NCBI RefSeq assembly: GCF_037969765.1 | Contig: NZ_CP150207.1 | Span: forward strand, 1,970,001 to 2,034,000 | Direction: 5' to 3' | Source: Paenibacillus sp. FSL W8-0186 | GTDB taxonomy: Bacteria; Bacillota; Bacilli; Paenibacillales; Paenibacillaceae | DNA length: 64,000 nucleotides | Part shown: positions 1 to 64,000 of the stretch, one piece after another | Position numbering within the stretch: position 1 is the first letter of the stretch | Layout of the letters: every line of letters starts with the position of its first letter | Position numbers and translations under genes: made by a program | Notes under the pieces: model-generated | Told to the model about the DNA's origin: nothing | The model's input: only the letters and a program-made list of their open reading frames with translations | Databases searched by the model: none

Positions 1-369
1 ACAGGGTCCGAATCCAAGAAGGGCGCGCTTGGCATCATGCAGATCATGCCGGATACCGCGAAATGGGTTATCGAACAGTCGAAGCTGCCGGACGTGTCTT
101 TAGATAAGGTGAAGGAAGAGAGCGATACGAATATCGCGATCGGAACCTGGTATTTGAAATCGCTGCACGAACAATTCGACGGTAATGAGATCGCCATGAT
201 CGCTGCATATAACGCAGGGCCGACGAATGTCCGGAATTGGTTGCGCAGCGGCAGGTGGGATGGAAAGCTCGAATCGGTCAAAAATATCCCTTTTGGCGAA
301 ACGAGGCATTATGTACAAAGAGTTACTCATTACTACGATCAATACTCTGACATTTATGAGCATTTGTAA
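1..369 (+). CDS. Lytic transglycosylase, SLT domain (C-terminal part; 5' end outside window)
   Basis: The frame is open from base 1, so the start lies upstream of the window. The visible residues include ESKKGALGIMQIMP, then IAIGTWYL and AAYNAGPTNV, which are the conserved motifs of the Slt/MltE-type goose-lysozyme fold; the catalytic Glu is probably the Glu of the first motif. Members cleave the MurNAc-GlcNAc bond of peptidoglycan to give 1,6-anhydro ends and act outside the membrane. Any signal peptide would be in the missing part. A strong hairpin follows and separates it from the convergent spore-protein gene. Confidence 0.9.
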   Translation, partial: TGSESKKGALGIMQIMPDTAKWVIEQSKLPDVSLDKVKEESDTNIAIGTWYLKSLHEQFDGNEIAMIAAYNAGPTNVRNWLRSGRWDGKLESVKNIPFGETRHYVQRVTHYYDQYSDIYEHL

Positions 370-397
370 ATTACCGGGCCTATTCCCGTATGATAGA

Positions 398-434
398 GAA
401 GCATTGGACAGGCTGGGGCCTGCGCCAATGCTTC
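398..434. terminator. Bidirectional hairpin between convergent genes
   Basis: GAAGCATTGG (398-407) pairs with CCAATGCTTC (425-434), with an additional CAGGC/GCCTG inner stem. It sits between the end of the transglycosylase gene and the 3' end of the spore-protein gene. There is no long T-run on either side, so termination efficiency is uncertain. Confidence 0.6.
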
Positions 435-453
435 CTGAGCTTGGTTGGTCAAA

Positions 454-675
454 TTATTGGAATTGACCTGCCAGCTGCTGCTCGGCAATTGTTACCAGAC
501 GTTTGGTGATGAAACCACCAATCGAACCGTTTTCGTAAGAAGTCAGGTTACCAGCATATCCGTCTTGTGGGAAAGAGATGCCAAGCTCCTGAGCTACTTC
601 ATATTTCATTTGCTCCAGAGCGCCGGAAGCTTGTCTAACCACCAGGTCGTTCGAAGAATTATTATTTTGAGCCAT
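454..675 (-). CDS. Small acid-soluble spore protein, alpha/beta type
   Basis: The 73-residue product carries the family signatures YEVAQELGI and GSIGGFITKRLV. These proteins coat spore DNA, shift it toward an A-like form and protect it from UV and hydrolysis; GPR protease degrades them at germination. The length is typical. The start has a very good AAGGAGGTG site. A CATAATA element (plus-strand 703-709) fits the CATNNTA -10 of forespore sigma-G promoters, but the -35 is unclear. Presence of this gene marks the host as an endospore former. Confidence 0.96.
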   Translation of the reverse strand: MAQNNNSSNDLVVRQASGALEQMKYEVAQELGISFPQDGYAGNLTSYENGSIGGFITKRLVTIAEQQLAGQFQ

Positions 676-828
676 GATATGTTCACCTCCTTGTGGTAAA
701 AGTATTATGTGCTGAAATAGACGACTTCATTACGAATATTTTAGTTATTTATTGGCATTCGTTGATGCATCCGACAACAGAGATCTTAGTTAAATCAAAA
801 TTCCTAATAAAAAGGGGGTAAAAGCACG

Positions 829-1305
829 TTGAAATGTCCATATTGTGACTATTCCGGAACAAAGGTGCTGGACTCCAGACCGGCAAACGAGAATCGTTCC
901 ATCCGCCGCAGGCGGGAGTGCGAGAAATGCAGCCGCCGGTTCACTACCTTTGAGATGGTGGAGGAAATGCCGCTGATCGTTATCAAGAAGGACGGCAGCC
1001 GAGAGGAATTTAATCGGGAGAAGTTGCTCCGGGGTTTGATTCGCGCTTGCGAGAAACGGCCGGTGTCCGTGGAACAGCTGGAATCGATCGTGTCGGCAGC
1101 GGAAAGATCGCTGCGTCATACCGCTAACGCGGAAGTAGAGAGCCGGGAAATCGGAGAGCTTATTATGGAGCAATTGTATCCTGTAGATGAGGTCGCATAC
1201 GTAAGGTTTGCTTCGGTCTATCGCCAATTCAAGGACATCAATATGTTCATGAAGGAGTTAAAGGGACTGCTCTCGAAGAGCAGCGGCCCGTCGGATTCGA
1301 TGTAA
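829..1305 (+). CDS. nrdR: Transcriptional repressor NrdR
   Basis: The 158-residue product begins KCPYCDYSG with a second Cys pair in ECEKC, forming the N-terminal zinc ribbon (about residues 3-34). It is followed by an ATP-cone domain (about 49-139) starting [15 protein letters not shown]. NrdR senses ATP/dATP and represses ribonucleotide reductase genes by binding NrdR boxes. The start codon is TTG, which puts the first Cys pair at residues 3 and 6 as in the family; a GGGGG ribosome site lies about 11 bases upstream. The next gene may be co-transcribed. Confidence 0.96.
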
Positions 1306-1344
1306 TCCGCAGGTAGACTTTGAATACGCTGGAGGCTTGGATTT

Positions 1345-1545
1345 ATGAAATGGAACAGCCAGGCCGGGATGGCGCTTGGGTTTCTAGCCGGCACGACATT
1401 TGGCAGCGGGATAGGCTTTCTGCTTCATTGGCATTCTTATGATCTGGTTGCGATCGTGAGCGCCTGCGGCGTTATCGGCACAGCCGCAGGGGCGTGGACG
1501 GTGCGTAGAATTGTTCGCGGCACCCCAAATGCTAACAAATTGTGA
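1345..1545 (+). CDS. Small two-helix membrane protein, unknown function
   Basis: The 66-residue product has two hydrophobic segments (about residues 8-27 and 33-54) separated by a short HWHSYD loop, and a basic C-terminus. GGAGG lies at a suitable distance before the ATG. It starts 39 bases after nrdR and is followed by a strong terminator, so it is probably the last gene of the nrdR transcript. I do not recognise a family. Confidence 0.6.
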   Translation: MKWNSQAGMALGFLAGTTFGSGIGFLLHWHSYDLVAIVSACGVIGTAAGAWTVRRIVRGTPNANKL

Positions 1546-1574
1546 AGAGCGACAGAAAAATTTAAGAAAATTGG

Positions 1575-1637
1575 AATAATAAATACCCGTTTCATTCACG
1601 TTAAGTGATAGAAGCGGGTATTTATTATTATTTTTTA
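1575..1637 (+). terminator. Rho-independent terminator after nrdR and the 66-aa gene
   Basis: A 15-bp perfect stem (1575-1589 with 1615-1629, core AATACCCG/CGGGTATT), extended by a further TTTC/GAAG stem, is followed by a T-rich run. It separates the nrdR transcript from the pst promoter, whose repeats begin in its T-run. Confidence 0.9.
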
Positions 1638-1687
1638 CACAGAGTTTACAAAACTCATACATGGGTTTGATATTCGGTTTCTATAAT
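1634..1687 (+). promoter_or_regulatory. Putative PhoP box and -10 element of the pst operon
   Basis: Four hexamers lie exactly 11 bp apart: TTTACA (1634), TTTACA (1645), CATACA (1656) and TTGATA (1667). This matches the Bacillus PhoP box of TT(A/C/T)ACA-like repeats spaced by about 5 bp. A perfect TATAAT -10 is at 1682-1687 and there is no good sigma-A -35, as expected for a PhoP-activated promoter. pstS starts at 1724. Regulation by phosphate starvation is inferred from the site and the genes it serves. Confidence 0.8.
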
Positions 1688-1723
1688 CAGACTATACAAA
1701 CAAATGAGGGGGAAACCTTAACA

Positions 1724-2662
1724 ATGAAAAAGAGTTTGATGTTAATTTTAACTTTGGTACTGACTTTCACGTTGGCCGCATGCGGACCAAATAACGCGGC
1801 AAAGTCCAATAATTCAGCAGAAGCTCCAGGCGCTGCTAACGAAACTCCGGCAAATGAAACGCCAGCATCCGAGCTGTCCGGTTCAATCCTTGCTGTTGGC
1901 TCTTCTGCACTTCAACCTCTCGTGGATCAAGCGTCCAAAAAATTCATGGATCAGCATCCGAAGGTTTCTATCCAAGTACAAGGCGGCGGCAGCGGCACGG
2001 GCTTGACTCAAGTCTCCGGCGGACAAGCTGACATCGGCAACTCCGACGTTTTCGCCGAAGAGAAGCTGGATGCAGCTCAAGCTGGCGAACTGGTCGACCA
2101 TCAAGTAGCGGTCGTAGCTATGGCAGCAGTCATTAACCCTGAGATTACAGTTGATAACCTGACGAAGGATCAATTGGTAGGCATTTTCACAGGCAAGATC
2201 ACCAACTGGAAAGAAGTTGGCGGACAGGATCAAAAAATTCAAATCGTAAACAGACCGTCCAGCTCGGGTACGCGCGCGACGTTTGAGAAATATGCACTAG
2301 GCACGAAAACGGAAGATCTTCAAGGCTCCATTCAAGAGGATTCCTCGGGTACAGTCAAAAAACTGGTAAAAGAAACGCCTGGCGCGATCGGCTACCTGGC
2401 TCTGTCCTACCTGGATGATTCCATCAAAGTTGTGAAATACGACGGCGTTGAAGCGAACGAAGAGAATGTTGCTAACGGCAGCTACCCTGTATGGGCGTAT
2501 GAGCACATGTACACCAAGGGCGAGCCAAACGAAGTTGTGAAAGCATTCCTCGAATATATGGTTTCCGATGATGTGCAAAATAACGATGTCGTTGAGCTTG
2601 GCTACATTCCAGCCGGAAAAATGCAAGTGAAACGCGACGCTGACGGCAATATTACGAAATAA
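1724..2662 (+). CDS. pstS: Phosphate ABC transporter, substrate-binding lipoprotein PstS
   Basis: The 312-residue product has a lipoprotein signal peptide ending LTLAAC, with the Cys as lipid anchor. A low-complexity Asn/Ala/Glu linker follows, then a periplasmic-binding-type fold with the phosphate-loop motifs GSSALQPL, GGGSGTGL and NRPSSSGTR. It captures inorganic phosphate outside the membrane for PstCAB. I chose the ATG at 1724, preceded by GAGGGGG, over an upstream ATG at 1661 because only this start gives a clean signal peptide. Confidence 0.97.
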   Translation: MKKSLMLILTLVLTFTLAACGPNNAAKSNNSAEAPGAANETPANETPASELSGSILAVGSSALQPLVDQASKKFMDQHPKVSIQVQGGGSGTGLTQVSGGQADIGNSDVFAEEKLDAAQAGELVDHQVAVVAMAAVINPEITVDNLTKDQLVGIFTGKITNWKEVGGQDQKIQIVNRPSSSGTRATFEKYALGTKTEDLQGSIQEDSSGTVKKLVKETPGAIGYLALSYLDDSIKVVKYDGVEANEENVANGSYPVWAYEHMYTKGEPNEVVKAFLEYMVSDDVQNNDVVELGYIPAGKMQVKRDADGNITK

Positions 2663-2737
2663 TATACGACATCATTTCGGCAAGACGAGAGGCGGATTCT
2701 TCTGCCTCTCTCTGTGCTGTGTAAAGGGAGAGGTCTT

Positions 2738-3640
2738 ATGGCTCATGCCGGCAGAAGACAAAAACCAAAACAACACGTAATCGAAGAATGGACAGGTAAA
2801 ATATTTACATCGCTATGTATCGTCCTTCTGGTCGTCACTATTTTCTCTATGGTGTATTTCGTGGCGACCAAAGGATTGAGCTCGTTTTTTAAGGACGGAA
2901 TCAGCGTAGCCGAAATATTTGGCAGCACACAGTGGAAGCCGGATGGGGAGCCCCCGTTCTTCGGCGCTTTGCCATTTATTATCGGGTCGTTCAGCACATC
3001 CCTGCTCGCTGCCCTGATTTCCGCACCATTAGGTATTTGCGCGGCTCTCTTCATGATTGAAATCATGCCGAAAATCGGCAGAAAATATTTGCAGCCCGTC
3101 ATCGAGCTTTTGGCGGGAATTCCCTCCGTTGTCTACGGATTTGTGGGCCTGAGTGTCATCGTGCCCTTTTATCGCGACGTCTTTCCGGGTCAAGGGCTTG
3201 GGATCGCGGCCGGTGCTACCGTGCTGTCGATCATGATTCTCCCGACGATCACTTCTATTGCTACCGATGCGCTGGCAGCACTTCCTTCAGGCCTGAAGGA
3301 AGGCTCTTATGCGCTTGGGGCAACGAGATGGCAAACACTGTACCGCACGGTACTTCCTACGACGCTGCCGGCTTTGATGACGGGCGTTGTGCTCGGGATG
3401 GCGCGTGCCTTCGGGGAAGCGTTGGCCGTACAGATGGTTATCGGGAATGCTCCGCATATCCCCGGTTCGCTGTTTGAATCCACATCGACTTTGACAAGCG
3501 TCATTACACTGAGCATGGGCAATACCGTTATGGGCACGATGCAGAACAATGTTCTGTGGACACTGGCTCTCATCCTGATGATGATGACCTTTGTTTTCGT
3601 CTTCGTAGTACGGTGGCTGGAAAGGAGAGCTAATCGATGA
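2738..3640 (+). CDS. pstC: Phosphate ABC transporter permease PstC
   Basis: The 300-residue product has about six membrane helices and the binding-protein-dependent permease (EAA) loop GSYALGATRWQTLYRTVLP, which contacts the ATPase. The motif GIPSVVYGFVGL is typical of PstC/PstA. The ATG at 2738 follows GGGAGAGG; an upstream GTG at 2714 lacks a good site. Its stop overlaps the start of pstA by four bases (ATGA), implying translational coupling. Confidence 0.97.
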   Translation: MAHAGRRQKPKQHVIEEWTGKIFTSLCIVLLVVTIFSMVYFVATKGLSSFFKDGISVAEIFGSTQWKPDGEPPFFGALPFIIGSFSTSLLAALISAPLGICAALFMIEIMPKIGRKYLQPVIELLAGIPSVVYGFVGLSVIVPFYRDVFPGQGLGIAAGATVLSIMILPTITSIATDALAALPSGLKEGSYALGATRWQTLYRTVLPTTLPALMTGVVLGMARAFGEALAVQMVIGNAPHIPGSLFESTSTLTSVITLSMGNTVMGTMQNNVLWTLALILMMMTFVFVFVVRWLERRANR

Positions 3641-4524
3641 GCGCAAAAACAGCAGATAAAATCGCAACCGCGGTCATTATAACCTTAGCCGGCTTTATCG
3701 TTCTCATCTTGGCAGGACTGCTTGGCTTCATTCTGGTCAGAGGACTTGGGCATATCAGCTTCGACTTCCTGACTTCCCCTCCGGAAACGATTAAGGAAGG
3801 CGGCGGGATTGGGCCGCAGCTGTTTAACTCCCTGTTTCTGCTCGTCCTGACCCTGCTGATCACAGTTCCGCTGGGACTTGGCGCAGGAATCTATATGAGC
3901 GAGTACGCCAAGCCGGGAAAAGTGACGGATTTTATACGCTTGATCGTTGAGGTGCTGTCCTCCTTTCCTTCCATTGTGGTTGGTTTGTTCGGCTTGCTGG
4001 TTATCGTTAACGTATTCGGCTTCGGCTTCTCACTGTTCTCTGGCGCTCTCGCATTGACCGTGTTCAACCTTCCGCTAATGGTGCGGATTACGGAGCAGGG
4101 CATGAGAAGTGTTCCGGTAGCACAGAAGGAGGCGAGTCTGGCTCTGGGTCTGTCAAAATGGAAGACGATTCGTTCAATTATGCTGCCGATTGCGATGCCG
4201 ATTATTTTGACGGGGACGATTCTCGCTGCGGGCCGCGTGTTTGGCGAAGCGGCTGCCCTATTGTTTACCGCGGGGATGAGCAGTCCGAGACTTGACTTCA
4301 CGGATTGGAATCCGTTCAGCCCGATGTCTCCCTTAAATCCGTTCCGTTCTGCCGAGACGCTGGCCGTTCATATCTGGAAGATCAATTCGGAAGGATTGGC
4401 TCCGGATGCTCCGGAAATTGCAGCTGGCGCCTCAGCTGTACTCATATTAACCGTGCTGGCGTTCAATCTTCTGGCTCGCTGGCTGGGGCGCGTCATGCAC
4501 AAGAAATTTACAGCAACGAAATAG
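3637..4524 (+). CDS. pstA: Phosphate ABC transporter permease PstA
   Basis: The 295-residue product is the second channel subunit, with about six membrane helices, the FPSIVVGLFGL motif and the EAA loop KEASLALGLSKWKTIRSIMLP. It pairs with PstC in the membrane. The start ATG overlaps the pstC stop and has AAAGGAGAG upstream. pstB follows after 12 bases. Confidence 0.97.
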   Translation: MSAKTADKIATAVIITLAGFIVLILAGLLGFILVRGLGHISFDFLTSPPETIKEGGGIGPQLFNSLFLLVLTLLITVPLGLGAGIYMSEYAKPGKVTDFIRLIVEVLSSFPSIVVGLFGLLVIVNVFGFGFSLFSGALALTVFNLPLMVRITEQGMRSVPVAQKEASLALGLSKWKTIRSIMLPIAMPIILTGTILAAGRVFGEAAALLFTAGMSSPRLDFTDWNPFSPMSPLNPFRSAETLAVHIWKINSEGLAPDAPEIAAGASAVLILTVLAFNLLARWLGRVMHKKFTATK

Positions 4525-4536
4525 GGAGGAGCCTCT

Positions 4537-5295
4537 ATGAGCAATATCGAACTGTCCGTTAAGGATTTGAGCGTATACTATGGGGAGAAGCAAGCGGTAA
4601 AAAGTGTCTCTCTAGACTTTGAAGCTAAACAAGTAACGGCGTTAATCGGCCCGTCCGGCTGCGGAAAATCGACATTTCTCCGCAGTTTGAACCGGATGAA
4701 CGACCTCATTAGCGGTGCGAGAATTACCGGGGAAATATGGATTGGCGACGAGAATATCAATGATCCCAAAACCGACGTGGTGCTGCTGCGCCAAAAAATT
4801 GGGATGGTCTGGCAAAAGCCGAACCCGTTCCATAAATCGATCTACGAGAATATTGCTTTTGGTCCACGCTATCACGGGATCAAGGATAAGAAGAAGCTGG
4901 ATCAGATCGTCGAGGAATCTTTGACAAAAGCTGCTCTTTGGGACGAGACGAAGGACAGGCTGCACCGTTCTGCCCTTTCGTTGTCCGGCGGGCAGCAGCA
5001 GCGGCTGTGCATCGCCAGATCGATTGCGGTCAGCCCGAGCATCATTCTGATGGATGAGCCGGCCTCCGCGCTTGACCCGGTATCCAGCTCCAAGATCGAA
5101 GAGCTGATCGCCGATTTGAAGCAGGAATATTGCATTATTATCGTAACCCATAACATGCACCAAGCGGCACGGGTCTCGGAGAAGACGGCATTTTTCCTCA
5201 TGGGAGAAGTCGTCGAGTTTGATGACACGGATAAAATTTTCACGAATCCGAAGGAAAAGAGAACAGACGACTACATTTCCGGAAGATTCGGATAA
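4537..5295 (+). CDS. pstB: Phosphate ABC transporter ATP-binding protein PstB
   Basis: The 252-residue ATPase shows Walker [10 protein letters not shown], signature LSGGQQQR, Walker B IILMDEP and the switch histidine in VTHNMHQA. It powers phosphate import through PstC/PstA. The length is normal. No phoU follows; the operon ends at the terminator just downstream. Confidence 0.97.
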
Positions 5296-5321
5296 TGACC
5301 GAAAAAACAAATAAAACGTAA

Positions 5322-5357
5322 AGGCAGGCGGGAAAAGTATTCCGGCCTGTCTTTTTT
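5322..5357 (+). terminator. Terminator of the pst operon
   Basis: An imperfect GGCAGGCGGGAA / TTCCGGCCTGTC stem is followed by six T residues. It lies 27 bases after the pstB stop. Confidence 0.85.
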
Positions 5358-5510
5358 GAAGCAAATGATTCATGTCAATTTCCTTGCCTGCCCGGTGTTC
5401 ATTAACATAAATTGGCGGATCCCGAGTTGTTCGAGTACAATAGATATATAAGGTCTAATATTCATCAATTTGTAGGATAGACTAAATAACGGAGATATCC
5501 TTATGAGCGA

Positions 5511-5544
5511 GAACCGGACAGGCCGTCTCATTTCTGTCCGGTTC
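5511..5544. terminator. Perfect 11-bp hairpin downstream of the PGY-rich gene
   Basis: GAACCGGACAG (5511-5521) pairs perfectly with CTGTCCGGTTC (5534-5544). It is 27 bases beyond the 3' end of the minus-strand gene 5571-6083 and may end its transcript. No T-run follows on the minus strand. Apart from this, 5358-5570 shows no gene I can support. Confidence 0.45.
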
Positions 5545-5570
5545 TTTCTGGATCGTTATTTCGGTGCTTG

Positions 5571-6083
5571 CTATGCGAGCAGGCTGATCACGAGCAGTTC
5601 ATACAGAACTAACGGAAGTATGACATTGTTGTAGTAAGAGGAGCCGAACAATCCGCGGCTATATGGTGTATAACCGTATTCTCCAGATCCGTAAGGAGTT
5701 GGGGGCGGATATCCAGGTGAACCATAAGGGGTTGGGACAGGGGGACCTGGATAGCCTGGTTGTTGGCCATAATTCCAAAATTGGCCCGGATAGCCTTGCT
5801 GGGAGTAGCCTCCGAACTGGCCTTGGCCGTAGTTATACGGTCCGTATGGCGGCGGATCCGGGTCCTTGCCGGTCTGCTGGCCAGGGATGACGAGGAATAA
5901 CAGGCCGCCGTCCGTGTGGGACAATACGCCTTCGTATGTGATCCCTTCAACCGTCTGGACGCGAACGGGACGATTCGCATGCTGCTTGCAGATTTTATGC
6001 AGATGATCCTTCATGCTTTTAATCGTTTGGACGGCACTCGGATTGGCTTGATAGACCACTTGCTTCGTTTCACTTGACGACAT
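5571..6083 (-). CDS. Pro/Gly/Tyr-rich protein with an Sm-like N-terminal region
   Basis: The 170-residue product has three parts. Residues about 1-75 (KDHLHKICKQHANRPVRVQTVEGITYEGVLSHTDGG) resemble the small beta-barrel of Sm/LSm-like proteins. Residues about 80-140 are low-complexity repeats of PYG, YGQ and PGYP. The last 20 are hydrophobic. The ATG at 6083 follows GTGGAGG; a GTG five codons upstream overlaps that site and was rejected. Function is unknown; a spore- or envelope-associated role is only a guess from composition. Confidence 0.7.
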   Translation of the reverse strand: MSSSETKQVVYQANPSAVQTIKSMKDHLHKICKQHANRPVRVQTVEGITYEGVLSHTDGGLLFLVIPGQQTGKDPDPPPYGPYNYGQGQFGGYSQQGYPGQFWNYGQQPGYPGPPVPTPYGSPGYPPPTPYGSGEYGYTPYSRGLFGSSYYNNVILPLVLYELLVISLLA

Positions 6084-6250
6084 CGTTTTAACCTCCACTA
6101 ATCATGCAAAGTGCTTTCTGCTGACATCCTATGCTATAGCCCAATCGGGGGTGCGTGACTATTTTTCTTGAAACGGATGCAATGGCTTGGTAACATATTT
6201 ATCGTTCGATATGGAATGGAAGCATTGGTTTGAATTGAGGAGACTTTCTA

Positions 6251-6883
6251 ATGAATGTGCTAGAGTGGATTGAGCTCATGTTCAAGCAGTACGGATATTT
6301 GGTATTGCTGATTGGACTTCCTATAGATTTTATCGCTTTGCCGCTGCCGCCAGGTCAGACGACGCTAACCTTTACGGGGTATTTAGCCTATAAAGGCGTG
6401 TTCGGATGGATTCCGGCGATGGCGGTGGCTTTTACTGGAGCGGCTATCGGAATCACGATTACCTATTGGATTGGATACAAGGTAGGGGCGCCGCTGGTAG
6501 AACGCTACGGAAAATGGATATTTCTTAAGCCTTCTCAAATTGAGAAAACGAGACGTACCTACGACCGGTATGGCAATAAAATGCTGCTGATTAGCTTTTT
6601 TGTCCCGGGGGTCCGGCAATTTTTCGGTTATTTCGTGGGAATTATCCGGATTCCCTTTCCGACATTCGCGATATACGCTTACACTGGGGCAGCGGTCTGG
6701 GTATTTGTCTTTGTAAGCATCGGTTATATATTCGGCGAGCAGTGGCAGCACATATTCACTTTGGTGGAAAATTACTTGAAGTACATATGCACGGGCGCTG
6801 GGGCTCTGCTTATTTTCTGGTTCATATGGAAGTGGCGGAGGCTGCGTTTAAGGGAGACAAAGCCCGAGAAAGAAACAGGGTAG
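6251..6883 (+). CDS. DedA family membrane protein
   Basis: The 210-residue product has four to five membrane segments and the DedA/SNARE-associated domain, including the reentrant LPLPPGQTTLTFTGYLAYKG segment and the conserved FVPGVRQFFGYFVG stretch. DedA proteins include UPF-type lipid and undecaprenyl-phosphate flippases that recycle the cell-wall carrier. The substrate is not assigned here. The ATG has a GAGGAG site upstream, and a terminator follows. Confidence 0.92.
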   Translation: MNVLEWIELMFKQYGYLVLLIGLPIDFIALPLPPGQTTLTFTGYLAYKGVFGWIPAMAVAFTGAAIGITITYWIGYKVGAPLVERYGKWIFLKPSQIEKTRRTYDRYGNKMLLISFFVPGVRQFFGYFVGIIRIPFPTFAIYAYTGAAVWVFVFVSIGYIFGEQWQHIFTLVENYLKYICTGAGALLIFWFIWKWRRLRLRETKPEKETG

Positions 6884-6947
6884 TTCCGTCCCGCCGGAAT
6901 TTCGGGGAACGGTTATAGCAGGCTATTGTCATCCAAGCCCAGGCAAA

Positions 6948-6988
6948 TAAAGGTGCAAGGTAAAATTTACTTTGGCGCCTTTTTTTTC
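6948..6988 (+). terminator. Terminator after the DedA gene
   Basis: AAAGGTGCAAGGTAAA pairs with TTTACTTTGGCGCCTTT around a two-base loop, followed by eight T residues. Confidence 0.9.
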
Positions 6989-7098
6989 TTATGGACAAGT
7001 TTCTTTGATTCCAAGCCGGGCACTCTGTTATCATATAAAGATATTCGTAGTTGGACGGAATAAAATTTAACTTGATTTTAATAGGAAGGAATAGGGGA

Positions 7099-10000
7099 AT
7101 GAGCTTTCAGTTGACGACCAGGGTCATCAAATTGCTTTGCGGCAAGGCTAGTTTTGAGCAAGGGAATATCTACGTTCAAGCTGGACGGGTGTATTTAAAC
7201 CATACCGATCCTGAAGCTGCAGCGTATACTGCGACGGTACGGGGCAATGAGAGCTATAGCGTCAGTATTGCCATCGATAGCGACGGCGATGTGAAGGCTG
7301 ACTGTTCATGTCCTGTGTACGGGAATAGCGATCATTATTGCGGCCATGTTGCCGCGGTATTAATTGCAGTTCACGATCTTAAGCATGATGGGGCAAAGCC
7401 CGTCCGTACCTACAGCTTAACCGCGGAAATGGACGAGGCCGGCGGACGCGGACTGCGGGCAGGAAATGCTGCTGGCGCGAGAATATCAGGGATGGCAAAT
7501 ATGACGCCAAGATTCCGACGTGATTCGATGGCTGCGCGTGATACGGGTATGACCAAGGGCATATTGAAGATATTTGATGATAGGCAGCAGGGACGATTTG
7601 TCCGTACTACTCATTTGGCGGATTTAAAGACACCGCTTGAGGTTGAAATTATTTGTAAACTGCATCCTTACCGCTCTCAGAAGTATTTATTCGGCATAGA
7701 ACTCAAGGTTGGTACGAAACGGTTATATATCGTGCAAAAGATCCGCGAATTCCTCGATTGCGTTGAACGCGGAGAGCCCTATGAATTTTCCAAGCATTTT
7801 ACTTATGTGCCGGAGCTTCATTACTTTCGGCCACAGGACGATGTCGTCATCCGTCAGCTGCAGCAAATCTGCCGCAACGAGCGGATGTATCAGGAGACGA
7901 ATTCCAAGCTGGGCACCTATTCGGCGTACGACAGACTGATCAGCGATGACCGGCTGCTGCTTGTTCCGCCGTTCGCCTGGGATGCGCTGCAGCCCTTGCT
8001 GTCGGGGAATTCCGCGGTACACATTATGCGAGAGCAGCAAAGGACGCATGCGTTCGAAATTTCAAGCGACAGGATTCCGCTTCATTTCGAGTTCGATGCG
8101 TATGAATCGGGAGGATACCAGCTGCGGATCGAAGGGCTGGATGAGCTGATCGTCTTGGAGGCGTATGGGCTTGTGCTGGCCGGCGATAAGCTGATCCCGC
8201 TGCCTGCCGAGCAATGCAGCCGTTTGTCCGAGCTGAAGCATATGCTGTATTACTCGCGAAGCCAGGAAATATATATTGCGGCAGAGCAGATGGAGCCATT
8301 TATCGAGAAGGTCGTTCCCGGCCTCAGGAAGCTGGGCACCGTTCAGATGAGCGATGCAATTTCGGGACAAATCGTCCATGCAGCGCTGACGGCCCGGCTT
8401 TATTTGGACCGGGTGAGAGATCGGCTGCTGGCTGGACTCGAGTTCCAATACGGGGACATCGTCTTTAATCCGTTAGCGCCTCATGACGAGCGGCGCGGCG
8501 AGAGCCGCATCATTATGCGGGACGGCGACAAGGAAGCGCAGATTTTAAGCCTGATGGAGACCGGGTTGTTCGCGCAAACGGAGAGCGGCTATTTTCTGGA
8601 CGATGAGGATGACGAATACGAATTTCTGTACCGTGTCCTGCCGGAGCTGGAGAAGCTGGTCCATGTATATGCGACCTCGGCGGTCAAGGCCAGGCTGTAC
8701 ACGGAGCATGAGCCGCCGCAAATTCGCATCGATGTGGATGAGCGAACGGACTGGCTCGAATTCAAGTTCGAGATGCAGGGCATCCCTGAGGTGGAGATCA
8801 AAAATATTCTCAATGCCCTCGAGGAGAAACGCAAATATTACCGGATGCCGGACGGCGCTCTGCTGCCGCTGGAGAGCAGTGAATTCCAGGAAATGGTTAA
8901 GCTCATGAACGAGGTGGGTATCCACCGGTTCGATTTAAATGGTACAGAAATCCGGTTGCCAGCTGTCCGGGGACTGCATTTCATGAATTATGCGGGAACG
9001 GGCAATAATGTGAAGCTGGGCAAGTCGCTGCGGCGCCTGCTGGATCATATGCGGAATCCGGATCATTTGGATTTTCCCGTACCAGAGCAGCTCGATGCCG
9101 TTCTGCGGGATTATCAGAAATACGGCTACCAATGGATGAAGACACTGGCGCATTACCGGTTCGGCGGGATATTGGCCGATGATATGGGGCTGGGCAAAAC
9201 GCTGCAAAGTATCGCCTTCATTGTCTCAGTACTCCCGGAAATCCGCCAGCAGGATCTCCCGGCTCTGATTGTTGCGCCGGCTTCCCTTATGTACAATTGG
9301 GAGAATGAGCTCAGAAAATTCGCTCCGGAGATCAAGGCAGTCATCGTGGACGGCAGCCGGACGGAACGGGGACGGGCGATGCGAAATTCCTCTGAAGTCG
9401 ACGTTATCATTACGTCCTACCCGCTATTGAGGAGAGACGTTGATCTGTACGAAGGAAAGTCGTTCCATACGCTCGTAATGGATGAGGCGCAGGCCTTTAA
9501 AAACCACACGACCCAGACGGCGCAGGCCGTAAAGTCGATTTACGCCAAATACCGGTTTGCGTTGACCGGAACCCCGATCGAGAATTCGCTGGAGGAGCTA
9601 TGGTCGATTTTTGAGGCGGTGTTTCCGGATCTGTTCCCGGGGCGGAAGGAATTTAATGAATTGTCCCGGGAGACGATAGCCCGCCGGATACGTCCGTTTC
9701 TGCTCCGTCGCCTAAAAAGCGATGTGTTGAAGGAACTGCCGGAGAAGATCGAGACGCTGCAGGCCTCCGAGCTGCTTCCCGAGCAGAAGAAGCTGTACCT
9801 GGCCTATTTGGCCAAGCTGCAGCAGGAGACACTGAAGCATCTGGATCAGGATGATTTCAAGCGGAACCGGATAAAAATTTTGGCCGGCCTGACCCGGCTG
9901 CGCCAGCTCTGCTGCCATCCCGGGTTGTTCGTGGAGGACTATAACGGGAGCTCAGCGAAATTTGAGCAGCTGCTCGAAATCGTAGAGGAATGCCGGAGCG

Positions 10001-10464
10001 CGGGCAAACGGATGCTGATCTTCTCGCAGTTCACGGAAATGCTGGGCATGATCGGCCGGGAACTGGGATATGAAGGCGTGCCGTTCTTTTACCTGGATGG
10101 CAGTACGCCGGCAGCAGAACGCGTAGAGCTCTGCAACCGATTCAACGACGGGGAGAAGGATGTGTTCCTGATTTCCCTAAAGGCCGGCGGTACAGGGCTC
10201 AATCTGACCGGGGCGGATACTGTTATTTTGTACGATCTGTGGTGGAACCCTGCAGTGGAGGAGCAGGCTGCCGACCGGGCGTACCGGATGGGGCAGAAGA
10301 AAGTGGTTCACGTCATTCGCCTGGTCACGCAGGGTACCGTTGAGGATAAAATGTACGAGCTGCAGCAGAAGAAGAAAAATCTAATCGATGAGGTCGTTCA
10401 GCCGGGGCAGGAGACGCTGTCCTCGTTGACGGAGGAAGAAATCCGCGAGATTCTGATGATTTAG
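7099..10464 (+). CDS. SNF2-family DNA helicase/ATPase with SWIM zinc finger
   Basis: The 1121-residue product has an N-terminal SWIM finger (CSC...C-G-H, about residues 69-85), a long middle region, and a C-terminal Swi2/Snf2 ATPase. Motifs are I (DDMGLGKT), II (DEAQ), III (LTGTPIENS), V (GGTGLNL) and VI (ADRAYRMGQ). It is a double-stranded-DNA translocase of the bacterial RapA/HepA-like, SWIM-containing group; its target is unknown. The ATG at 7099 has AGGAAGGA eight bases upstream; a TTG at 7051 lacks such a site. It is convergent with leuA. Confidence 0.94.
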   Translation: MSFQLTTRVIKLLCGKASFEQGNIYVQAGRVYLNHTDPEAAAYTATVRGNESYSVSIAIDSDGDVKADCSCPVYGNSDHYCGHVAAVLIAVHDLKHDGAKPVRTYSLTAEMDEAGGRGLRAGNAAGARISGMANMTPRFRRDSMAARDTGMTKGILKIFDDRQQGRFVRTTHLADLKTPLEVEIICKLHPYRSQKYLFGIELKVGTKRLYIVQKIREFLDCVERGEPYEFSKHFTYVPELHYFRPQDDVVIRQLQQICRNERMYQETNSKLGTYSAYDRLISDDRLLLVPPFAWDALQPLLSGNSAVHIMREQQRTHAFEISSDRIPLHFEFDAYESGGYQLRIEGLDELIVLEAYGLVLAGDKLIPLPAEQCSRLSELKHMLYYSRSQEIYIAAEQMEPFIEKVVPGLRKLGTVQMSDAISGQIVHAALTARLYLDRVRDRLLAGLEFQYGDIVFNPLAPHDERRGESRIIMRDGDKEAQILSLMETGLFAQTESGYFLDDEDDEYEFLYRVLPELEKLVHVYATSAVKARLYTEHEPPQIRIDVDERTDWLEFKFEMQGIPEVEIKNILNALEEKRKYYRMPDGALLPLESSEFQEMVKLMNEVGIHRFDLNGTEIRLPAVRGLHFMNYAGTGNNVKLGKSLRRLLDHMRNPDHLDFPVPEQLDAVLRDYQKYGYQWMKTLAHYRFGGILADDMGLGKTLQSIAFIVSVLPEIRQQDLPALIVAPASLMYNWENELRKFAPEIKAVIVDGSRTERGRAMRNSSEVDVIITSYPLLRRDVDLYEGKSFHTLVMDEAQAFKNHTTQTAQAVKSIYAKYRFALTGTPIENSLEELWSIFEAVFPDLFPGRKEFNELSRETIARRIRPFLLRRLKSDVLKELPEKIETLQASELLPEQKKLYLAYLAKLQQETLKHLDQDDFKRNRIKILAGLTRLRQLCCHPGLFVEDYNGSSAKFEQLLEIVEECRSAGKRMLIFSQFTEMLGMIGRELGYEGVPFFYLDGSTPAAERVELCNRFNDGEKDVFLISLKAGGTGLNLTGADTVILYDLWWNPAVEEQAADRAYRMGQKKVVHVIRLVTQGTVEDKMYELQQKKKNLIDEVVQPGQETLSSLTEEEIREILMI

Positions 10465-10472
10465 CGAAAATA

Positions 10473-10508
10473 AAACAACCATGCACCCGCGAGGGAGCAT
10501 GGTTGTTT
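10473..10508. terminator. Bidirectional terminator between snf2 and leuA
   Basis: A 12-bp perfect stem, AAACAACCATGC (10473-10484) with GCATGGTTGTTT (10497-10508), is A-rich on the left and T-rich on the right, so it can act on both strands. Confidence 0.92.
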
Positions 10509-10520
10509 GCTTAGTTCAGG

Positions 10521-12224
10521 TTATTTCTTGGATATGGCTTCACTGGCAGCGACCAGCTCGCTTTGCTCCTGAGTCATATTGTTCACGGCGCTGAACAGTG
10601 CTTTGACCGAGGAAGTCATAATATCGACATCGATGCCGCAGCCCCAATGGACTTTGCCATCCGGCGCCGTAATGCCAACATAGGATACCGCTTGGGAGCT
10701 GGAGCCCACTTCAAGCGCATGCTCCTTGTAGACCAGGTTGCTGTAGCTGACGCCAAGTTTCGATTGCAGGGCGTTGCTGATCGCGTCTAGCCGCCCGTTG
10801 CCGGCACCGTTGATTTCCTGGACTTCACCATTTTGCTTGACTGTAATCGTCGTTTCGTAATCATCGTGCTGCGAGAAGCGGTAATTCAGGAATTCCACAG
10901 GCGATTGGATGTTGACGTAGACCTCTTTGAAAATATCGTAAATTTCGTTCGCCACCAGTTCCTTCGCCAGCCGGTCGGAGACGTTCTTGACCCGGTAGCC
11001 GAAATCCTCACGCATTTTTGGCGGGAGATCCAGGCCGTAATGCTGCTCCAGTAGATAACCGATGCCGCCCTTGCCGGACTGGCTGTTGATGCGGATGACA
11101 TCTCCTTCGTATTCGCGCCCGATATCCTTCGGATCGATCGGCAGATAAGGAACCGTCCAATGCTCGCAGTCATGCTCCTCGCGCCATTTCATGCCTTTGG
11201 CGATCGCGTCCTGGTGGGATCCGGAGAAGGCGGCGAACACGAGCTTGCCCGCATACGGCTGTCTTTCGTTCACTTTCATTTTGGTCATGCGCTCGTAAAC
11301 TTCGATGATTTCCGGGATGTTCTCGAAATTCAGCTTCGGATCAACCCCGTGGGAGTACATGTTCAAAGCCAGGGTTACAATATCCACGTTCCCTGTCCGC
11401 TCTCCGTTGCCGAACAGCGTTCCTTCAACGCGCTGGCCGCCAGCAAGCAGGGCCAGTTCCGTATCAGCGATTCCGGTTCCACGGTCGTTATGAGGATGTA
11501 AGGACAGGATGACGTTATCCCGGTATTTCAAATGATCGCTCATGTATTCAATTTGGCTGGCATAGACGTGTGACATCGACATGGAGACTGTCGCCGGCAG
11601 GTTGATGATGACCTTGCTGTCTGCGGTCGGCTGCCATACGTCTAGCACGGCATTACAGATCTCAAGCGCAAAATCAATCTCGGTGCCGGTGAAGCTCTCC
11701 GGCGAGTACTGGAATTTGAAATTGCCTTCGGTTTCTGCCGCATATTTTTTCAGAAGCTCGGCTCCGGTTACCGCGATATCGATAATTTCCTGCTTGGATT
11801 TCCGGAATACCTGCTCGCGCTGGGCTACGGAGGTGGAATTGTACAGATGTACGACCGCTTGTTTTGCGCCTTTTAGGGATTCGAACGTTTTCTGAATGAT
11901 ATGCTCTCTGGACTGGGTCAGCACTTGAATTGTTACATCGTCGGGAATGAGATCCTGCTCGATCAGCGTACGCAGGAAGGTGTACTCCGTCTCGGAGGCT
12001 GCCGGGAAGCCAACCTCGATTTCTTTAAAGCCCAGCTTGACGAGCACTTGGAAAAACTCCAGCTTCTCCTCCAGATTCATCGGCACAACCAAAGCTTGGT
12101 TTCCGTCGCGCAGGTCGACGCTGCACCAGGTAGGGGCTTCAGTAATGTACTCTTTTTGCGTCCATTTCAGGCTCGTTTGCGGAGGCATAAAATAACCTCT
12201 GGTGTATTTTTCGAAATTTTTCAT
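10521..12224 (-). CDS. leuA: 2-isopropylmalate synthase, long (yeast/actinobacterial-like) type
   Basis: The 567-residue enzyme joins acetyl-CoA and 2-oxoisovalerate in the first committed step of leucine synthesis. The catalytic barrel begins CSVDLRDGNQAL, contains the HPHNDRGTG metal motif and the GNGERTGNVD segment, and a C-terminal LeuA dimer/regulatory domain follows. This is the TIGR00970-type sequence, distinct from the shorter enzyme at 61152-62684. The ATG at 12224 follows AAAGGTGG. A T-box leader precedes it, giving control by uncharged tRNA-Leu. Confidence 0.95.
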   Translation of the reverse strand: MKNFEKYTRGYFMPPQTSLKWTQKEYITEAPTWCSVDLRDGNQALVVPMNLEEKLEFFQVLVKLGFKEIEVGFPAASETEYTFLRTLIEQDLIPDDVTIQVLTQSREHIIQKTFESLKGAKQAVVHLYNSTSVAQREQVFRKSKQEIIDIAVTGAELLKKYAAETEGNFKFQYSPESFTGTEIDFALEICNAVLDVWQPTADSKVIINLPATVSMSMSHVYASQIEYMSDHLKYRDNVILSLHPHNDRGTGIADTELALLAGGQRVEGTLFGNGERTGNVDIVTLALNMYSHGVDPKLNFENIPEIIEVYERMTKMKVNERQPYAGKLVFAAFSGSHQDAIAKGMKWREEHDCEHWTVPYLPIDPKDIGREYEGDVIRINSQSGKGGIGYLLEQHYGLDLPPKMREDFGYRVKNVSDRLAKELVANEIYDIFKEVYVNIQSPVEFLNYRFSQHDDYETTITVKQNGEVQEINGAGNGRLDAISNALQSKLGVSYSNLVYKEHALEVGSSSQAVSYVGITAPDGKVHWGCGIDVDIMTSSVKALFSAVNNMTQEQSELVAASEAISKK

Positions 12225-12284
12225 AACAATGACCACCTTTCCCTCGTATCGGATCTTCATTAATTTACAACTTATTTGTGTTTG

Positions 12285-12585
12285 GAATATAAAAAAGCCT
12301 TCCATCTCCATAAATACTTAGAGACGAAAGGCTGTTGTCAGCTTACGCGGTACCACTCTGATTCATACCTTGCGGTATGCACTCTGCCGGATACGGGCTG
12401 CGCACTCGAATGAGACACGGCCTTATATCCTCCTACTGTAACGGTTAGGCTCCGGCTCCACCTACTTTAATACAATTTCAGCGAGCTACTTCAAGGTGAG
12501 TTCAGATTTGGCTTGCGACTGTTTTGCACCGGCCAACAGCTCTCTGGGCGCTTGCGTCAATCCTACTATTCCTCTTCAACGTATT
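12285..12585 (-). ncRNA. T-box leader (tRNA-Leu sensing) of leuA
   Basis: Read on the minus strand, the leader contains an AGTA/Stem I region (near plus 12561-12580). A candidate specifier CTC follows in the context GAACTCACC (codon at plus 12498-12500). The T-box core AGAGTGGTACCGCG is at about plus 12345-12359. It ends in a terminator, AGCCTTTCGTCTC / GAGATGGAAGGCT plus T6 (plus 12285-12333). Uncharged tRNA-Leu would stabilise the antiterminator and allow leuA transcription. The specifier is an inference from position and from the matching context in the second leuA leader. Confidence 0.93.
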
Positions 12586-12686
12586 TGAATATTGACGTTA
12601 GTTTACTACAACGCTGCGAGGGAATCAAGATATTTTTTACATGTCTTGGCCATTTTTTGCGCTATAGGCTGTTTGGCCATTCTAAC

Positions 12687-14495
12687 TTATGGGACGAAGG
12701 AGCGCACGACTTGAACGTTTGCGGATCTATAGCTTCCTTTGTAATAAGCGTAAATTTTGGTTGTTCCGGCTTTGAGTCCAACGAGATCGCCATTCTCGTC
12801 GTAGTCGGCAATTTCCGGGTTATCACTTCTGAACGTGGTCAGATGGGTGATGTCTGTTCTCTTGGAGGTCGAATAGTCGTAAATATACGTCCTTGTGTCC
12901 AGTTTGTCTCCGATAGACAGTGAATATTCGGTGGAATCCAGATTGAAGCCAGTTGGTTCGAGTTCATCCGAATCCTCGGGCAGTACGATCACCGGCAGGG
13001 TCGCTTGAAGGCCTTGATAGCTTGCTACAAGACGCGTACTGCCCGGTTCGATTCCCGTAACCCGGCCCAGGCCGTCAACCGACGCAATCGACGGATCTTC
13101 GATCTGATATTGCGCGGCAGCCGAGAGTGTATTCGTATATCCATCCGAATAGACTGCTTGAATAACGGTAGGGGCAGTATGGCCTGCGAGCACTTTTTTC
13201 TCGGATTCCACAAAAGAGATCTTTGTCAGCGTCCGCTCTCCGGGCGAAGCGTTTTCCTGCGGCTCAGGCAGCTTGCTCAGCTGGGCTTTGTAAATGTCGC
13301 CGCGTTTGATCGTGCCCGTTACGATGAACCCGCCGTCCAGAGCTGCCGCTCCTTCGCCATGACTAGAGAGCGTTGGTCCCTCGTAAAGATAATCACCCAG
13401 CACCTGCCCTTCATGGTCGACCGTTAATATGGCATATTGCCTCCTAACGTTCGGGTAGTCCCCTTTGGTATTAGCCCCGAGCAGGGCGTAGCCGTACTCG
13501 GCGTGAACCAGCTTGCTGTACGTCCTGATCCCCGAGGAATATTCCGAGGGATAAGCTTTTTCCCATAACATGCTGCCATTAGCGTCGATTTTGGCCAGCA
13601 TATTTGCGGCCTTACCGGATGATGTTTTGCGATATCCGATCAGATAACCGCCGTCTTTGGCGGGGATAAGTGTATGGGCGAGAAAGGTTGCCGTCTTATC
13701 CTGGTATTGCTTGTTCCATTCCATATTTCCTTGGGGATCCAGCTTGATGATGAGCAGCGCATTCTGGACATCCCCGGTTTCATAGCTCTGTCTTGTTATG
13801 CTGCCTACCGCGAGAAAGCCGCCGTCCGAAGTCTGAACGAGATCATATAAATCCTGGTCGTCCCCGAACCAATATTTCTTATACCACAGCTGCTCGCCCT
13901 CGGCAGTGGTTCTAAGGACAAAGGCGGAATAAATGCCGGCACTGGTTGCGCCAAACCCGGTAACGGCATACCCGCCGTCCGCTGTCTCTATGACCGAGAG
14001 CGGGTTGTTATAGTAGTAAAAGTCGTCATAGGTGCTCTCCCATTGAATGGTGCCATGGGCATCAAGCTTTACTAAGTAAATTACGCTGTAAGGCTTGCCG
14101 CTGTAATCCGTAATCGTTCCTGCTACCAAGTAACCGCCGTCTTGTGTTTCTATGGCATTTCTTGCCTGATCATTCGAGGAGTAGTTAATTTTCGTCTCCC
14201 ATTCCGTGCTGCCTTCCGAATCGGTCTTCACGATGTAAGCCAGAGTTTCCAGATACCCCCATGAGCCAGGCTCCGAAATATCGCCCAACAACAAATATCC
14301 CCCGTCGGATGTGGCGATGACTCCTTTGCCGGAAGACTGGGCTCCGTAGTCTCTGGACCACTCCATAACGGTCTGCTCCGTACCGGATGCTGCATAACTA
14401 TGCTGTGTGAAGCCGGGGAGCCCGCCTACGACGGACAATAACATGACCAGGACAGTAAAACATAAGCTTGAGCTGCGGATTAGAGATTTCAACAA
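12687..14495 (-). CDS. Secreted protein with DGGY repeats and two bacterial Ig-like domains
   Basis: The 602-residue product has a signal peptide (about residues 1-36, ending SYAASG). It then has at least six beta-propeller-like repeats marked by SDGGYLLLG, QDGGYLVAG, ADGGYAVTG, SDGGFLAVG, KDGGYLIG and LDGGFIVTG (about 45-400). Two Ig-like domains of the BIG2 kind follow (about 425-505 and 515-598; DPSIASVDGLGRVTGIEPG, NPEIADYDENGDLVGLKAG). It starts with TTG behind GAGGAGTGG. The architecture suggests an extracellular binding or adhesion role; no enzyme motif is visible. Confidence 0.85.
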   Translation of the reverse strand: MLKSLIRSSSLCFTVLVMLLSVVGGLPGFTQHSYAASGTEQTVMEWSRDYGAQSSGKGVIATSDGGYLLLGDISEPGSWGYLETLAYIVKTDSEGSTEWETKINYSSNDQARNAIETQDGGYLVAGTITDYSGKPYSVIYLVKLDAHGTIQWESTYDDFYYYNNPLSVIETADGGYAVTGFGATSAGIYSAFVLRTTAEGEQLWYKKYWFGDDQDLYDLVQTSDGGFLAVGSITRQSYETGDVQNALLIIKLDPQGNMEWNKQYQDKTATFLAHTLIPAKDGGYLIGYRKTSSGKAANMLAKIDANGSMLWEKAYPSEYSSGIRTYSKLVHAEYGYALLGANTKGDYPNVRRQYAILTVDHEGQVLGDYLYEGPTLSSHGEGAAALDGGFIVTGTIKRGDIYKAQLSKLPEPQENASPGERTLTKISFVESEKKVLAGHTAPTVIQAVYSDGYTNTLSAAAQYQIEDPSIASVDGLGRVTGIEPGSTRLVASYQGLQATLPVIVLPEDSDELEPTGFNLDSTEYSLSIGDKLDTRTYIYDYSTSKRTDITHLTTFRSDNPEIADYDENGDLVGLKAGTTKIYAYYKGSYRSANVQVVRSFVP

Positions 14496-14654
14496 TTATT
14501 CCACTCCTCTCATTTTTGAAAAACAAGGTATGTACATTATGAAGATAAAACAGAATACAATTAATCCCACAAAGAGCATATATTCCTATGAATATGTAAT
14601 TATTTTTCTTTTATGGTAGATCGTTAGGTTATGAAACTTTGGGAGGAGGATGAA

Positions 14655-14762
14655 ATGGGACAGAGGAAGAGGGATTACTTCAGGCATGAGCAGAAGGTCA
14701 TGTTTAAAATTATTTTTTTATCGGAATATGTCGAAAGGAGTAAACTGAAAAAAAGAGCTTGA
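14655..14762 (+). CDS. Possible small basic protein (35 aa)
   Basis: ATG at 14655 is preceded by GGGAGGAGG at the right distance, and the frame gives MGQRKRDYFRHEQKVMF... ending KLKKRA. The product is strongly basic with no recognisable domain. Its stop overlaps the -35 element of the tRNA promoter. Only the quality of the ribosome site supports it; the rest of 14496-14802 shows no other gene. Confidence 0.4.
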   Translation: MGQRKRDYFRHEQKVMFKIIFLSEYVERSKLKKRA

Positions 14763-14787
14763 CTTCTAACTAGCAATTTCATATAAT
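14759..14787 (+). promoter_or_regulatory. Sigma-A promoter of the tRNA-Ala gene
   Basis: TTGACT (14759-14764), a 17-bp spacer and TATAAT (14782-14787) lie 15 bases before the tRNA. This is a near-consensus housekeeping promoter. Confidence 0.9.
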
Positions 14788-14802
14788 GAAATAGTCGTTT
14801 GC

Positions 14803-14875
14803 GGGGTCTTAGCTCAGCTGGGAGAGCGCTTCGCTGGCAGCGAAGAGGTCAGGGGTTCGATCCCCCTAGACTCCA
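14803..14875 (+). tRNA. tRNA-Ala (anticodon GGC)
   Basis: The 73 bases fold as a full cloverleaf: acceptor GGGGTCT/AGACTCC, D arm GCTC...GAGC, anticodon arm CTTCG-CTGGCAG-CGAAG with anticodon GGC, and T arm AGGGG-TTCGATC-CCCCT, discriminator A. The third acceptor pair is G3:U70, the identity element of tRNA-Ala. CCA is not encoded. A strong promoter precedes it and a terminator follows. Confidence 0.97.
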
Positions 14876-14885
14876 TACGAAGAAG

Positions 14886-14917
14886 AAGGTTAGCCATATT
14901 GGCTAGCCTTTTTTTTG
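14886..14917 (+). terminator. Terminator of tRNA-Ala
   Basis: AAGGTTAGCC / GGCTAGCCTT stem with an ATATT loop and a T-run. Close copies of this hairpin occur at 26936, 29260 and 34995. Confidence 0.92.
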
Positions 14918-15116
14918 TTTGTATGGAGTTCGGTTGGGCCGAACCCTGGGATTCAGACCGCGTGCTGGGAGTGGATGTTGCTCCGAATGAAAACTCCGAA
15001 CGGACGAGCACGGCGTCGGAATCTACCGCTAAAAGTCATCGTTGGGTTAACTTCGTCAGTATATGACCAAGATTCGAAGATCCCATGATGGATCAGCGTA
15101 TCAAAAACCTCCACCG

Positions 15117-15298
15117 TAACGGAACAGAGCGACCTTATCTCTATGAACAAGAGCCAAATTGCAAAGTAACGGAACTCAGCGCCACTATTTGAGCAATTTG
15201 AGGTGAGAAACAAGCAGTTTGCATTAATAACGCAATTGAGTTCCGTTAGAATTTATTCTCGGCCATTTTGGTCCACATAACGCTTTCTAGTTCCGTTA
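15117..15298. repeat. 182-bp four-repeat element, locus 1
   Basis: Four 25-bp units lie at 15117-15141 and 15167-15191 (plus orientation) and 15224-15248 and 15274-15298 (inverted). All begin TAACGGAAC; the most conserved also carry CTCA and end CG(T/C)TATT or CTATTTG. Unit starts are 50 bp apart on each side, and the inner pair spans 82 bp, so unit 1 can pair with unit 4 and unit 2 with unit 3. The same geometry recurs exactly at 27082-27263. The last two units lie within or across the 3' end of the gene 15253-15972. Confidence 0.85.
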
Positions 15299-15972
15299 GA
15301 CTCATCCAAGTTCCGCAAACTCTCGCCAACATTCAACTGATATGTCCGATATCTTATATTTCCGCCTACAACTACTAAATGATTGGCATCTACCAGACTA
15401 CGTAATACACTTCGAGCGTATCGATCTGTAACTCGAAGATGTGCAGCAAGTTCATTCGGCGTAAAAGGCTTGAGTAGTCTGCGTGCATATCGAACCGCTT
15501 CTGCTTCCATCCAATTCAATCGGGCATCCACCTCGAACGACAGAAATTTTCCCATGAACGATAAGATCAGCTGCTTGCAAAATTCCGGTTCTTCACGAAT
15601 CGACAAGTACGCAATCGGCAAAAAGATCCAATCATCGAGAGACAATAAACTTTGTCTGCGGCACAGATCCTTAAACCTGCGTGTGTCCAAATCTCGGGCA
15701 TGCGACCGGTAATCATGAATTTCAATATCTCCCTTCATATTTCCCGGTAAAAAAGCCAAGTCGAGATACCTGTACCCGTTATTAAAATCACGGACCTCCC
15801 ATTCGGGATATAAATAATCGAAGTTACCGACGACTGGATACCAGATGGAACGTAACATTTCCACCGTCCCGTGGCTCAACCCTTTTTGCAACAATTCGCT
15901 TCTTCGATGATTCTTTTCCTGCTCGATTTGCTTGTGCATCCACGACTCATATTTATTCTTAAATATGTACAA
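15253..15972 (-). CDS. Nuclease-like (PD-(D/E)XK-type) protein with C-terminal winged helix, paralog 1
   Basis: The 239-residue product is about 65% identical by eye to the product of 27381-28037. A central region reads PEWE (E57), YLDLAF (D71), then IEIHDYRSHARD (E84), matching the E...D...E-x-K layout of Vsr/DUF559-like nucleases but with His86 in place of Lys. Residues about 158-212 resemble a winged helix (LLKPFTPNELAAHLRVTDRYARSVL). The last 25 residues are absent from paralog 2 and are encoded by the repeat element. The start is a TTG three bases past AAGGAGG. A leader terminator precedes it. DNA binding or cleavage is inferred. Confidence 0.75.
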   Translation of the reverse strand: MYIFKNKYESWMHKQIEQEKNHRRSELLQKGLSHGTVEMLRSIWYPVVGNFDYLYPEWEVRDFNNGYRYLDLAFLPGNMKGDIEIHDYRSHARDLDTRRFKDLCRRQSLLSLDDWIFLPIAYLSIREEPEFCKQLILSFMGKFLSFEVDARLNWMEAEAVRYARRLLKPFTPNELAAHLRVTDRYARSVLRSLVDANHLVVVGGNIRYRTYQLNVGESLRNLDESNGTRKRYVDQNGRE

Positions 15973-15987
15973 TCCCCTCCTTGTAAC

Positions 15988-16034
15988 CTAAAAAATGAAA
16001 AAGCCGCTTCGATACATCTAAGTATCAAAGCGGC
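15988..16034 (-). terminator. Leader terminator/attenuator upstream of paralog 1
   Basis: On the minus strand GCCGCTTTGATAC pairs with GTATCGAAGCGGC (one mismatch), followed by TTTTTCATTTTTT. The T-run ends only a few bases before the ribosome site of the gene. No minus-strand gene lies upstream that it could terminate, so it is a 5'-leader hairpin. Paralog 2 has a counterpart starting with the same CCGCTTTGAT. Confidence 0.7.
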
Positions 16035-16058
16035 AAGTGCTTCATGTCCGTTGGTTCG

Positions 16059-16088
16059 AGTATAGCATTGAAGTATCTTCTATTTCAA
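16059..16088 (-). promoter_or_regulatory. Promoter of nuclease-like paralog 1
   Basis: On the minus strand TTGAAA (plus 16083-16088), an 18-bp spacer and TATACT (plus 16059-16064) lie about 25 bases upstream of the leader hairpin. Confidence 0.6.
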
Positions 16089-16202
16089 GGTGAATGGAAT
16101 AAGGCGTTACGTCTAGGCAAGAACCCAGACAAGTGCATCCACATATATTGATCATCAAATAATAAATAACAGGAAGATATAACTTTAAGGATGAGGTGTA
16201 CT

Positions 16203-16976
16203 ATGCCCTATACAGATAATTACGAGAGAGATGTTTACGGGATCCTTGCCTTTTGGTTGCGCAATGATTATGACCATGGCCGATTTTTGGATCGTGAAAT
16301 TAGTCATTATGAATTAGAATTGGCCCGCGCAAACCAGCATATGATTCAGCGCTTAGGGGAAGTTTGGAAGAAAGCCGAATCAAAAAATGCCGAAATCGGC
16401 AGTTTATTGCATGAGGCACAGCATGTTACCCACGAATTTCATAGTTTATTAACTCACACAATGGATCGGTCTTTGAATTGTAGTGTAATCATTTCAACTC
16501 CGGTATCTTTGCTTGATCATATGGTGCGCGAGGCGGAGGAGTCGCAAAGAGTATTTCAATTAATCGAGAGCGGCGCCCAATTATCACCCGCTGACGCAAC
16601 CATTCATGAAAATGTCTTTTGGTTGAGGCAAATGGCGGATCATCTTGGCTATATACGACATTATTTAGATATATCTAATTACGACCTGAATTTTAAAGTG
16701 ACGAATATGATGCAAAAATTTGAACGATTACTGATGCAAGCAACTGCTCATCAAACCATGTTTCGCCGCCCTCGCCATGAAAATTCACCCATATTAAATG
16801 CCTTCAACCAAACCATCATTAAAGAAGCTAAGGAACTAGAAGCATTTAAATTGGAATTGGATGCTTTAATTAAAGAATGTGCGGCTGCGACGACTTCCCC
16901 GCCCGACTTGTTGGAACATATCGCTAGGGAAGCGCATCACCTATGGAGAAACTTAGAAGACGGTATTGTGCGTTAA
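16203..16976 (+). CDS. DUF2935 family protein (ferritin-like helical bundle)
   Basis: The 257-residue product contains two similar alpha-helical halves with His/Glu pairs such as FLDREISHYE and FWLRQMADHLGYIRHYLD. This is typical of DUF2935, a Bacillales family whose known structures are metal-binding four-helix bundles. The cellular role is unknown. The ATG at 16203 has GAGGTG at about five bases; an ATG four codons upstream has its AAGG too close. Confidence 0.85.
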   Translation: MPYTDNYERDVYGILAFWLRNDYDHGRFLDREISHYELELARANQHMIQRLGEVWKKAESKNAEIGSLLHEAQHVTHEFHSLLTHTMDRSLNCSVIISTPVSLLDHMVREAEESQRVFQLIESGAQLSPADATIHENVFWLRQMADHLGYIRHYLDISNYDLNFKVTNMMQKFERLLMQATAHQTMFRRPRHENSPILNAFNQTIIKEAKELEAFKLELDALIKECAAATTSPPDLLEHIAREAHHLWRNLEDGIVR

Positions 16977-17168
16977 GTGCTTATCTACATAAATAATATG
17001 TTTCGCAATGAAGTTCACGATCTCGTCGTGGACTTTTATTTCTGGTTCAATATAAATGGACGATTGACTGAACTTGGGCTCTTGGAGCAGTGAAACTATC
17101 CATCTTGGGAGGGTGCAACAATCGTCCCACGTTGGGGGACATGGATTGAGAAAAAAGTCAAAAGCGAC

Positions 17169-17199
17169 TTGAGATTGGAGTCAACTCCAATGTTATTCT
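17169..17199 (+). promoter_or_regulatory. MerR-type operator-promoter
   Basis: TTGAGA (17169-17174) and TATTCT (17194-17199) are separated by exactly 19 bp, the unusual spacing of MerR-activated promoters. The spacer holds a perfect ATTGGAGT-CA-ACTCCAAT dyad. It stands in front of a truncated MerR-like start. The rest of 16977-17382 shows no intact gene. Confidence 0.7.
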
Positions 17200-17205
17200 G
17201 AATTT

Positions 17206-17262
17206 ATGGAAAAACTTTATTCTATACAAGAGGTTTCACAGATGCTTCGATTGCGATCGTAA
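17206..17262 (+). pseudogene. Truncated MerR-family regulator (N-terminal remnant)
   Basis: ATG at 17206 encodes MEKLYSIQEVSQMLRLRS and then a stop. The first 15 residues match the start of the MerR DNA-binding helix-turn-helix (YSIQEVS..LGLS). Everything after the first helices is gone. An overlapping frame just downstream ends in a hydrophobic stretch (IVIYVALIILGGFI), which may be the tail of a lost membrane protein. The match to a MerR operator immediately upstream supports the assignment. Confidence 0.5.
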
Positions 17263-17382
17263 TCTATGTCGCCCTGATCATACTGGGCGGTTTCATCTAA
17301 CTTTGTAGACTTGCTCAAAGCAAGTAAGTATAATTTCCGACTATTCTTGATCAAGCATAAAAATCAAACATAGGAGAATATC

Positions 17383-17952
17383 ATGTCCTGGAGCAAATTA
17401 AAGCAGCAATTAGAGAGTTTTCTCAGTCCTTCGTTACAGGGGAAAGTGGAATACCGTGCAACTGGTTATCGTTATTTGCCCGATAAAGCAGGGATTTGTT
17501 ATATCACGGTTAATAAGAAAAATATACTGAATATGAACGATACGACTACCTTAATCAAATGGTATCAATCGGAGCAGGACATTAAAAATGATGCGAGTAT
17601 CGATATTCCGATCAGCCATGAACAAATAGAAGCTGTCAGAAATGATAGTCATGGCAAGATTCCGGAAGATCGTTTAGTCGTCATTGCGCGAGGCAGAAAA
17701 ATATCCGAATTGGCAAAAGAGCTTATGACAGCACAATCCTCACTTAGTAAGTCCAATTTTATAGCTGTAGCTAATCAATTTTTGTCCACGTCTATTGAGG
17801 AGAGCATCGAAAGCAAGGATATATTATTGAATATCTTGGCATTGGTGGACAGGCGAGTCGGGAAAAAGCGAATTTTAAACATGTCCGAAAAAATCAAGCT
17901 GAAGCATCCGGTTGTGCAATATTTTTATAAATTAAGGCTCAGTACGTTCTAA
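17383..17952 (+). CDS. Conserved hypothetical protein, SF0329-like
   Basis: The 189-residue product begins MSWSKLKQQLESFL and contains YRYLPDKAGICYITVNKKNILNM. I associate this pattern with the SF0329 family of uncharacterised bacterial proteins; this assignment is from memory. It is soluble, with no signal peptide or membrane helix and a Lys-rich C-terminus. The ATG has AGGAG upstream. It converges on the DinB gene through a short hairpin. Confidence 0.6.
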   Translation: MSWSKLKQQLESFLSPSLQGKVEYRATGYRYLPDKAGICYITVNKKNILNMNDTTTLIKWYQSEQDIKNDASIDIPISHEQIEAVRNDSHGKIPEDRLVVIARGRKISELAKELMTAQSSLSKSNFIAVANQFLSTSIEESIESKDILLNILALVDRRVGKKRILNMSEKIKLKHPVVQYFYKLRLSTF

Positions 17953-17967
17953 TGGGAAGATGAGGAA

Positions 17968-17992
17968 AACCGCCCCACAAGGGGACGGTTAG
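17968..17992. terminator. Hairpin between convergent genes
   Basis: AACCGCCCC / GGGGACGGTT stem between the 189-aa gene and the DinB gene, overlapping the DinB stop region. T-runs are short. Confidence 0.55.
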
Positions 17993-18468
17993 ATTACGGA
18001 TAGAATTTGATTCTTATGATGAATGTCATGTTCTATAAATTCGTGGATGATATAAAGCAATGAGTAGGGAGTGCCTGTATGTGGACAATTTTCTACGCCG
18101 TTTGCAGTCACATTTTTAGAGGCGACATCCGGCTCAGTTAGCATGATCTCAATCAATTGAAGACGGGTTTGCTTGAATTCGCCAAGTAACCTACTTTTGG
18201 GAATACCCGAACGGGCATATTCATAAGCTTGTTGATTGAACGAATCGAAATTTGGAAAGACCATTCCTTCGCCATTTTTAATCGCAGGGATAATCGTATT
18301 GATGAGGTAATTATCCCAATTCATAAGATGCGAAACAATTTCCGCGACTGTTGCCTTCCCTTCAGCGATTGGAGCTAACCAAATGTTATCGTCTAATTCA
18401 TGTAATGTATCCGTCCATTCTATAAAATCTTTATACCGATGAATCGTTTCTTTGCCTAAACTAATCAT
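17989..18468 (-). CDS. DinB/YfiT-like metalloprotein
   Basis: The 159-residue product fits the DinB four-helix bundle. SHLMNWDNYL and HEFIEHDIHHKNQI carry the spaced histidines that bind a divalent metal. Members include thiol-dependent transferases (bacillithiol or mycothiol) and damage-inducible proteins of unknown activity. GGAGG precedes the ATG. The hairpin at 18493-18520 separates it from the gene upstream. Confidence 0.85.
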   Translation of the reverse strand: MISLGKETIHRYKDFIEWTDTLHELDDNIWLAPIAEGKATVAEIVSHLMNWDNYLINTIIPAIKNGEGMVFPNFDSFNQQAYEYARSGIPKSRLLGEFKQTRLQLIEIMLTEPDVASKNVTANGVENCPHTGTPYSLLYIIHEFIEHDIHHKNQILSVI

Positions 18469-18492
18469 ATCGGGAACCTCCAGGTTATAAAG

Positions 18493-18520
18493 TAAAATAG
18501 GAACTTATGTTCCTATTTTA
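18493..18520 (-). terminator. Terminator of the quinone oxidoreductase gene
   Basis: A 12-bp perfect stem (TAAAATAGGAAC with GTTCCTATTTTA, four-base loop) lies 70 bases past the stop of 18591-19181 on the minus strand. Confidence 0.75.
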
Positions 18521-18590
18521 TTCCATAACATCCCAAAAAGCAACAATATTTACGATAATAGATGTTATGGGATGCTGGCCTGAGTTACCG

Positions 18591-19181
18591 TTATATCCCC
18601 GTTACCTGTGCATGATCATAAGTGAATCCGAGCTCATATGCTTGCATGAGCAACTGTTTGTGTACTTCCGTGTTTGTATCCAAGGTGTTGTACAAAATTT
18701 CAACCCTGCTGTTTTCAATCCCGCAGTAACCAGCTATGGCAACGTTCAATTGATGGTTCATCATTGTATCATATTGTCTCTTTGCCATGCTTTCTTTTGA
18801 ATCGGCTGCGAGACCAATCCACAATACCTGTCGATGGTGCAGCTTATTGGAGCCATACGCAAAACCATTATTCCATACCCGATCAATATACCCCTTGAGC
18901 ATAGCGGGCAAATTGTACCACCATACGGGAAAGATATAGGCAAGAGCATCATGTTTTCGCATGCGTTCCATTTCTGCCTCTACTTCAAGTGAATAGCTCT
19001 TTTGATCCGATGACCAATCAGGTTCATCTGTTTCCCACAGCACAGGATTAAATCCGCTGCGGTGCAAGTCCAGAAGCTCTGTCTGATGACCTGCATCAAT
19101 AAGGCCTTGAGTAAATCTGTCTGCAACAGCAAACGTAAGAGATTGCAGTCTGGGATGTGATACAACAGTTAAAATGTTCAC
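18591..19181 (-). CDS. NAD(P)H:quinone oxidoreductase, flavodoxin-like
   Basis: The 196-residue product begins MNILTVVSHPRLQSLTFAVADRF, the FMN/FAD phosphate-binding region of the KefF/MdaB/NQO1-like family. FPVWWYNLPAMLKGYIDRVW is the hallmark flavin-binding segment. It reduces quinones by two electrons, avoiding semiquinones. The start is GTG behind AGGAAGGTG. It is divergent from an HxlR regulator at 19333, a common regulator-target arrangement for electrophile stress. Confidence 0.92.
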   Translation of the reverse strand: MNILTVVSHPRLQSLTFAVADRFTQGLIDAGHQTELLDLHRSGFNPVLWETDEPDWSSDQKSYSLEVEAEMERMRKHDALAYIFPVWWYNLPAMLKGYIDRVWNNGFAYGSNKLHHRQVLWIGLAADSKESMAKRQYDTMMNHQLNVAIAGYCGIENSRVEILYNTLDTNTEVHKQLLMQAYELGFTYDHAQVTGI

Positions 19182-19332
19182 ATTTTGTCACCTTCCTTTT
19201 TCGATATGTTCCAATTGCATTATGTATGATATTGTTAAATTTAGGAATAACGCACTTTTTTGTTCTTATGGAACCGAAAAGTGCTATAGATACGGAAAAG
19301 TAACTAAAACACGATGTAGAGGGTGGATATCT

Positions 19333-19704
19333 ATGGGAAATCATTCGATTCAGTTCTATAATATCTCTGCAGAAGCGACTTTGGATGTAATAGGGGGAAA
19401 ATGGAAGCTATTGATCCTGTGCTATCTAAATTGCGGGCCTATGAGATCGAGCCAGTTCAGAAAAGTGATTCCTAATCTATCCCAAAAAATGCTGACGCAG
19501 CAGCTTCGGGAATTGGAGGAAGCCGGAATCATTAACCGAACAATTTATAATGAGGTGCCGCCGAAAGTTGTTTACGAAATCAGTGAATTAGGGAAGTCGC
19601 TGAAGCCGATATTAGACCAATTGGGCAAATGGGGAGAGCAATATATTAACGTTAGTAAAAGCAACAATCCGCACGCTAAAATTCAGTTGGGGGAGTGTAA
19701 CTGA
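19333..19704 (+). CDS. HxlR-family transcriptional regulator
   Basis: The 123-residue winged-helix protein has the family signatures ATLDVIGGKWKLLILCYL, LSQKMLTQQLRELEEAGIINR and VVYEISELGKSLKPIL. HxlR-type proteins such as YodB and CatR sense diamide or quinones through an N-terminal Cys; here the only early Cys is in LCYLNCG. The ATG at 19333 follows GGGTGG. It probably controls the divergent quinone oxidoreductase; the 150-bp gap holds several AT-rich dyads. Confidence 0.9.
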   Translation: MGNHSIQFYNISAEATLDVIGGKWKLLILCYLNCGPMRSSQFRKVIPNLSQKMLTQQLRELEEAGIINRTIYNEVPPKVVYEISELGKSLKPILDQLGKWGEQYINVSKSNNPHAKIQLGECN

Positions 19705-19787
19705 CAACGGTCATTCAGATTCTTCTATTATGATATAATCGCCTCAGACGTTGAAGTATTCTAGTTATCTCCCAGGAATAGGTGAGC

Positions 19788-22169
19788 ATGATGGTACCAC
19801 CCCTAATTACAACGAAGCTCTATATCCCGAAACCTCGACCTGGCGCAGTAGTACGTCAGCGGTTGAAGGAGCGGCTCGACCAAGGTATGCATCGGAAGTT
19901 ATCTTTGATCTTAGGTTCTGCCGGTTATGGGAAAACTACACTAGTAAGTGAATGGCTCTCCAGTAGTGATCGTCCTGTGGCATGGCTGTCGCTGGATGAA
20001 GGGGATAATGACATAAGTCGCTTCCTAGCTTATTTTATCGCAGCATTGCGAACAATTGCAGCGCATCAGGAATTGAATGTTTCTGACCTGCTCCAATCTC
20101 CACAGTCACCTTCAATCTCTTCTATAATATCTGTTCTGATCAATGATCTTACGAGGCTAGCTGAACCCATTATATTTGTACTCGACGATTATCATGTGAT
20201 CCACTCCAAGTCTGTGCATGACGCAGTTTCCATGCTGCTCGAGCATATGCCCCCGAATTTACATATGGTTATTCTGGCGCGCGAAGAGCCGGAATTGTAT
20301 TTGACTGAATTACGGGTAAGGGATGAAATCACCGAAGTGGGCGTCAAGGACTTGCGATTCAGTGATGAGGAGTCGGCATTATTTTTGAACCAAACGATGA
20401 ATTTAGGGCTGTCACTGGAAGCAGCATTCATGCTTGCAGAACGTACAGAAGGATGGATTGCCGGTCTTCAGATAGCTGCCTTATCCATGCAAGGACAACA
20501 AGCAGCTGAACTTTTCCCCTCACTTTTCTCAATCAATCAACGCGTATTGTTTGATTATCTAGTTCATGAAGTTTTACTTAAACTTCCAGATTCTGTACAG
20601 AAATTCTTATGCTATACTTCGATCCTTGATCGGCTATGCGGCTCACTTTGCAATGCCGTGCTGCTTGACGATCCCTCCATTCCTGGAGATCAAGTTCTTC
20701 AAACTCTCGAGCGCGCCAATCTATTTATCGTCTCCTTGGACCATGAACAACGCTGGTATCGCTATCACCATCTATTTGCAGAATTTCTGCGACATCAATT
20801 ACAGCAACGGATCATCCATATTGGCGAGATAGAGGACATGACTGTATTACATCATCGTGCAAGCGTGTGGTATGAGAAACAAGGCTTAAGTTTAGAGGCT
20901 TTTCGTCATGCCGTTGCTGCTAATGATATTGAGATCGCCTCCCGGCAGGTCGAAGGCAACGACATCCCTCTGCATCTTCAAGGCGAAGTTGCTCCTGTGT
21001 TGAACTGGTTGGAGTCCCTGCCGAGATCCGAATTGGATGAACGACCCTCGTTATGGGTGATGTATGCTTCGGCATTGTTGATGTCTGGCAGACCAACGGA
21101 TGTTGAATCCAAGCTGCTGGCTGCAGAGGCTGCTCTACCGGAGACCGCATGGGAAGCCACACCGAATAACCTGCTCGGTATGATCGCCACTACACGTGCC
21201 GCAGTAGCTGCATTTACAGTTTCTGGTCCATCAGAATCCGCTGAATTGAGGCTGCAAGCCATAGAAGACGCACTGCAAACGACGAATACAATGGATAAAA
21301 CGAATGAACTAGTTGGCCAGATTGCTCCAGCGCATGCGCGGAGTGAACTGGACTCACATCAAGCAGACATCGTGATTGCGCAGTGCAGCCTTGCACTTAA
21401 GTATCTTGATCCTGAGCTTCTCCCTGTACGCATTACTGCTCTATGGATGCTGGGGGTGGCGTATCAGCTCCGCGACAATCGTTCAAAGGCACACAAGGCT
21501 TACATCGAGGTTTTGACGCTTAGTCGGAAGATGGGCGCGAATATCATTGAAGTCATGGCGAATGTTGGGCTAGGCAGTCTTAAGGAAAAAGAAAATCGGT
21601 TATACGAAGCAGAGGAGTTTTATCGGAGAGCGGTGTTGTCAAACGGTGATTTACCTTTGCCTGCTATATGTGAAGCGTATTTGGGCTTGGCTCGTATATG
21701 CTATATGTGGAATGATCTTGAGAATTCAATGCAGCATGTGCAGAAGAGTGTACAATTAGCGAAGCTAGTTGATAGCAAAGATACCATTTTGTCATGTAAT
21801 ATCATGATTGCCCGCATTAAGCTATCTCAGCATCATTGGAAAGAGGCGTCTGCAATGCTTGCTGATGCAAAGAAGTATGCTCGTGACCTTCGACTCTTGA
21901 ATCGATTGCCTGAAATTGAAGAAGTGCAAGCGATGGGGAAGCAGTTTCAGGTAGTATCAACTGCGCATGTAGAGCCTCTGACACAGCGTGAGTTGGAGGT
22001 TTTACAATTAATCGCTCATGGGTACTCGAATCAAGAGATTGGGAAAAAGCTTTTTCTAGCTGTGGATACAGTGAAAGGGCATAACCGACGTATATTTGCT
22101 AAGCTTCAGGTAGGAAGACGTACAGAGGCGGTTGCTATCGCACGCAAGCTGGGCTGGATTGAATCATGA
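19788..22169 (+). CDS. MalT-like LuxR-family ATP-dependent regulator
   Basis: The product of about 793 residues begins PPLITTKLYIPKPRPGAVVRQRL, then Walker A GSAGYGKTTL and Walker B IIFVLDDYH of a STAND ATPase. A TPR-like middle (about 400-700) follows, then a C-terminal GerE/LuxR helix-turn-helix (LTQRELEVLQLIAHGYSNQEIGKKL is split over about 728-752). Members activate transcription when a ligand and ATP bind. A GTG at 19782 and ATGs at 19788 and 19791 are possible starts; AGGA fits 19788. The DUF4386 gene next to it is a likely target. Confidence 0.9.
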   Translation: MMVPPLITTKLYIPKPRPGAVVRQRLKERLDQGMHRKLSLILGSAGYGKTTLVSEWLSSSDRPVAWLSLDEGDNDISRFLAYFIAALRTIAAHQELNVSDLLQSPQSPSISSIISVLINDLTRLAEPIIFVLDDYHVIHSKSVHDAVSMLLEHMPPNLHMVILAREEPELYLTELRVRDEITEVGVKDLRFSDEESALFLNQTMNLGLSLEAAFMLAERTEGWIAGLQIAALSMQGQQAAELFPSLFSINQRVLFDYLVHEVLLKLPDSVQKFLCYTSILDRLCGSLCNAVLLDDPSIPGDQVLQTLERANLFIVSLDHEQRWYRYHHLFAEFLRHQLQQRIIHIGEIEDMTVLHHRASVWYEKQGLSLEAFRHAVAANDIEIASRQVEGNDIPLHLQGEVAPVLNWLESLPRSELDERPSLWVMYASALLMSGRPTDVESKLLAAEAALPETAWEATPNNLLGMIATTRAAVAAFTVSGPSESAELRLQAIEDALQTTNTMDKTNELVGQIAPAHARSELDSHQADIVIAQCSLALKYLDPELLPVRITALWMLGVAYQLRDNRSKAHKAYIEVLTLSRKMGANIIEVMANVGLGSLKEKENRLYEAEEFYRRAVLSNGDLPLPAICEAYLGLARICYMWNDLENSMQHVQKSVQLAKLVDSKDTILSCNIMIARIKLSQHHWKEASAMLADAKKYARDLRLLNRLPEIEEVQAMGKQFQVVSTAHVEPLTQRELEVLQLIAHGYSNQEIGKKLFLAVDTVKGHNRRIFAKLQVGRRTEAVAIARKLGWIES

Positions 22170-22266
22170 TCAACTCATGATCAACTCAACACTTAAGTGT
22201 CTATTCATCCATCTCCACTCCGGATATGCTTAGAGCAAATCCATAGTAGAGAAGGAGATTAGCATC

Positions 22267-22923
22267 ATGATAACTAGAACTAATGAAAAAATAATCGGTA
22301 CATTATTTCTGCTGGCAACAGCAGTCTTCATGATCGGCAGTGCGCTTATCGAATCTAATCTAGCTCAAACGGATTATCTTGCGCATATTTTTCCGAATCG
22401 CATGCAAGTAGTAACTGGCCTATTTCTAGAGCTCGTCAATTCTGCTGCAGTAGTAGGTATTTCCGTGCTGTTATTCCCGCTCTTGAAGCATCACAGTGAA
22501 TTTACCGCTCTTGGATACTTCAGCTCGAGGATCATCGAATCCGTACTGCTCGTCTTGGGCACGATTAGCCCGCTTGTTCTAATCACACTAAGCGAAGCCT
22601 ATATCGCCGGAGGCGGCATTAGCCATGCCTCTCACACCGAGTTAGGAAATCTGATCATTAAAGGACAAGAGATGACCTTTGAACTGGCGATGCTCATGCT
22701 CGGTATTGGCAGTGTGATGTTCTGCTGCTTGTTGTATCGCAAGAAGCTGATTCCAAAATCGCTTTCCTTGCTGGGGATTGCCGGTTATATTGCGCTCATG
22801 GCGAGCAGTTGCTTAACGATAATAGGATTCGAGCCGGGGTTCGTTCTGTTTATTCCTGGGGGGATATTTGAAATTATTTTTCCTGTATGGCTGATCATTA
22901 AAGGGTTTTATAGAACGGAGTGA
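22267..22923 (+). CDS. DUF4386 family membrane protein
   Basis: The 218-residue product has about six membrane helices and begins RTNEKIIGTLFLLATAVFMIG, as in DUF4386. No function is established for the family. GAAGGAG precedes the ATG. It follows the MalT-like regulator by 97 bases, and the two may form a regulator-target pair. Confidence 0.85.
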   Translation: MITRTNEKIIGTLFLLATAVFMIGSALIESNLAQTDYLAHIFPNRMQVVTGLFLELVNSAAVVGISVLLFPLLKHHSEFTALGYFSSRIIESVLLVLGTISPLVLITLSEAYIAGGGISHASHTELGNLIIKGQEMTFELAMLMLGIGSVMFCCLLYRKKLIPKSLSLLGIAGYIALMASSCLTIIGFEPGFVLFIPGGIFEIIFPVWLIIKGFYRTE

Positions 22924-22975
22924 TGGTAGTGATATCTCATCATGTCCTCGTCCGAATGGCCATCGTGAACTTGAT

Positions 22976-23455
22976 TCATCTAGGCAAATGAACATCAAAT
23001 TCTGCCCCTCCATGCATATGGTTCCGTACCTCAATCCTTCCGCCGTGCGCGACAACGATTTGCCGTGCGATCGCCAGCCCAAGACCTGATCCTCCGCTGC
23101 GCTCTGACTTATCGACCTTGTAAAAGCGATCGAACAAATACGGCATCGTGTCTGCCGGAATCCCCCGTCCCGTATCCTGCACGGTCACGACAACAAATGC
23201 CGGATCTTCCGCTAGAGAAACACGAATCGAAATATCACCTCCCGAAGGAGTATGCCGCAGCGCGTTGGCCAACAGGTTCAGGATCACTTGTTTGACCCGC
23301 TTAGCGTCGATATCCGCTTCGATGGGGACGGGGCGGTTTGGATTGATTAACCGAATGCCTCGAGCTTCGGCTTCAGGACGGACAAGTTCCGCCAAGTCAG
23401 CCAGCAGTCCAGACAGATCGGTCACTTTCCGCTGTAAATGCAGCTCGCCAGCCCC
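22976..23455 (-). pseudogene. Sensor histidine kinase, C-terminal HATPase part (severed)
   Basis: The minus-strand frame reads AGELHLQRKVTDLSGLLADL and then a complete HATPase with N box NLLANALRH, G1 DTGRGIP, F box FDRFYK and G2 GGSGLGLAIA, ending EFDVHLPR. No dimerisation/His domain precedes it in this frame. The missing N-terminal half is at 23705-24302 on the opposite strand. This is the distal piece of a kinase gene cut by an inversion. Confidence 0.88.
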
Positions 23456-23460
23456 CCGTG

Positions 23461-23708
23461 ACGGGGAATCCGTCACACTTACACCAACGGAATTTCAACT
23501 TCTACTGACGTTAGCAACCCGGCCAGGCGTTGTCTACAGCAGATTGCAACTGATGAGAGCAGCGATGGGTGAAGAGCTGATGAACTACGAAAGGACGCTG
23601 GATTCGCACATCAGCAAGCTTAGAAAGAAACTGGAACCGGACTCGAGCAATCCAAGATACATCCAGACCGTCTACGGGTTCGGCTATCGGTTTGGTGATC
23701 CGTCATGA
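23461..23708 (+). pseudogene. Response regulator, DNA-binding half (in inverted segment)
   Basis: The plus-strand frame from DGESVTLTPTEFQLLL to GYRFGDPS is a complete OmpR/PhoB winged helix without a receiver domain. It ends in an ATGA overlap with the kinase fragment, as in an intact operon. Its receiver domain is at 24303-24632 on the minus strand. No start codon with a ribosome site is in front. Confidence 0.88.
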
Positions 23709-24302
23709 CGCTTCGTTCCAAAATATTCGACGGGATGGCCTTGTTGGTGTTGCTGGTAGGCGCCGCTTACGTCGGGACGACGCAAGGATATCTGGGCAGT
23801 CTGCTCGCACAATACTTTACAGAAAATGTGCCGAGTGATATTGAACCGGATCAATTAGAGGGAATTCGGGACTATATCATGAGTCGAATGGGAATGAAAG
23901 CAGTCACAGTCACCTTGTTCACAGCCGGAATTGCGCTGCTGATTGGCTATTGGTTGTCGGGCATAATGACCCGCCCTTTGAGAAGATTGATTACCGAAAT
24001 GGATAAAGTAGCCGATCGGCAACTGGATACGGCAATCCCCGTTCAAGGGCCGGATGAATACGGACAGGTAAGCAGGGCTTTTAACAAAATGACACATCAG
24101 CTGCGCGACTCTGAAAACAGGCGTAAACGATTGGTTGAGGATGTAGCGCATGAGCTTCGGACTCCGCTATCGATCGTACTGACCAAATTGGAGTTGGTGC
24201 AGCAATCTGCCGTGGATGTTAAACCAGAGACACTGCTTCCGCTTCACGATGAGGTGCTTCGTGTCATTCACTTGGTGGATGAGCTGCAATTTTTAACTTC
24301 GG
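23705..24302 (+). pseudogene. Sensor histidine kinase, N-terminal half (in inverted segment)
   Basis: About 200 residues include membrane helix 1 (about 8-28), membrane helix 2 (about 62-82), a HAMP domain and the phospho-acceptor region VEDVAHELRTPLS. The frame continues to DELQFLTSA and then leaves kinase sequence after 24302. The matching ATPase half is on the opposite strand at 22976-23455. As it stands it cannot bind ATP. Confidence 0.88.
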
Positions 24303-24632
24303 CAACAGCTCGCGTAAGCTGAACGGTTTCGTGATATAATCGTCGGCTCCGAGCTCCAGTCCGATGATTTTATCGGTTTCTTCCGTTTTGGCTGTAACCA
24401 TGATGATCCCGCAGGAGGAGTTCTGTCTCAATTCACGGCATACGTCGATACCGCTTTTGCCTGGCAGCATCCAGTCGAGCAAGACAATGGCCGGTTTCGC
24501 CGTCTGAGCGAGGCGAATTGCTTCAAGTCCGTCCATTGCGGTAAGGACATGATAGCCTTCCTGTTCCAAATACTGCGTCATTGATGCCAGCAATTGATGT
24601 TCGTCTTCCACGATCAGCAATGTGGTTTCCAT
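24303..24632 (-). pseudogene. Response regulator, receiver half (severed)
   Basis: The minus-strand frame begins METTLLIVEDEHQLL and holds a good receiver domain with phospho-acceptor Asp in LLDWMLPGKSG and the conserved Lys in YITKPFSLREL. It ends there; the following residues come from antisense kinase sequence. Roughly 30 residues of receiver end and linker appear lost relative to the DNA-binding part at 23461. The original operon therefore ran on the minus strand from here toward 22976. Confidence 0.88.
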
Positions 24633-24788
24633 ACAATGTGTCCTTTCGTATGTTTATTGGCTTCATTATACCATCCTGATTTGCGTATCGGACAAATCCA
24701 CAGCATATACGGAAGTCCTCCACAAGTTCTACACATTGTTTCTATACAATGATGAAGAACAAAAAATGTATGACGGAGGTCAGACAAT

Positions 24789-25422
24789 ATGAGAAAAACA
24801 CATTTGCTCGGCTATGCAGGTTTTTCGGGTATCTTCATTTTTGCGATTTCCATTTTACTGCTGCACGGATGGCAACCAGAAATTTCAATTCGTTATGATG
24901 CCATGAGTTATTATGTATACGGACAACTGGGGTGGCTGCTCTGGGCGGGTCTTCTCGGTCTTGGACTCGGATCGTTGGCGCTTGCTGCGGGTTTTTGGCG
25001 TATACAGCAAGGAGCATATGCGAGAGTTGGCATACTATGTGCGGGTATATGGGGCACGGGTTTATTGATTGCGGCTATTTTTCCGACGGATCCCAAAGGA
25101 AGCTGGAATCAGCCACCATCGACGAGTGGTATGATCCATTTTGCAGCAGCCATCCTTGCTTTTATCGGCTATCACGTTGGCCGCCCTGTTTATTGCCCAT
25201 GCCTTCATAAAAGACGGGCGCTGGAAGCCGGTTCAAAAATGGATTGTCCCGGTTACGGCCCTGACGGCTATTTCCTTTATCCTAATCATTATCTCCATTG
25301 TGTCCATTTTTGTCTCCCACGGGTCGCCGCTCTATTTTGGACTGACGGAAAGATTGTTTTTCTTCATGAGCCTCTGCTGGATCGGCATCGCTTCAGTCGG
25401 GCTGTTGCGCTCGGAACGATGA
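24789..25422 (+). pseudogene. DUF998 family membrane protein with a frameshift
   Basis: The frame from ATG 24789 gives five hydrophobic segments of a DUF998-type protein up to GMIHFAAAILAF. Near 25165-25170, at a CTTTTA run, the hydrophobic pattern continues only in another frame (LSAITLAALFIAHAFIKDGRW... to ASVGLLRSER, ending 25422). The original frame degenerates into Cys/His-rich non-membrane sequence. Either a one-base mutation has broken the gene or there is a sequencing error in the T run. A CATTGT-N6-ACAATG dyad lies at 24734-24751, upstream. Confidence 0.75.
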
Positions 25423-25552
25423 AGTCCAGATTGACAAAATGATTGGCGTCTAGTAGTGTATCAGCAAATATGGAATTTATGCCCAACAAGTCTGGTCAGA
25501 TGAAAATGCTGATCCTGATAGCACTACCTATAGACTTCTGGAGGAGGATTCT

Positions 25553-25936
25553 ATGAATATTGTAAAAATCGAGGCGGGTGGAACAACTATCGCCGTAGTA
25601 AACGGCGTCGCGCCAGTTATCAACGATGTACAATCCGCATTGGATTTTATGGCAACCGTAAGATATGAAACGGACTGTGATCGTATTGTTATCGAAAAGT
25701 CGCTAATCAGCGAGAGTTTTTTTGACCTTAAAACGCGTCTTGCGGGCGAAATTTTGCAAAAATTCATTAATTATCAAGTGCAGATGGCGATTGTAGGAGA
25801 CTTTTCGATGTATTCGAGTCAGAGTCTGAAGGATTTTATATATGAATGCAACAATGGAAACGATATTTTCTTCGTTTCTACGGAGCAGCAAGCGATCGAA
25901 AAGCTAAGCAATATAAAACCGGGTCATTTCAGGTGA
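25553..25936 (+). CDS. DUF4180 family protein
   Basis: The 127-residue product matches DUF4180 (IAVVNGVAPVINDVQSALDFMATVRYETD; KLISESFFDLKTRLAGEILQKFINYQ). It is soluble and of unknown function. GGAGGAGG precedes the ATG. It is followed at once by the formylglycine-enzyme-like gene. Confidence 0.85.
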   Translation: MNIVKIEAGGTTIAVVNGVAPVINDVQSALDFMATVRYETDCDRIVIEKSLISESFFDLKTRLAGEILQKFINYQVQMAIVGDFSMYSSQSLKDFIYECNNGNDIFFVSTEQQAIEKLSNIKPGHFR

Positions 25937-25938
25937 AG

Positions 25939-26436
25939 ATGTCAGGCTATGGTGATATGTTTGCAGATTATCGCATGAACACTATTCCTGCGGGCGTTGT
26001 TGCTTTAAGGGATGATCGAATAAAGGAGACTTGGACGGCATCGGTAGAGTCATTTTTGCTCGCGCCCGTGCCAGTAACACAATCGCTATATGCTGCGATC
26101 ATGCAAGGAACATTGGAACCGAAGGCATTGCCTGAAATACCTAAGGTCAATGTCTCATGGTTTGATGGGATTGCCTGGTATCGTGACAATTCGGATGGAC
26201 GATTGCACGGAGTCGCACAAAAATTGCCGAACGATTGGAAACTCTATGATATGTTGGGCAATGTCTGGGAATGGTGCTGGGATCTGTATGATATCGAGGT
26301 ATACGGATCTTACCAGGTATTTCGCGGTGGCAGTTGGGCTGAAGAAGCACCGGGATGTGGAGCAACTTGCCGTCGGCGGAGTCATCCCTCTTTTCGTATC
26401 GATGATCTTGGTTTCCGTCTTGCCAAAACACTGTAA
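25939..26436 (+). CDS. SUMF1/formylglycine-generating-enzyme-like protein, internally shortened
   Basis: The 165-residue product keeps the start of the fold (AGVVALRDDRIKETWTASVESFLLAPVPVTQSLY is split here for length) and its end (LYDMLGNVWEWCWD, VFRGGSW, GFRLAKTL). VSWFDGIA runs straight into WYRDNSDGR, which in full-length relatives is separated by about 60-80 residues containing the RLPTEAEWEYA segment. The catalytic Cys pair of true FGEs is not evident. The start is ATG 25939 or GTG 25933, the latter overlapping the DUF4180 stop. It is probably non-functional or strongly altered. Confidence 0.7.
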   Translation: MSGYGDMFADYRMNTIPAGVVALRDDRIKETWTASVESFLLAPVPVTQSLYAAIMQGTLEPKALPEIPKVNVSWFDGIAWYRDNSDGRLHGVAQKLPNDWKLYDMLGNVWEWCWDLYDIEVYGSYQVFRGGSWAEEAPGCGATCRRRSHPSFRIDDLGFRLAKTL

Positions 26437-26451
26437 CTGGAGAGGTTAGAG

Positions 26452-26880
26452 ATGAAGAAAAGCGAAAACGTCAAAATAGTTGGTCAAACCGCATCTGCCG
26501 GCTTTCAAGTTGGGGTTCGGAGGACGCTGCCGATTTCACCGGAACAGTCATGGGCGTTTCTTACCTCCTCTGAAGGATTGAAGCTATGGCTTGGAACTAC
26601 TCCGACCCTTTCATTGAAAGAAGGGGAGACCTTTAAATCCGATGAGGGAATTACAGGGCAATTCAGGGTGGTTAAACCTTTGAAACAGATCCGCTTAAAG
26701 TGGGGAAAGACGGGGTGGGACAAACCATCCACACTGCAAATCCGGCTGATATCCGATAAACCAGACAGAACAACGATTAGCTTTCATCAAGAGAACTTGG
26801 ATCATGCAAATACACGCGAACAAATGAAGATTTATTGGGAAGAGGTGCTAGCCGCGATAAAGGAAAAGACAAGTCATTAA
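26452..26880 (+). CDS. SRPBCC/AHSA1-like domain protein
   Basis: The 142-residue product begins with a short lead, then VRRTLPISPEQSWAFLTSSEGLKLWLG and ends TREQMKIYWEEVLAAIKEK, the pattern of the activator-of-Hsp90-like START superfamily. These proteins bind hydrophobic ligands in a deep cavity. GGAGAGG precedes the ATG 16 bases after the previous gene, so the two may be co-transcribed. Confidence 0.85.
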   Translation: MKKSENVKIVGQTASAGFQVGVRRTLPISPEQSWAFLTSSEGLKLWLGTTPTLSLKEGETFKSDEGITGQFRVVKPLKQIRLKWGKTGWDKPSTLQIRLISDKPDRTTISFHQENLDHANTREQMKIYWEEVLAAIKEKTSH

Positions 26881-26893
26881 TCATGATAAAAGA

Positions 26894-26932
26894 GATGAGG
26901 TCAGGGGATTGATCCCTTAGGTAACATACGAA
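26894..26932 (+). pseudogene. Decayed 3' end of a second tRNA-Ala
   Basis: GAGGTCAGGGG-TTGATCCC-TAG...CATACGAA aligns with the variable arm, T arm, acceptor end and trailer of tRNA-Ala at 14846-14882, with several substitutions and indels. The 5' two-thirds of the tRNA are missing. The same terminator follows, and a further shared block (GAACCC-TGGG-TTCAGAC) is found after both (14942 and 26989 areas). Confidence 0.75.
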
Positions 26933-26935
26933 TAA

Positions 26936-26966
26936 AAGGTTAGCCCTATTGGCTAACCTTTTTTTG
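26936..26966 (+). terminator. Terminator, duplicate of the tRNA-Ala terminator
   Basis: Perfect AAGGTTAGCC / GGCTAACCTT stem with a CTATT loop and seven T residues. It may end the SRPBCC transcript. Confidence 0.88.
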
Positions 26967-27081
26967 TTCTGTTATGAAAATGGGGCCGGTCGAACCCCTG
27001 GGTTCAGACTTTGCATAGGGAACGAAGGCGGGCGAGTACACCACCCACGCCTTAGGAGACATCCGTCTGTTAGCCCGAGTC

Positions 27082-27263
27082 TAACGAATCTCATCCACGT
27101 TATTTGTACATATTAGCTATGATTTTAAATCTAACGAATCTCAGACACTCTATTTGCCGTTTATGTTCTGTCTGGAGCAGAAAAGAAGGAAATAACGTTA
27201 CCCAGCTTCGTTACATTTTGCCCGAGGTTGTTTTTGTACAAATAGCGATTGTGAGATTCGTTA
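27082..27263. repeat. 182-bp four-repeat element, locus 2
   Basis: Units of 25 bp lie at 27082-27106 and 27132-27156 (plus) and 27189-27213 and 27239-27263 (inverted). They begin TAACGAATCTCA (TAACGAAGCT in one) and end CG(T/C)TATTT or CTATTTG. Spacings of 50, 82 and 50 bp are the same as in the element at 15117-15298, although linkers are not similar. Between this element and the gene end (27264-27380) is a degenerate CTCGGTC/CTCGCTC repeat tract. Confidence 0.85.
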
Positions 27264-27380
27264 AAAAAATTTTGAAAAATTTTGATCACGTTCTCGGTCA
27301 CATTTTCGCTCCTAAGTCGTAGTCTTGGTCACGTTATCGTTCCTTCTCGCTCCAGGTCCCGTCTCGGTCAAAGCCTCGCT

Positions 27381-28037
27381 CTAAACCTCGGTCTCGGGGA
27401 GCCGGTAGGTTCGGTACCGTAGTTTGCCGCTTGCGATCAACAGCAATTGTTTGCTAGCGAGTTGACGGAGGATTTTGCGCGAATGTTGCTCCGAAAGCTG
27501 TAGATGAGCAGAAATTTCACCGGGTGTAAAAGGGCGCAGCAGTCTACGGGCAAACCGTAAGGTTTCTGCCTCCGCCCAATGGAGTCCGGAAGGTACCGAA
27601 CTTGAGAGAAACTTTCCTATAAAGGAAAGGGTAAGCTGCTTGCAGACGCCCGGATCGTCGCGGATAGATAAGTAGGCGATCGGGAGGAACAGCCAATCAT
27701 CAAGAGCCAGTAAAGACTGCTTCATGCACAAATCCTTAAATCGATTGACTTCAATGTCCCTGGCGTGGCTCCGATAATCTTGAATTTCAATACAGCCCTT
27801 GGCATTTCCCGGTAAATAAGCGAGGTCGAGATAACGATAGCCGTTATTATAGTCCCTAATCTCATATTCAGGGTATAAGTAATCAAAGTTGCCTATGGCG
27901 GGATACCAAATCCTGCGCAAAAAATCGACCGTTCCCCAGCTTAGTCCCTTTCGAAGCAGCTCTCTTCTTCGCGGACTTATCTCCTCAGCCATTTGCTGAT
28001 CCAGCCATTTCGCATAAACATCTTCAAACATGCTCAT
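27381..28037 (-). CDS. Nuclease-like (PD-(D/E)XK-type) protein with C-terminal winged helix, paralog 2
   Basis: The 218-residue product is closely similar to that of 15253-15972 over its full length. It has PEYE (E57), YLDLAY (D71) and IEIQDYRSHARD (E84), with Gln86 where active PD-(D/E)XK enzymes have Lys. A winged-helix-like C-terminus follows (LLRPFTPGEISAHLQLSEQHSRKIL). The ATG at 28037 has only a weak GGAAGTG site. The leader carries a hairpin and T-run. Context, leader and flanking repeats all match paralog 1. Confidence 0.75.
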   Translation of the reverse strand: MSMFEDVYAKWLDQQMAEEISPRRRELLRKGLSWGTVDFLRRIWYPAIGNFDYLYPEYEIRDYNNGYRYLDLAYLPGNAKGCIEIQDYRSHARDIEVNRFKDLCMKQSLLALDDWLFLPIAYLSIRDDPGVCKQLTLSFIGKFLSSSVPSGLHWAEAETLRFARRLLRPFTPGEISAHLQLSEQHSRKILRQLASKQLLLIASGKLRYRTYRLPETEV

Positions 28038-28057
28038 TTTAGTTCACTTCCATCCCC

Positions 28058-28113
28058 AATAAAACAAAAACCGCCCCAACACTCCATGTTCGAGAACATG
28101 AGCATCAAAGCGG
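28058..28113 (-). terminator. Leader terminator/attenuator upstream of paralog 2
   Basis: On the minus strand CCGCTTTGATGCT opens a hairpin with an inner CATGTTC/GAACATG stem and a closing GGCGG, followed by TTTTTGTTTTATT. It lies about 20 bases before the start codon. The opening CCGCTTTGAT and the T-run match the leader of paralog 1. No minus-strand gene lies upstream. Confidence 0.65.
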
Positions 28114-28143
28114 TATATGCTTTACACCGATTAATTAATATTT

Positions 28144-28172
28144 ACTATAACAAAATATGGTAATTTGTTCAA
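28144..28172 (-). promoter_or_regulatory. Promoter of nuclease-like paralog 2
   Basis: On the minus strand TTGAAC (plus 28167-28172), a 17-bp spacer and TATAGT (plus 28144-28149) lie about 30 bases upstream of the leader hairpin. The remaining intergenic DNA to 28395 holds no gene I can see. Confidence 0.6.
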
Positions 28173-28395
28173 GTCAGTCGCTTATGTCAAATCTATACGA
28201 AGGTGATAATGGGAAATAGCTATCTACATCATAAAGTGGATGAAGCGGACAAATAACATTCATATATTCGAATTTTTGGAAGTGTGTAGGATAAATATGG
28301 GACCCCCCATGTGGATGATTCTGGCAAACGTATACACGAGAAGCTTTTGTCTATAGAATAGAGTAGTTGATCTTAGATTAGGAGCGGATGGTATT

Positions 28396-29280
28396 ATGGT
28401 CAAGGCTTATTCATGGCTCATTTTTTGTGTCATCGTTTGGGGGAGCAATTTTGTGTTTGGAAAGATGCTAATTCAACATTTCTCGCCAACGGTGCTTACC
28501 GAATTGAGACTATTGTTTATTGTGATGTTTTTAGTTGGACTAGCTGCTTTTAAAAAAGCTTTTGCGAGTATCAATAAAACAGATTTTATATTGCTGTTTG
28601 TTCTTGGTGTGATCGGCGTGTTTATTAATCAATGGTCCTTTTTTGCGGGCCTTCAAACTGCCGACCCTACAACGTCGGCATTAATTTTAGCAATGACGCC
28701 TATTTTGGCAGGGGTATTGGCAGCGGTATTTTTAAAGGAGAAATTAACGGTTCGGATGCTGCTGGGATCCATCATTGCAATATTAGGCATTTTCTTTGTA
28801 GTGACGAAAGGGAACTTTTCAACAATACATGTAGATCAAGGGCTGTTATGGATCGTGCTCACCATGGTGACATTTGCCATAATGATTATTATGACGAGAG
28901 TACTTTCTCAAAGAATCAATCCTCTGACAATCACTCTCTATTCAAATATCGTCGGCTTTATAGTTGGGCTGCCTTTCATATCTGCATTAGATCATCCCAT
29001 TCGGATAAGTCTCCAAATCCATGATTGGGCTTTTTTAATTGGGACAGCCGTGGTTGTGCATGGGATAGCCACGCTGATTTGGAATCAAAACATCCGGCAT
29101 GTGGATGCGTCAAAAGCGTCGATTTTATCTAATTTAGAGCCATTTGTTGCTATGGTGATGGGATTTGTTCTGCTGTACAAGCCAATCACGGGAGTTGAGA
29201 TATTAGGATCTCTCCTGATTGTCGGGGGAGTAGTGTTATCCACTCTTCAACGAAAGAAAAAGGTTAGCCATTCTGGCTAG
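28396..29280 (+). CDS. EamA/DMT family transporter
   Basis: The 294-residue product has about ten membrane helices in two EamA repeats (about 5-137 and 150-285). The start is typical: LIFCVIVWGSNFVFGKML. Family members export metabolites such as amino acids or purines; the substrate is not predictable. The ATG follows GGAGCGG. Its stop codon lies in a terminator stem and overlaps the stop of the convergent DUF2306 gene. Confidence 0.93.
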   Translation: MVKAYSWLIFCVIVWGSNFVFGKMLIQHFSPTVLTELRLLFIVMFLVGLAAFKKAFASINKTDFILLFVLGVIGVFINQWSFFAGLQTADPTTSALILAMTPILAGVLAAVFLKEKLTVRMLLGSIIAILGIFFVVTKGNFSTIHVDQGLLWIVLTMVTFAIMIIMTRVLSQRINPLTITLYSNIVGFIVGLPFISALDHPIRISLQIHDWAFLIGTAVVVHGIATLIWNQNIRHVDASKASILSNLEPFVAMVMGFVLLYKPITGVEILGSLLIVGGVVLSTLQRKKKVSHSG

Positions 29281-29288
29281 CCTTTTTT
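29260..29288. terminator. Bidirectional terminator overlapping two stop codons
   Basis: AAGGTTAGCC (29260-29269) pairs with GGCTAGCCTT (29275-29284), with A-rich and T-rich flanks for use on both strands. The CTAG inside the right arm holds both the EamA stop (TAG) and the DUF2306 stop on the other strand. Confidence 0.9.
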
Positions 29289-29924
29289 AATGGATGTTGG
29301 GATTGGCTGGCTTCTATATATGAAAAAGTTAGGAAGGATCAGCAGCAGCACCAGAGAGGCATAGACGCCAATGGAGTAGCTGGCAGCGTAATCGAAACCG
29401 AAGCCCTGTTGAACAAGGGAGGTCGTAAGATGAATCAGCATATTCGTAAAACAAAAAGCGTAGCTTCGCATCATCCAGCTCCGGTGCTGGGCGATCCGTT
29501 TCCTTTTGATTTGGACAAGCGCGGTGATGGTGAAAGCCATCCATATCATATTCATCGCATTGAATCCCATGCTGCTGATTTTTCCGCCGGTAGCGTAGGG
29601 CGCCATAAATCCAGAAGTCAGCACCACAAGAAATACTGACACAACATAAATGTAGCCATTCATGCGGTGGATTTTGCGGTTTCTTGCCAAAAGCCGATTC
29701 GAAAAATTGATCAGCCCCGCAGCTGTGGCGATACAGGCAAAGGCAACATGCACATACATTACGTTTAACCATGTCCGAAGTTTTAACTCGCGGCGCAATC
29801 CGGTTTTGTGGCTCAAAAATTGCGTCGCTTCTGGATCAATCAAGTAGTTTTTTACTAAGGCGTACAGGATGACAATAATGCTGATCACGGACAAAATAAT
29901 AAAAAGAGTATTACGTTTCTTCAT
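29277..29924 (-). CDS. DUF2306 family membrane protein, copy 1
   Basis: The 215-residue product has about six membrane helices with conserved SHKTG, HVAFACIATAAGLINF, RKIHRMNGYIYV and HRSWMMRSYAFCFTN motifs. The conserved His residues suggest a cytochrome-b561-like or heme-binding fold, but function is unproven. A paralog lies at 39033-39668. No good ribosome site is seen; the ATG follows TTAAGTTAC. Confidence 0.85.
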   Translation of the reverse strand: MKKRNTLFIILSVISIIVILYALVKNYLIDPEATQFLSHKTGLRRELKLRTWLNVMYVHVAFACIATAAGLINFSNRLLARNRKIHRMNGYIYVVSVFLVVLTSGFMAPYATGGKISSMGFNAMNMIWMAFTITALVQIKRKRIAQHRSWMMRSYAFCFTNMLIHLTTSLVQQGFGFDYAASYSIGVYASLVLLLILPNFFIYRSQPIPTSIKKG

Positions 29925-29947
29925 GTAACTTAAAATCCCCCATCGGT

Positions 29948-31000
29948 TCAGGAAACCCGTTTTCCCGTTAATTTAGATCCCGGCAGTACGCCAGCTTTGG
30001 CGAACCCGGTCATTAGATTTCCTTCGGCAGCCACTTCAAATCGCAGATTCAATCTCATCGGTTTGGAGATTTGGAGCGACCAGGCAAGCTTGTCGCCCTG
30101 AAGCAAGGGATTCATAAACGCTACCGTTTCATCTCCCTGCGTGGCTGTCCCCTGAGTGATCCCATTCCGGGTTGAAATCGAAAGCCTGACCTGCATTTTC
30201 CCGACAGGCGTTGCGATAGTTGTATCCCAATCTCCGTCAAAAGCAGATGCCTCGGTAGTATTATGCCGATTCTCCAATGCCGCTGTCTCTGTAGGTGCCC
30301 CTGGCGTTGTCACCGTGTCCGAAGCGTTCGGATCGTTGCTGCTTAATTCCTTTTGCGTCCTTGGCGCCATGCCTTTCTCTCGCCAAACGGTTCCTCTCCG
30401 TTCGAACTCAAACAGCTCCTCTACTGCATGAGCGATACGCGGTCCAAGCTCGCGTTCTACCAGATGCAGGGCCACATCGAGCCCGGATGTTACGCCTCCG
30501 CCTGTAACCAGATTGCCGTCATCGACAACGCGCGCCTGGATGGGAATAGCGCCGGTCGATCCGAGAAGATCCATGCCCAAATGATGGGTCACAGCCCGTC
30601 TGCCTTCCAATAAACCTATCATGGCCAGCAGCAGGGAGCCGCCGCATACGGTAGCAACTACGACATCTTGCTGCAGAAGCGCCTGCCGGATCAGTCCGCT
30701 TAATGCCGTATTCATTGCCCGGACCAAAATAGCCGGCACGGAATCAGATCCATCCCCGGCCACATCTCCAGATGCGCCAGGGACCAGAATGATCCCTGCC
30801 CTATCCGGCTTCAGCTGTCCGCTAGCTTCAATGATTAACCCGTTTGTGCCGCTAGGCACGGGTCTTGGCCCTTCGGCCGTAACGAATTCAACGTTAAGTG
30901 CTCCGCCTGCAAACATTTCGGCAGCACAAAACACCTCGTAAGGCGCTATCGCATCTAAAAGATCAAAACCATCAAATAAAACAATTTGAACGGATAGCAT
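29948..31000 (-). CDS. DJ-1/PfpI-like protein with an extra C-terminal beta domain
   Basis: The 350-residue product starts VQIVLFDGFDLLDAIAPYEVF and has the nucleophile-elbow motif ATVCGGSLLLA (Cys at about 115) and TGGGVTSGLDVALHLVE, as in DJ-1/PfpI proteins of the isonitrile-hydratase/GATase-1-like group. A Ser/Thr-rich linker (about 215-245) leads to about 100 residues starting FDGDWDTTIATPVGKMQV, a lipocalin-like beta domain by eye. Fusion of the two is unusual. The ATG at 31000 follows AAAGGAGAA. Confidence 0.85.
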   Translation of the reverse strand: MLSVQIVLFDGFDLLDAIAPYEVFCAAEMFAGGALNVEFVTAEGPRPVPSGTNGLIIEASGQLKPDRAGIILVPGASGDVAGDGSDSVPAILVRAMNTALSGLIRQALLQQDVVVATVCGGSLLLAMIGLLEGRRAVTHHLGMDLLGSTGAIPIQARVVDDGNLVTGGGVTSGLDVALHLVERELGPRIAHAVEELFEFERRGTVWREKGMAPRTQKELSSNDPNASDTVTTPGAPTETAALENRHNTTEASAFDGDWDTTIATPVGKMQVRLSISTRNGITQGTATQGDETVAFMNPLLQGDKLAWSLQISKPMRLNLRFEVAAEGNLMTGFAKAGVLPGSKLTGKRVS

Positions 31001-31241
31001 AAACCATTCTCCTTTTACCACATCAGTTTAGTTTGTATCGGCCGTAACATAACAGGATCATACCAAGCAGATATCTCGAACCCGGCTATGAAAAAGTCAC
31101 AAAACAATAAACAATTCATCACAAAACGAAAGGTTTGGTTTTTTGAATCAAAAAAATGATAAACTTATTTCGAATTCCATGAGAACGATTCTATTTTTAT
31201 CATCTATAGGATAGATCACAAGCTTAAAGGTGGAATACTCA

Positions 31242-31928
31242 ATGAATGAAAGAAAAACGATTTTGGTCGTGGATGACGATGAGAGCATTGTCGAGCTTTT
31301 GAAGGATTTTTTGGAGCATGATAACTTTCGAGTAGAGACCGCCTGCGATGCGGCACAAGCGTTTGCCGAGTTCCGGCGGAGTGCGATTGACTGCATGATT
31401 GTTGACATCATGATGCCGGGACTGGATGGTTTTGAATTATGCAGGCGAATACGCGCGGAAAGCAGCGTTCCTATCCTGTTCTTGAGCGCGCGCAGTGATG
31501 ATATAGACAAGATTCGAGGATTGACGCTGGGCGGCGACGATTACATTGTCAAGACGGCCTCCGTTGGGGAGATTGTTGCCAGGGTGAAAGCCGTATTGCG
31601 GCGTACCGGCCCTCAGCAGGAGGCAAGCCGAGCGATCCTGGACTATGGACGCCTTGCAATCAATCTATCCACGCGGGAAGTATCGGTAGAGGGGCAGAGC
31701 ATCTCGCTCACCCCTAAGGAATTTGAGCTGTTGAGACTGTTTGCCGAGCATCCCCGGCATGTTTTTTCGTATGATCAATTGCTTCAGAAATTCTGGGACG
31801 GCGTGGGCGATAGGCACACCATTCGCGTTCATCTTAGCCGGCTTCGCGAGAAGATTGAGGCTGATCCGAATCACCCTCAATACTTGATTAATGTGTGGGG
31901 CGTGGGCTACCGGTTCGAGGGAGGATGA
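31242..31928 (+). CDS. OmpR-family response regulator
   Basis: The 228-residue product has a receiver domain (acidic DDD at 11-13, phospho-acceptor D55 in VDIMMPG, Lys104) and a PhoB-type winged helix (about 135-226, ending GVGYRFEGG). The usual Lys-Pro after beta-5 is Lys-Thr (DDYIVKTAS). The ATG at 31242 follows AGGTGGA; a GTG at 31230 lies within that site. The kinase gene starts two bases after its stop. Confidence 0.94.
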   Translation: MNERKTILVVDDDESIVELLKDFLEHDNFRVETACDAAQAFAEFRRSAIDCMIVDIMMPGLDGFELCRRIRAESSVPILFLSARSDDIDKIRGLTLGGDDYIVKTASVGEIVARVKAVLRRTGPQQEASRAILDYGRLAINLSTREVSVEGQSISLTPKEFELLRLFAEHPRHVFSYDQLLQKFWDGVGDRHTIRVHLSRLREKIEADPNHPQYLINVWGVGYRFEGG

Positions 31929-31929
31929 T

Positions 31930-33261
31930 ATGAGGACTGTTCACATTCGTACATTCACAATGCTTGGCTTGTTAGTCATGCTTTTAGTGCCCTGGATCTT
32001 TTTCCTAACCGCACATTTCTTGCAAACAAATACTTTAAGCTTGGGCGACAATCAGCTTCAAAAACAGAGGATACAAAAAAGAGTGTCTGAGATAACCCGT
32101 CTGATCGAAACTAATGCGGACAACTGGACGGATCCTATCTGGCAAAACGAGCTGCAAACTCTTTTACGGGAAGCGAAATTAGATGCAGTTATTCTGGATG
32201 CCTCTGATCAGGAAATTTACCGATCCAAGCCGGGACGTGAAAGGGCATGGCTGTCGACCGAACAGTTTTCCGTGATCGGGGATGGCCAGGTGATTGGCCG
32301 TGCCGTCATTTATCTGCCCAGTTCAAAAGCGGTTTCGATGATTGCGATTGTTTCGGGGCTATTACTGGCTGTTATTATAGTCGCTGTCGCAATGCGGAGG
32401 CTCATTCTCAAGCCCCTCGACAGAATGAGCAGAGCTGCCCGGCAACTGGCCTCCGGAGATTGGGATGTTCAGCTGCCCTCGTCCAAAATTACGGAAATTG
32501 CCGAAGTACGCAATGGTTTCGAAGTCATGGTGGGGGGGCTGCAGCAATCTTTTCAGAAACAACTGGAAATGGAAGAGGAACGCCGATTCGTAATTGCTGC
32601 CGTCGCACATGATTTAAGGACACCGTTGTTTGCTTTGCGGGGTTATTTAGACGGCATAGAACAAGGCATTGCAGAGTCCCCGGAGAAATTGGCAAAATAC
32701 TTGGCGGCCTGCAAGGAAAAATCAGCGCAGTTAGACAGGCTGGTCGAGGACCTGTTCACATTTACGAAGGTTGAATATTTGGAAGCGGAGCTGAACAGAA
32801 GTACGCTTGACTTTGGGTTTATTTTGCAAAAAGCGGTTAATAACCTAAGGCCGCTAGCCCAGCAAAAGGACATCTCTGTAATCATGAACTGTTCTTCAGA
32901 TGATTTGCGCGTTATAGGCGATGCGCATTTATTGGAGAGAGCCTTAAACAATATTATGGATAATGCGGTTAGACATACACCTTCCGATGGTAAGATTCTC
33001 GTTCAATGCGAGAAGGATGAGCATAAAGTAATTTTTACGATTCAGGATACAGGCCAAGGTTTTGCTTCAGATGAATTGGGGCATGTATTTGAACCGCTAT
33101 ATCGGGGAGAAGCCTCCAGAAATCGATCAACAGGAGGAGCCGGATTAGGGTTATCTATCTCACAGAGAATTATTAAGCAGCACGGAGGTGAGATTGCCGC
33201 AGGCAACCATCCCGACCAGGGAGCCCTTCTGTCAGGCTGGATCCCTTTAGCGACCGCTTAA
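31930..33261 (+). CDS. Sensor histidine kinase
   Basis: The 443-residue product has membrane helix 1 (about 10-30), an extracytoplasmic loop, membrane helix 2 (about 135-155) and HAMP. The phospho-acceptor motif is VAHDLRTPL, and the HATPase has N box NIMDNAVRH, G1 DTGQGF and G2 GGAGLGLSIS. It is the partner of the regulator just upstream. GGGAGG precedes the ATG. The signal is unknown. Confidence 0.94.
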   Translation: MRTVHIRTFTMLGLLVMLLVPWIFFLTAHFLQTNTLSLGDNQLQKQRIQKRVSEITRLIETNADNWTDPIWQNELQTLLREAKLDAVILDASDQEIYRSKPGRERAWLSTEQFSVIGDGQVIGRAVIYLPSSKAVSMIAIVSGLLLAVIIVAVAMRRLILKPLDRMSRAARQLASGDWDVQLPSSKITEIAEVRNGFEVMVGGLQQSFQKQLEMEEERRFVIAAVAHDLRTPLFALRGYLDGIEQGIAESPEKLAKYLAACKEKSAQLDRLVEDLFTFTKVEYLEAELNRSTLDFGFILQKAVNNLRPLAQQKDISVIMNCSSDDLRVIGDAHLLERALNNIMDNAVRHTPSDGKILVQCEKDEHKVIFTIQDTGQGFASDELGHVFEPLYRGEASRNRSTGGAGLGLSISQRIIKQHGGEIAAGNHPDQGALLSGWIPLATA

Positions 33262-33283
33262 TAGGATAAAGCCTATTAAGCGG
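33254..33283 (+). terminator. Hairpin overlapping the kinase stop codon
   Basis: CCGCTTAATAGG (33254-33265) pairs perfectly with CCTATTAAGCGG (33272-33283). The TAA stop is inside the left arm. Only three T residues follow. Confidence 0.65.
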
Positions 33284-33342
33284 TTTGCGATAGGGGACGC
33301 CCTTGCCGGGCGGCAAGACGTGAACTCCGCATCGTCAAATCT

Positions 33343-34260
33343 TCATCCGTGTTGCTTCCAAGCCTCCAGATTCAGCTCATTGTTCATGGCTGCAGCGGCA
33401 AATGCACCCATAGAAGCGGCGGCAATGGCCTGATGAAGCCGAGATGCGGCGTCTCCGACACTATAGATGCCCGGAATATTCGTTTTTCCGAACTCATCGA
33501 CGACAATCATTCCTGTTTCCGTGAGGCGGCAGCCTATGGCTCGCGGCAGATCCGAACCTGTGACCAGCTCCGGCTTGAAAAAGATCCCCGCACATGGAAG
33601 GGCCGTCCCGTCTTCGAGAACAACCTGCCTAACCGCCCCGTCGATAGAGTCAATGGATCGAATCGGCGATTCGAATAGGGGAACGCGTTGCCGCCGGAGT
33701 TCCTCGCGCTGATCATCACTCAGTTCATCGGGGCCGTTCGTACAGATGGTAAATTGGTTCGTCCATCCGGAAATCAATGGCGCGAAGTGCATGAGCTCCG
33801 CCCCTTTGTTAATGATGACAAGCGGCTGATCCCGCAATTCCCAGCCATCGCAGTACGGGCAGACGAAGGCGCTTTTTCCATAGACTTCGGCTAGTCCTGG
33901 GATGTCCAGCGGCCGATCTTTCATTCCGACAGCAAATAGAATTTTTTTGCTTGTAAAGACAGTCCCTTGCGCTGTCGTAATTTGAAACTGAGCATCCGTT
34001 CCCGCAATCGATACCGCTGTATCATCCATAAAAGATACGGAAGGATAGGCGCTGATCTCTTCCCGTGCAATTCGCCGGAACTCGCCCGGTTGTATCCCGT
34101 CGCGGGTAAGAAACCCATGGGACTCACGAGTCACTGCATTGCGAGGGCGGCCCTCATCGATCACTACTACATTCTTTCTTGCTCTTCCTAGAACGAGGGC
34201 AGCATTCAAACCTGCCGGACCTCCGCCGATAATCGCTACATCGAATAATTGGCTTTGCAT
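33343..34260 (-). CDS. Thioredoxin-reductase-like FAD/NAD(P)H oxidoreductase
   Basis: The 305-residue product has the FAD motif IIGGGPAGLNAALVLGR, the redox-like CPYCDGWE motif (CxxC) and the late IYSVGDAASRLHQAIAAASMG segment. It resembles the low-molecular-weight thioredoxin reductase family but has replaced part of the NADPH domain, as in related ferredoxin/thiol reductases. The substrate is unknown. The ATG at 34260 is preceded by GGAGGG about 11 bases away. It lies downstream of an Rrf2 regulator on the same strand. Confidence 0.9.
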   Translation of the reverse strand: MQSQLFDVAIIGGGPAGLNAALVLGRARKNVVVIDEGRPRNAVTRESHGFLTRDGIQPGEFRRIAREEISAYPSVSFMDDTAVSIAGTDAQFQITTAQGTVFTSKKILFAVGMKDRPLDIPGLAEVYGKSAFVCPYCDGWELRDQPLVIINKGAELMHFAPLISGWTNQFTICTNGPDELSDDQREELRRQRVPLFESPIRSIDSIDGAVRQVVLEDGTALPCAGIFFKPELVTGSDLPRAIGCRLTETGMIVVDEFGKTNIPGIYSVGDAASRLHQAIAAASMGAFAAAAMNNELNLEAWKQHG

Positions 34261-34317
34261 GTGTGTTTCGACCCTCCATAGATCTATAATATCCACAATT
34301 GAAATGCAAGAAGTGTA

Positions 34318-34803
34318 TCACTTCTTGTCTTTAGCATAGCTGCAGTCCTTATTTGCCGCGTTCAGCACGGACTGGATCGTATGCTCCCGCAAGTATTGAT
34401 AGAGATGCTGTTCCGCACCATCCATCACCTTTTTTACCAAGCATTCCCCATGTTTGTGCTCATCATGATCCTGTCGAACAGTGCTCTCTTCCGATAACAA
34501 CCGGTGCTGCTGCGAATTCAAATTCGAGCATTCAAACAGCTGCTGCCGGCCTTCGATCACATGGATGACATCAAGAAACGTAATTTCTCCCGCCGGTCTT
34601 GCGAGCTCGTAACCGCCATTCACTCCCGGCACGGCGCGTACAATGCCATCCTGCCGCAGCTTGGACATGATTTTGGATAAATAGCTCTCTGAAACACCGA
34701 GCATGGCGGATAATTCCTTGATCCCCACATGGTTCTGACGATCCGAGTGAGCTAAATGAATTAAAGCATGCAGGGCGTAATCGGTGCTTTTGGAAAACTG
34801 CAT
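34318..34803 (-). CDS. Rrf2-family transcriptional regulator
   Basis: The 161-residue product has the Rrf2 winged helix (MQFSKSTDYALHALIHLA; ISESYLSKIM-like GVSESYLSKIMSKLRQDG; GVNGGYELARP). Cys residues at about 92, 122 and 154 could bind a cluster or act as thiol sensors. It is probably autoregulated and controls the flavoprotein gene 57 bases downstream. The promoter region at 34804-34960 is very AT-rich. Confidence 0.92.
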   Translation of the reverse strand: MQFSKSTDYALHALIHLAHSDRQNHVGIKELSAMLGVSESYLSKIMSKLRQDGIVRAVPGVNGGYELARPAGEITFLDVIHVIEGRQQLFECSNLNSQQHRLLSEESTVRQDHDEHKHGECLVKKVMDGAEQHLYQYLREHTIQSVLNAANKDCSYAKDKK

Positions 34804-34994
34804 GTTGATTCCCCTCCTTTTTTAATAATTATCTAGTTATGGATCTACGATATCCATAATAATTGATTCGGCTTCATTTTGCAATTATCGAAATAGTCGA
34901 ATAAAACTCAAATATTTAATTAAATGTAATTAATTCGTAATATTTGAATATATCAAAATAGTACGAATTTTTCCGGTGTTATTTTTGTATTCAT

Positions 34995-35026
34995 AAGGTT
35001 AACCATGATCTGGTTAGCCTTTTTTC
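34995..35026 (+). terminator. Orphan terminator upstream of the TOMM operon
   Basis: AAGGTTAACCA pairs with TGGTTAGCCTT and is followed by T6. It belongs to the same hairpin family as 14886, 26936 and 29260. It stands between divergent genes, so no recognised gene ends here. It may end an unrecognised short transcript or act as an attenuator. The rest of 34804-35186 shows no gene; a CGACAT...ATGTCG dyad plus T7 is at 35086-35140. Confidence 0.6.
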
Positions 35027-35186
35027 GTTTAATATCGTAATTTTTGCCGCGACGATTGAGGACGTAGTCATAGAAAAAAAGGCGGCGACATATCTTGAAG
35101 TAATTTTGTCGTTCGGGAAAACGATCATGTCGATTTTTTTAAAAATGCTGCAAATTCAAAAAAGCTAGGGAAGGAGGTTCTGCTGA

Positions 35187-36734
35187 ATGCCTCTTCAGGA
35201 AGAAGGTACGCTCGCAGTTGGGTCCGGTCCCATGCTCCTGGCATTTGCCGAATCATGGTACGAATCCGGTTTATCTAAGCTCACGGTATTCATAAGCGAC
35301 ATGGAGGCCACAGACACGGCAAAATTGACACAACTCCGGGACAATGCGCGTCGCGTTAACCTGGAGGTTTCGCTAAAAATCCTTGCAGCCGTAGAAAACG
35401 AGGAACCCGATTGGAGGAGGATCATAGGGCCGTTTCAATTTATTATTTATGCTGCAGAGACAGATGATTGGGGGGAGCTTCGGCAGCTTCAGGAGGCTTG
35501 TATAGCAGAAAGGAGACCGATGCTTCCCGTCGTTGCCGCTCATGGATTGGGATGGATAGGACCTCTGGCTGAACCTGGCGGAAGCGGAAGCTGGGAATCA
35601 GCTTGGCGGCGTATCCATGCCACGGCTGTTCCCAAGAGCCGGGAGCAGGAGCGACTCTCATCCACGGCTGCCGCCGTGTTAACGAATGTTGTCGTGCATC
35701 AATGGCAAAAAGCAAGAAGAGAAGATGAGGAGCTCGATTGCAGGAATCAATGCTTTATTCTGGAGCCGGAGACGTTAACCGGAAGCTGGCATGTGATTGT
35801 TCCACATCCTCTTGTAACCGGGTATGAATTCGCACGGCAGATCCAAACTCCGGAGCTTGACCGAATTCTTGAAATCAGCGCGGAGCCTGTGTCCTCAGAC
35901 GAGTGGTTCGTTTATTTTAATAATTTGACTTCAGAGGTGGCAGGCATATTCCATGCCTGGGGGGAAGGCGACTTGATTCAAATCCCGCTGGCGCAGTGTC
36001 TCGTTCAACCTGTCGACCCGTTAACGGAAGGTCCCGCAGAGCTTCTCCCTGCGATCGTCCGCAGCGGGCTGACGCATGATGAAGCGCGGCGAGAGTCGGC
36101 CCTGGCGGGCTTGGAAGCTCACGCTGTCCGGCTGCTGCCGCTGCAGCTCGCTGGCTTGCCCCAGCATTTGCAGGAGAGCGTGTTCGTCGGAGCGGGGAGC
36201 ACGGCTGCGGAAGCGGTAGGGCGTGCCCTCAGGCTGTGCCTGGAGCAGAAGCTGGCCGAACGGCTGCAATCTCGGAGACAACACGTAAGGCGCATAGCAT
36301 GGACGGAAGCGGAAGATGTCCGCTGCCGTTATTACTTGGAAGCTCTAAATATTACGGGAGGAGAAGTGCTGATTGCTGCGGGCCAGCCGCTGCTTGGCTT
36401 TTCTGTAGTTTGGGTTTGCTCGGGCACTTCATGGTACGTTAGCGCAGACCTCAGCTTTACGCTGGCACTTCGCAGTTCCCTCCAGAAAGCACTGGAAAAG
36501 GCGGAGTCTGCGGAGATAGCGCCTGTGATTGAGGAGGATCAAGGTAACGGGGTGGCCATGATTACTAACGGCGAATCTATGGATTATTCGTCGTTGACAC
36601 AGGAGGCGGTTCAAAATTTGAAGCAGTCCTCTGCTGCTTTAAAGGTATTCGATTTGCGAAGCGAGTCATTCCTTGGAGAAGGACCCTTTGTATTATATGG
36701 AGTTATCCTCAAAGAAGAGGAGGAGATCCTGTGA
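35187..36734 (+). CDS. TOMM maturation protein, ocin-ThiF-like
   Basis: The 515-residue product resembles the putative thiazole-containing bacteriocin maturation protein of Bacillus (TIGR03693-like). It has a degenerate ThiF/E1-like N-terminal region (VGSGPMLLAFAESWYESG; FIIYAAETDDWGELRQL) and a YcaO-associated C-terminal region. Such proteins are thought to bind the precursor leader peptide or assist the cyclodehydratase. GGAAGGAGG precedes the ATG. Its stop overlaps the next gene by GTGA. Confidence 0.75.
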   Translation: MPLQEEGTLAVGSGPMLLAFAESWYESGLSKLTVFISDMEATDTAKLTQLRDNARRVNLEVSLKILAAVENEEPDWRRIIGPFQFIIYAAETDDWGELRQLQEACIAERRPMLPVVAAHGLGWIGPLAEPGGSGSWESAWRRIHATAVPKSREQERLSSTAAAVLTNVVVHQWQKARREDEELDCRNQCFILEPETLTGSWHVIVPHPLVTGYEFARQIQTPELDRILEISAEPVSSDEWFVYFNNLTSEVAGIFHAWGEGDLIQIPLAQCLVQPVDPLTEGPAELLPAIVRSGLTHDEARRESALAGLEAHAVRLLPLQLAGLPQHLQESVFVGAGSTAAEAVGRALRLCLEQKLAERLQSRRQHVRRIAWTEAEDVRCRYYLEALNITGGEVLIAAGQPLLGFSVVWVCSGTSWYVSADLSFTLALRSSLQKALEKAESAEIAPVIEEDQGNGVAMITNGESMDYSSLTQEAVQNLKQSSAALKVFDLRSESFLGEGPFVLYGVILKEEEEIL

Positions 36735-38671
36735 GTTCCGTGTTCATCGTTGGGGAGGGAAGGCTTGCGGACACGGTGTGTCAGTATTTGTCCGGTTATT
36801 CGATCATTCGGAGGCCGGATTTTAGCGAAGGCGTACCGGAAGCAAAGCTCGTTTTGGTGCTGCAGGAAGAGGAGCAGGAGGATTCCTCTCTATCACGCCA
36901 AGCAGAGAGAATTCTACAGCCGCTGGGAATCCCTTGGTTATGTGCTTATATATCTTTGGGAGAAGGCGTAATTGGCCCGCTGGTTCGTCCAGGGGGAACC
37001 GGCTGCTTTCAATGTGCTGAGACAAGGCTGTCTTTGGCAGGAAGCCATCGGGAAGAAGTAGAGGAAATGCTCATGAAGCTGGTCGATCCCGATTATATTC
37101 CTTCCTTCCAGGGCAGGCCGCTAGCGGCAGGATTGACTTACATGGCACATATCGTTGCGAGGGAAGTAGTAAAGATGATACGGGGCGACAGGACAAATTG
37201 CGAGGAGCATGTCTATCTTGTTCATCTCGGCACGCTGGAGTGCACCATTCATTATATTCTCCCTCGCGGAGCATGTCCGGCCTGCAGCCATATGCCGGAT
37301 GACACGCCGGAATCGGCCGAAATACTGCTGAAGCCCTGCCGCAAGCTAGGGCAGAGTTACCGCTGCCGATCGATGGATGATCTACAGGACATTTTGACCA
37401 AAGATTATTGGGATCGCCGTACCGGTTTTTTTAATGACAAGTACTGGGATATGGCGTCTCCATTTGCCAGCGTTGCCTTTAACCTGCCGGTTGGCTACTA
37501 TGATGAAGTGACGGGGGGGCGTTCTGAATCCTATAAGAGCAGTGAGCTTGCAGCCCTGCTAGAGGGGCTGGAACGGTATTGCGGCATCGAACCCCGGGGT
37601 AAACGAACGGTCGTGTTCGACAGCTATGCTCGTTTGCAGGATGTCGCTATCGACCCTGCCAGGGTGGGCTTCCATGCCGAGGAGCAATATGAGCAGGCGG
37701 ATTTTTCCTTCAAACGGTTTGACCCGGAATCTCCCATGGAATGGGTTTGGGGTTACTCGTTCCTGGAGCAGCGTCCCATTCTGATTCCTAAGCTGCTTGC
37801 TTATTACAGCATGAGCGACGGAGGAGGATTCGTTTACGAAACTTCAAACGGATGCGCCGTGGGGGGGAGTCTGGAGGAAGCGATTTTGTACGGGATTCTT
37901 GAGGTCGTCGAGCGGGACTCCTTCCTGATGACTTGGTATGCAAGGCTTCCGGTGCCGCGACTGCAGCATAGCTCGTCGGGTGACCCCGAGCTCTCCCTGA
38001 TGATCAGCCGCGTACAGGCAGTTATGGGATACGAAGTACATTTGTACAATACGACGATGGAAAACGGAATCCCGAGCATATGGGCCCTGGCTAAAGGAAG
38101 CAGCGAGCAGGGTGTAAATCTGCTATGTGCGGCGGGTGCACATCTAGACCCGGTCAGGGCAGCCAAGAGCGCTGTCCACGAGCTCGCTAGCCTGCTTCCG
38201 TTTGCTGAGAAGAGGCGGCGAGCGCGCGAGGAGGAGGCAGAGGCGATGCTGGATGATTCGTTCCTTGTCGAGCACATGGAAGATCATTCTCTGCTGTACA
38301 GCTTGCCGCAAGCGGAGGAAAGGCTGCGGTTTCTGCTGGGTGGGCAGCGCCCCCTCCGGACCTTTGCTGAAGAATTCCGTCCCTTCCCGGCTAACGAGGA
38401 TTTAACGGAGGACTTAAAATCTGTCCTTCAAGTGTTCCATGATTTACAATTGGATGTTATTGTTGTTGATCAATCGTCGAAGGAGACGCTCCGTCATGGA
38501 CTGCACTGTGTGAAAGTGCTGATTCCAGGAATGCTGCCGATGACCTTCGGCCATCATTTTACCCGGCTGAATGGTCTGGACCGGGTTCTGGATGTTCCGA
38601 TGAAGCTAGGATACGCAAGCCGCAGGCTTACTCCCGAAGATCTCAACCCTTTTCCCCATCCATTCCCGTAG
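36731..38671 (+). CDS. TOMM cyclodehydratase: leader-binding domain fused to YcaO
   Basis: The 646-residue product has an N-terminal ThiF-like part (about 1-200) with a tetracysteine zinc site (GCFQC and CPAC). A YcaO domain (about 230-640) follows, with SSELAALLEGLERYCG, ETSNGCAVGGSLEEAILYGILEVVERDSF and HELASLLPF. It ends NPFPHPFP, the PxPxP C-terminus typical of azoline-forming YcaO enzymes. With ATP and a leader-binding partner it would convert Cys, Ser or Thr to azolines. It starts with GTG in a four-base overlap with the gene upstream. Confidence 0.92.
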   Translation: MSSVFIVGEGRLADTVCQYLSGYSIIRRPDFSEGVPEAKLVLVLQEEEQEDSSLSRQAERILQPLGIPWLCAYISLGEGVIGPLVRPGGTGCFQCAETRLSLAGSHREEVEEMLMKLVDPDYIPSFQGRPLAAGLTYMAHIVAREVVKMIRGDRTNCEEHVYLVHLGTLECTIHYILPRGACPACSHMPDDTPESAEILLKPCRKLGQSYRCRSMDDLQDILTKDYWDRRTGFFNDKYWDMASPFASVAFNLPVGYYDEVTGGRSESYKSSELAALLEGLERYCGIEPRGKRTVVFDSYARLQDVAIDPARVGFHAEEQYEQADFSFKRFDPESPMEWVWGYSFLEQRPILIPKLLAYYSMSDGGGFVYETSNGCAVGGSLEEAILYGILEVVERDSFLMTWYARLPVPRLQHSSSGDPELSLMISRVQAVMGYEVHLYNTTMENGIPSIWALAKGSSEQGVNLLCAAGAHLDPVRAAKSAVHELASLLPFAEKRRRAREEEAEAMLDDSFLVEHMEDHSLLYSLPQAEERLRFLLGGQRPLRTFAEEFRPFPANEDLTEDLKSVLQVFHDLQLDVIVVDQSSKETLRHGLHCVKVLIPGMLPMTFGHHFTRLNGLDRVLDVPMKLGYASRRLTPEDLNPFPHPFP

Positions 38672-38794
38672 TGTTTGTAACGGAAGCCCTTCTTTTAGGC
38701 AAATTATCAAGTTTTTTTATCTTAGATACCAGTCCAATCCCTGAACGGTACTTCATCATAAAATTTAGAAGAAACCTGGAAGGGAGGATGAACT

Positions 38795-38905
38795 ATGGGA
38801 GAACTGGGTGGAATCGGCAGCTGTCACGGCCTGTTTACTAGCACAGGCGTAATCCTTGTGCTCTTCATTCTGTTGGTTATTGTTTCCCGTGCGTTTGTTA
38901 TCTAA
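38795..38905 (+). CDS. Tiny membrane peptide, 36 aa (YjcZ/tiny-TM-like)
   Basis: An ATG behind AGGGAGG starts MGELGGIGSCHGLFTSTG, followed by one hydrophobic helix (VILVLFILLVIV) and SRAFVI. It resembles the YjcZ/tiny-TM small proteins of sporulating Bacilli. It is 123 bases after the cyclodehydratase gene and before the terminator, so it is probably in the operon. The SC and TST residues could in theory be cyclised, but a membrane helix is unlike known TOMM precursors. Confidence 0.75.
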   Translation: MGELGGIGSCHGLFTSTGVILVLFILLVIVSRAFVI

Positions 38906-38934
38906 TTAATGCGCTGTGTTCATCTTCATAGTCA

Positions 38935-38966
38935 ATGCCCAAGCCTAACCGGCTTGGGCATTTTTT
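38935..38966 (+). terminator. Terminator of the TOMM operon
   Basis: An 11-bp perfect stem ATGCCCAAGCC / GGCTTGGGCAT with a five-base loop and a T-run. Confidence 0.92.
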
Positions 38967-39032
38967 CTTGCCTGGTCATCCGTTGTTTAAAAATTGACCA
39001 TATATGAACGTACATACAATGCTATTTCCGAG

Positions 39033-39668
39033 TTAGATAAATAACCTCTTCTTGCGTGCTAACACCAGCGATGGCAAAATAAGCAGCAGCGTGATTGAGC
39101 CGTACACCCCAAGGATGTAGCTGGTCTTATAAGCAAGGCCAAATGCATGATGGCACAGTAAGGAAATCAGATGAATGAACAGATTCGTAAAACAGAAGGC
39201 GTAGCTTCGGAACATCCAGTTACGATGGCGAATCATGTCCCGTTTCTTGATATGATACAGCGCGATCACCGTCATGCCGGGCCAGATCATATTCAGCAGA
39301 TTGAAGGGAATGCTGGTCAGCTTCCCGCCTGTGGCGTATGGAGCCATATAGCCGGACGTCAAGGAGACGAGAAACATGGATACGAAATAGACGTAACCGT
39401 TGATCCTATGAAATTTGCGGGAGCGCTCGAATAAGCTGCTAGAAAAATTGATGATGCCCGATCCCATGGCTAGACAGGCAAAAATGACATGAAAATACAT
39501 GACATTAAGCCAAACGGGTATTTGGAGAGGCCGTTTAAGATTTGTTTTGTGGCTTAGAAAGCCCGCCGCTTGCGGGTCGTAGACAAAGTTATAATAGACG
39601 ACATAAATGATAAAGGCTAGTGAAACGACCGAGAGAAGATAGAGCGCTTTCTTGTTCAGCATTGTCAT
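39033..39668 (-). CDS. DUF2306 family membrane protein, copy 2
   Basis: The 211-residue product shares SHKTNLKRPLQIPVWLNVMYFH, RKFHRINGYVYF, GYMAPYATGGK and RHRNWMFRSYAFCFTN with the protein of 29277-29924, so the two are paralogs about 10 kb apart. It has about six membrane helices and conserved His residues. The start is ATG 39668 or 39662; only GGGG is upstream. Function is unknown. Confidence 0.85.
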   Translation of the reverse strand: MTMLNKKALYLLSVVSLAFIIYVVYYNFVYDPQAAGFLSHKTNLKRPLQIPVWLNVMYFHVIFACLAMGSGIINFSSSLFERSRKFHRINGYVYFVSMFLVSLTSGYMAPYATGGKLTSIPFNLLNMIWPGMTVIALYHIKKRDMIRHRNWMFRSYAFCFTNLFIHLISLLCHHAFGLAYKTSYILGVYGSITLLLILPSLVLARKKRLFI

Positions 39669-39764
39669 GTAACCCCATAAAATTGTGATGTAACCCCGCC
39701 GCCAAGAACGCGACTCGGGACGGCTAAATGATACCCCACCCAGCAAAATTTAACAATAACAAAA

Positions 39765-39811
39765 TGCGGGACCGTGCTCGCCAATGACAGCTTGGCCGCT
39801 CGATCCCGTCA
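39765..39811 (-). terminator. Terminator of the GH43 gene
   Basis: GCGGGACCGTGCTCGCCAA pairs, with mismatches, with TTGGCCGCTCGATCCCGT. On the minus strand the stem is followed by a T-rich ATTTTGTTATTG run. It lies just past the GH43 stop. Confidence 0.75.
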
Positions 39812-39818
39812 CATTGTC

Positions 39819-40799
39819 TTATTTATATGGATCGATCGTCTGGATCGTCCCGTCATCGTTGTATTTCAGTTCCGTGAACTTCACGCTGCGCTTGTTGTCG
39901 GCTCCTCCGGACAAGGAGCTGTCGTGGTAGAACAAATACCATTTGTCCTTGAATTGCACGATAGAATGGTGGGTGGTCCAGCCGAGAACAGGCGTTAGAA
40001 TCGTCCCTTTGTAAACGTAAGGACCCATTGGATTTTTGCTCATCGCATAGACGATTTTGTGTGTAGAACCGGTTGAATAGGACAGATAGTAGTACCCGTT
40101 ATGTTTATGAACCCATGGTCCTTCGAAAAATCTGCGATCCTCATCCCCGGCAAGCAGCGGATTTCCGTCCTCGTCCACGATGGATATTTCTACAGGTGTG
40201 TCTTTGAAGGTCAGCATATCCTCGCTGAGCTCGGCCACCCTTGGTCCAAGTGCAGGCGCGTCTGCAGCAGGCCCCTCTGCGTCAGGCTTGAAGGTGCCGG
40301 TTTGCCATTTCTCCAGCTGTCCGCCCCACAGGCCGCCGAAATAAATATATGCTTTGTCGTCCTCATCGACCAGAACGGCAGGATCGATGCTGAAGCTTCC
40401 CGGGATATAGTCCGGCTGCGGCGTAAACGGCCCGGCTGGAGAAGAACTGGTTGCTACGCCGAGTCTGAAAATACCGTCATGATCCCGGGCTGGGAAGAAC
40501 AAGTAATATGTATTGTTCTTGTAGGCGGCATCGGGAGCCCACAGCTGCTGCTTGGCCCATGGAATGTCGCGAAGATGCAGAACCTCGCCATGGTCGACGC
40601 AAGGGGAATCAGTATCTTCCATGGATAGGACGTGGTAATCCTCCATGTCGTATTGGTCGCCGTTGTCATTGGATTCCATTTCATGATCAAGGTCATGCGA
40701 AGGGTAGATGTACAGCTTGCCCTCAAATACGTGGGCAGAAGGGTCTGCGGTATAAATATGAGTAACTAAAGGCTCGTTTTGCTTTACTGGTTTGCTCAT
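39819..40799 (-). CDS. Glycoside hydrolase family 43 enzyme
   Basis: The 326-residue cytoplasmic protein has the GH43 five-blade propeller motifs: the general base region YTADPSAHVF, the pKa-modulating Asp in FSIDPAVLVDED and the general acid Glu in RRFFEGPWVHKHNGYYYLSYS. Family members are beta-xylosidases or alpha-L-arabinofuranosidases; without a signal peptide it would act on imported oligosaccharides. GGAGG precedes the ATG. A GH10 xylanase is also in the window, but not adjacent. Confidence 0.93.
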   Translation of the reverse strand: MSKPVKQNEPLVTHIYTADPSAHVFEGKLYIYPSHDLDHEMESNDNGDQYDMEDYHVLSMEDTDSPCVDHGEVLHLRDIPWAKQQLWAPDAAYKNNTYYLFFPARDHDGIFRLGVATSSSPAGPFTPQPDYIPGSFSIDPAVLVDEDDKAYIYFGGLWGGQLEKWQTGTFKPDAEGPAADAPALGPRVAELSEDMLTFKDTPVEISIVDEDGNPLLAGDEDRRFFEGPWVHKHNGYYYLSYSTGSTHKIVYAMSKNPMGPYVYKGTILTPVLGWTTHHSIVQFKDKWYLFYHDSSLSGGADNKRSVKFTELKYNDDGTIQTIDPYK

Positions 40800-41053
40800 T
40801 GGAATTCCTCCTTGGTAGCGTCCTAGAAAAATAGGCTGACTATTTTTATTTTAGCAAAAATACAGCGAAGATAGACCCCAAAAATGTTTTGTTTTTCACC
40901 AAAAAACTATATTTAATTCCAAAGATAGCTGAGTCCGGCTGACGTTACGGCTGTCTGATTCAAGCTTGCCTGGAATTATGAGGCTGCATAGCTGCTCAAA
41001 GCATTCTCGATATAACCCCTTGCTAAAGCTGCACAAAGCTGTTTTTAACCTTC

Positions 41054-41183
41054 AAATGATGCAAAAGTGCAGCAATATTTTTAGATTTTGGCTCTATCGA
41101 GAAATGATACTGCAATAATACGGGAATTTGGACAGTCTATGTCTGGTTTTTGAGTTTTCCCCCAGGAATGATGCACTTTTGCA
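41054..41183. repeat. Dispersed AAATGAT/TGCA repeats downstream of the decayed third paralog
   Basis: AAATGAT occurs at 41054 and 41102 (48 bp apart), and AATGAT again near 41168. TGCAAAAGTGCA (41060-41071) has its reverse complement TGCACTTTTGCA at 41172-41183. The stretch 40800-41262 otherwise shows no gene. The repeat lies 3' of a relative of the two nuclease-like genes, but it does not keep their 182-bp geometry. Confidence 0.5.
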
Positions 41184-41262
41184 GAAATTTTACCCGTAGT
41201 GGACCAGAAGGTGTACGTGAATACGAAATTTCAACCGGAATTTAATCCCTATCATTTTATAG

Positions 41263-41800
41263 TCACTGGATATCGCTGGGCTGCATCTCGTATCTTACAA
41301 TGTATTTGCCATTCCGCCCTGTTGCAGTTGTGAAGTATCCTTTGGCGCATAGCGATTGCAGCGTTCATACAGCCGTTCGATGATTGACGTTTAAATGAGT
41401 TTCGACATCAATAGGACGCAGAGGACGAGCAAGGCTACAGGCAAGGCGGATTACTTCACGTTCCGCTATATGGATAAGGCTGGCAGGCGAAATATCCGCC
41501 TGATAACGGCTAAGCACCATGCGCAGCAGCGTAATGCATAACTCAGGGCGGCGGGCCACGTCGTCATATGCAAAAGAGATGACCTGGAATCCCATGGCGG
41601 ATAAGAAGGTTTCACGGTTGAGCTCGTTGCAGTATTTTTGCCTGTCCATATCTCTAACATGGGGGCCGAATCCCTTGATCTCAATGATCAGTTTTGCAGC
41701 CAGGTTGAACCAAGCAAAATCACAAAAATAAGAGCGTCCGCGCCAATCCAGCACTTCATATTCAGGATGAAGTCCAAAGCGGCAGCGTTTCGTATAATGT
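41263..41800 (-). pseudogene. Decayed third nuclease-like/winged-helix paralog
   Basis: The minus-strand frame reads HPEYEVLDWRGRSYFCDFAWF, then IIEIKGFGPHVRDMDRQKY and a winged-helix start ARPLRPIDVETHLNVNHRTAV, followed by TGA (plus 41365-41367). The same frame continues TLQSLCAKGYFTTATGRNGKY to 41263, matching the winged-helix end of the two paralogs, so the TGA is an internal nonsense codon. The N-terminal third is missing. Unlike the intact copies it keeps a canonical E-I-K. Confidence 0.75.
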
Positions 41801-41924
41801 TGTTAACTGTATGCATTGGAAAAATAAATCGGCATTGCCATCCTGGAAGGAAAAGGTTTTAATAAAAGTGAGTCCAGAGCTTGCACAACACTAAATTTGA
41901 AGCTTAGGAAGGGGAGTCTTACAT

Positions 41925-42347
41925 ATGAAACCGCGAATAACCGTGCTTACATTAGGTGTAGATGATTTAGAAAGATCGCTGCATTTTTATCGGGATGGCC
42001 TCGGCTTTCCTACAGAAGGCATTGTTGGGCAAGAGTTCGAGCACGGGGCAGTGGCCTTCTTCGATCTGCATGCAGGTCTCAAGCTGGCTATTTGGAGGCG
42101 AAAGGATATTTCTTACGAGGCCAAGGTACCGCTCGCAGCGCCCAGTTCAACGGAAATGACGATCGGCCACAATGTAGGCAGCAAAGCGGAAGTCGATCAG
42201 GTGATCGAGCAGGCGAGGCAGGCAGGCGCAACGATCACCGATCCGCCGCATGATACGTTCTGGGGAGGATATTCGGCTCACTTCCTTGATCCAGACGGCC
42301 ATTTGTGGGAGATAGTCTGGAATCCGGCGTGGGAGTTAGAGCCTTAG
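41925..42347 (+). CDS. VOC (glyoxalase/bleomycin resistance-like) family protein
   Basis: The 140-residue product has two beta-alpha-beta-beta-beta modules. ITVLTLGVDDLERSLHFYRDGLGF opens the first, and FLDPDGHLWEIVWNP ends the second with the usual metal-ligand Glu. Substrate unknown. GGAAGGGGAG precedes the ATG. Confidence 0.9.
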   Translation: MKPRITVLTLGVDDLERSLHFYRDGLGFPTEGIVGQEFEHGAVAFFDLHAGLKLAIWRRKDISYEAKVPLAAPSSTEMTIGHNVGSKAEVDQVIEQARQAGATITDPPHDTFWGGYSAHFLDPDGHLWEIVWNPAWELEP

Positions 42348-42355
42348 CAGAAGGA

Positions 42356-42426
42356 GATTCAATTTGCTGCTAAATGAAACAGTGATCGTAACTGGAGCGG
42401 CTTGGTGGATCGGAAAAGCATTCTTT
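42356..42426 (+). pseudogene. Orphan 5' fragment of a short-chain dehydrogenase gene
   Basis: The segment includes the ribosome site GGAGATTCAATTTG and a frame reading LLNETVIVTGAAWWIGKA. It is nearly the same as the start of the SDR gene at 47694 (LLNEKVIVTGAASGIGKE), including the untranslated bases before the TTG start. The rest of the gene is absent. Confidence 0.7.
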
Positions 42427-42440
42427 TATGTATGAATTCA

Positions 42441-42487
42441 AATACAAATCCCAACTTACATCCCCGTTGAAGTTGGGATTTTGTATT
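42441..42487 (+). terminator. Hairpin before the hydrolase gene
   Basis: AATACAAATCCCAACTT pairs with AAGTTGGGATTTTGTATT with one bulge. It lies between the SDR fragment and the hydrolase gene and may end the VOC transcript. Confidence 0.6.
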
Positions 42488-42568
42488 TCGGCGAGAATGC
42501 CCTTTTATTCATCAAATGTTCATAACTTCCTGCTATCCTCCCTTATATATCGAAAGGAGAGATTTCAG

Positions 42569-43999
42569 ATGAAGTGGTTGGAGATCGGGATGGCTCTGGT
42601 CGTCATGTTGATTATTTTTGGATACGTGTCAGGCGTCCTAGTGAAGGGCAAAAGAATGTTTGCCGTGGTCGGCACAGGCATCTTGATCCTTGGAGGACAT
42701 ATGCTGCTGGAAGGTTATAGGATGCAAATGATATTGTTCTATGCTCTCTTCGCTGTAATCTTATCAGGCTTCATATTTGGCGTGTTGTTCAGAAAGACGA
42801 TTGAAATGAATGAAAGACCGAAGTTATGGAAAAGGATTACCGCACTGAGTATGGGGATCGTGACGGTGGCCGCTGCGCTTGCTGTCCCTCTGTATGCATT
42901 CCCGCTCATTGTTTTGCCAAGTCCAACGGGAACCCATCATGTGGGTACGGTCAACTACCATTGGATCGATGACAGTCGTGCAGAGGTGCGGACTGCTGCG
43001 GAAGGCGACAACCGGGAGGTTATGGTCCGGGTCTGGTACCCGGCAAAATTAGTGGATAATATGCGGCCCGCTCCCTATGCTCATCCTGCCCGGCAGCTGA
43101 AATTATTAGGCAAAGGTCAACCATTGTATGTAAATGCAATCATAGATTCTTTTAAAAACGTCAAGACACATTCCTATCTGCATTTGCCGGTCTCATCAGC
43201 CCAGTCCGGGTACCCTGTTCTTCTCTTCTCTCCGGGTTTTGGAGCCTCTAATTTCATGTACACGAGTATGACTGAAAATTTGGCGAGCCACGGTTACATC
43301 GTAGTAGCGGTAGAGCATCCGTATTATACGGAAATCCCGACTTTGTTTCCGGATGGACGAGTAACGAAAGAAAAAGTAGTTATAGCGGAAGAATCATTGG
43401 TCTGGGATAATATGGATGAACATATGCAGCTATGGGTGGATGATATCAAGTTTGTTCTCCATAGATTGTATGATTTGAATGAAAAAGATCCGCATAATAT
43501 TTTAGCCGGAAGACTGGATCTCCATCGGATCGGCATGCTCGGCCACTCTTTTGGCGGGGCAGCTGCAGCGCAGGTTATGCACCAGGATTCCCGGGTATTG
43601 TCTGGTGTAAATATGGATGGTTTTCCATTTGGCGCAAAGATTGATGACGGACTGCCCAATCCGTTCTTATACATTCAAACAAGCTATAGTGATGATTTTG
43701 CCAATTTAGAGCTGTCTGATGAGGATTGGTCAGGTTCTAACGAATACTCAGGACTCGACCTTAAGATTGAATATGCCAGGGAGGCGGCCGAGCTGCTCCA
43801 GCGAAAGGAAGGAATTTTAAAAAATGGCGGGATGGAGTGGGTGGTTCCCGAGGCTGATCATATGAGCTTTTCCGATATCGTGCTGTATTCGCCTCTGTTT
43901 GGCAACCGCGACCTATCTTTGCTTGAAAAGGTTAATGAGAAGCTGTTGCGGTTTTTCGATGATTATGTGAAAGCTGAACATGTTCATTCCGCAGAATAA
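42569..43999 (+). CDS. Membrane-anchored alpha/beta hydrolase, PAF-acetylhydrolase-like
   Basis: The 476-residue product has about four membrane helices in the first 120 residues. An alpha/beta-hydrolase domain follows, with oxyanion region LLFSPGFGASN, nucleophile elbow GHSFGG and a late His in VPEADHMSF. It resembles platelet-activating-factor acetylhydrolase-type lipases; the substrate is unknown. The ATG at 42569 has AAAGGAGAG upstream. A two-component pair follows within 30 bases, which suggests a shared transcript. Confidence 0.88.
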   Translation: MKWLEIGMALVVMLIIFGYVSGVLVKGKRMFAVVGTGILILGGHMLLEGYRMQMILFYALFAVILSGFIFGVLFRKTIEMNERPKLWKRITALSMGIVTVAAALAVPLYAFPLIVLPSPTGTHHVGTVNYHWIDDSRAEVRTAAEGDNREVMVRVWYPAKLVDNMRPAPYAHPARQLKLLGKGQPLYVNAIIDSFKNVKTHSYLHLPVSSAQSGYPVLLFSPGFGASNFMYTSMTENLASHGYIVVAVEHPYYTEIPTLFPDGRVTKEKVVIAEESLVWDNMDEHMQLWVDDIKFVLHRLYDLNEKDPHNILAGRLDLHRIGMLGHSFGGAAAAQVMHQDSRVLSGVNMDGFPFGAKIDDGLPNPFLYIQTSYSDDFANLELSDEDWSGSNEYSGLDLKIEYAREAAELLQRKEGILKNGGMEWVVPEADHMSFSDIVLYSPLFGNRDLSLLEKVNEKLLRFFDDYVKAEHVHSAE

Positions 44000-44025
44000 C
44001 GATGAAATGGCAGAGGAGAACACGG

Positions 44026-44700
44026 ATGATAAGAATATTGGTAGTGGACGACGATCCTTTTATTCGCGAATTGGTCAGACTTGCATTGCGGTCAGATCAT
44101 TACGGCATTCTGGAAGCGGCTAATGGTACAGAGGCGATCGCCATGATCCATGATGAAAGACTGGAGCTGGCGATCGTGGACATCATGATGCCTGGCCCGG
44201 ACGGACTCGAAGTGTGCCGCGAAATCAAACGGTATCTGGATATCCCCGTGCTCATGCTGACGGCCAAGGGGACGAACCTCGACAAGGTCACCGGCTTTCA
44301 GGCAGGTACGGATGACTATGTGGTGAAGCCGTTTGATCCGAAGGAGCTGAGCTATAGGGTAAAAGCTCTTTTGCGGAGATACCGGCTGGACCGGGGATAC
44401 TCTCTTCAGGTGGGTCAATTATACATGAATGCCGAGAGACAGGTTTCTGTTGGCCAGCAAGTCATATCCTTGCCTCCTAAAGAGTTTGAGCTGTTGTATC
44501 GGCTAGCCTCGCAGCCCAATCGGACTTTAACCCGAGAGCAAATTATTGAGCGTGTTTGGGGCGGTGATTTTGAAGGGGGCGAACGAACTGTAGACGTACA
44601 CGTGAAGCGGCTAAGAGAAAGGTTCTCCGGGCTGACGGACAGCTTTGAAATCGTAACCGTCAGGGGGCTTGGATACAGGCTGGAGGTTAAGTATGTTTAA
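44026..44700 (+). CDS. OmpR-family response regulator
   Basis: The 224-residue product has an N-terminal receiver (DDD at 8-10, D52 in VDIMMPG, KPFDPKEL) and a PhoB-type winged helix ending VRGLGYRLEVKYV. The ATG at 44026 has AGAGGAGAA upstream; an earlier ATG at 44002 lacks a site. Its end overlaps the start of the kinase gene by eight bases. Confidence 0.95.
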   Translation: MIRILVVDDDPFIRELVRLALRSDHYGILEAANGTEAIAMIHDERLELAIVDIMMPGPDGLEVCREIKRYLDIPVLMLTAKGTNLDKVTGFQAGTDDYVVKPFDPKELSYRVKALLRRYRLDRGYSLQVGQLYMNAERQVSVGQQVISLPPKEFELLYRLASQPNRTLTREQIIERVWGGDFEGGERTVDVHVKRLRERFSGLTDSFEIVTVRGLGYRLEVKYV

Positions 44701-46009
44701 GACGCTCTATGTACGCATCGTTGTCTATTATCTTGCTGCCGTACTCCTCGGTGTGGTAACCGCTTGGGCTGCGGCCATCTTCCTATTTCAGGATTCCACC
44801 GAACGCTACACAGAACAGGAGCTTGCTCTAAAAGGCCAGCAGCTTATTCAATTGTACAGTCAAACGCAGCCGGAGGATCGGCGGACATTCCTTGAAAGCG
44901 CGGCTCAGCTCTCATCCGTCAAAATGAAGGTAACTGCTCCGAACTCGCAGGAGATTCAATTTTATAACTGGGCTGCTGCCGACCATTTCTGCGACTGCGA
45001 TATATCAGTCGCACTGCCATGGCCATTAGACGGGGGGACGTACCAGATGGAGCTTGCACAGGCCGCTTCCAGTGAATCCTCGGGCTTCACGGAAATCGGA
45101 CTTATCTTATTAATTGTCCTGCTCGTGGGCGGGTTCGTTATTTTATTTTTTGCGAGGCGTTTGGTTACTCCTATTCAGACGGTAACGGCTGCGGCTAAGC
45201 AGCTGGCAACCGGTGATTTCGATGTGAGGCTGCCTGAGAATCAGCGCGATGAGATGGGGACGCTGTCCCAAGCTATAAATCACATGGCTGCGGAGCTCGG
45301 GCAGTTGGACCGGGAACGGCAGGAGTTTGTCGCTAACGTGTCCCATGAATTCCAGTCCCCGCTCACCTTAATGAAAGGCTTCTCCGCCATGCTTCTTGAA
45401 GGGTCGCTTCAAGACTCGGAGCGAACGCGAGCCCTCCAAATTATCATGCAGGAAAGTGAACGCTTATCGCGGCTAAGCGACAATTTACTCCGATTGGCTG
45501 CGCTGGACTCGGAAAGGTATGAAATTAATCCGGCATACTTCGACTTAGCTGAGCAGATCCGGAGAACAGTCCTCACCTTTGAACCGCTTTGGTCGGATAA
45601 ACAGCTGGAGGTGGAGATGAAAGGGGCTCGAACGATGGTTTATGCAGATGAGGAGCTTCTGAACCAGGTGTGGATCAATCTTATGTCAAATGCAATTAAG
45701 TTCGCTCCTGCCGATGGAAGGATTATTATTGAGCTGCTGGCGGACAAGGATCAGGCGGAAATTCGTTTTTATGATAATGGCCCTCCAGTGCCGCCTGAAG
45801 ATAGAGAGCAAATATTTAAACGATTTTTCAAAGCGGATCGGGCTAGAGACCGAAATATAGATGGCAATGGCTTAGGTTTGTCCATCGTCAAGAAAATCGT
45901 GGATTTCCATGAAGGAGCCATTTTTATAGTTTCAGAGAACGGGAGCGGCAAAGCGTTTGTCGTTCAAATTCCTGTCATGCCATGCTATGCAGCGGAGCGA
46001 ATGACATAG
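44693..46009 (+). CDS. Sensor histidine kinase
   Basis: The 438-residue product has membrane helix 1 (about 6-30), a loop of about 110 residues, membrane helix 2 (about 135-157) and HAMP. The phospho-acceptor motif is VANVSHEFQSPLTLMKGF, and the HATPase has NLMSNAIKF, YDNGPPVP and GNGLGLSIV. It partners the regulator upstream. The ATG overlaps that gene and follows GGAGG. Confidence 0.95.
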   Translation: MFKTLYVRIVVYYLAAVLLGVVTAWAAAIFLFQDSTERYTEQELALKGQQLIQLYSQTQPEDRRTFLESAAQLSSVKMKVTAPNSQEIQFYNWAAADHFCDCDISVALPWPLDGGTYQMELAQAASSESSGFTEIGLILLIVLLVGGFVILFFARRLVTPIQTVTAAAKQLATGDFDVRLPENQRDEMGTLSQAINHMAAELGQLDRERQEFVANVSHEFQSPLTLMKGFSAMLLEGSLQDSERTRALQIIMQESERLSRLSDNLLRLAALDSERYEINPAYFDLAEQIRRTVLTFEPLWSDKQLEVEMKGARTMVYADEELLNQVWINLMSNAIKFAPADGRIIIELLADKDQAEIRFYDNGPPVPPEDREQIFKRFFKADRARDRNIDGNGLGLSIVKKIVDFHEGAIFIVSENGSGKAFVVQIPVMPCYAAERMT

Positions 46010-46138
46010 ATGGCCCTGCTCGGTCTATCCGGTTTCTTGCTGTCCGCCGGAGCTGATCAGGATTCGTCAGACTAAGTAAGACTAAGTCATGTGAGCACGA
46101 ACGAGCACAGCTACACCACGAATAAGTATGCGGGAGTA

Positions 46139-46173
46139 CCTAACGCTCAAGCCAATCTGGCTTGAGCGTTAGG
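46139..46173. terminator. Perfect 15-bp hairpin between convergent operons
   Basis: CCTAACGCTCAAGCC (46139-46153) pairs exactly with GGCTTGAGCGTTAGG (46159-46173) around AATCT. No T-run follows, but position and stability suggest a bidirectional terminator between the kinase and SMR genes. Confidence 0.7.
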
Positions 46174-46199
46174 ATGGTGAGCCACTATGCGAAAGGCCG

Positions 46200-46514
46200 T
46201 TAGCTCACCAGCTTCAAACCGATAATGGTGAAGATAATGCCTAGAATACAAAAGACTCTTAACGCATTTCGCGGCTCCTTAAAAAACAATATTCCGATCA
46301 AAGTAGAGCCAAGCGTGCCAATTCCCGTCCAAACTGCATATGCCGTCGATAGAGGGATATCCTTCATCGCATAGGTTAAAAAAGTAAAGCTGATGATAAA
46401 TCCGGCGATTAATATCAAGTTATTTAGAAAATTGCTCCGTTCAGCGACTCTCTTCACGCCGATGACACCGATAATTTCAAATAGCCCTGCGATAATCAAG
46501 TAGCCCCATGCCAT
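46200..46514 (-). CDS. Small multidrug resistance (SMR) transporter subunit, 104 aa
   Basis: Four membrane helices, the membrane-embedded Glu in LIIAGLFEIIGVIGVKR and the AYAVWTGIGTLGSTLIG motif define the EmrE/QacC family. Its ATG immediately follows the stop of the other SMR gene. Paired subunits of this kind (EbrAB, YkkCD) form heterodimers that exchange protons for cationic drugs or guanidinium-like compounds. Confidence 0.93.
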   Translation of the reverse strand: MAWGYLIIAGLFEIIGVIGVKRVAERSNFLNNLILIAGFIISFTFLTYAMKDIPLSTAYAVWTGIGTLGSTLIGILFFKEPRNALRVFCILGIIFTIIGLKLVS

Positions 46515-46895
46515 TTATGCCCCCTCCTTTTTCATGCCGCCATCGGAAATTTTCAAACCAATGATGAATGCCGCCAATAGAAGAATCAATAGAATTTTGA
46601 CCCATCTAAAAGGTTCTTGAAAATAAAACATGTCAACGAGTATCGTCCCGATCGTACCAATTCCGGTGAAAATGGCATATCCTGTTCCGATCGGAATCAT
46701 CTTCGTAGCTCTTATTAATAACTCGAAGCTGAGAAGAAGGGCGATTAAGGTAAGAATCCCCAGCGAATTGTTCTTAAGAGCAGCAGCCCAGTAAATTTCT
46801 ATGAGTCCCGCAGCGATTAAAAATAGCCACGCCATCCGCCTTGTTAATGGCTTGCTTTGTTTGAGAATACTGCTTTTTTTATTTTGATTTGACAT
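46515..46895 (-). CDS. SMR transporter subunit, 126 aa
   Basis: The product has a 20-residue basic N-terminal extension, then four membrane helices with the conserved Glu (LFLIAAGLIEIYWAAALK) and YAIFTGIGTIGTILVD. The ATG at 46895 follows GAGGGGAGA. It is the first gene of the pair and is divergent from a TetR regulator with operator-like dyads between them. No guanidine riboswitch is visible in the short leader. Confidence 0.92.
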   Translation of the reverse strand: MSNQNKKSSILKQSKPLTRRMAWLFLIAAGLIEIYWAAALKNNSLGILTLIALLLSFELLIRATKMIPIGTGYAIFTGIGTIGTILVDMFYFQEPFRWVKILLILLLAAFIIGLKISDGGMKKEGA

Positions 46896-46917
46896 CACAG
46901 TTCTCCCCTCTCTTTTT

Positions 46918-46979
46918 AGTACAGTTGTGTTATTTAAAAAACATACTATCACAATTAGTTTATTTAATACAAGTGTATT
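46918..46979. promoter_or_regulatory. Two operator-like dyads between SMR genes and tetR
   Basis: AATACA-AG-TGTATT (46966-46979) is a perfect dyad, and AGTACA-GT-TGTGTT (46918-46931) is a variant. Both are followed by ATTTAA and lie 48 bp apart. They are the likely TetR binding sites controlling both divergent genes. Confidence 0.6.
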
Positions 46980-47020
46980 ATTTAATTGCTTATGTTCTCT
47001 TTTTTGGTTACACTGAATTT

Positions 47021-47608
47021 ATGCCAAAAATCGTAGATCATGAAGAACGACGGGAGCGCATTGCCAAGGCGATGTGGCAGGTTATTCTGGATAAAGGAAT
47101 GGAAGGGGCGACAGTGCGTAATATTGCACAGGAGGCGGGGCTCTCGCTTGGGGCATTACGCCATTATTTTCAAAACCAGGATGATCTGCTTGTCTATGCG
47201 ATGACGCTGGTCAAAGATAGAGTCACTGCGCGCATTGAGGCCATTATGAAGCGGGGTTTGCCGCCGAAGGAAATGGTCATGGCAATGCTTCTTGAAATCG
47301 TGCCGATTAATGAGGAAACACGCATTGAAATGGACGTCTGGTTTGTCTTTGTTGCCCATGTGAAGCATCGGAAGGATACGGTCGGACTAATTAATGATGG
47401 ACTATTTGAAGCGTTCCAAAAAATGGTCGGCTATTTGCATTCCACAGGGTGGTTGAAGGAAGGCTTGAGCCTGGAGTTTGAAATTGAACGGCTGTACGCT
47501 TTGATAGATGGGTTAGCCATGCATGCCCTACTTGATCCTGATCGGGTGGACCGAAGCCGTGTCATTGACGTGATTCGCTATCATCTCGATTCGATTTGCA
47601 GGGCCTGA
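47021..47608 (+). CDS. TetR-family transcriptional regulator
   Basis: The 195-residue product has a TetR helix-turn-helix (RRERIAKAMWQVILDKGMEGATVRNIAQEAGLSLGALRHYF, about residues 9-50, written here in parts) and an alpha-helical ligand domain. It probably represses the divergent SMR pair. There is no ribosome site before the ATG; TTACACT lies about seven bases upstream and could be a -10, so the message may be leaderless. Confidence 0.92.
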   Translation: MPKIVDHEERRERIAKAMWQVILDKGMEGATVRNIAQEAGLSLGALRHYFQNQDDLLVYAMTLVKDRVTARIEAIMKRGLPPKEMVMAMLLEIVPINEETRIEMDVWFVFVAHVKHRKDTVGLINDGLFEAFQKMVGYLHSTGWLKEGLSLEFEIERLYALIDGLAMHALLDPDRVDRSRVIDVIRYHLDSICRA

Positions 47609-47693
47609 GGAAGGTTTCGGGCGGGGACATCTTGGCGCAAGCGGCGCTGCCATGCTTTATTTTTCTGACAGGGAGTACAGGAGGAGATTCAAT

Positions 47694-48437
47694 TTGCTGT
47701 TAAATGAAAAAGTAATCGTAACAGGCGCGGCTTCGGGGATCGGAAAAGAAATTGTACAGCATTGCCTGCGTGAAGGGGCTTCAATTATTGCCTGTGACAT
47801 CAACGAGCATTCGCTCCATGAACTGGAGTCTTCCATGGATGCACCGGTAACTCTCACAACTTACCATCTGGATGTCAGCAATTACAGCCAGGTTGCTGCT
47901 TTTTTTGCGTATGTTGCAGAGAAGCATTGCGATGTCAACGGCTTAGTCAATAATGCGGGCATTTATTTGGCCAAAAGCATTATGGATTACCAGGAGGATG
48001 AGATCAGCACGGTGATGGACGTGAATATTAAGGGGGCGGTTTATTTCTCTCAGATGTTCGCAAAGCTGCTGATTGGAAATGAATCCAACAGGCGGAAGGG
48101 AACGATTGTGAATATTTCTTCCGTATCGGGGATCGAAGGAAGCTCAGATGCCGTCTATGGGCTATCTAAAGCGGCTTTGCTCGGATTAACGAAAAGCTGT
48201 GCAATGAATTTTTCGCCATACATACGCGTTAATGCCGTTGCACCGACGATGGTTAACACGTCCATGATGGATGTCATCCCCGATTGGAGAAAGCAGGAAT
48301 ACCTCAGCCACCAATTAATCGATTCCCCCGTACTTCCTAAAGATGTAGCTGAAACGGTAACATTCCTATTATCGGAAAAATCCAGACATTATACAGGAGC
48401 TACCTTTGATTTAAATAATGGCTGCTATTTGAGGTGA
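47694..48437 (+). CDS. Short-chain dehydrogenase/reductase
   Basis: The 247-residue product has the classical Rossmann signature VTGAASGIG, NNAG, the catalytic Ser in NISSVSG and YGLSK (Tyr-x-x-x-Lys), and ends TGATFDLNNGCYLR. It oxidises or reduces an alcohol or carbonyl with NAD(P); the substrate is unknown. The start is TTG seven bases after GGAGGAG, which fits the family better than an upstream ATG. A fragment of a second copy is at 42356-42426. Confidence 0.93.
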   Translation: MLLNEKVIVTGAASGIGKEIVQHCLREGASIIACDINEHSLHELESSMDAPVTLTTYHLDVSNYSQVAAFFAYVAEKHCDVNGLVNNAGIYLAKSIMDYQEDEISTVMDVNIKGAVYFSQMFAKLLIGNESNRRKGTIVNISSVSGIEGSSDAVYGLSKAALLGLTKSCAMNFSPYIRVNAVAPTMVNTSMMDVIPDWRKQEYLSHQLIDSPVLPKDVAETVTFLLSEKSRHYTGATFDLNNGCYLR

Positions 48438-48451
48438 CGGGAAATTTTGAT

Positions 48452-48795
48452 CGGAATACAATCCAGGTCAGGATGATTGGTATGCCGTGGATATGGTGCA
48501 GGCGCTGGATGGCTGGCAGGAATGCGTTCCAGTTAAAGAATACAGCCGTAAGGAACAATGTTTTCTCGGATACCGAGCGGAGGATGAACTTCCGGTGAAA
48601 CAGCGTCCATGTATGATGCCTGCATGCCGGCGTTTTGCCAATGTATACAGTTATGTTCGCATCCTATGGTCCATGGAAGAGAAGCGGCCAAACGAGTCCG
48701 ACTGGCCCATCCAATTACGGGCAAACTTAACCAATCATCTGCAGGAACGTTTGTTAGGTTTTGGGCGGGGTCTGCAGCGAGTAGAGAAGAGGTGA
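48452..48795 (+). other. Unassigned coding-like stretch, possible gene remnant
   Basis: The frame reads SEYNPGQDDWYAVDMVQALDGWQECVPVKEY in part and continues to a stop at 48795. The Trp/Asp-rich composition looks like real protein, but there is no ribosome site at the available GTG (48487) and no family I recognise. The stop is five bases before the phosphotransferase start. It may be the tail of a lost gene. Confidence 0.3.
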
Positions 48796-48800
48796 ACTTG

Positions 48801-49697
48801 ATGTACAGAGAGATACCGGATGCAAGAACATGGACGAGAATAAAGCAGATTCACGCAGGATGGTCGGATGATAAGAAGTATTATATTCAGACGAACGACG
48901 GCAGGGAATTGCTGCTAAGATTGGCGGACATATCTAAGTATGAACGGAAAAAATGGGAATATGAATCGGTTCGTCGGCTAATACATATGGATATCTCTAT
49001 GTCCCGACCGGTGGATTTTGGCATTTGCAATGAAGGCAGGTCAGTCTATATCCTGTTTACTTGGGTTGAAGGTGAGGATGCAAGAGAAGCTATTCGTAGG
49101 CTTGGTCCCTTAGAACAATATCGGCTTGGCTTGAAGTCGGGAGAAATATTAAGATCTCTGCATGAAATTCCGGCGCAGATTCAGTCTTTATCTTGGGCTG
49201 AGCGCTATAATCTGAAAATCGATAAATATATCGCCAATTATAGGACGTGCGGGATTCATTTTAAGGGAGCGGAACAAATTCTAAACTATATTGAAGCGCA
49301 TCGTTATTTATTGGAGAGCAGGCCGGTGACCTTTCAGCATGGCGATTATCATCTCGGAAATATGGTCGTTTCAGGCTCCGGGGAGCTGGGTATCATTGAT
49401 TTTAATCGCTTAGATGATGGAGATCCCTGGGAGGAGTTCAATCGCATTACTTGGTGCGCCAAGGAAAGTGCGGAATTCGCTTCGGGCCGGATTCACGGGT
49501 ATTTTCAAGATGAGGTGCCTGAATCGTTTTTTAAATTAATGGCGTTATATATAGCTTGCAATCAGATAGCATCTGTTCCCTGGGCGATCCCCTATGGTGA
49601 AGCAGAAGTGAAATACATGCTGGAACAGGCGGAGCAGGTGCTAGAATGGTATCATAGCTTCGAAACTTCGGTCCCAAGCTGGTATTTGCCGAGTTAG
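48801..49697 (+). CDS. Aminoglycoside-phosphotransferase-family kinase
   Basis: The 298-residue product has the APH/choline-kinase fold: catalytic loop FQHGDYHLGNMV with Asp and Asn, then the metal-binding IIDFNRLDDGDPWEEF. The N-lobe includes ELLLRLADISKYERKKWEYE. Substrates in this family range from aminoglycosides to small metabolites, so resistance should not be assumed. AAGAGGTGA lies at the right distance before the ATG. Confidence 0.9.
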   Translation: MYREIPDARTWTRIKQIHAGWSDDKKYYIQTNDGRELLLRLADISKYERKKWEYESVRRLIHMDISMSRPVDFGICNEGRSVYILFTWVEGEDAREAIRRLGPLEQYRLGLKSGEILRSLHEIPAQIQSLSWAERYNLKIDKYIANYRTCGIHFKGAEQILNYIEAHRYLLESRPVTFQHGDYHLGNMVVSGSGELGIIDFNRLDDGDPWEEFNRITWCAKESAEFASGRIHGYFQDEVPESFFKLMALYIACNQIASVPWAIPYGEAEVKYMLEQAEQVLEWYHSFETSVPSWYLPS

Positions 49698-49802
49698 GAC
49701 ATTGAAAAAGTGCCCGTTCAATAGTACAGTTAACAGAAGCGCATTTTGTGGTGATTTATTAGATAGAGATAGCATGGTACGAGTGAGGAGGAAATGTACG
49801 TA

Positions 49803-50276
49803 ATGGTTAAAGTGTTATTTGTATGTCTGGGCAATATTTGCAGATCTCCGATGGCAGAAGCGGTATTTCGCAGCCAGGTGAATGAGGCCGGGTTAGCGGA
49901 TCGGATCGAAGTTGATTCTGCAGGTACTGGAGATTGGCACATCGGCAAGCCGCCGCATGAAGGGACCCGCCAAATTTTAAAGCAATATGGCATCGATGAT
50001 GCCGGGATGTTCGCCAGACAGGTCAGCAAAAATGACTTCCAAGATTTCCAATACATCATTGCTATGGACGACATGAACGTTAAGGATTTGGCGCAGTGGT
50101 TTCCGGAAGACCGCAAGGTGGAAGTCAAGAAGATGCTTGATTTTGTGCCGAAGCATGCTGGAGGAAATGTTCCCGATCCTTACTATACAGGCAATTTCCA
50201 AGAGGTATACGAGATGATAGACGAAGGCTGCCAGCGTCTGCTGCAGGTTATTCGGGAAGAGCAGGGATTGAATTAA
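49803..50276 (+). CDS. Low-molecular-weight protein-tyrosine phosphatase
   Basis: The 157-residue product begins MVKVLFVCLGNICRSPMAE, with the C-x5-R active-site loop (C8, R14). It has the late VPDPYYTG segment whose Asp acts as general acid. It dephosphorylates protein tyrosine (or arginine in some Bacilli). GAGGAGG lies 11 bases before this ATG and two bases before another at 49794; the family start favours 49803. Confidence 0.93.
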   Translation: MVKVLFVCLGNICRSPMAEAVFRSQVNEAGLADRIEVDSAGTGDWHIGKPPHEGTRQILKQYGIDDAGMFARQVSKNDFQDFQYIIAMDDMNVKDLAQWFPEDRKVEVKKMLDFVPKHAGGNVPDPYYTGNFQEVYEMIDEGCQRLLQVIREEQGLN

Positions 50277-50291
50277 TATCCGCTATAACAT

Positions 50292-50334
50292 AAAACGGCA
50301 TGTCTTTCTGTCAGGAAGGATATGCCGTTTTATT
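50292..50334 (+). terminator. Terminator of the phosphatase gene
   Basis: AAAACGGCAT pairs with ATGCCGTTTT around a longer imperfect middle, ending in a short T tract. Confidence 0.8.
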
Positions 50335-50658
50335 GCTGCTGCTGATTGGGGTTCGTCTTATGCAGGGGAGGGGAAATATACAGTTCATCTTAAAGGTTTA
50401 AGGCATTCATAAATTAGGTCAAAACACACCAAAGTTACTGTCATTCCGCAAGGGCGGTTGAACACTTAAGTACTTAACTTTCGCAGCATGCAATCTGTAA
50501 GCAAGCCCTAATGTAACTGGGTAGAGTTGAGATATGCAGATGGAGCTGACGATGTAAGCGTGTCGTGGGCTGAATACCTGACTTTTGTTGTGAGGATTTC
50601 GTTCATCTGACTGAGCAGTTACTGTTTAGCACGGGTGTAGCGGGGAACGGTCCGTTGC

Positions 50659-51386
50659 TGCGATTGTGTATGAAAAATCATGCAGAAGCCCACGTGCATC
50701 AGCTCGATGCTGCGATTGTGTATGAAAAATCATCCAGCAGCCCACGTGCATCAGCTCGATGCTGCGATTGTGTATGAAAAATCATGCAGAAGCCCTCGTG
50801 CATCAGCTTGATGCAGCGATTGTGTATGAAAAATCATCCAGAGGCCCACGTGCACCAGCTTGATGCTGCGATTGTGTATGATAAATCATCCAGGGGCCCA
50901 CGTGCACCAGCCCGATGCTGCGATTGTGTATGATAAATCATCCAGAGGCCCACGTGCATCAGCTTGATGCTGCGATTGTGTATGATAAATCATCCAGCAG
51001 CCCACGTGCATCAGCCCGATGCTGCGATTGTGTATGAAAAATCATGCAGAAGCCCACGTGCATCAGCTTGATGCAGCGATTGTGTATGAAAAATCATCCA
51101 GCAGCCCACGTGCATCAGCTTGATGCAGCGATTGTGTATGAAAAATCATGCAGAAGCCCTCGTGCATCAGCTTGATGCAGCGATTGTGTATGAAAAATCA
51201 TCCAGAGGCCCACGTGCATCAGCTTGATGCTGCAATTGTGTATGATAAATCATCCAGGGGCCCACGTGCACCAGCCCGATGCTGCGATTGTGTATGATAA
51301 ATCATACAGAAGCCCACGTGCATCAGCCCGATTCAGCGATTGTGTATGATAAATCATCCAGAGGCCCTCGTGCATCAGCCCAATCC
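50659..51386. repeat. Fourteen tandem copies of a 52-bp repeat
   Basis: Units start at 50659 and then every 52 bp to 51335, with no spacing change. The invariant core is ATTGTGTATGA-AAATCAT-CAG, followed by CCC, CGTG, CA(T/C)CAGC and GAT or AAT. About eight positions vary. Units 8-12 repeat the variant order of units 1-5. The period is not a multiple of three and no frame is open, so it is non-coding. The flanks 50335-50658 and 51387-51545 show no gene. Confidence 0.95.
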
Positions 51387-51545
51387 AAGCTTGAACTGAA
51401 CTGTTGCCCGTTGGTCTACATGCGTCCGTATTAACGAGGATAGTTCCTTGTCTAAATCACATCTCATCAAGCTGTTCACCTTCCCCCCTTGAAACTAACG
51501 GCACACCTAGGTTCAAGGTATATTTTATCTGCGAAATTAAAAATA

Positions 51546-51583
51546 AAATGACCCCGGATCGAATATCATCCAGAGGTCATTTG
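51546..51583. terminator. Hairpin downstream of the SGNH hydrolase gene
   Basis: AAATGACCCCGGAT pairs with ATCCAGAGGTCATTT with small mismatches. It lies about 50 bases past the minus-strand hydrolase stop. Confidence 0.6.
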
Positions 51584-51630
51584 TTGTTACCGCATAAAAA
51601 TTAGTCTCAGCTAAACCCAATATAGCTATC

Positions 51631-52287
51631 CTAACCCCGGTTCCACTCAAACCCGACTTCCTTCAAAAATGCCCGGGCCAGTACCATATGCCCTGCATAG
51701 GAAGGATGGACGCGATCCCAGGCTAGCGTTGCCGGGTACAGCTCCTCAAGCACTACATTAAACGCCGCTTGGGTATCGATGAATACCGCACCAGTATCAG
51801 CAGCGACCTTCTTTACGATCGCCCCGTATTCATCCATCGTCTTGCGCATTTTATCCTCGGGATTGGGCTCCAAATAAAAAGGCGTCATCAGTACAAGCCC
51901 TTGCAGATGCGGTTTTGTCTTGGCTACGAGATTGCGCAGCGTTTTTTCATATTCTTCGGCATAGACATGATACTCGGTAATTAGCGGCGTATCATATTGG
52001 CGCCATACATCGTTAATGCCAATCATGATAGACAACCAGTCCGGCTTCTGGTCGAGGACATCCTCCTGCCATCTCTCCTGCAGGTCACGCACGGTGTTGC
52101 CACTGTTCCCTTTATTCACTACACGTATTCCCAGCTCCGGATAGACCGACTGCAGCAGGGCGTCAACCAGAGCAACATATCCTTTGCCTAAAGCGAAAAA
52201 CAATCCTTCTCCATTTGGCCGTTGACGCTCGCAATCCGTAATCGAATCTCCAATGAACAGCAGTTTTTGTCCTTTTTCCAACAGCAT
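51631..52287 (-). CDS. SGNH/GDSL hydrolase
   Basis: The 218-residue product has the four SGNH blocks: FIGDSITD (nucleophile Ser), GNSGN (Gly), GINDVW (Asn) and DRVHPSYAGH (Asp-x-x-His). It lacks a signal peptide. Family members de-acetylate sugars or cleave small esters. The gene is single, with no close neighbours on its strand. Confidence 0.93.
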   Translation of the reverse strand: MLLEKGQKLLFIGDSITDCERQRPNGEGLFFALGKGYVALVDALLQSVYPELGIRVVNKGNSGNTVRDLQERWQEDVLDQKPDWLSIMIGINDVWRQYDTPLITEYHVYAEEYEKTLRNLVAKTKPHLQGLVLMTPFYLEPNPEDKMRKTMDEYGAIVKKVAADTGAVFIDTQAAFNVVLEELYPATLAWDRVHPSYAGHMVLARAFLKEVGFEWNRG

Positions 52288-52447
52288 TCCTGTTTCAATC
52301 TCCCTTCGGGTTGTGACTGATAATCAAATAATGAAAACGCTACTAACATCACATTTCTACCTGGACTTCTTTATTTCCTGCTTATCCTTTATGTTATCAT
52401 TTAGATTAGGCAGCATGACTTCATAATTAGAAAGGTCGAGGATAATA

Positions 52448-53125
52448 ATGAATTCGCCAACTAATGTGGTGGCCAAATTAAATCTGAACAAATACGAATC
52501 GAAGCTGATTCTAAATCAGCCAGAAGATATAGCGTACTTTAATGAGCTGCAATACGACTCCGAAATGACGAAGGAGAAGTATGATCTTATTTTTGTATTC
52601 ATATTTAATATGGATCAGTTTAAGGAGTATTTGGATCTCGTTATTCGTAAGCAGGCCATTCATGAGAATGGATATTTATTTTTTGCCTATCCGAAGAAAA
52701 ACAACCGCAAATACAAGGAGTATATCGACCGGGACAGCTTTTTTGAACAAAACGCAGTGAATGAGGAAGGATATGTATCCGGCAGTACGTTGAAGTTTTC
52801 ACGGATGGTCAGCATGGATGATGTCTTTACTGTTATAGGCTTGAAATCGCAAGCTTCAAGGAAGAGTAAACCGACTAACGCAAAGAGCAGCCAGCGGGTT
52901 GACGATTACGTGGATTATATCTCCAGCATTCGCGAGTATTTGAGCAGCGATAAGGAGCTGCTGGAACTATATGATCATTTAACGGCTGGTTATCAGAAAG
53001 ACTGGGCACGTTATGTATACAGCGCAAAAAAAAGCGAGACCCAGGAGAAACGTTTGCAGCAGATGAAGGATATTTTGGCTCAGGGCTATAAGTCGCTGGA
53101 TCTATATAGAAGAAGAGAGCAGTAA
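52448..53125 (+). CDS. YdeI/OmdA-type protein with an extra N-terminal domain
   Basis: The 225-residue product has an N-terminal region of about 120 residues (VAKLNLNKYESKLILNQPED; GYLFFAYPKKNNRKY). The C-terminal helical part YQKDWARYVYSAKKSETQEKRLQQM is the motif of YdeI/OmpD-associated proteins. Function is unknown; some relatives are linked to bacteriocin tolerance. GGTCGAGGA precedes the ATG. Confidence 0.75.
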   Translation: MNSPTNVVAKLNLNKYESKLILNQPEDIAYFNELQYDSEMTKEKYDLIFVFIFNMDQFKEYLDLVIRKQAIHENGYLFFAYPKKNNRKYKEYIDRDSFFEQNAVNEEGYVSGSTLKFSRMVSMDDVFTVIGLKSQASRKSKPTNAKSSQRVDDYVDYISSIREYLSSDKELLELYDHLTAGYQKDWARYVYSAKKSETQEKRLQQMKDILAQGYKSLDLYRRREQ

Positions 53126-53149
53126 GAAATTTAATTTTAATAAAAAGAT

Positions 53150-53189
53150 TTGACAATCGGCAAGAAATCATTTATCTTTAATTCAAGAT
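53150..53189 (+). promoter_or_regulatory. Promoter and MhqR-like operator of the marR gene
   Basis: TTGACA (53150-53155), a 17-bp spacer and TATCTT (53173-53178) form a good sigma-A promoter. The dyad ATCTTTAATTCAAGAT (53174-53189) covers the -10, so the regulator is probably autorepressed. It closely resembles the operator at 53705. Confidence 0.8.
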
Positions 53190-53223
53190 ATTTGAACACA
53201 AGATAAATGAGGGGGTGACCGAT

Positions 53224-53664
53224 ATGCCGGATCAAGAACATACTGCTTCGCTGAAATTGTTTGTTGTGCTCTCCAAAGCTTACAAGACGATCATGGATCA
53301 AGCGATCAAGGATATGAAGCAGCGGGGCTTGTCCCCTTCGGAATTTACAATTCTGGAGGTGCTGTATAACAAAGGGCGGATTCCTTTGCAGCAAATTGGG
53401 GATAAAATTCTGATCACCAGCGGAAGCGTGACCTACAATATCGACAAGCTTGTTCAGAAAGGACTCATTCGGCGGGTACCCTGCGAGCAGGACCGAAGAG
53501 TGATCTACGCCGAAATTACGGCGGAAGGAAACGAGTTGTTCGAGCGGATTTTCCCGGATCATGCCGAATTTGTTCATTCGAAGCTGGGCGGACTTAACTA
53601 CGAAGAGAAGCTGCAGGCGATCGAACTCCTCAAACGTCTAGGTAAAGGGGCGGAGAGCTCTTAG
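53224..53664 (+). CDS. MarR-family regulator, MhqR-like
   Basis: The 146-residue winged-helix protein has LSPSEFTILEVLYNKGRIPLQQIGDK (written as in the family pattern), ITSGSVTYNIDKLVQKGLI and CEQDRRVIYAEIT. It sits in front of a DoxX-nitroreductase-dioxygenase-hydrolase set, as MhqR does for its B. subtilis regulon, and near-identical dyads precede both. It is therefore a likely repressor of quinone-stress genes. The ATG at 53224 is chosen over GTG 53215, which overlaps GAGGGGG. Confidence 0.88.
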   Translation: MPDQEHTASLKLFVVLSKAYKTIMDQAIKDMKQRGLSPSEFTILEVLYNKGRIPLQQIGDKILITSGSVTYNIDKLVQKGLIRRVPCEQDRRVIYAEITAEGNELFERIFPDHAEFVHSKLGGLNYEEKLQAIELLKRLGKGAESS

Positions 53665-53695
53665 CAAACGGGTTTGCAGCCGCTTCTTCTTTTTT

Positions 53696-53724
53696 TTCAC
53701 AAATATCTTTAATTAAAGATAATG
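53696..53724 (+). promoter_or_regulatory. Promoter and operator of the quinone-resistance operon
   Basis: TTCACA (53696-53701), a 17-bp spacer and ATAATG (53719-53724) enclose the perfect 16-bp dyad ATCTTTAA-TTAAAGAT (53705-53720). It matches the ATCT...AGAT layout of MhqR sites. Binding here would block RNA polymerase. Confidence 0.82.
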
Positions 53725-53756
53725 AAGTTCAAAATAAATTTGGAGGATGAGAAAGC

Positions 53757-54152
53757 ATGTTGGATGTAGGGCTATTGTTGATTCGTTTAGTTGTTGGGCT
53801 ATTGTTCATTGGTCATGGTGCACAGAAATTGTTCGGGATGTTCGGAGGCTACGGGCCGAAGGGCACCGGCGGTTGGATGGAATCAATCGGCATCAAACCG
53901 GGGGTACTGATGGCGGTGCTGGCAGGGCTCATGGAATTTGTTGGAGGACTGCTCTTCACGTTAGGGTTTCTTATGCCGCTGGCAGCCGCCCTTATTGCAC
54001 TGGCTATGCTGGGAGCGATCGTCAAGGTGCACTTCAAGAACGGTTTGTGGTCGACGGCAAACGGCTATGAATACCCGCTGGTTCTGCTCGTTGTTGCGAT
54101 TGCCATGGCATTGACGGGCGCAGGTCATATTTCGCTGGATGCTTTGTTGTAA
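53757..54152 (+). CDS. DoxX-family membrane protein (MhqP/CatD-like)
   Basis: The 131-residue product has four membrane helices and the DoxX start LLLIRLVVGLLFIGHGAQKLFG. In B. subtilis the related CatD/MhqP proteins belong to quinone- and thiol-stress regulons. GGAGGATGAG precedes the ATG. It is first in the operon. Confidence 0.92.
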   Translation: MLDVGLLLIRLVVGLLFIGHGAQKLFGMFGGYGPKGTGGWMESIGIKPGVLMAVLAGLMEFVGGLLFTLGFLMPLAAALIALAMLGAIVKVHFKNGLWSTANGYEYPLVLLVVAIAMALTGAGHISLDALL

Positions 54153-54190
54153 TAGAACATAATACGTGAAATGGACGGAGGCTTTTTACC

Positions 54191-54817
54191 ATGAGCGAAC
54201 TTACGAATGTGTTAAAAGAGAGAAGGTCTGCAACGAAGTTTCACCCGGAGGCAAAAATCTCCGGGCAAGAGCTGGAGGAAATATTCAGTCTTGTGAAGTA
54301 TGCGCCGTCTGCATTTAATTTGCAGCATGCCCACTACGTTGTCGTGCATGATCCGGAGAAGAAAAACAAAGTGTACGAGGCCGCGAACAAGCAATACAAG
54401 ATTAAGACCGCCTCGGCTGCCATTCTCGTTCTTGGCGATTTGAATGCTTACGAAAATGTGAGACAGCTTAACGAGGGAATGCTGCATTTGGGTATTATAA
54501 ATAAGCAGGAGCTCGATATGACGGTGGAATCGGTAACTCAGTTCTATGAGGAGCGGGGCGATTCATTTAAACGGGATGAGGCCATTCGCAATGCGAGCCT
54601 GTCGGCAATGCTATTTATGCTGATTGCCAAGGACAAAGGCTGGGATACTTGCCCGATGATCGGCTTTGATCCTGAGCAAATGCGGAAGGAACTGAACATT
54701 CCGGATCAATACGTCCCTGTCATGCTGATCGCGCTGGGCAAAGAGGATTTATCCGGACAGCGGCTGCGCGGGTATCGCAAGCCAGTAGGCGAGTTCGTTA
54801 CGTATAACGGCTTCTAA
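54191..54817 (+). CDS. Nitroreductase-family protein (MhqN-like)
   Basis: The 208-residue FMN enzyme starts LKERRSATKFHPEAKISGQEL and has YAPSAFNLQHAHYVVV, then GWDTCPMIGFDPE and GYRKPVGEFV. It is expected to reduce quinones or nitro compounds with NAD(P)H. GGAGG precedes the ATG 38 bases after the DoxX gene. It matches mhqN in the B. subtilis mhqNOP order of functions. Confidence 0.92.
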   Translation: MSELTNVLKERRSATKFHPEAKISGQELEEIFSLVKYAPSAFNLQHAHYVVVHDPEKKNKVYEAANKQYKIKTASAAILVLGDLNAYENVRQLNEGMLHLGIINKQELDMTVESVTQFYEERGDSFKRDEAIRNASLSAMLFMLIAKDKGWDTCPMIGFDPEQMRKELNIPDQYVPVMLIALGKEDLSGQRLRGYRKPVGEFVTYNGF

Positions 54818-54847
54818 TTTCGAATTCATAAAAAGGAGTATATAACT

Positions 54848-55798
54848 ATGAAATTACAAACAGCAGGCATTCATCATATTACAGCATTCGCGCGGAGTCC
54901 GCAGGAGAACGTCGATTTCTACGCCGGTATTCTCGGATTAAGATTAGTAAAAAGAACGATCAATTTTGATGCTCCTGAAGTATACCATCTGTATTTCGGT
55001 GATGAGAACGGCAGTCCGGGAACGATCATTACCTTCTTTCCTTGGCCGGATTCCCGGCGCGGAAAGGTCGGAGGCGGCCAGGTAGGAATCACGACATATG
55101 TCGTTCCTCCGGGAGCGCTCGGTTTCTGGGAAGAACGGCTGAAAGGTTTCGGGATTTCTTTGACGAAAACATCGCGATTTGGTGAAGACTACTTGCATTT
55201 CCGGGATAACGAAGGATTGTGGATTGAACTCGTAGAACGCGAGTCAGGTGCCAACAGCACCTGGTCATTCGGAGGAATTCCTGTAGACAAGGCGATCAAA
55301 GGTTTTGGCGGGGCCGTTTTATTTAGCGTGCATGCTAAGCAAACGATGCGGGTTCTCGAGGAAGTTCTCGGATTTAGCAAAGTGGCAGAGAACGATTCCT
55401 ACGCCCGGTTCCAAGCCTCGGGAGAGATCGGCAACATCATCGATGTGCCATTGAAGGATATGGAATGGGGCAGCGGCGGAGCCGGCACCGTTCACCATAT
55501 CGCCTGGCGGGCAAAGGACTTCGACGAACACGAAGAGTGGCAGCAAAAGGTCGGCCAAAGCGGCTTTAACCCGACGCAAATCATCGACCGTCAGTACTTC
55601 AATGCCATCTACTTCCGGGAAGCAGGCGGGATACTCTTTGAAATAGCTACCGATCCTCCGGGTTTTGCCCGTGATGAGGAGCCGGAGGCGCTGGGCGAGC
55701 AGCTGATGCTTCCATCATGGTTCGAACCCGTGCGGGCGCAGATCGAGGCTAATCTTGAGCCAATTGAAGTTAGGGTGTTAAAGGAGGGGCAGAAGTGA
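54848..55798 (+). CDS. Ring-cleaving dioxygenase, VOC fold (MhqO-like)
   Basis: The 316-residue product has two glyoxalase-fold halves. GIHHITAFARSPQENVDFYAGILGLRLVKRT (in parts) opens the first, and VHHIAWRAKDFDEHEEW with FEIATDPPGFA supplies the second set of metal ligands (His, His, Glu). It is the MhqA/MhqO type linked to hydroquinone breakdown. AAAAGGAG precedes the ATG. The next gene starts at its stop. Confidence 0.93.
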   Translation: MKLQTAGIHHITAFARSPQENVDFYAGILGLRLVKRTINFDAPEVYHLYFGDENGSPGTIITFFPWPDSRRGKVGGGQVGITTYVVPPGALGFWEERLKGFGISLTKTSRFGEDYLHFRDNEGLWIELVERESGANSTWSFGGIPVDKAIKGFGGAVLFSVHAKQTMRVLEEVLGFSKVAENDSYARFQASGEIGNIIDVPLKDMEWGSGGAGTVHHIAWRAKDFDEHEEWQQKVGQSGFNPTQIIDRQYFNAIYFREAGGILFEIATDPPGFARDEEPEALGEQLMLPSWFEPVRAQIEANLEPIEVRVLKEGQK

Positions 55799-56412
55799 TG
55801 AGACATCTTTTTGAAAAAGGGATAGATACGAAGGCGCCAACGCTGGTGCTGTTCCACGGGACGGGCGGAACGGAGCGGGATTTGCTGCCGCTGGCCAAGC
55901 TGGTATCGCCGAACTCCTCTGTTCTTTCAGTAAGAGGGAACGTGCTAGAGAACGGAATGCCGCGGTTCTTCAGACGGCTCGCGGAAGGGGTCTTTGACGA
56001 AGAGGATTTGATCTTCCGCACAAAGGAACTTCATGATTTTCTGGATCAATCTGCCAAGGAATACGAATTCGACCGGGGGAACCTGGTGGCGATTGGTTAC
56101 TCGAATGGAGCGAACATTGCCGGCAGCCTGCTGTTCCATTATGAACATGCCTTCAAAGGGGCGATTCTCCATCATCCGATGGTTCCTCTGCGAGGCATCC
56201 AGCTTCCGAATCTAGCCGGGGTTCCCGTCTTTATCGGGGCGGGGACCAATGATCCGATTTGTTCTCCTGGCGAGACGGAAGAGCTTGAGAAGCTGTTAAG
56301 CGGAGCGGGGGCCGACGTAACCGTGCATTGGGAGAATTTCGGGCACCAGCTCACCAGCAGCGAAGTCAACGCCGCGGCAGCCTGGTTTCGTGAAAAAACG
56401 GGGAATGTCTGA
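55798..56412 (+). CDS. Phospholipase/carboxylesterase-type hydrolase (MhqD-like)
   Basis: The 204-residue alpha/beta hydrolase has LVLFHGTGGTERDLLPLA, nucleophile elbow GYSNGANIA, the Asp in GTNDPICSP and His in NFGHQLTSSEV. It is the MhqD type of the quinone regulon. ATG 55798 overlaps the previous stop (TGATG); a GTG at 55795 is also possible. AAGGAGGGG lies just upstream. Confidence 0.92.
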   Translation: MRHLFEKGIDTKAPTLVLFHGTGGTERDLLPLAKLVSPNSSVLSVRGNVLENGMPRFFRRLAEGVFDEEDLIFRTKELHDFLDQSAKEYEFDRGNLVAIGYSNGANIAGSLLFHYEHAFKGAILHHPMVPLRGIQLPNLAGVPVFIGAGTNDPICSPGETEELEKLLSGAGADVTVHWENFGHQLTSSEVNAAAAWFREKTGNV

Positions 56413-57023
56413 TGATATCGATTGATCCATCATTGCAGAGCGAGCGGGACAATTACAAGCTGCTCATCGGCAGCATCATTCCAAGACCTATCGCTTTCGT
56501 GACGACCTTGTCCGAGAGCGGAGTGCTCAACGCGGCGCCCTTCAGTTATTTCTCGATCGTCTCGAGTTCGCCTCCGATGCTGTCCATAGCTGTTCAGCGC
56601 AAAAACGGAGTGGCGAAGGATACGGCCAGAAATGCGGCCGCACGCGGGGAACTTGTCGTACACATCGTCGATGAAAGCATGGCCGCAGCCGTCAATGAGA
56701 CCGCAGCGAATCTGCCGCCGGAGGAAAGCGAGATTGCCTTAACAAGTCTGACGAAGGTCGCAAGCGAGGTCATTGCTGTACCAGGCATCCGGGAAGCGAA
56801 GGTTCGGATGGAATGCGTGCTTGAAAAGCTTGTGACGCTGGGCGGAACGGAGGATGCGCCGACTACGGATCTGCTTATTGCCCGCGTCGTGCGATTTATT
56901 GTGGATGAGGAAATTTATGATCAGGGTCGCATCGATCCTGTGAAGCTGAATCCGGTCAGTCGGCTCGCCGGCAGCGCCTATGCCGGCCTTGGCAAGCTGT
57001 TCGAGATAGAACGGCCGCAATAA
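56412..57023 (+). CDS. Flavin reductase-like domain protein
   Basis: The 203-residue product has the FMN-binding split-barrel pattern LLIGSIIPRPIAFVTTLSESGVLNAAPFSYF (in parts) and DTARNAAARGELVVHIV. It supplies reduced flavin or acts as a flavin-dependent oxidoreductase. Its ATG shares one base with the previous stop, so it is the last gene of the operon. Confidence 0.92.
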   Translation: MISIDPSLQSERDNYKLLIGSIIPRPIAFVTTLSESGVLNAAPFSYFSIVSSSPPMLSIAVQRKNGVAKDTARNAAARGELVVHIVDESMAAAVNETAANLPPEESEIALTSLTKVASEVIAVPGIREAKVRMECVLEKLVTLGGTEDAPTTDLLIARVVRFIVDEEIYDQGRIDPVKLNPVSRLAGSAYAGLGKLFEIERPQ

Positions 57024-57032
57024 CAGGAAGCT

Positions 57033-57065
57033 ACCCCTGGCATCTGATGCCAGGGGTTATTCACA
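57033..57065 (+). terminator. Terminator of the quinone-resistance operon
   Basis: TACCCCTGGCAT (57033-57044) pairs with ATGCCAGGGGTTA (57048-57060), followed by a weak T-rich tail. Confidence 0.75.
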
Positions 57066-57123
57066 TTGTTATGAATGATACCCTTTGAAATAATGTACAG
57101 GTACAGGAACGGTGCCCGTTCCG

Positions 57124-58317
57124 TTATTTCAGATCCTCAGAGCCAGCAGGGTATTTCACGACAGGCCACTTCTCTGCGCGCAGGGCATCCAGCAGCTCAG
57201 GTCCGACCTGCAGGTTGCTGGCGACAAGGCTCCGGGGCGTGAGGGCCATCCATTGGTTTAAGGAAATATCGGCGAAGCGGTCGCTCTTGAATATTTCCAG
57301 AAACCATAGCGACTCTGTACCGGTATTTTGAATATAGTGGCCATATGCAAACGGAACGTAGCCGACATCGCCCGCCCTGTAATCGAAGGTGCGGGCAATT
57401 CCGCTTCCGGCAAACACAGTCATGCGTCCCTGACCCGTGAGGTAATATTGCCACTCGTCATTATTGGGATGCCAGTGGAGCTCCCGCATGGCTCCGGGAT
57501 TGATCTCAACCAAGGCGGCAGCGACGGTCTTCGAAATAGGAAAATTCGAGGAGTCCACGATTCTCACGCTTCCGCCTGGAGTTATGACTGGCTGCTGGGC
57601 CAGAAGACGGTGCTTGAAGCTGAGCGGTACGGAGCCGTAAGGGGACTCGGCCTTCTGGCTTTCTAGGGAACCCGGGACTTTGTCCTGATAAATATATACC
57701 TGTCCGGAAGGAATCGAGGCAAAGGCGTTTTCCGAAACGCCGAAGTTGGCGGCCAGTACATCCCTGGGCGTGTGGGCAAACCAGTCTGAAATGGACAGCG
57801 TGTTCAGGTCAGAGAATTTACCATCATCGAACACGAGCAAAAACTCGCAGCCCGTCTCCAGGCCCTGGATGGAATGCGGAATTCCGGCAGGAAAATACCA
57901 TAAATCTCCATCGCCGACGTCAGCGATGAAATTTCGTCCGTTCTGATCGACTGCGGTAATCCGTGCTTTGCCCCATATCATATACGCCCACTCCGCCTGC
58001 TGATGCCAGTGCAGTTCCCTTACTCCGCCCGGAGTCAGGCTCATGTTCACGCCAGCCAGCGTCGTGGCGACCGGTAAATCGCGGACGGTAATTTCACGAG
58101 ACCAGCCTCCGTGGTTTAACTGCATATGGGTATCGGAAAATGACATTTTCAGATTAGGCACCAAGCCGGCGTCTGTAGGAGGGGGAACGAGGAGATCCGG
58201 GTTTTCAAGATCTCTCCATATGTCCCGCGGGCCATAGTCCGGCCCTCCCGCGCCGTCGCTTCGGATTGGCTGAGGCACGATAAGGGGCTTGGCATGCCCA
58301 GAATTAGTCTCCTTCAT
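57124..58317 (-). CDS. Oxalate decarboxylase, bicupin
   Basis: The 397-residue product has two cupin domains, each with a full Mn site: H103, H105, E109, H148 and H281, H283, E288, H327. The lid motif S195-E196-N197 keeps the Glu that favours decarboxylase over oxidase activity. It converts oxalate to formate and CO2. There is no signal peptide; relatives such as OxdD are spore-coat associated. GGAGGG precedes the ATG. Confidence 0.95.
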
Positions 58318-58476
58318 GCAGTTGTCCCTCCAATTGTTCGGATTTTACAAGTCCTCAAACTATTTATATGGGAGAATACTTGACTATTATGAAACCAAAA
58401 GATAGCTTCCAGGTTTATTAGTGGAGATTCTCTATGATATAATTTCGCCTAAAAGGGGACAAGGCGGTGATCGAAC

Positions 58477-59046
58477 ATGGTTTATATTGCTCTGCTGCGG
58501 GGGATCAATGTAGGAGGCAAAAATATCTTAAAAATGGCGGAGCTCAGGCGCGTATTGAAAGAGGAAGCAGGCCTCGCCCGAGTACAAACGTATATCCAGA
58601 GCGGAAATGTCCTGTTTGAATCGAGCGAAGAGAAATCCGTACTACGCAAACGGATCGAGCAGGTGATCGAGTCTGCCTTCGGAATGTCAGTTAGCGTCAT
58701 CGTGAGAACGGCTTCAGAACTGCGCAGCATTGCAGACCGATGCCCCTTCACGGAAGAGGAGCTTGCCAAAGCAGCCGAATCATCAGTTGGGGAGAGCCTG
58801 TACGTCTCTATTTTGCAGGAGGAATTGCCTGGCGAGCAGGTAGAGAAGCTGCACTCTGCTGATTTTGGGGAAGATAAATACGTCATACTAGGCAAGGAAA
58901 TCTATCTGCTGTACAGCAATAGTTCGCGTAATTCAAAGCTGTCCGGCAGACTGGATAAACTAGGCGTTCCTGCAACGGTCCGCAACTTCAAAACGCTGAA
59001 CAAACTCATTGATCTAGCTGCTGAAATGGAGCAGAATATACCATGA
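58477..59046 (+). CDS. DUF1697 family protein
   Basis: The 189-residue product begins MVYIALLRGINVGGKNILKMAELR and has YIQSGNVLFES, the DUF1697 signatures; it ends with TVRNFKTLNKL. Function is unknown. AAGGCGG precedes the ATG, and a terminator follows. Confidence 0.9.
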   Translation: MVYIALLRGINVGGKNILKMAELRRVLKEEAGLARVQTYIQSGNVLFESSEEKSVLRKRIEQVIESAFGMSVSVIVRTASELRSIADRCPFTEEELAKAAESSVGESLYVSILQEELPGEQVEKLHSADFGEDKYVILGKEIYLLYSNSSRNSKLSGRLDKLGVPATVRNFKTLNKLIDLAAEMEQNIP

Positions 59047-59068
59047 ATACGGTTAAGTTAATGAAGAG

Positions 59069-59094
59069 CAGGCCAACAAGGCCTGTTTTTATTT
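59069..59094 (+). terminator. Terminator of the DUF1697 gene
   Basis: CAGGCC / GGCCTG short GC-rich stem with a five-base loop, followed by T5. Confidence 0.8.
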
Positions 59095-59159
59095 GGAAAA
59101 ATACTATGGTTTTGAAGATATATCCTTTAATTTCTATCATATCATTTCCAATTAATTAC

Positions 59160-59186
59160 TATAATATGGAAATTGTAAGCGCTTAA
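59160..59186 (+). promoter_or_regulatory. -10 element and cre-like site before the xylanase gene
   Basis: TATAAT (59160-59165) is followed by TTGTAAGCGCTTAA (59173-59186), which fits the CcpA cre consensus except near its 3' end. The site would cover the start of transcription, so carbon catabolite repression is inferred. No good -35 is visible. Confidence 0.65.
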
Positions 59187-59278
59187 TATATCTGCTCTTC
59201 TGCAGCTGGAGGTGATGCAGTTTCTTGAGACGAATGGAATCGCGCAAAAGAAAGCTGAATATTGAAGGAGGTAAACTC

Positions 59279-60724
59279 ATGTTAAAGTCAAAATCGAAAT
59301 TGGCGGTTTGGCTGACTACAGTTGCAATTATGGCTTCCTTGTTTTCCTCAGCCTTGGTTAAGGACGCTCATGCGGGGATAGCTAACGGCAGCAAGTTTTT
59401 GGGCAACATCATTGCAAACAACGTTCCTTCCAACTTTGCTACGTATTGGGACCAGGTTACACCTGAGAATTCAACCAAATGGGGTGCGGTGGAATCGACC
59501 CGCAACAGTATGAACTGGAGTGCGGCGGATACAGCGTACAACTATGCGAAAAGCCGAGGAATGCCTTTCAAATTCCATACCCTGGTCTGGGGCAGCCAAG
59601 AGCCCTCCTGGATTAGCGGCCTCTCCGCCTCCGAGCAAAAGGCAGAGGTGACCCAGTGGATTCAAGCCGCCGGCCAGAGATATGGAAATTCAGAATTTGT
59701 CGATGTCGTTAATGAACCGCTGCATGCGAAGCCCTCATATAGAAACGCCATCGGCGGGGATGGAGCTACAGGCTGGGATTGGGTTATCTGGTCCTTTCAG
59801 CAGGCAAGACAAGCCTTTCCTAACTCTAAATTGCTGATCAATGATTACGGAATTATCAGCGACCCCAACGCAGCGGCTCAATATGTACAGATCATCAATC
59901 TGCTCAAGGCCAGAGGGCTGGTTGACGGCATTGGGATCCAGTGTCACTATTTTAATATGGATAATGTATCGATAAGTACGATGAACAGCGTTCTGAATAC
60001 GCTGGCGGCGACAGGACTTCCGATTTATGTATCCGAGCTGGATATAACGGGTGATGACAACACCCAATTGCAGCGGTACCAACAGAAGTTTCCTGTACTG
60101 TGGGAGCACCCATCCGTTAAAGGCATCACCTTGTGGGGATATATTCAAGGACAGACCTGGGCGTCGAATACGCATCTGGTGACCAGCTCCGGTGCCGAGC
60201 GGCCAGCCATGCAATGGCTGAAGCAGTATTTAGGCGGAGGAGGAGGCCAGCCAGGAACAGGCACGGGTTCGGGCGCCTATGCAAACTTTGAATCGGGTAC
60301 GGATGGATGGTCCGCCAGCAACGTCGTATCCGGACCATCTTCCTCAGCCGATTGGAGCTCGAAGGATACAAGATCGCTGAAGTCGACGATTAACATGTCC
60401 AGCGGCAGCGGGCATTACATGTTCAAGAGCGGAAACGCAGATTTCACCGGCTACAACCAGCTTAGAGCAACAGTAAAGGGCGCTAATTCTGGTAATTACG
60501 GCTCCGGATTAGGCGTGAAGCTGTATGTGAAATATGGCAACAACTATGCCTGGGCAGACAGCGGCTGGAAGACAATCAGCGCCGGCGGCCAAACCGATCT
60601 GACCTTGAATTTATCCGGCGTAGACAAGGCCAATATTAAGGAATATGGCGTTCAATTCATCGGCGCAAGCAATGCGTCCGGCCAAACCTCCGTATATGTG
60701 GATAACGTATATTTGTGGAATTAA
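59279..60724 (+). CDS. Secreted GH10 endo-1,4-beta-xylanase with C-terminal carbohydrate-binding module
   Basis: The 481-residue product has a signal peptide ending DAHA (about residue 32). A GH10 barrel (about 35-318) has acid/base E146 in VVNEPLH and nucleophile E253 in YVSELDI. A Gly-rich linker and a beta-sandwich module (about 333-481, FESGTDGWSASN to YVDNVYLWN) follow. It cleaves xylan outside the cell. The ATG at 59279 has AAGGAGG at seven bases. Confidence 0.96.
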   Translation: MLKSKSKLAVWLTTVAIMASLFSSALVKDAHAGIANGSKFLGNIIANNVPSNFATYWDQVTPENSTKWGAVESTRNSMNWSAADTAYNYAKSRGMPFKFHTLVWGSQEPSWISGLSASEQKAEVTQWIQAAGQRYGNSEFVDVVNEPLHAKPSYRNAIGGDGATGWDWVIWSFQQARQAFPNSKLLINDYGIISDPNAAAQYVQIINLLKARGLVDGIGIQCHYFNMDNVSISTMNSVLNTLAATGLPIYVSELDITGDDNTQLQRYQQKFPVLWEHPSVKGITLWGYIQGQTWASNTHLVTSSGAERPAMQWLKQYLGGGGGQPGTGTGSGAYANFESGTDGWSASNVVSGPSSSADWSSKDTRSLKSTINMSSGSGHYMFKSGNADFTGYNQLRATVKGANSGNYGSGLGVKLYVKYGNNYAWADSGWKTISAGGQTDLTLNLSGVDKANIKEYGVQFIGASNASGQTSVYVDNVYLWN

Positions 60725-60783
60725 TGGTTCGAGTTATTATAATCCGAGCAATTTGTGAAGCAAGTTTTTCACGTTAGAGCTGG

Positions 60784-60812
60784 TTGACAATGAGCAAGTC
60801 CGGGCATATAAT
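60784..60812 (+). promoter_or_regulatory. Consensus promoter of the second leuA
   Basis: TTGACA (60784-60789), a 17-bp spacer and TATAAT (60807-60812) match the sigma-A consensus exactly. The T-box leader begins about ten bases later. Confidence 0.93.
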
Positions 60813-60819
60813 ATCCAAT

Positions 60820-61077
60820 AACTTCAAACTTAAATGTGATGAATAGAAATAGTAGAAGTGAAATGACCTTTCAGAGAGCCGTTGGGTGGTGGGAAACGGC
60901 AGTGTCTTTCAATTCGAACTCGTCTATGAACAGCTGCCTGACATGTAGGGCCAGCCGGAATTCCACCGTTACAGGGATAGATGGTGTTAGCCATCGAATG
61001 AGCTCATTTCACGGGAAATGAATTAGAGTGGTACCGCGGGTTAAACCTCGTCTCTATACGTAGAGACGGGGTTTTTT
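60820..61077 (+). ncRNA. T-box leader (tRNA-Leu sensing) of the second leuA
   Basis: The leader has a Stem I region (AATAGTAGAAG near 60848), a candidate specifier CTC (60919-60921) in the context GAACTCG, and the T-box core AGAGTGGTACCGCG (61025-61038). The terminator AACCTCGTCTCTA / TAGAGACGGGGTT plus T-run is at 61044-61077. The GAACTC context is shared with the leader at 12285-12585. Confidence 0.94.
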
Positions 61078-61151
61078 TGTTGGTTAAATTCCGGGTTTAA
61101 CCAACCCCGCTTCACATATATATTTTTATTATGGTCTGGGAGGTAACGGGC

Positions 61152-62684
61152 ATGAATCGAAAAATCATCGTGCTGGACACGACTCTGCGGGACGGGGAGC
61201 AGGTTCCAGGCGCAAAGCTCAATATGCAGCAAAAAATAGAGACGGCGCAGCAGCTAAGGCGGCTGAATGTCGATATTATCGAAGCCGGTTTTCCAGCATC
61301 GTCAGAGGGAGATTTTCGCGCCGTACAGGAAATTGCCAAAAGCGTTGGCGATAGCGTATCAATCACAGCACTGGCTCGGGCGGTTAAGAGCGATATAGAC
61401 GCCGTATATGAAAGTATAAAATTGGCGCAAGACCCGCTGATCCACATTGTGCTGGGTACGTCGAACATTCATGTGGAGAAGAAATTCAGCCGTTCGAAGG
61501 AAGCGGTTCTGCAAATGGGAGTTGATGCGGTGAAATATGCCAAAACCCTGCTTCCCCACGTACAGTATTCCACCGAGGATGCGTCGAGATCGGATTTCGA
61601 GTACTTATGGAAGACGATCGAAGCGGTTGTAAAGGCAGGCGCCACCATGATCAATGTGCCTGATACGGTTGGCTACGCCGTACCCGAGGAATTTGGCGAA
61701 CTCATTCGCCGAATTCATGAGCGGCTTAAAAATCTGGATGACCGAGTCATCTTAAGCGTGCACTGTCATAACGATCTCGGACTGGCCACGGCCAATACCC
61801 TCAGCGCCATTAAGAATGGAGCCGAAAAAATCGAATGTACGATAAATGGGCTTGGAGAGCGCGCGGGAAATGCTTCGCTGGAGGAAGTGGTTATGGCACT
61901 TAAGGTAAGAGAGAACTACTATCAGTGTCATACCCATGTCCAAACGAAGGAGCTGCTTCGCACCTCCAGGCTGGTCAGCCATTTGACGGGACTGGATGTA
62001 CAGGTGAATAAGGCCATTACGGGTGAAAATGCATTTGCCCATTCCTCCGGAATTCATCAGGACGGCTTGCTGAAGGATAAGCAGGTCTACGAGATTATGT
62101 CACCGGAGGAGGTCGGAGCGGATAGTATGGAGCTGATTTTGACGGCCCGTTCCGGCAGGCATGCCTTTAAGAATACGGTAGAGAAGCTAGGTTTCGACAC
62201 GGGAGATGAGATGGATTTCGAACAGCTGTTCGAGGAGTTTTTACAGTTGGCCGATGCCAAAAAGGAGGTATATGATCACGACGTATTTTACCTGGTCACA
62301 AATCACCGGGCAGTTGACGGTCATAGCAAGCAGCTTTATGAGCTCGTCTCATTTCAGGTGATCACGAATGATGTGTATCCCACGGCTATCGTAGAGCTGA
62401 AGAGAGGCTCGGAAACGCTAAAAGGCAGCGCTGTTGGAGACGGTCCGATCGACGCGCTGTATAGCGTCATCCGATCTCTGGCCGGCCTGGATGTCCAGCT
62501 TGAGGATTACAAGATCAACAGCTTGTCTCGCGGCAAGGAAGCCGTCGGCCGGGTGAATATTCGAATTCAATATGAAGGCAAAGTATACTCGGGCCGTGCG
62601 ATGGATACCGATATCATAAAAGCCAGTGCACTTGCTTTCCTGAATGGCATCAACGCCGTTCTGCTCGAGCAGGCAATTCCGTGA
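61152..62684 (+). CDS. leuA: 2-isopropylmalate synthase, standard bacterial type
   Basis: The 510-residue product begins [20 protein letters not shown], has the metal motif [11 protein letters not shown] and [10 protein letters not shown], and a C-terminal dimer/allosteric domain ending [10 protein letters not shown]. It catalyses the same first leucine step as the long enzyme at 10521-12224 but belongs to the other LeuA clade. GGGAGG precedes the ATG at 61152. No other leu gene follows; a terminator does. Confidence 0.93.
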
Positions 62685-62708
62685 AACTAAATCGCTGAAA
62701 ATGAATAA

Positions 62709-62740
62709 AGGTGGAAGCCTATGATGGCTTCCGCCTCTTT
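62709..62740 (+). terminator. Terminator of the second leuA
   Basis: AGGTGGAAGCC pairs with GGCTTCCGCCT around TATGAT, followed by CTTTG. Confidence 0.8.
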
Positions 62741-62963
62741 GTCATTCGCGTCATGCCTCCGAAATCAGCATCGTGGCCGCAGCGGAATATACAGTTCAAA
62801 CAACTGGTATTACAGCGAATATTAGGATAAAGTAGGATTTAGTTGTGTGATCAATACATAAGGGTTTACTCTGCAATACAGCTCTTGCATGCAAAGTGAA
62901 AGGGATTGGAATTTTGATGGAATGAGCGTGTAGAATCAGAAATGAAGTATATAGTATTAATGT

Positions 62964-63008
62964 ATCTGGTATCAAGCGATCTGGTATCAAGCGATCTGAT
63001 ATCAAGTT
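62964..63008. repeat. Three tandem 15-bp repeats
   Basis: ATCTGGTATCAAGCG occurs twice in tandem (62964, 62979), followed by ATCTGATATCAAGTT (62994). They lie in the 366-bp gap between leuA and ribokinase, which shows no gene. Confidence 0.85.
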
Positions 63009-63105
63009 ATCGGGGATCTATCAAAGCATAGAAACATCAAAATATCGTGGTATCCAGCTATTCCGGCATTGGTACTAAGGGAATGCAATTTGAGGGGTGT
63101 AAGCT

Positions 63106-64000
63106 ATGGCAGCAAGCAAAATTTTAGTTATAGGCAGTATTAATATGGACTTGGTGTTACGAGTGCCATATATTCCGCAGGTGGGCGAAACCTTGCTTGG
63201 CAGCTCTGTCGAACGGGTGCCCGGCGGAAAGGGGGCCAACCAGGCGGTAACCGCAGCAAAATTAGGGGCTGACGTCTCCATGTTGGGCAAGGTCGGTGGG
63301 GATGAATTCGGCGGCCCGCTTATGGACAATCTGAGACAGGCAGGCGTAAACACAGATCATATCGATCTTGTAACTGCGGCATCCTCGGGGCTCGCTGTCA
63401 TTCAAGTCAATGATGAGGGAGATAACAGCATCGTTGTGATGCCGGGCGCCAATGACCTTTGCCATCGAGATTACGTGGCGGCGCATGAGAGCTTAATCAA
63501 GGAAGCCGACATCGTTATTTTACAAATGGAAATTCCCTATGAGGCGGTCTACGAGGCTGTAGATCTGGCAAGCAAGCATAGTAAAACGATCATAGTAAAT
63601 CCGGCCCCTGCACCAGACTCCATTCCTGATGAGGTGCTTGGCAAATTGGATTATTTGATTCCCAACGAGACTGAACTGGAGAAGCTTAGCGGACAGACCG
63701 TCAATTCTATAGCTTCCGCAGAGAACGCGGCTAAAGTGCTGCTAGCCAAAGGAGTGAGCAGCCTTATCGTTACGCTTGGCAGCAACGGATCCCTGTACGT
63801 GGATGCGAATGAGACGTTTCATGTCCCGGCAAGAGTGGTGAAAGCTGTGGATACAACGGCGGCCGGCGACTCGTTTGTGGCAGCCTTTGCCGTCAGCTTG
63901 TCTGAGGGGAAGAGCGTGCAGGCGGCCATTTCCTTCGCTACGAAAGTATCGTCGATCGTCGTAACCAAGGCCGGCGCGCAGACATCGATTCCAGAGCGGA
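63106..64000 (+). CDS. rbsK: Ribokinase (3' end outside window)
   Basis: The visible 298 residues begin AASKILVIGSINMDLVLRVPYIPQVGET and have GGKGANQAVTAAKLGA, PAPAP, IPNETEL and the catalytic DTTAAGDSF (Asp as base). This is the PfkB family, ribokinase type. It phosphorylates ribose at O5. GAGGGGTG precedes the ATG. The frame is open to the window end; only the last few residues are missing by family length. Confidence 0.93.
   Translation, partial: MAASKILVIGSINMDLVLRVPYIPQVGETLLGSSVERVPGGKGANQAVTAAKLGADVSMLGKVGGDEFGGPLMDNLRQAGVNTDHIDLVTAASSGLAVIQVNDEGDNSIVVMPGANDLCHRDYVAAHESLIKEADIVILQMEIPYEAVYEAVDLASKHSKTIIVNPAPAPDSIPDEVLGKLDYLIPNETELEKLSGQTVNSIASAENAAKVLLAKGVSSLIVTLGSNGSLYVDANETFHVPARVVKAVDTTAAGDSFVAAFAVSLSEGKSVQAAISFATKVSSIVVTKAGAQTSIPER

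Follow-up and report, generated by a model that had tools for sequence, protein, structure and literature searches.

To our knowledge, the main described bacterial case of dispersed repeats with a dedicated single-copy nuclease gene is that of REPIN/RAYT. In the excerpted accounts of that system a genome holds several repeat families, each of which has members next to a nuclease-type gene of its own, with intergenic copies and tandem clusters; the accounts propose protein-repeat co-evolution and spread in trans (PMC3116915, PMC2817692); in the part of one account cited here, what saves the association from extinction is termed an open question (PMC3116915). The bacterial MITEs bcr1, RUP, NEMIS and ERIC are characterised in the excerpt of a further source as short, non-coding, dispersed repeats with inverted symmetry (PMC3733652). 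The catalytic domain of the Vsr-like homing endonuclease I-Bth0305I (3r3p) and NGO0050 (3hrl) are also among the closest known systems. These traits of the repeats recur in the family described here, of which two paralogous nuclease-like genes in the window each adjoin a four-unit element. At the level of titles and the beginnings of abstracts, searches of open PMC text listed no description of these repeats or of their pairing with a gene, which is weak evidence of novelty.

Two elements with one geometry

The window analysed is a stretch of 64,000 nt of Paenibacillus sp. FSL W8-0186 (GCF_037969765.1, NZ_CP150207.1, positions 1,970,001-2,034,000 of the forward strand). It holds two elements of 182 bp with no strand assigned. 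Element 1 (15117..15298, core TAACGGAACT) has units at 15117-15141(+), 15167-15191(+), 15224-15248(-) and 15274-15298(-), and element 2 (27082..27263, core TAACGAATCT) at 27082-27106(+), 27132-27156(+), 27189-27213(-) and 27239-27263(-). The identical geometry claimed in an initial annotation of this DNA is thus borne out, as both consist of four 25-bp units in the order direct, direct, inverted, inverted, with linkers of 25, 32 and 25 bp. The accompanying statement that linkers do not match is true between elements 1 and 2, which belong to different families, but members of one family have linkers of recognisable relatedness. The placement of the elements at or beyond the 3' ends of the genes has to be read, for element 1, as an overlap with the ORF at 15253-15972: unit 4 falls within its final codons, which belong to a C-terminal tail absent from the aligned paralogs.

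On a geometry score built from four 12-mers, with a maximum of 72, elements 1 and 2 reach 61 and 64, while the maxima of 178 base-shuffled loci average 39.9 and go no higher than 48. The sequence model R1 scores them at 84.1 and 81.6 bits and places them as the only matches at E <=0.01 in the 64-kb window, both elements being part of its training set. The unit pattern, with up to three mismatches, has 11 matches in the window against 1.45 expected, a number reached in none of 100 shuffles, and seven of the 11 fall within the two elements.

The initial annotation offered a folded RNA or DNA as one reading of this geometry, and this was not sustained. Of 187 geometry hits, 133 passed the frame filter and 116 were kept after removal of duplicates; among their 464 units, within-unit complementarity equals a null drawn from other units of the same element. 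The pairs that a nested hairpin would join are no more alike over bases 9-18 (identity ~0.48 for U1-U4, ~0.52 for U2-U3) than U1-U3 (0.51) and U2-U4 (0.52), and the direct pairs U1-U2 and U3-U4 reach 0.57 and 0.58. Because hairpin covariation is absent, the units look like double-stranded DNA sites. Their consensus has TAACG...CGTTA-like ends, and the distal TA is present in 99%, a figure partly built in by a choice of unit frame that rewarded TA and CG at the positions later reported.

A nuclease-like protein with a winged helix

P0001 (239-aa ORF, 15253..15972, minus strand) and P0002 (218 aa, 27381..28037, minus strand) are 61% identical and belong to the same family. From the model of P0002, the family protein is predicted to be a Vsr/homing-endonuclease-like PD-(D/E)XK domain followed by a C-terminal winged helix, and a Vsr/DUF559-like domain with a winged helix is assigned to P0001 by homology to that model. 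The predicted recognition helix of P0002 spans residues 183-195, with Q184, H185 and K188, and that of P0001 starts ..TDRYAR... Of the catalytic-type residues of P0002 (D71, E84, Q86, H91), D71, E84 and H91 are invariant in 70/70 aligned members. Position 86 is Lys in all 18 far-clade members and Gln (35/52) or His (17/52) in the close clade, which leaves catalysis in the close clade uncertain.

Neither P0001 nor P0002 has an above-cut-off match in Pfam or NCBIfam. PF04480 (DUF559) matches 14 of the 70 aligned members at E <=0.01, and the source names returned by the far-clade search include DUF559 and very-short-patch-repair endonuclease. A sequence search of the PDB gave a single match below E 0.001, eS25 (3e-4), to the winged-helix part; Foldseek, with an R2 retrotransposon protein in its top row, gave nothing from the PDB at E <=0.001. 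A defence system was considered and rejected, as PADLOC matches were weak only (E 0.011 for P0002, 0.0047 for P0145).

Both genes have a 5' leader. That of P0001 (16003..16046, minus strand) carries the motif TGAAGCAC, a terminator-like hairpin and a T-run upstream of the start codon, and the leader motif TGAAGCACA occurs in 77/130 homolog upstream regions, redundant loci counted. The leader of P0002 (28071..28127, minus strand) resembles it in its terminator-like hairpin and carries the motif in diverged form, but is left unscored by a strict stem test.

Elements accompany the gene family

The initial annotation linked the repeats to the gene family and proposed collecting homologs and searching downstream of them for the 50/82/50 spacing. 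The best tblastn query and the score decided whether a homolog was placed in the close, mid or far clade; 163 of 178 loci remained after removal of exact gene-sequence duplicates, 159 of them with at least 300 bp downstream. The link holds, with four-unit elements recovered downstream of most non-redundant close homologs (88/111 at a score of at least 48, which one of 178 shuffled loci reaches) and on one side or the other in 93/111; in the other 18/111 no element scores >=48 within 1.3 kb either side. The element often lies within ~300 bp past the gene end. A 12-mer direct repeat at offset 50/51 is found in 98/111 close homologs versus 8.7 loci on average at 20 other offset pairs, in 17/29 mid-clade loci versus 3.6, and in 10/19 far-clade loci versus 2.3. 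All offsets were covered in a separate scan, from which 7 repeated loci were removed, other repeats between the named and unnamed sets being retained. Full elements scoring >=48 adjoin only 7/29 mid-clade and 12/19 far-clade genes. Distant homologs share their spacing with the close clade and have unrelated cores, so that geometry is kept while core and linkers change, even between clades at ~25-30% protein identity. In a further set of 26 homologs across Bacilli, 17 had no element at a score >=49, among them seven of the eight from one genus, where the gene is single copy per genome.

The same association is seen between genomes. Elements were found in 31/31 genomes with a close homolog (own genome included), a figure that is partly by construction because the model was trained on most of them: ~26 of the 31 supplied training elements, either themselves or by way of a named locus that has the same gene. 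At least 45 scored matches were present in 27 of the 31, counts being taken from the best ~45 scored candidates per genome on both strands. Elements occur in 6/11 genomes with distant homologs only and in 3/17 without a homolog, with at most two matches each. Comparison of loci showed no training link for five close-homolog genomes (G010, G019, G034, G038, G052), each of which has matches. How the model was built does not explain why counts are so high, or why elements are nearly absent where the protein is missing. Of the genome-wide scatter with no tie to the family that the initial annotation had set against its own proposal, the scatter is seen, but the tie is strong.

Core bases covary with the recognition helix

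This genome has four close paralogs, each beside a different core (GAATC, GGAAC, GGACC, GGTTG). All four cores also occur away from the genes, GGAAC in only one dispersed copy among 17 sampled. The dispersed copies analysed were the best-scoring ones listed for four genomes rather than random samples, and those matching a gene-adjacent core of the same genome number 14/17 in G000, 19/20 in G005, 9/9 in G003 and 15/21 in G015.

For covariation, 92 well-registered downstream elements were narrowed to 86 of the close clade, 77 whose protein has 190 aa or more and 66 non-redundant; omission of L040 and L073 (counterparts from a near-identical strain) and of L137 and L140 (broken C-termini) left 62 pairs. 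Their effective number is ~28, mutual information is confounded by descent and independent switches are few. Residue 184 is the best variable protein column for core base 5 (z 11.9, next 7.7). Q184 goes with A or C at base 5 in 10/10 and R184 with G in 44/44; Y185 goes with A at core base 7 in 17/17, and for base 7 the top normalised score among the columns listed is that of residue 188. When only the nuclease domain is used to build a tree, three of four changes at residue 184 fall on branches where base 5 changes. The covarying residues sit where the predicted recognition helix (183-195) begins. A Mantel comparison gave no clear preference for either domain: partial r was 0.29 for the winged-helix part and 0.23 for the nuclease part, each higher than in 300 permutations.

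The correlation between core and winged-helix residues that had been put forward as a check was found, and cognate recognition of each element by its protein is very likely, judging from these alignments. Paralog-specific cores and covariation support the suggestion that each protein may read its own repeat variant, and the gene tie and covariation favour, as a prediction, the idea of a protein binding several units.

Dispersed copies and likely gains

Elements of this family occur across Bacilli, with at least 75 places in the own genome. These copy numbers rest on the four-unit model and on quartets, because genome-wide the unit pattern at three mismatches is barely above its reversed control (125/125 versus 106/98 in the own genome; 108/102 versus 79/93 in G022). 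Unlinked copies in G005 are 85-90% alike over ~186-215 bp, and the likeness ends within ~25 bases of the element, often within 5. At the own-genome loci 100357 and 966574 an element is present where the corresponding flanks in G022 are element-free, and no element is among the matches listed between the flanks in G011 and G001. These two copies are likely to be lineage-specific gains, as far as the compared flanks indicate; the segments missing at own-specific loci measure 408-546 bp, longer than the element. One of the four flank-tested loci, 5020314, is common to the own genome and G022. No target-site duplication was detected in 44 copies (mean flank repeat 0.82 versus a null of 0.78).

Discussion

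We consider it probable that the genes and repeats form a two-part dispersed-repeat system, in which a protein would bind its own four-site element and its nuclease would spread copies in trans. Geometry, the gene tie, co-occurrence, covariation, copy ends and the two likely gains are the sequence-based support. The training overlap has led us to lower our estimate of this reading a little. We infer that each protein binds double-stranded DNA directly, at all four sites of the ~183-bp element that is its own, where the recognition helix would read the core (unit bases ~0-9), a second, fixed contact would fall at the TA 19-20 bases into the unit, and the protein would assemble as a spaced, two-fold symmetric complex. 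Spread of the elements would likely be nuclease-driven: the nuclease would have a cleavage role on element copies in trans, and the copying route would yield new intergenic copies without target duplication. The gene would retain at least one copy beside itself, and a change in the helix would found a new core family.

The protein might instead be a regulator or chromosome organiser whose nuclease fold is inactive or secondary, the elements being useful binding arrays spread by ordinary recombination or duplication. We regard this as unlikely, at a level that still deserves serious attention. A winged helix that has a specificity code, linkers that change fast within a strict 183-bp geometry, the lack of any ORF of >=90 aa spanning one of the 22 elements examined, the Q/H that replaces K at position 86 in the close clade and the many element positions that look common to sister species by unit sequence and order all suit such a role. 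Against it stand copy numbers that range, depending on the genome, from one or a few matches up to at least 45, copies dispersed in both orientations that end near the element, paralog-specific cores, tandem arrays and the invariance of D71/E84/H91.

The other readings are far less probable. That the elements are transcribed 3' hairpins, such as a terminator, an mRNA stabiliser or a guide RNA for the nuclease, is very improbable: the folds of single sequences are indeed more stable than those of base shuffles (z -2.4 to -5.2), a property expected of any inverted repeat, and the position soon after the gene end suits a transcript, but R1 fits both strands alike, complementarity stays at its null, hairpin pairs are less alike than direct pairs, and a search of Rfam over 14000-29000 at E <=0.1 gave two matches, a tRNA and a sub-threshold STnc390, neither of them within an element. 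We rejected a folded RNA or hairpin on the missing covariation and the missing Rfam match over the two window elements. Equally improbable is movement of MITE- or REP-like repeats by a standard transposase (Y1/IS200/RAYT or DDE) with an incidental gene link. The own genome, with all its element places, has no Y1_Tnp match at E <=1e-5, on which a RAYT/IS200 origin was rejected, and in a survey for Y1, matches were found in 8/31 element-carrying close-homolog genomes and 6/17 protein-free genomes; the target-site duplication expected of a DDE-transposon MITE is absent from the 44 copies, and core bases track the helix of a nuclease-like protein, even though short, intergenic, dispersed elements with terminal inverted symmetry are what such a transposase would leave. 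Least probable of all is hitch-hiking, in which gene and element are co-inherited by descent and repeats spread as larger blocks that include the gene end. Relics of 34-66 bp matching the P0002 gene end in the dispersed own-genome copies at 5020314, 69514 and 5227572 (with a similar look, by eye, at 100357), the presence of related element sequence to either side of gene 2792619, and one G005 pair with common flanks (401 bp) are consistent with it; constant geometry despite changing cores and linkers, also across the distant clades, helix-core covariation, and the ends of most other G005 pairs near the element are not.

If the two-part system is real, it would be a second one, from an unrelated nuclease and repeat, meaning that such a lifestyle arose more than once, and would provide an independent test bed. 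Each gene duplication could then found a new, mutually independent repeat family, and there would be an explanation for a large set of repeats between genes in Paenibacillus and its relatives. From the covariation of helix and core, specificity can be predicted directly and in falsifiable form, and the 50/82/50 geometry, fixed even among distant homologs, offers a handle on the nucleoprotein complex.

Comparison with known systems

As in REPIN/RAYT, a distinct repeat family lies beside each gene and is also dispersed, and the analogy drawn in the initial annotation gains support from the gene tie, the apparently cognate cores and the dispersed copies. In the cited excerpts RAYTs are Y1 tyrosine transposases and REPs are hairpin-forming palindromes, whereas here the protein is of predicted Vsr/DUF559-type PD-(D/E)XK fold with a winged helix, and the units, four sites in ~183 bp, are without hairpin covariation. 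DUF559 itself takes in part of the family, but the close clade replaces the motif Lys with Q/H. Unlike bcr1, RUP, NEMIS and ERIC, as excerpted, these elements combine a lack of target duplication with four internal sites at fixed spacing and a dedicated, putatively cognate gene. We lean, by a little, towards an undescribed class of self-spreading repeat in Bacilli, one that a homing-type nuclease has domesticated or that has enslaved such a nuclease, with a switchable winged-helix code for four spaced double-stranded sites, in which Arg/Gln at 184 and His/Tyr/Arg at 185 would be the code residues. By analogy, we read the system as one that may work like REPIN/RAYT but from an unrelated nuclease and repeat, and it would then be an independent counterpart whose recognition code is readable from sequence.

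Element Structure

Both elements of the window (15117..15298 and 27082..27263) consist, exactly as first described, of four 25-bp units (U1 to U4) in direct, direct, inverted and inverted order, with linkers of 25, 32 and 25 bp and a total of 182 bp. When four 12-mers are scored at this fixed spacing (maximum 72), the elements reach 61 and 64, whereas the maxima of 178 base-shuffled loci average 39.9 and do not exceed 48; both are far above chance level. The window derives from one 5.66-Mb contig, and P0002 (27381..28037, minus strand), one of the two paralogous Vsr/DUF559-like genes, encodes a protein 100% identical to its counterpart in Paenibacillus woosongensis 12CR55.

The initial annotation suggested that the strict spacing could reflect a folded RNA or DNA, a suggestion that the units do not support. 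Across 464 units from 116 elements, within-unit complementarity equals that of a null that combines each first half with the second half of a different unit from the same element. Over bases 9-18, the pairs expected of nested hairpins (U1-U4, 0.48; U2-U3, 0.52) are less alike than the direct pairs U1-U2 and U3-U4 (means 0.57 and 0.58) and not above U1-U3 (0.51) and U2-U4 (0.52). Hairpin units are thereby disfavoured. The logo of these units reads TAACGGA..., with TA at bases 19-20 in 99%, a value partly built in by the choice of frame, which was set with the help of the TA and CG places and made no use of bases 5-18. Within an element, the four units largely agree over the first nine bases, which differ between families. 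This pattern is the one expected if a protein reads the units as double-stranded DNA.

Association with the Nuclease Family

The supposed tie between element and gene stood for most close homologs. Removal of exact duplicates left 163 loci, including 111 close homologs with at least 300 bp downstream. At a score of at least 48, 88 of these 111 have an element downstream, 21 have one upstream, 93 have one on at least one side and 18 have none; the threshold is reached at 7/29 mid-clade and 12/19 far-clade genes. A test that presumes no spacing, with every offset scanned in a separate run, finds a 12-mer direct repeat at offset 50/51 in 98/111 close-clade loci (mean of other offset pairs, 8.7 loci), 17/29 mid-clade loci (3.6) and 10/19 far-clade loci (2.3). 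Far-clade cores, such as TAGCTGGATTT, have no likeness to TAACGG, yet the spacing persists, and several by eye keep TA at unit bases 0-1 and 19-20. Only 9 of 26 further loci from the class Bacilli reach a score of 49 (null maximum 44), one of which resembles GC-rich noise, and in genus g19, with one gene copy per genome, 7 of 8 genes have no element.

Among 59 genomes, elements occur in each of the 31 that have a close homolog, defined by a best E below 1e-80, partly by construction since most of these supplied training elements for the model, in 6 of the 11 with only mid or far homologs, and in 3 of the 17 without a homolog, at most two matches each. Five genomes for which no training link was seen (G010, G019, G034, G038 and G052) all match, three with at least 45 scored matches and G052 with only two. 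In seven genomes (G005, G009, G012, G019, G021, G031 and G035) a close-clade gene has a mid-clade paralog about 10 kb away on the other strand.

Searching the strain's own genome by unit pattern and then by a sequence-only model built on 75 elements recovered the same four-unit structure elsewhere; the model gives at least 150 matches, that is, at least 75 places each matched on both strands, among them about 15 elements from its training set. No ORF of at least 90 aa spans any of the 22 elements checked, and four have an edge overlap of 9 to 111 bp with an ORF of this size. The commonest core families are GAATC, GGACC/GGACA and GGTTG, with GGAAC rarer. Among the best-scoring dispersed copies, the core is one also present beside a gene of the same genome in 14/17 (G000), 19/20 (G005), 9/9 (G003) and 15/21 (G015); six of the 21 in G015 have GAC where the gene-side core is GAA, and the G005 gene with a GGAC core is broken into pieces. 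At 2791898-2793447 of the own genome, a frameshifted paralog with a GGTTG core is flanked on either side by related element sequence, with similar following DNA.

Family genes often have a conserved 5' leader (minus strand, window 16003-16046 and 28071-28127, and homolog upstream regions), consisting of TGAAGCACA and then, a short distance upstream of the start codon, a terminator-like hairpin with a T-run. Counting redundant loci, 77 of 130 upstream regions contain the motif, and a strict stem with T-run is present in 37 of the 130, versus 7 in shuffles, which suggests transcription attenuation of the nuclease gene. A sub-threshold match to the Salmonella sRNA STnc390 model over a terminator-like hairpin at 26919-26971 (27.6 bits; gathering score 50) is probably due to chance.

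Probable Recognition Code

It had been supposed that each protein recognises its own repeat variant, and the core does correlate with a winged-helix recognition residue. Close-clade proteins were paired with their nearest downstream elements, and for the 62 non-redundant pairs variable columns were ranked by mutual information with each core base. Residue 184, within the recognition helix (183-195 in the predicted structure), is first for base 5 (z 11.9; next 7.7): Gln occurs with A or C in 10/10, Arg with G in 44/44 and Asn with G in 4/5, with single cases of Pro (A), Cys (G) and Lys (G). Arg with G and Gln with A are classical pairings. For base 7, residue 188 leads the listed columns in normalised score, and residue 185 takes second place by z; Tyr185 occurs with A in 17/17, and six further A cases lack Tyr. 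At other varying bases the top columns lie outside the helix or are mixed with helix columns, which shows confounding by descent. Since all columns are subject to this confounding, it is informative that a recognition-helix residue ranks first at base 5. On a tree of residues 1-150 only, base 5 changes five times and residue 184 (Gln/Pro versus the rest) four times, three of these on branches where base 5 changes.

Probable Movement of Copies

Unlinked G005 copies lie in either orientation and agree at 85-90% over some 186-215 bp, and their alignments stop within about 25 bases of the element, often within 5, the exception being one pair that shares 401 bp, flanks included. Tandem arrays with flanks are present, and no target duplication was seen in 44 copies. 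Four own GAATC-family loci were compared, by their flanks, with G022, in which the homolog search found no P0002-type gene. Locus 5020314 is common to both genomes; the other three are absent from G022, with flanks 92-98% alike. At 100357 the flanks join at one G022 base, with 515 bp absent. At 966574, where the left flank ends 4 bp short of the element, G022 has about 34 bp in place of 546. The gap at 1503871 is about 408 bp long, and its junction shows a GGTC match. Among the matches listed, G011 and G001 have none to the element between the flanks of 100357 or 966574, where their intervals are longer and rearranged, so that gain in the own lineage is the simpler reading at both.

Three dispersed GAATC elements retain a relic of 34-66 bp that resembles the end of the P0002 gene, and by eye a fourth is similar; some copies thus derive from the gene-side element together with its neighbour. 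By eye, several of the own elements lie amid cryptic, tandem-like low-complexity DNA (L012:1690-1960, the L020 left flank and L004:2330-2560), which at two loci is also within the segment missing from the sister genome; these surroundings may have been left by repeated break and repair. Several partial GAATC-type elements in G001 lie no more than about 300 bp from the start of a contig, which would fit a link to a longer repeat at which the assembly broke.

Proposed Mechanism and Known Systems

Most likely, each nuclease would assemble on its own element, at the four sites, and nick or cut there, beginning a repair or copying event that would place copies elsewhere. Covariation strongly supports binding of the element by the winged helix; its cleavage and the copying route we infer. 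The chief alternative is that the protein acts as a DNA-binding regulator or chromosome-organising factor, for which the elements would be useful binding arrays.

No repeat family tied to such a protein was found in the open PMC literature, judged by title and the start of the abstract, and on that basis we call the gene-element system categorically new. No match to the Y1 transposase family is present in the own genome, and across the genomes this family does not track elements, occurring in 8/31 close-homolog, 5/11 mid- or far-only and 6/17 homolog-free genomes. REPIN/RAYT systems have separate repeat groups, each beside its own RAYT (PMC3116915, PMC2817692). The analogy drawn in the initial annotation extends to the way of life, with an own repeat group for each gene, but not to the parts, as the RAYT is a Y1 transposase and its repeats are hairpin palindromes, and tests for both found neither here. 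The system thus works like REPIN/RAYT but is not one.
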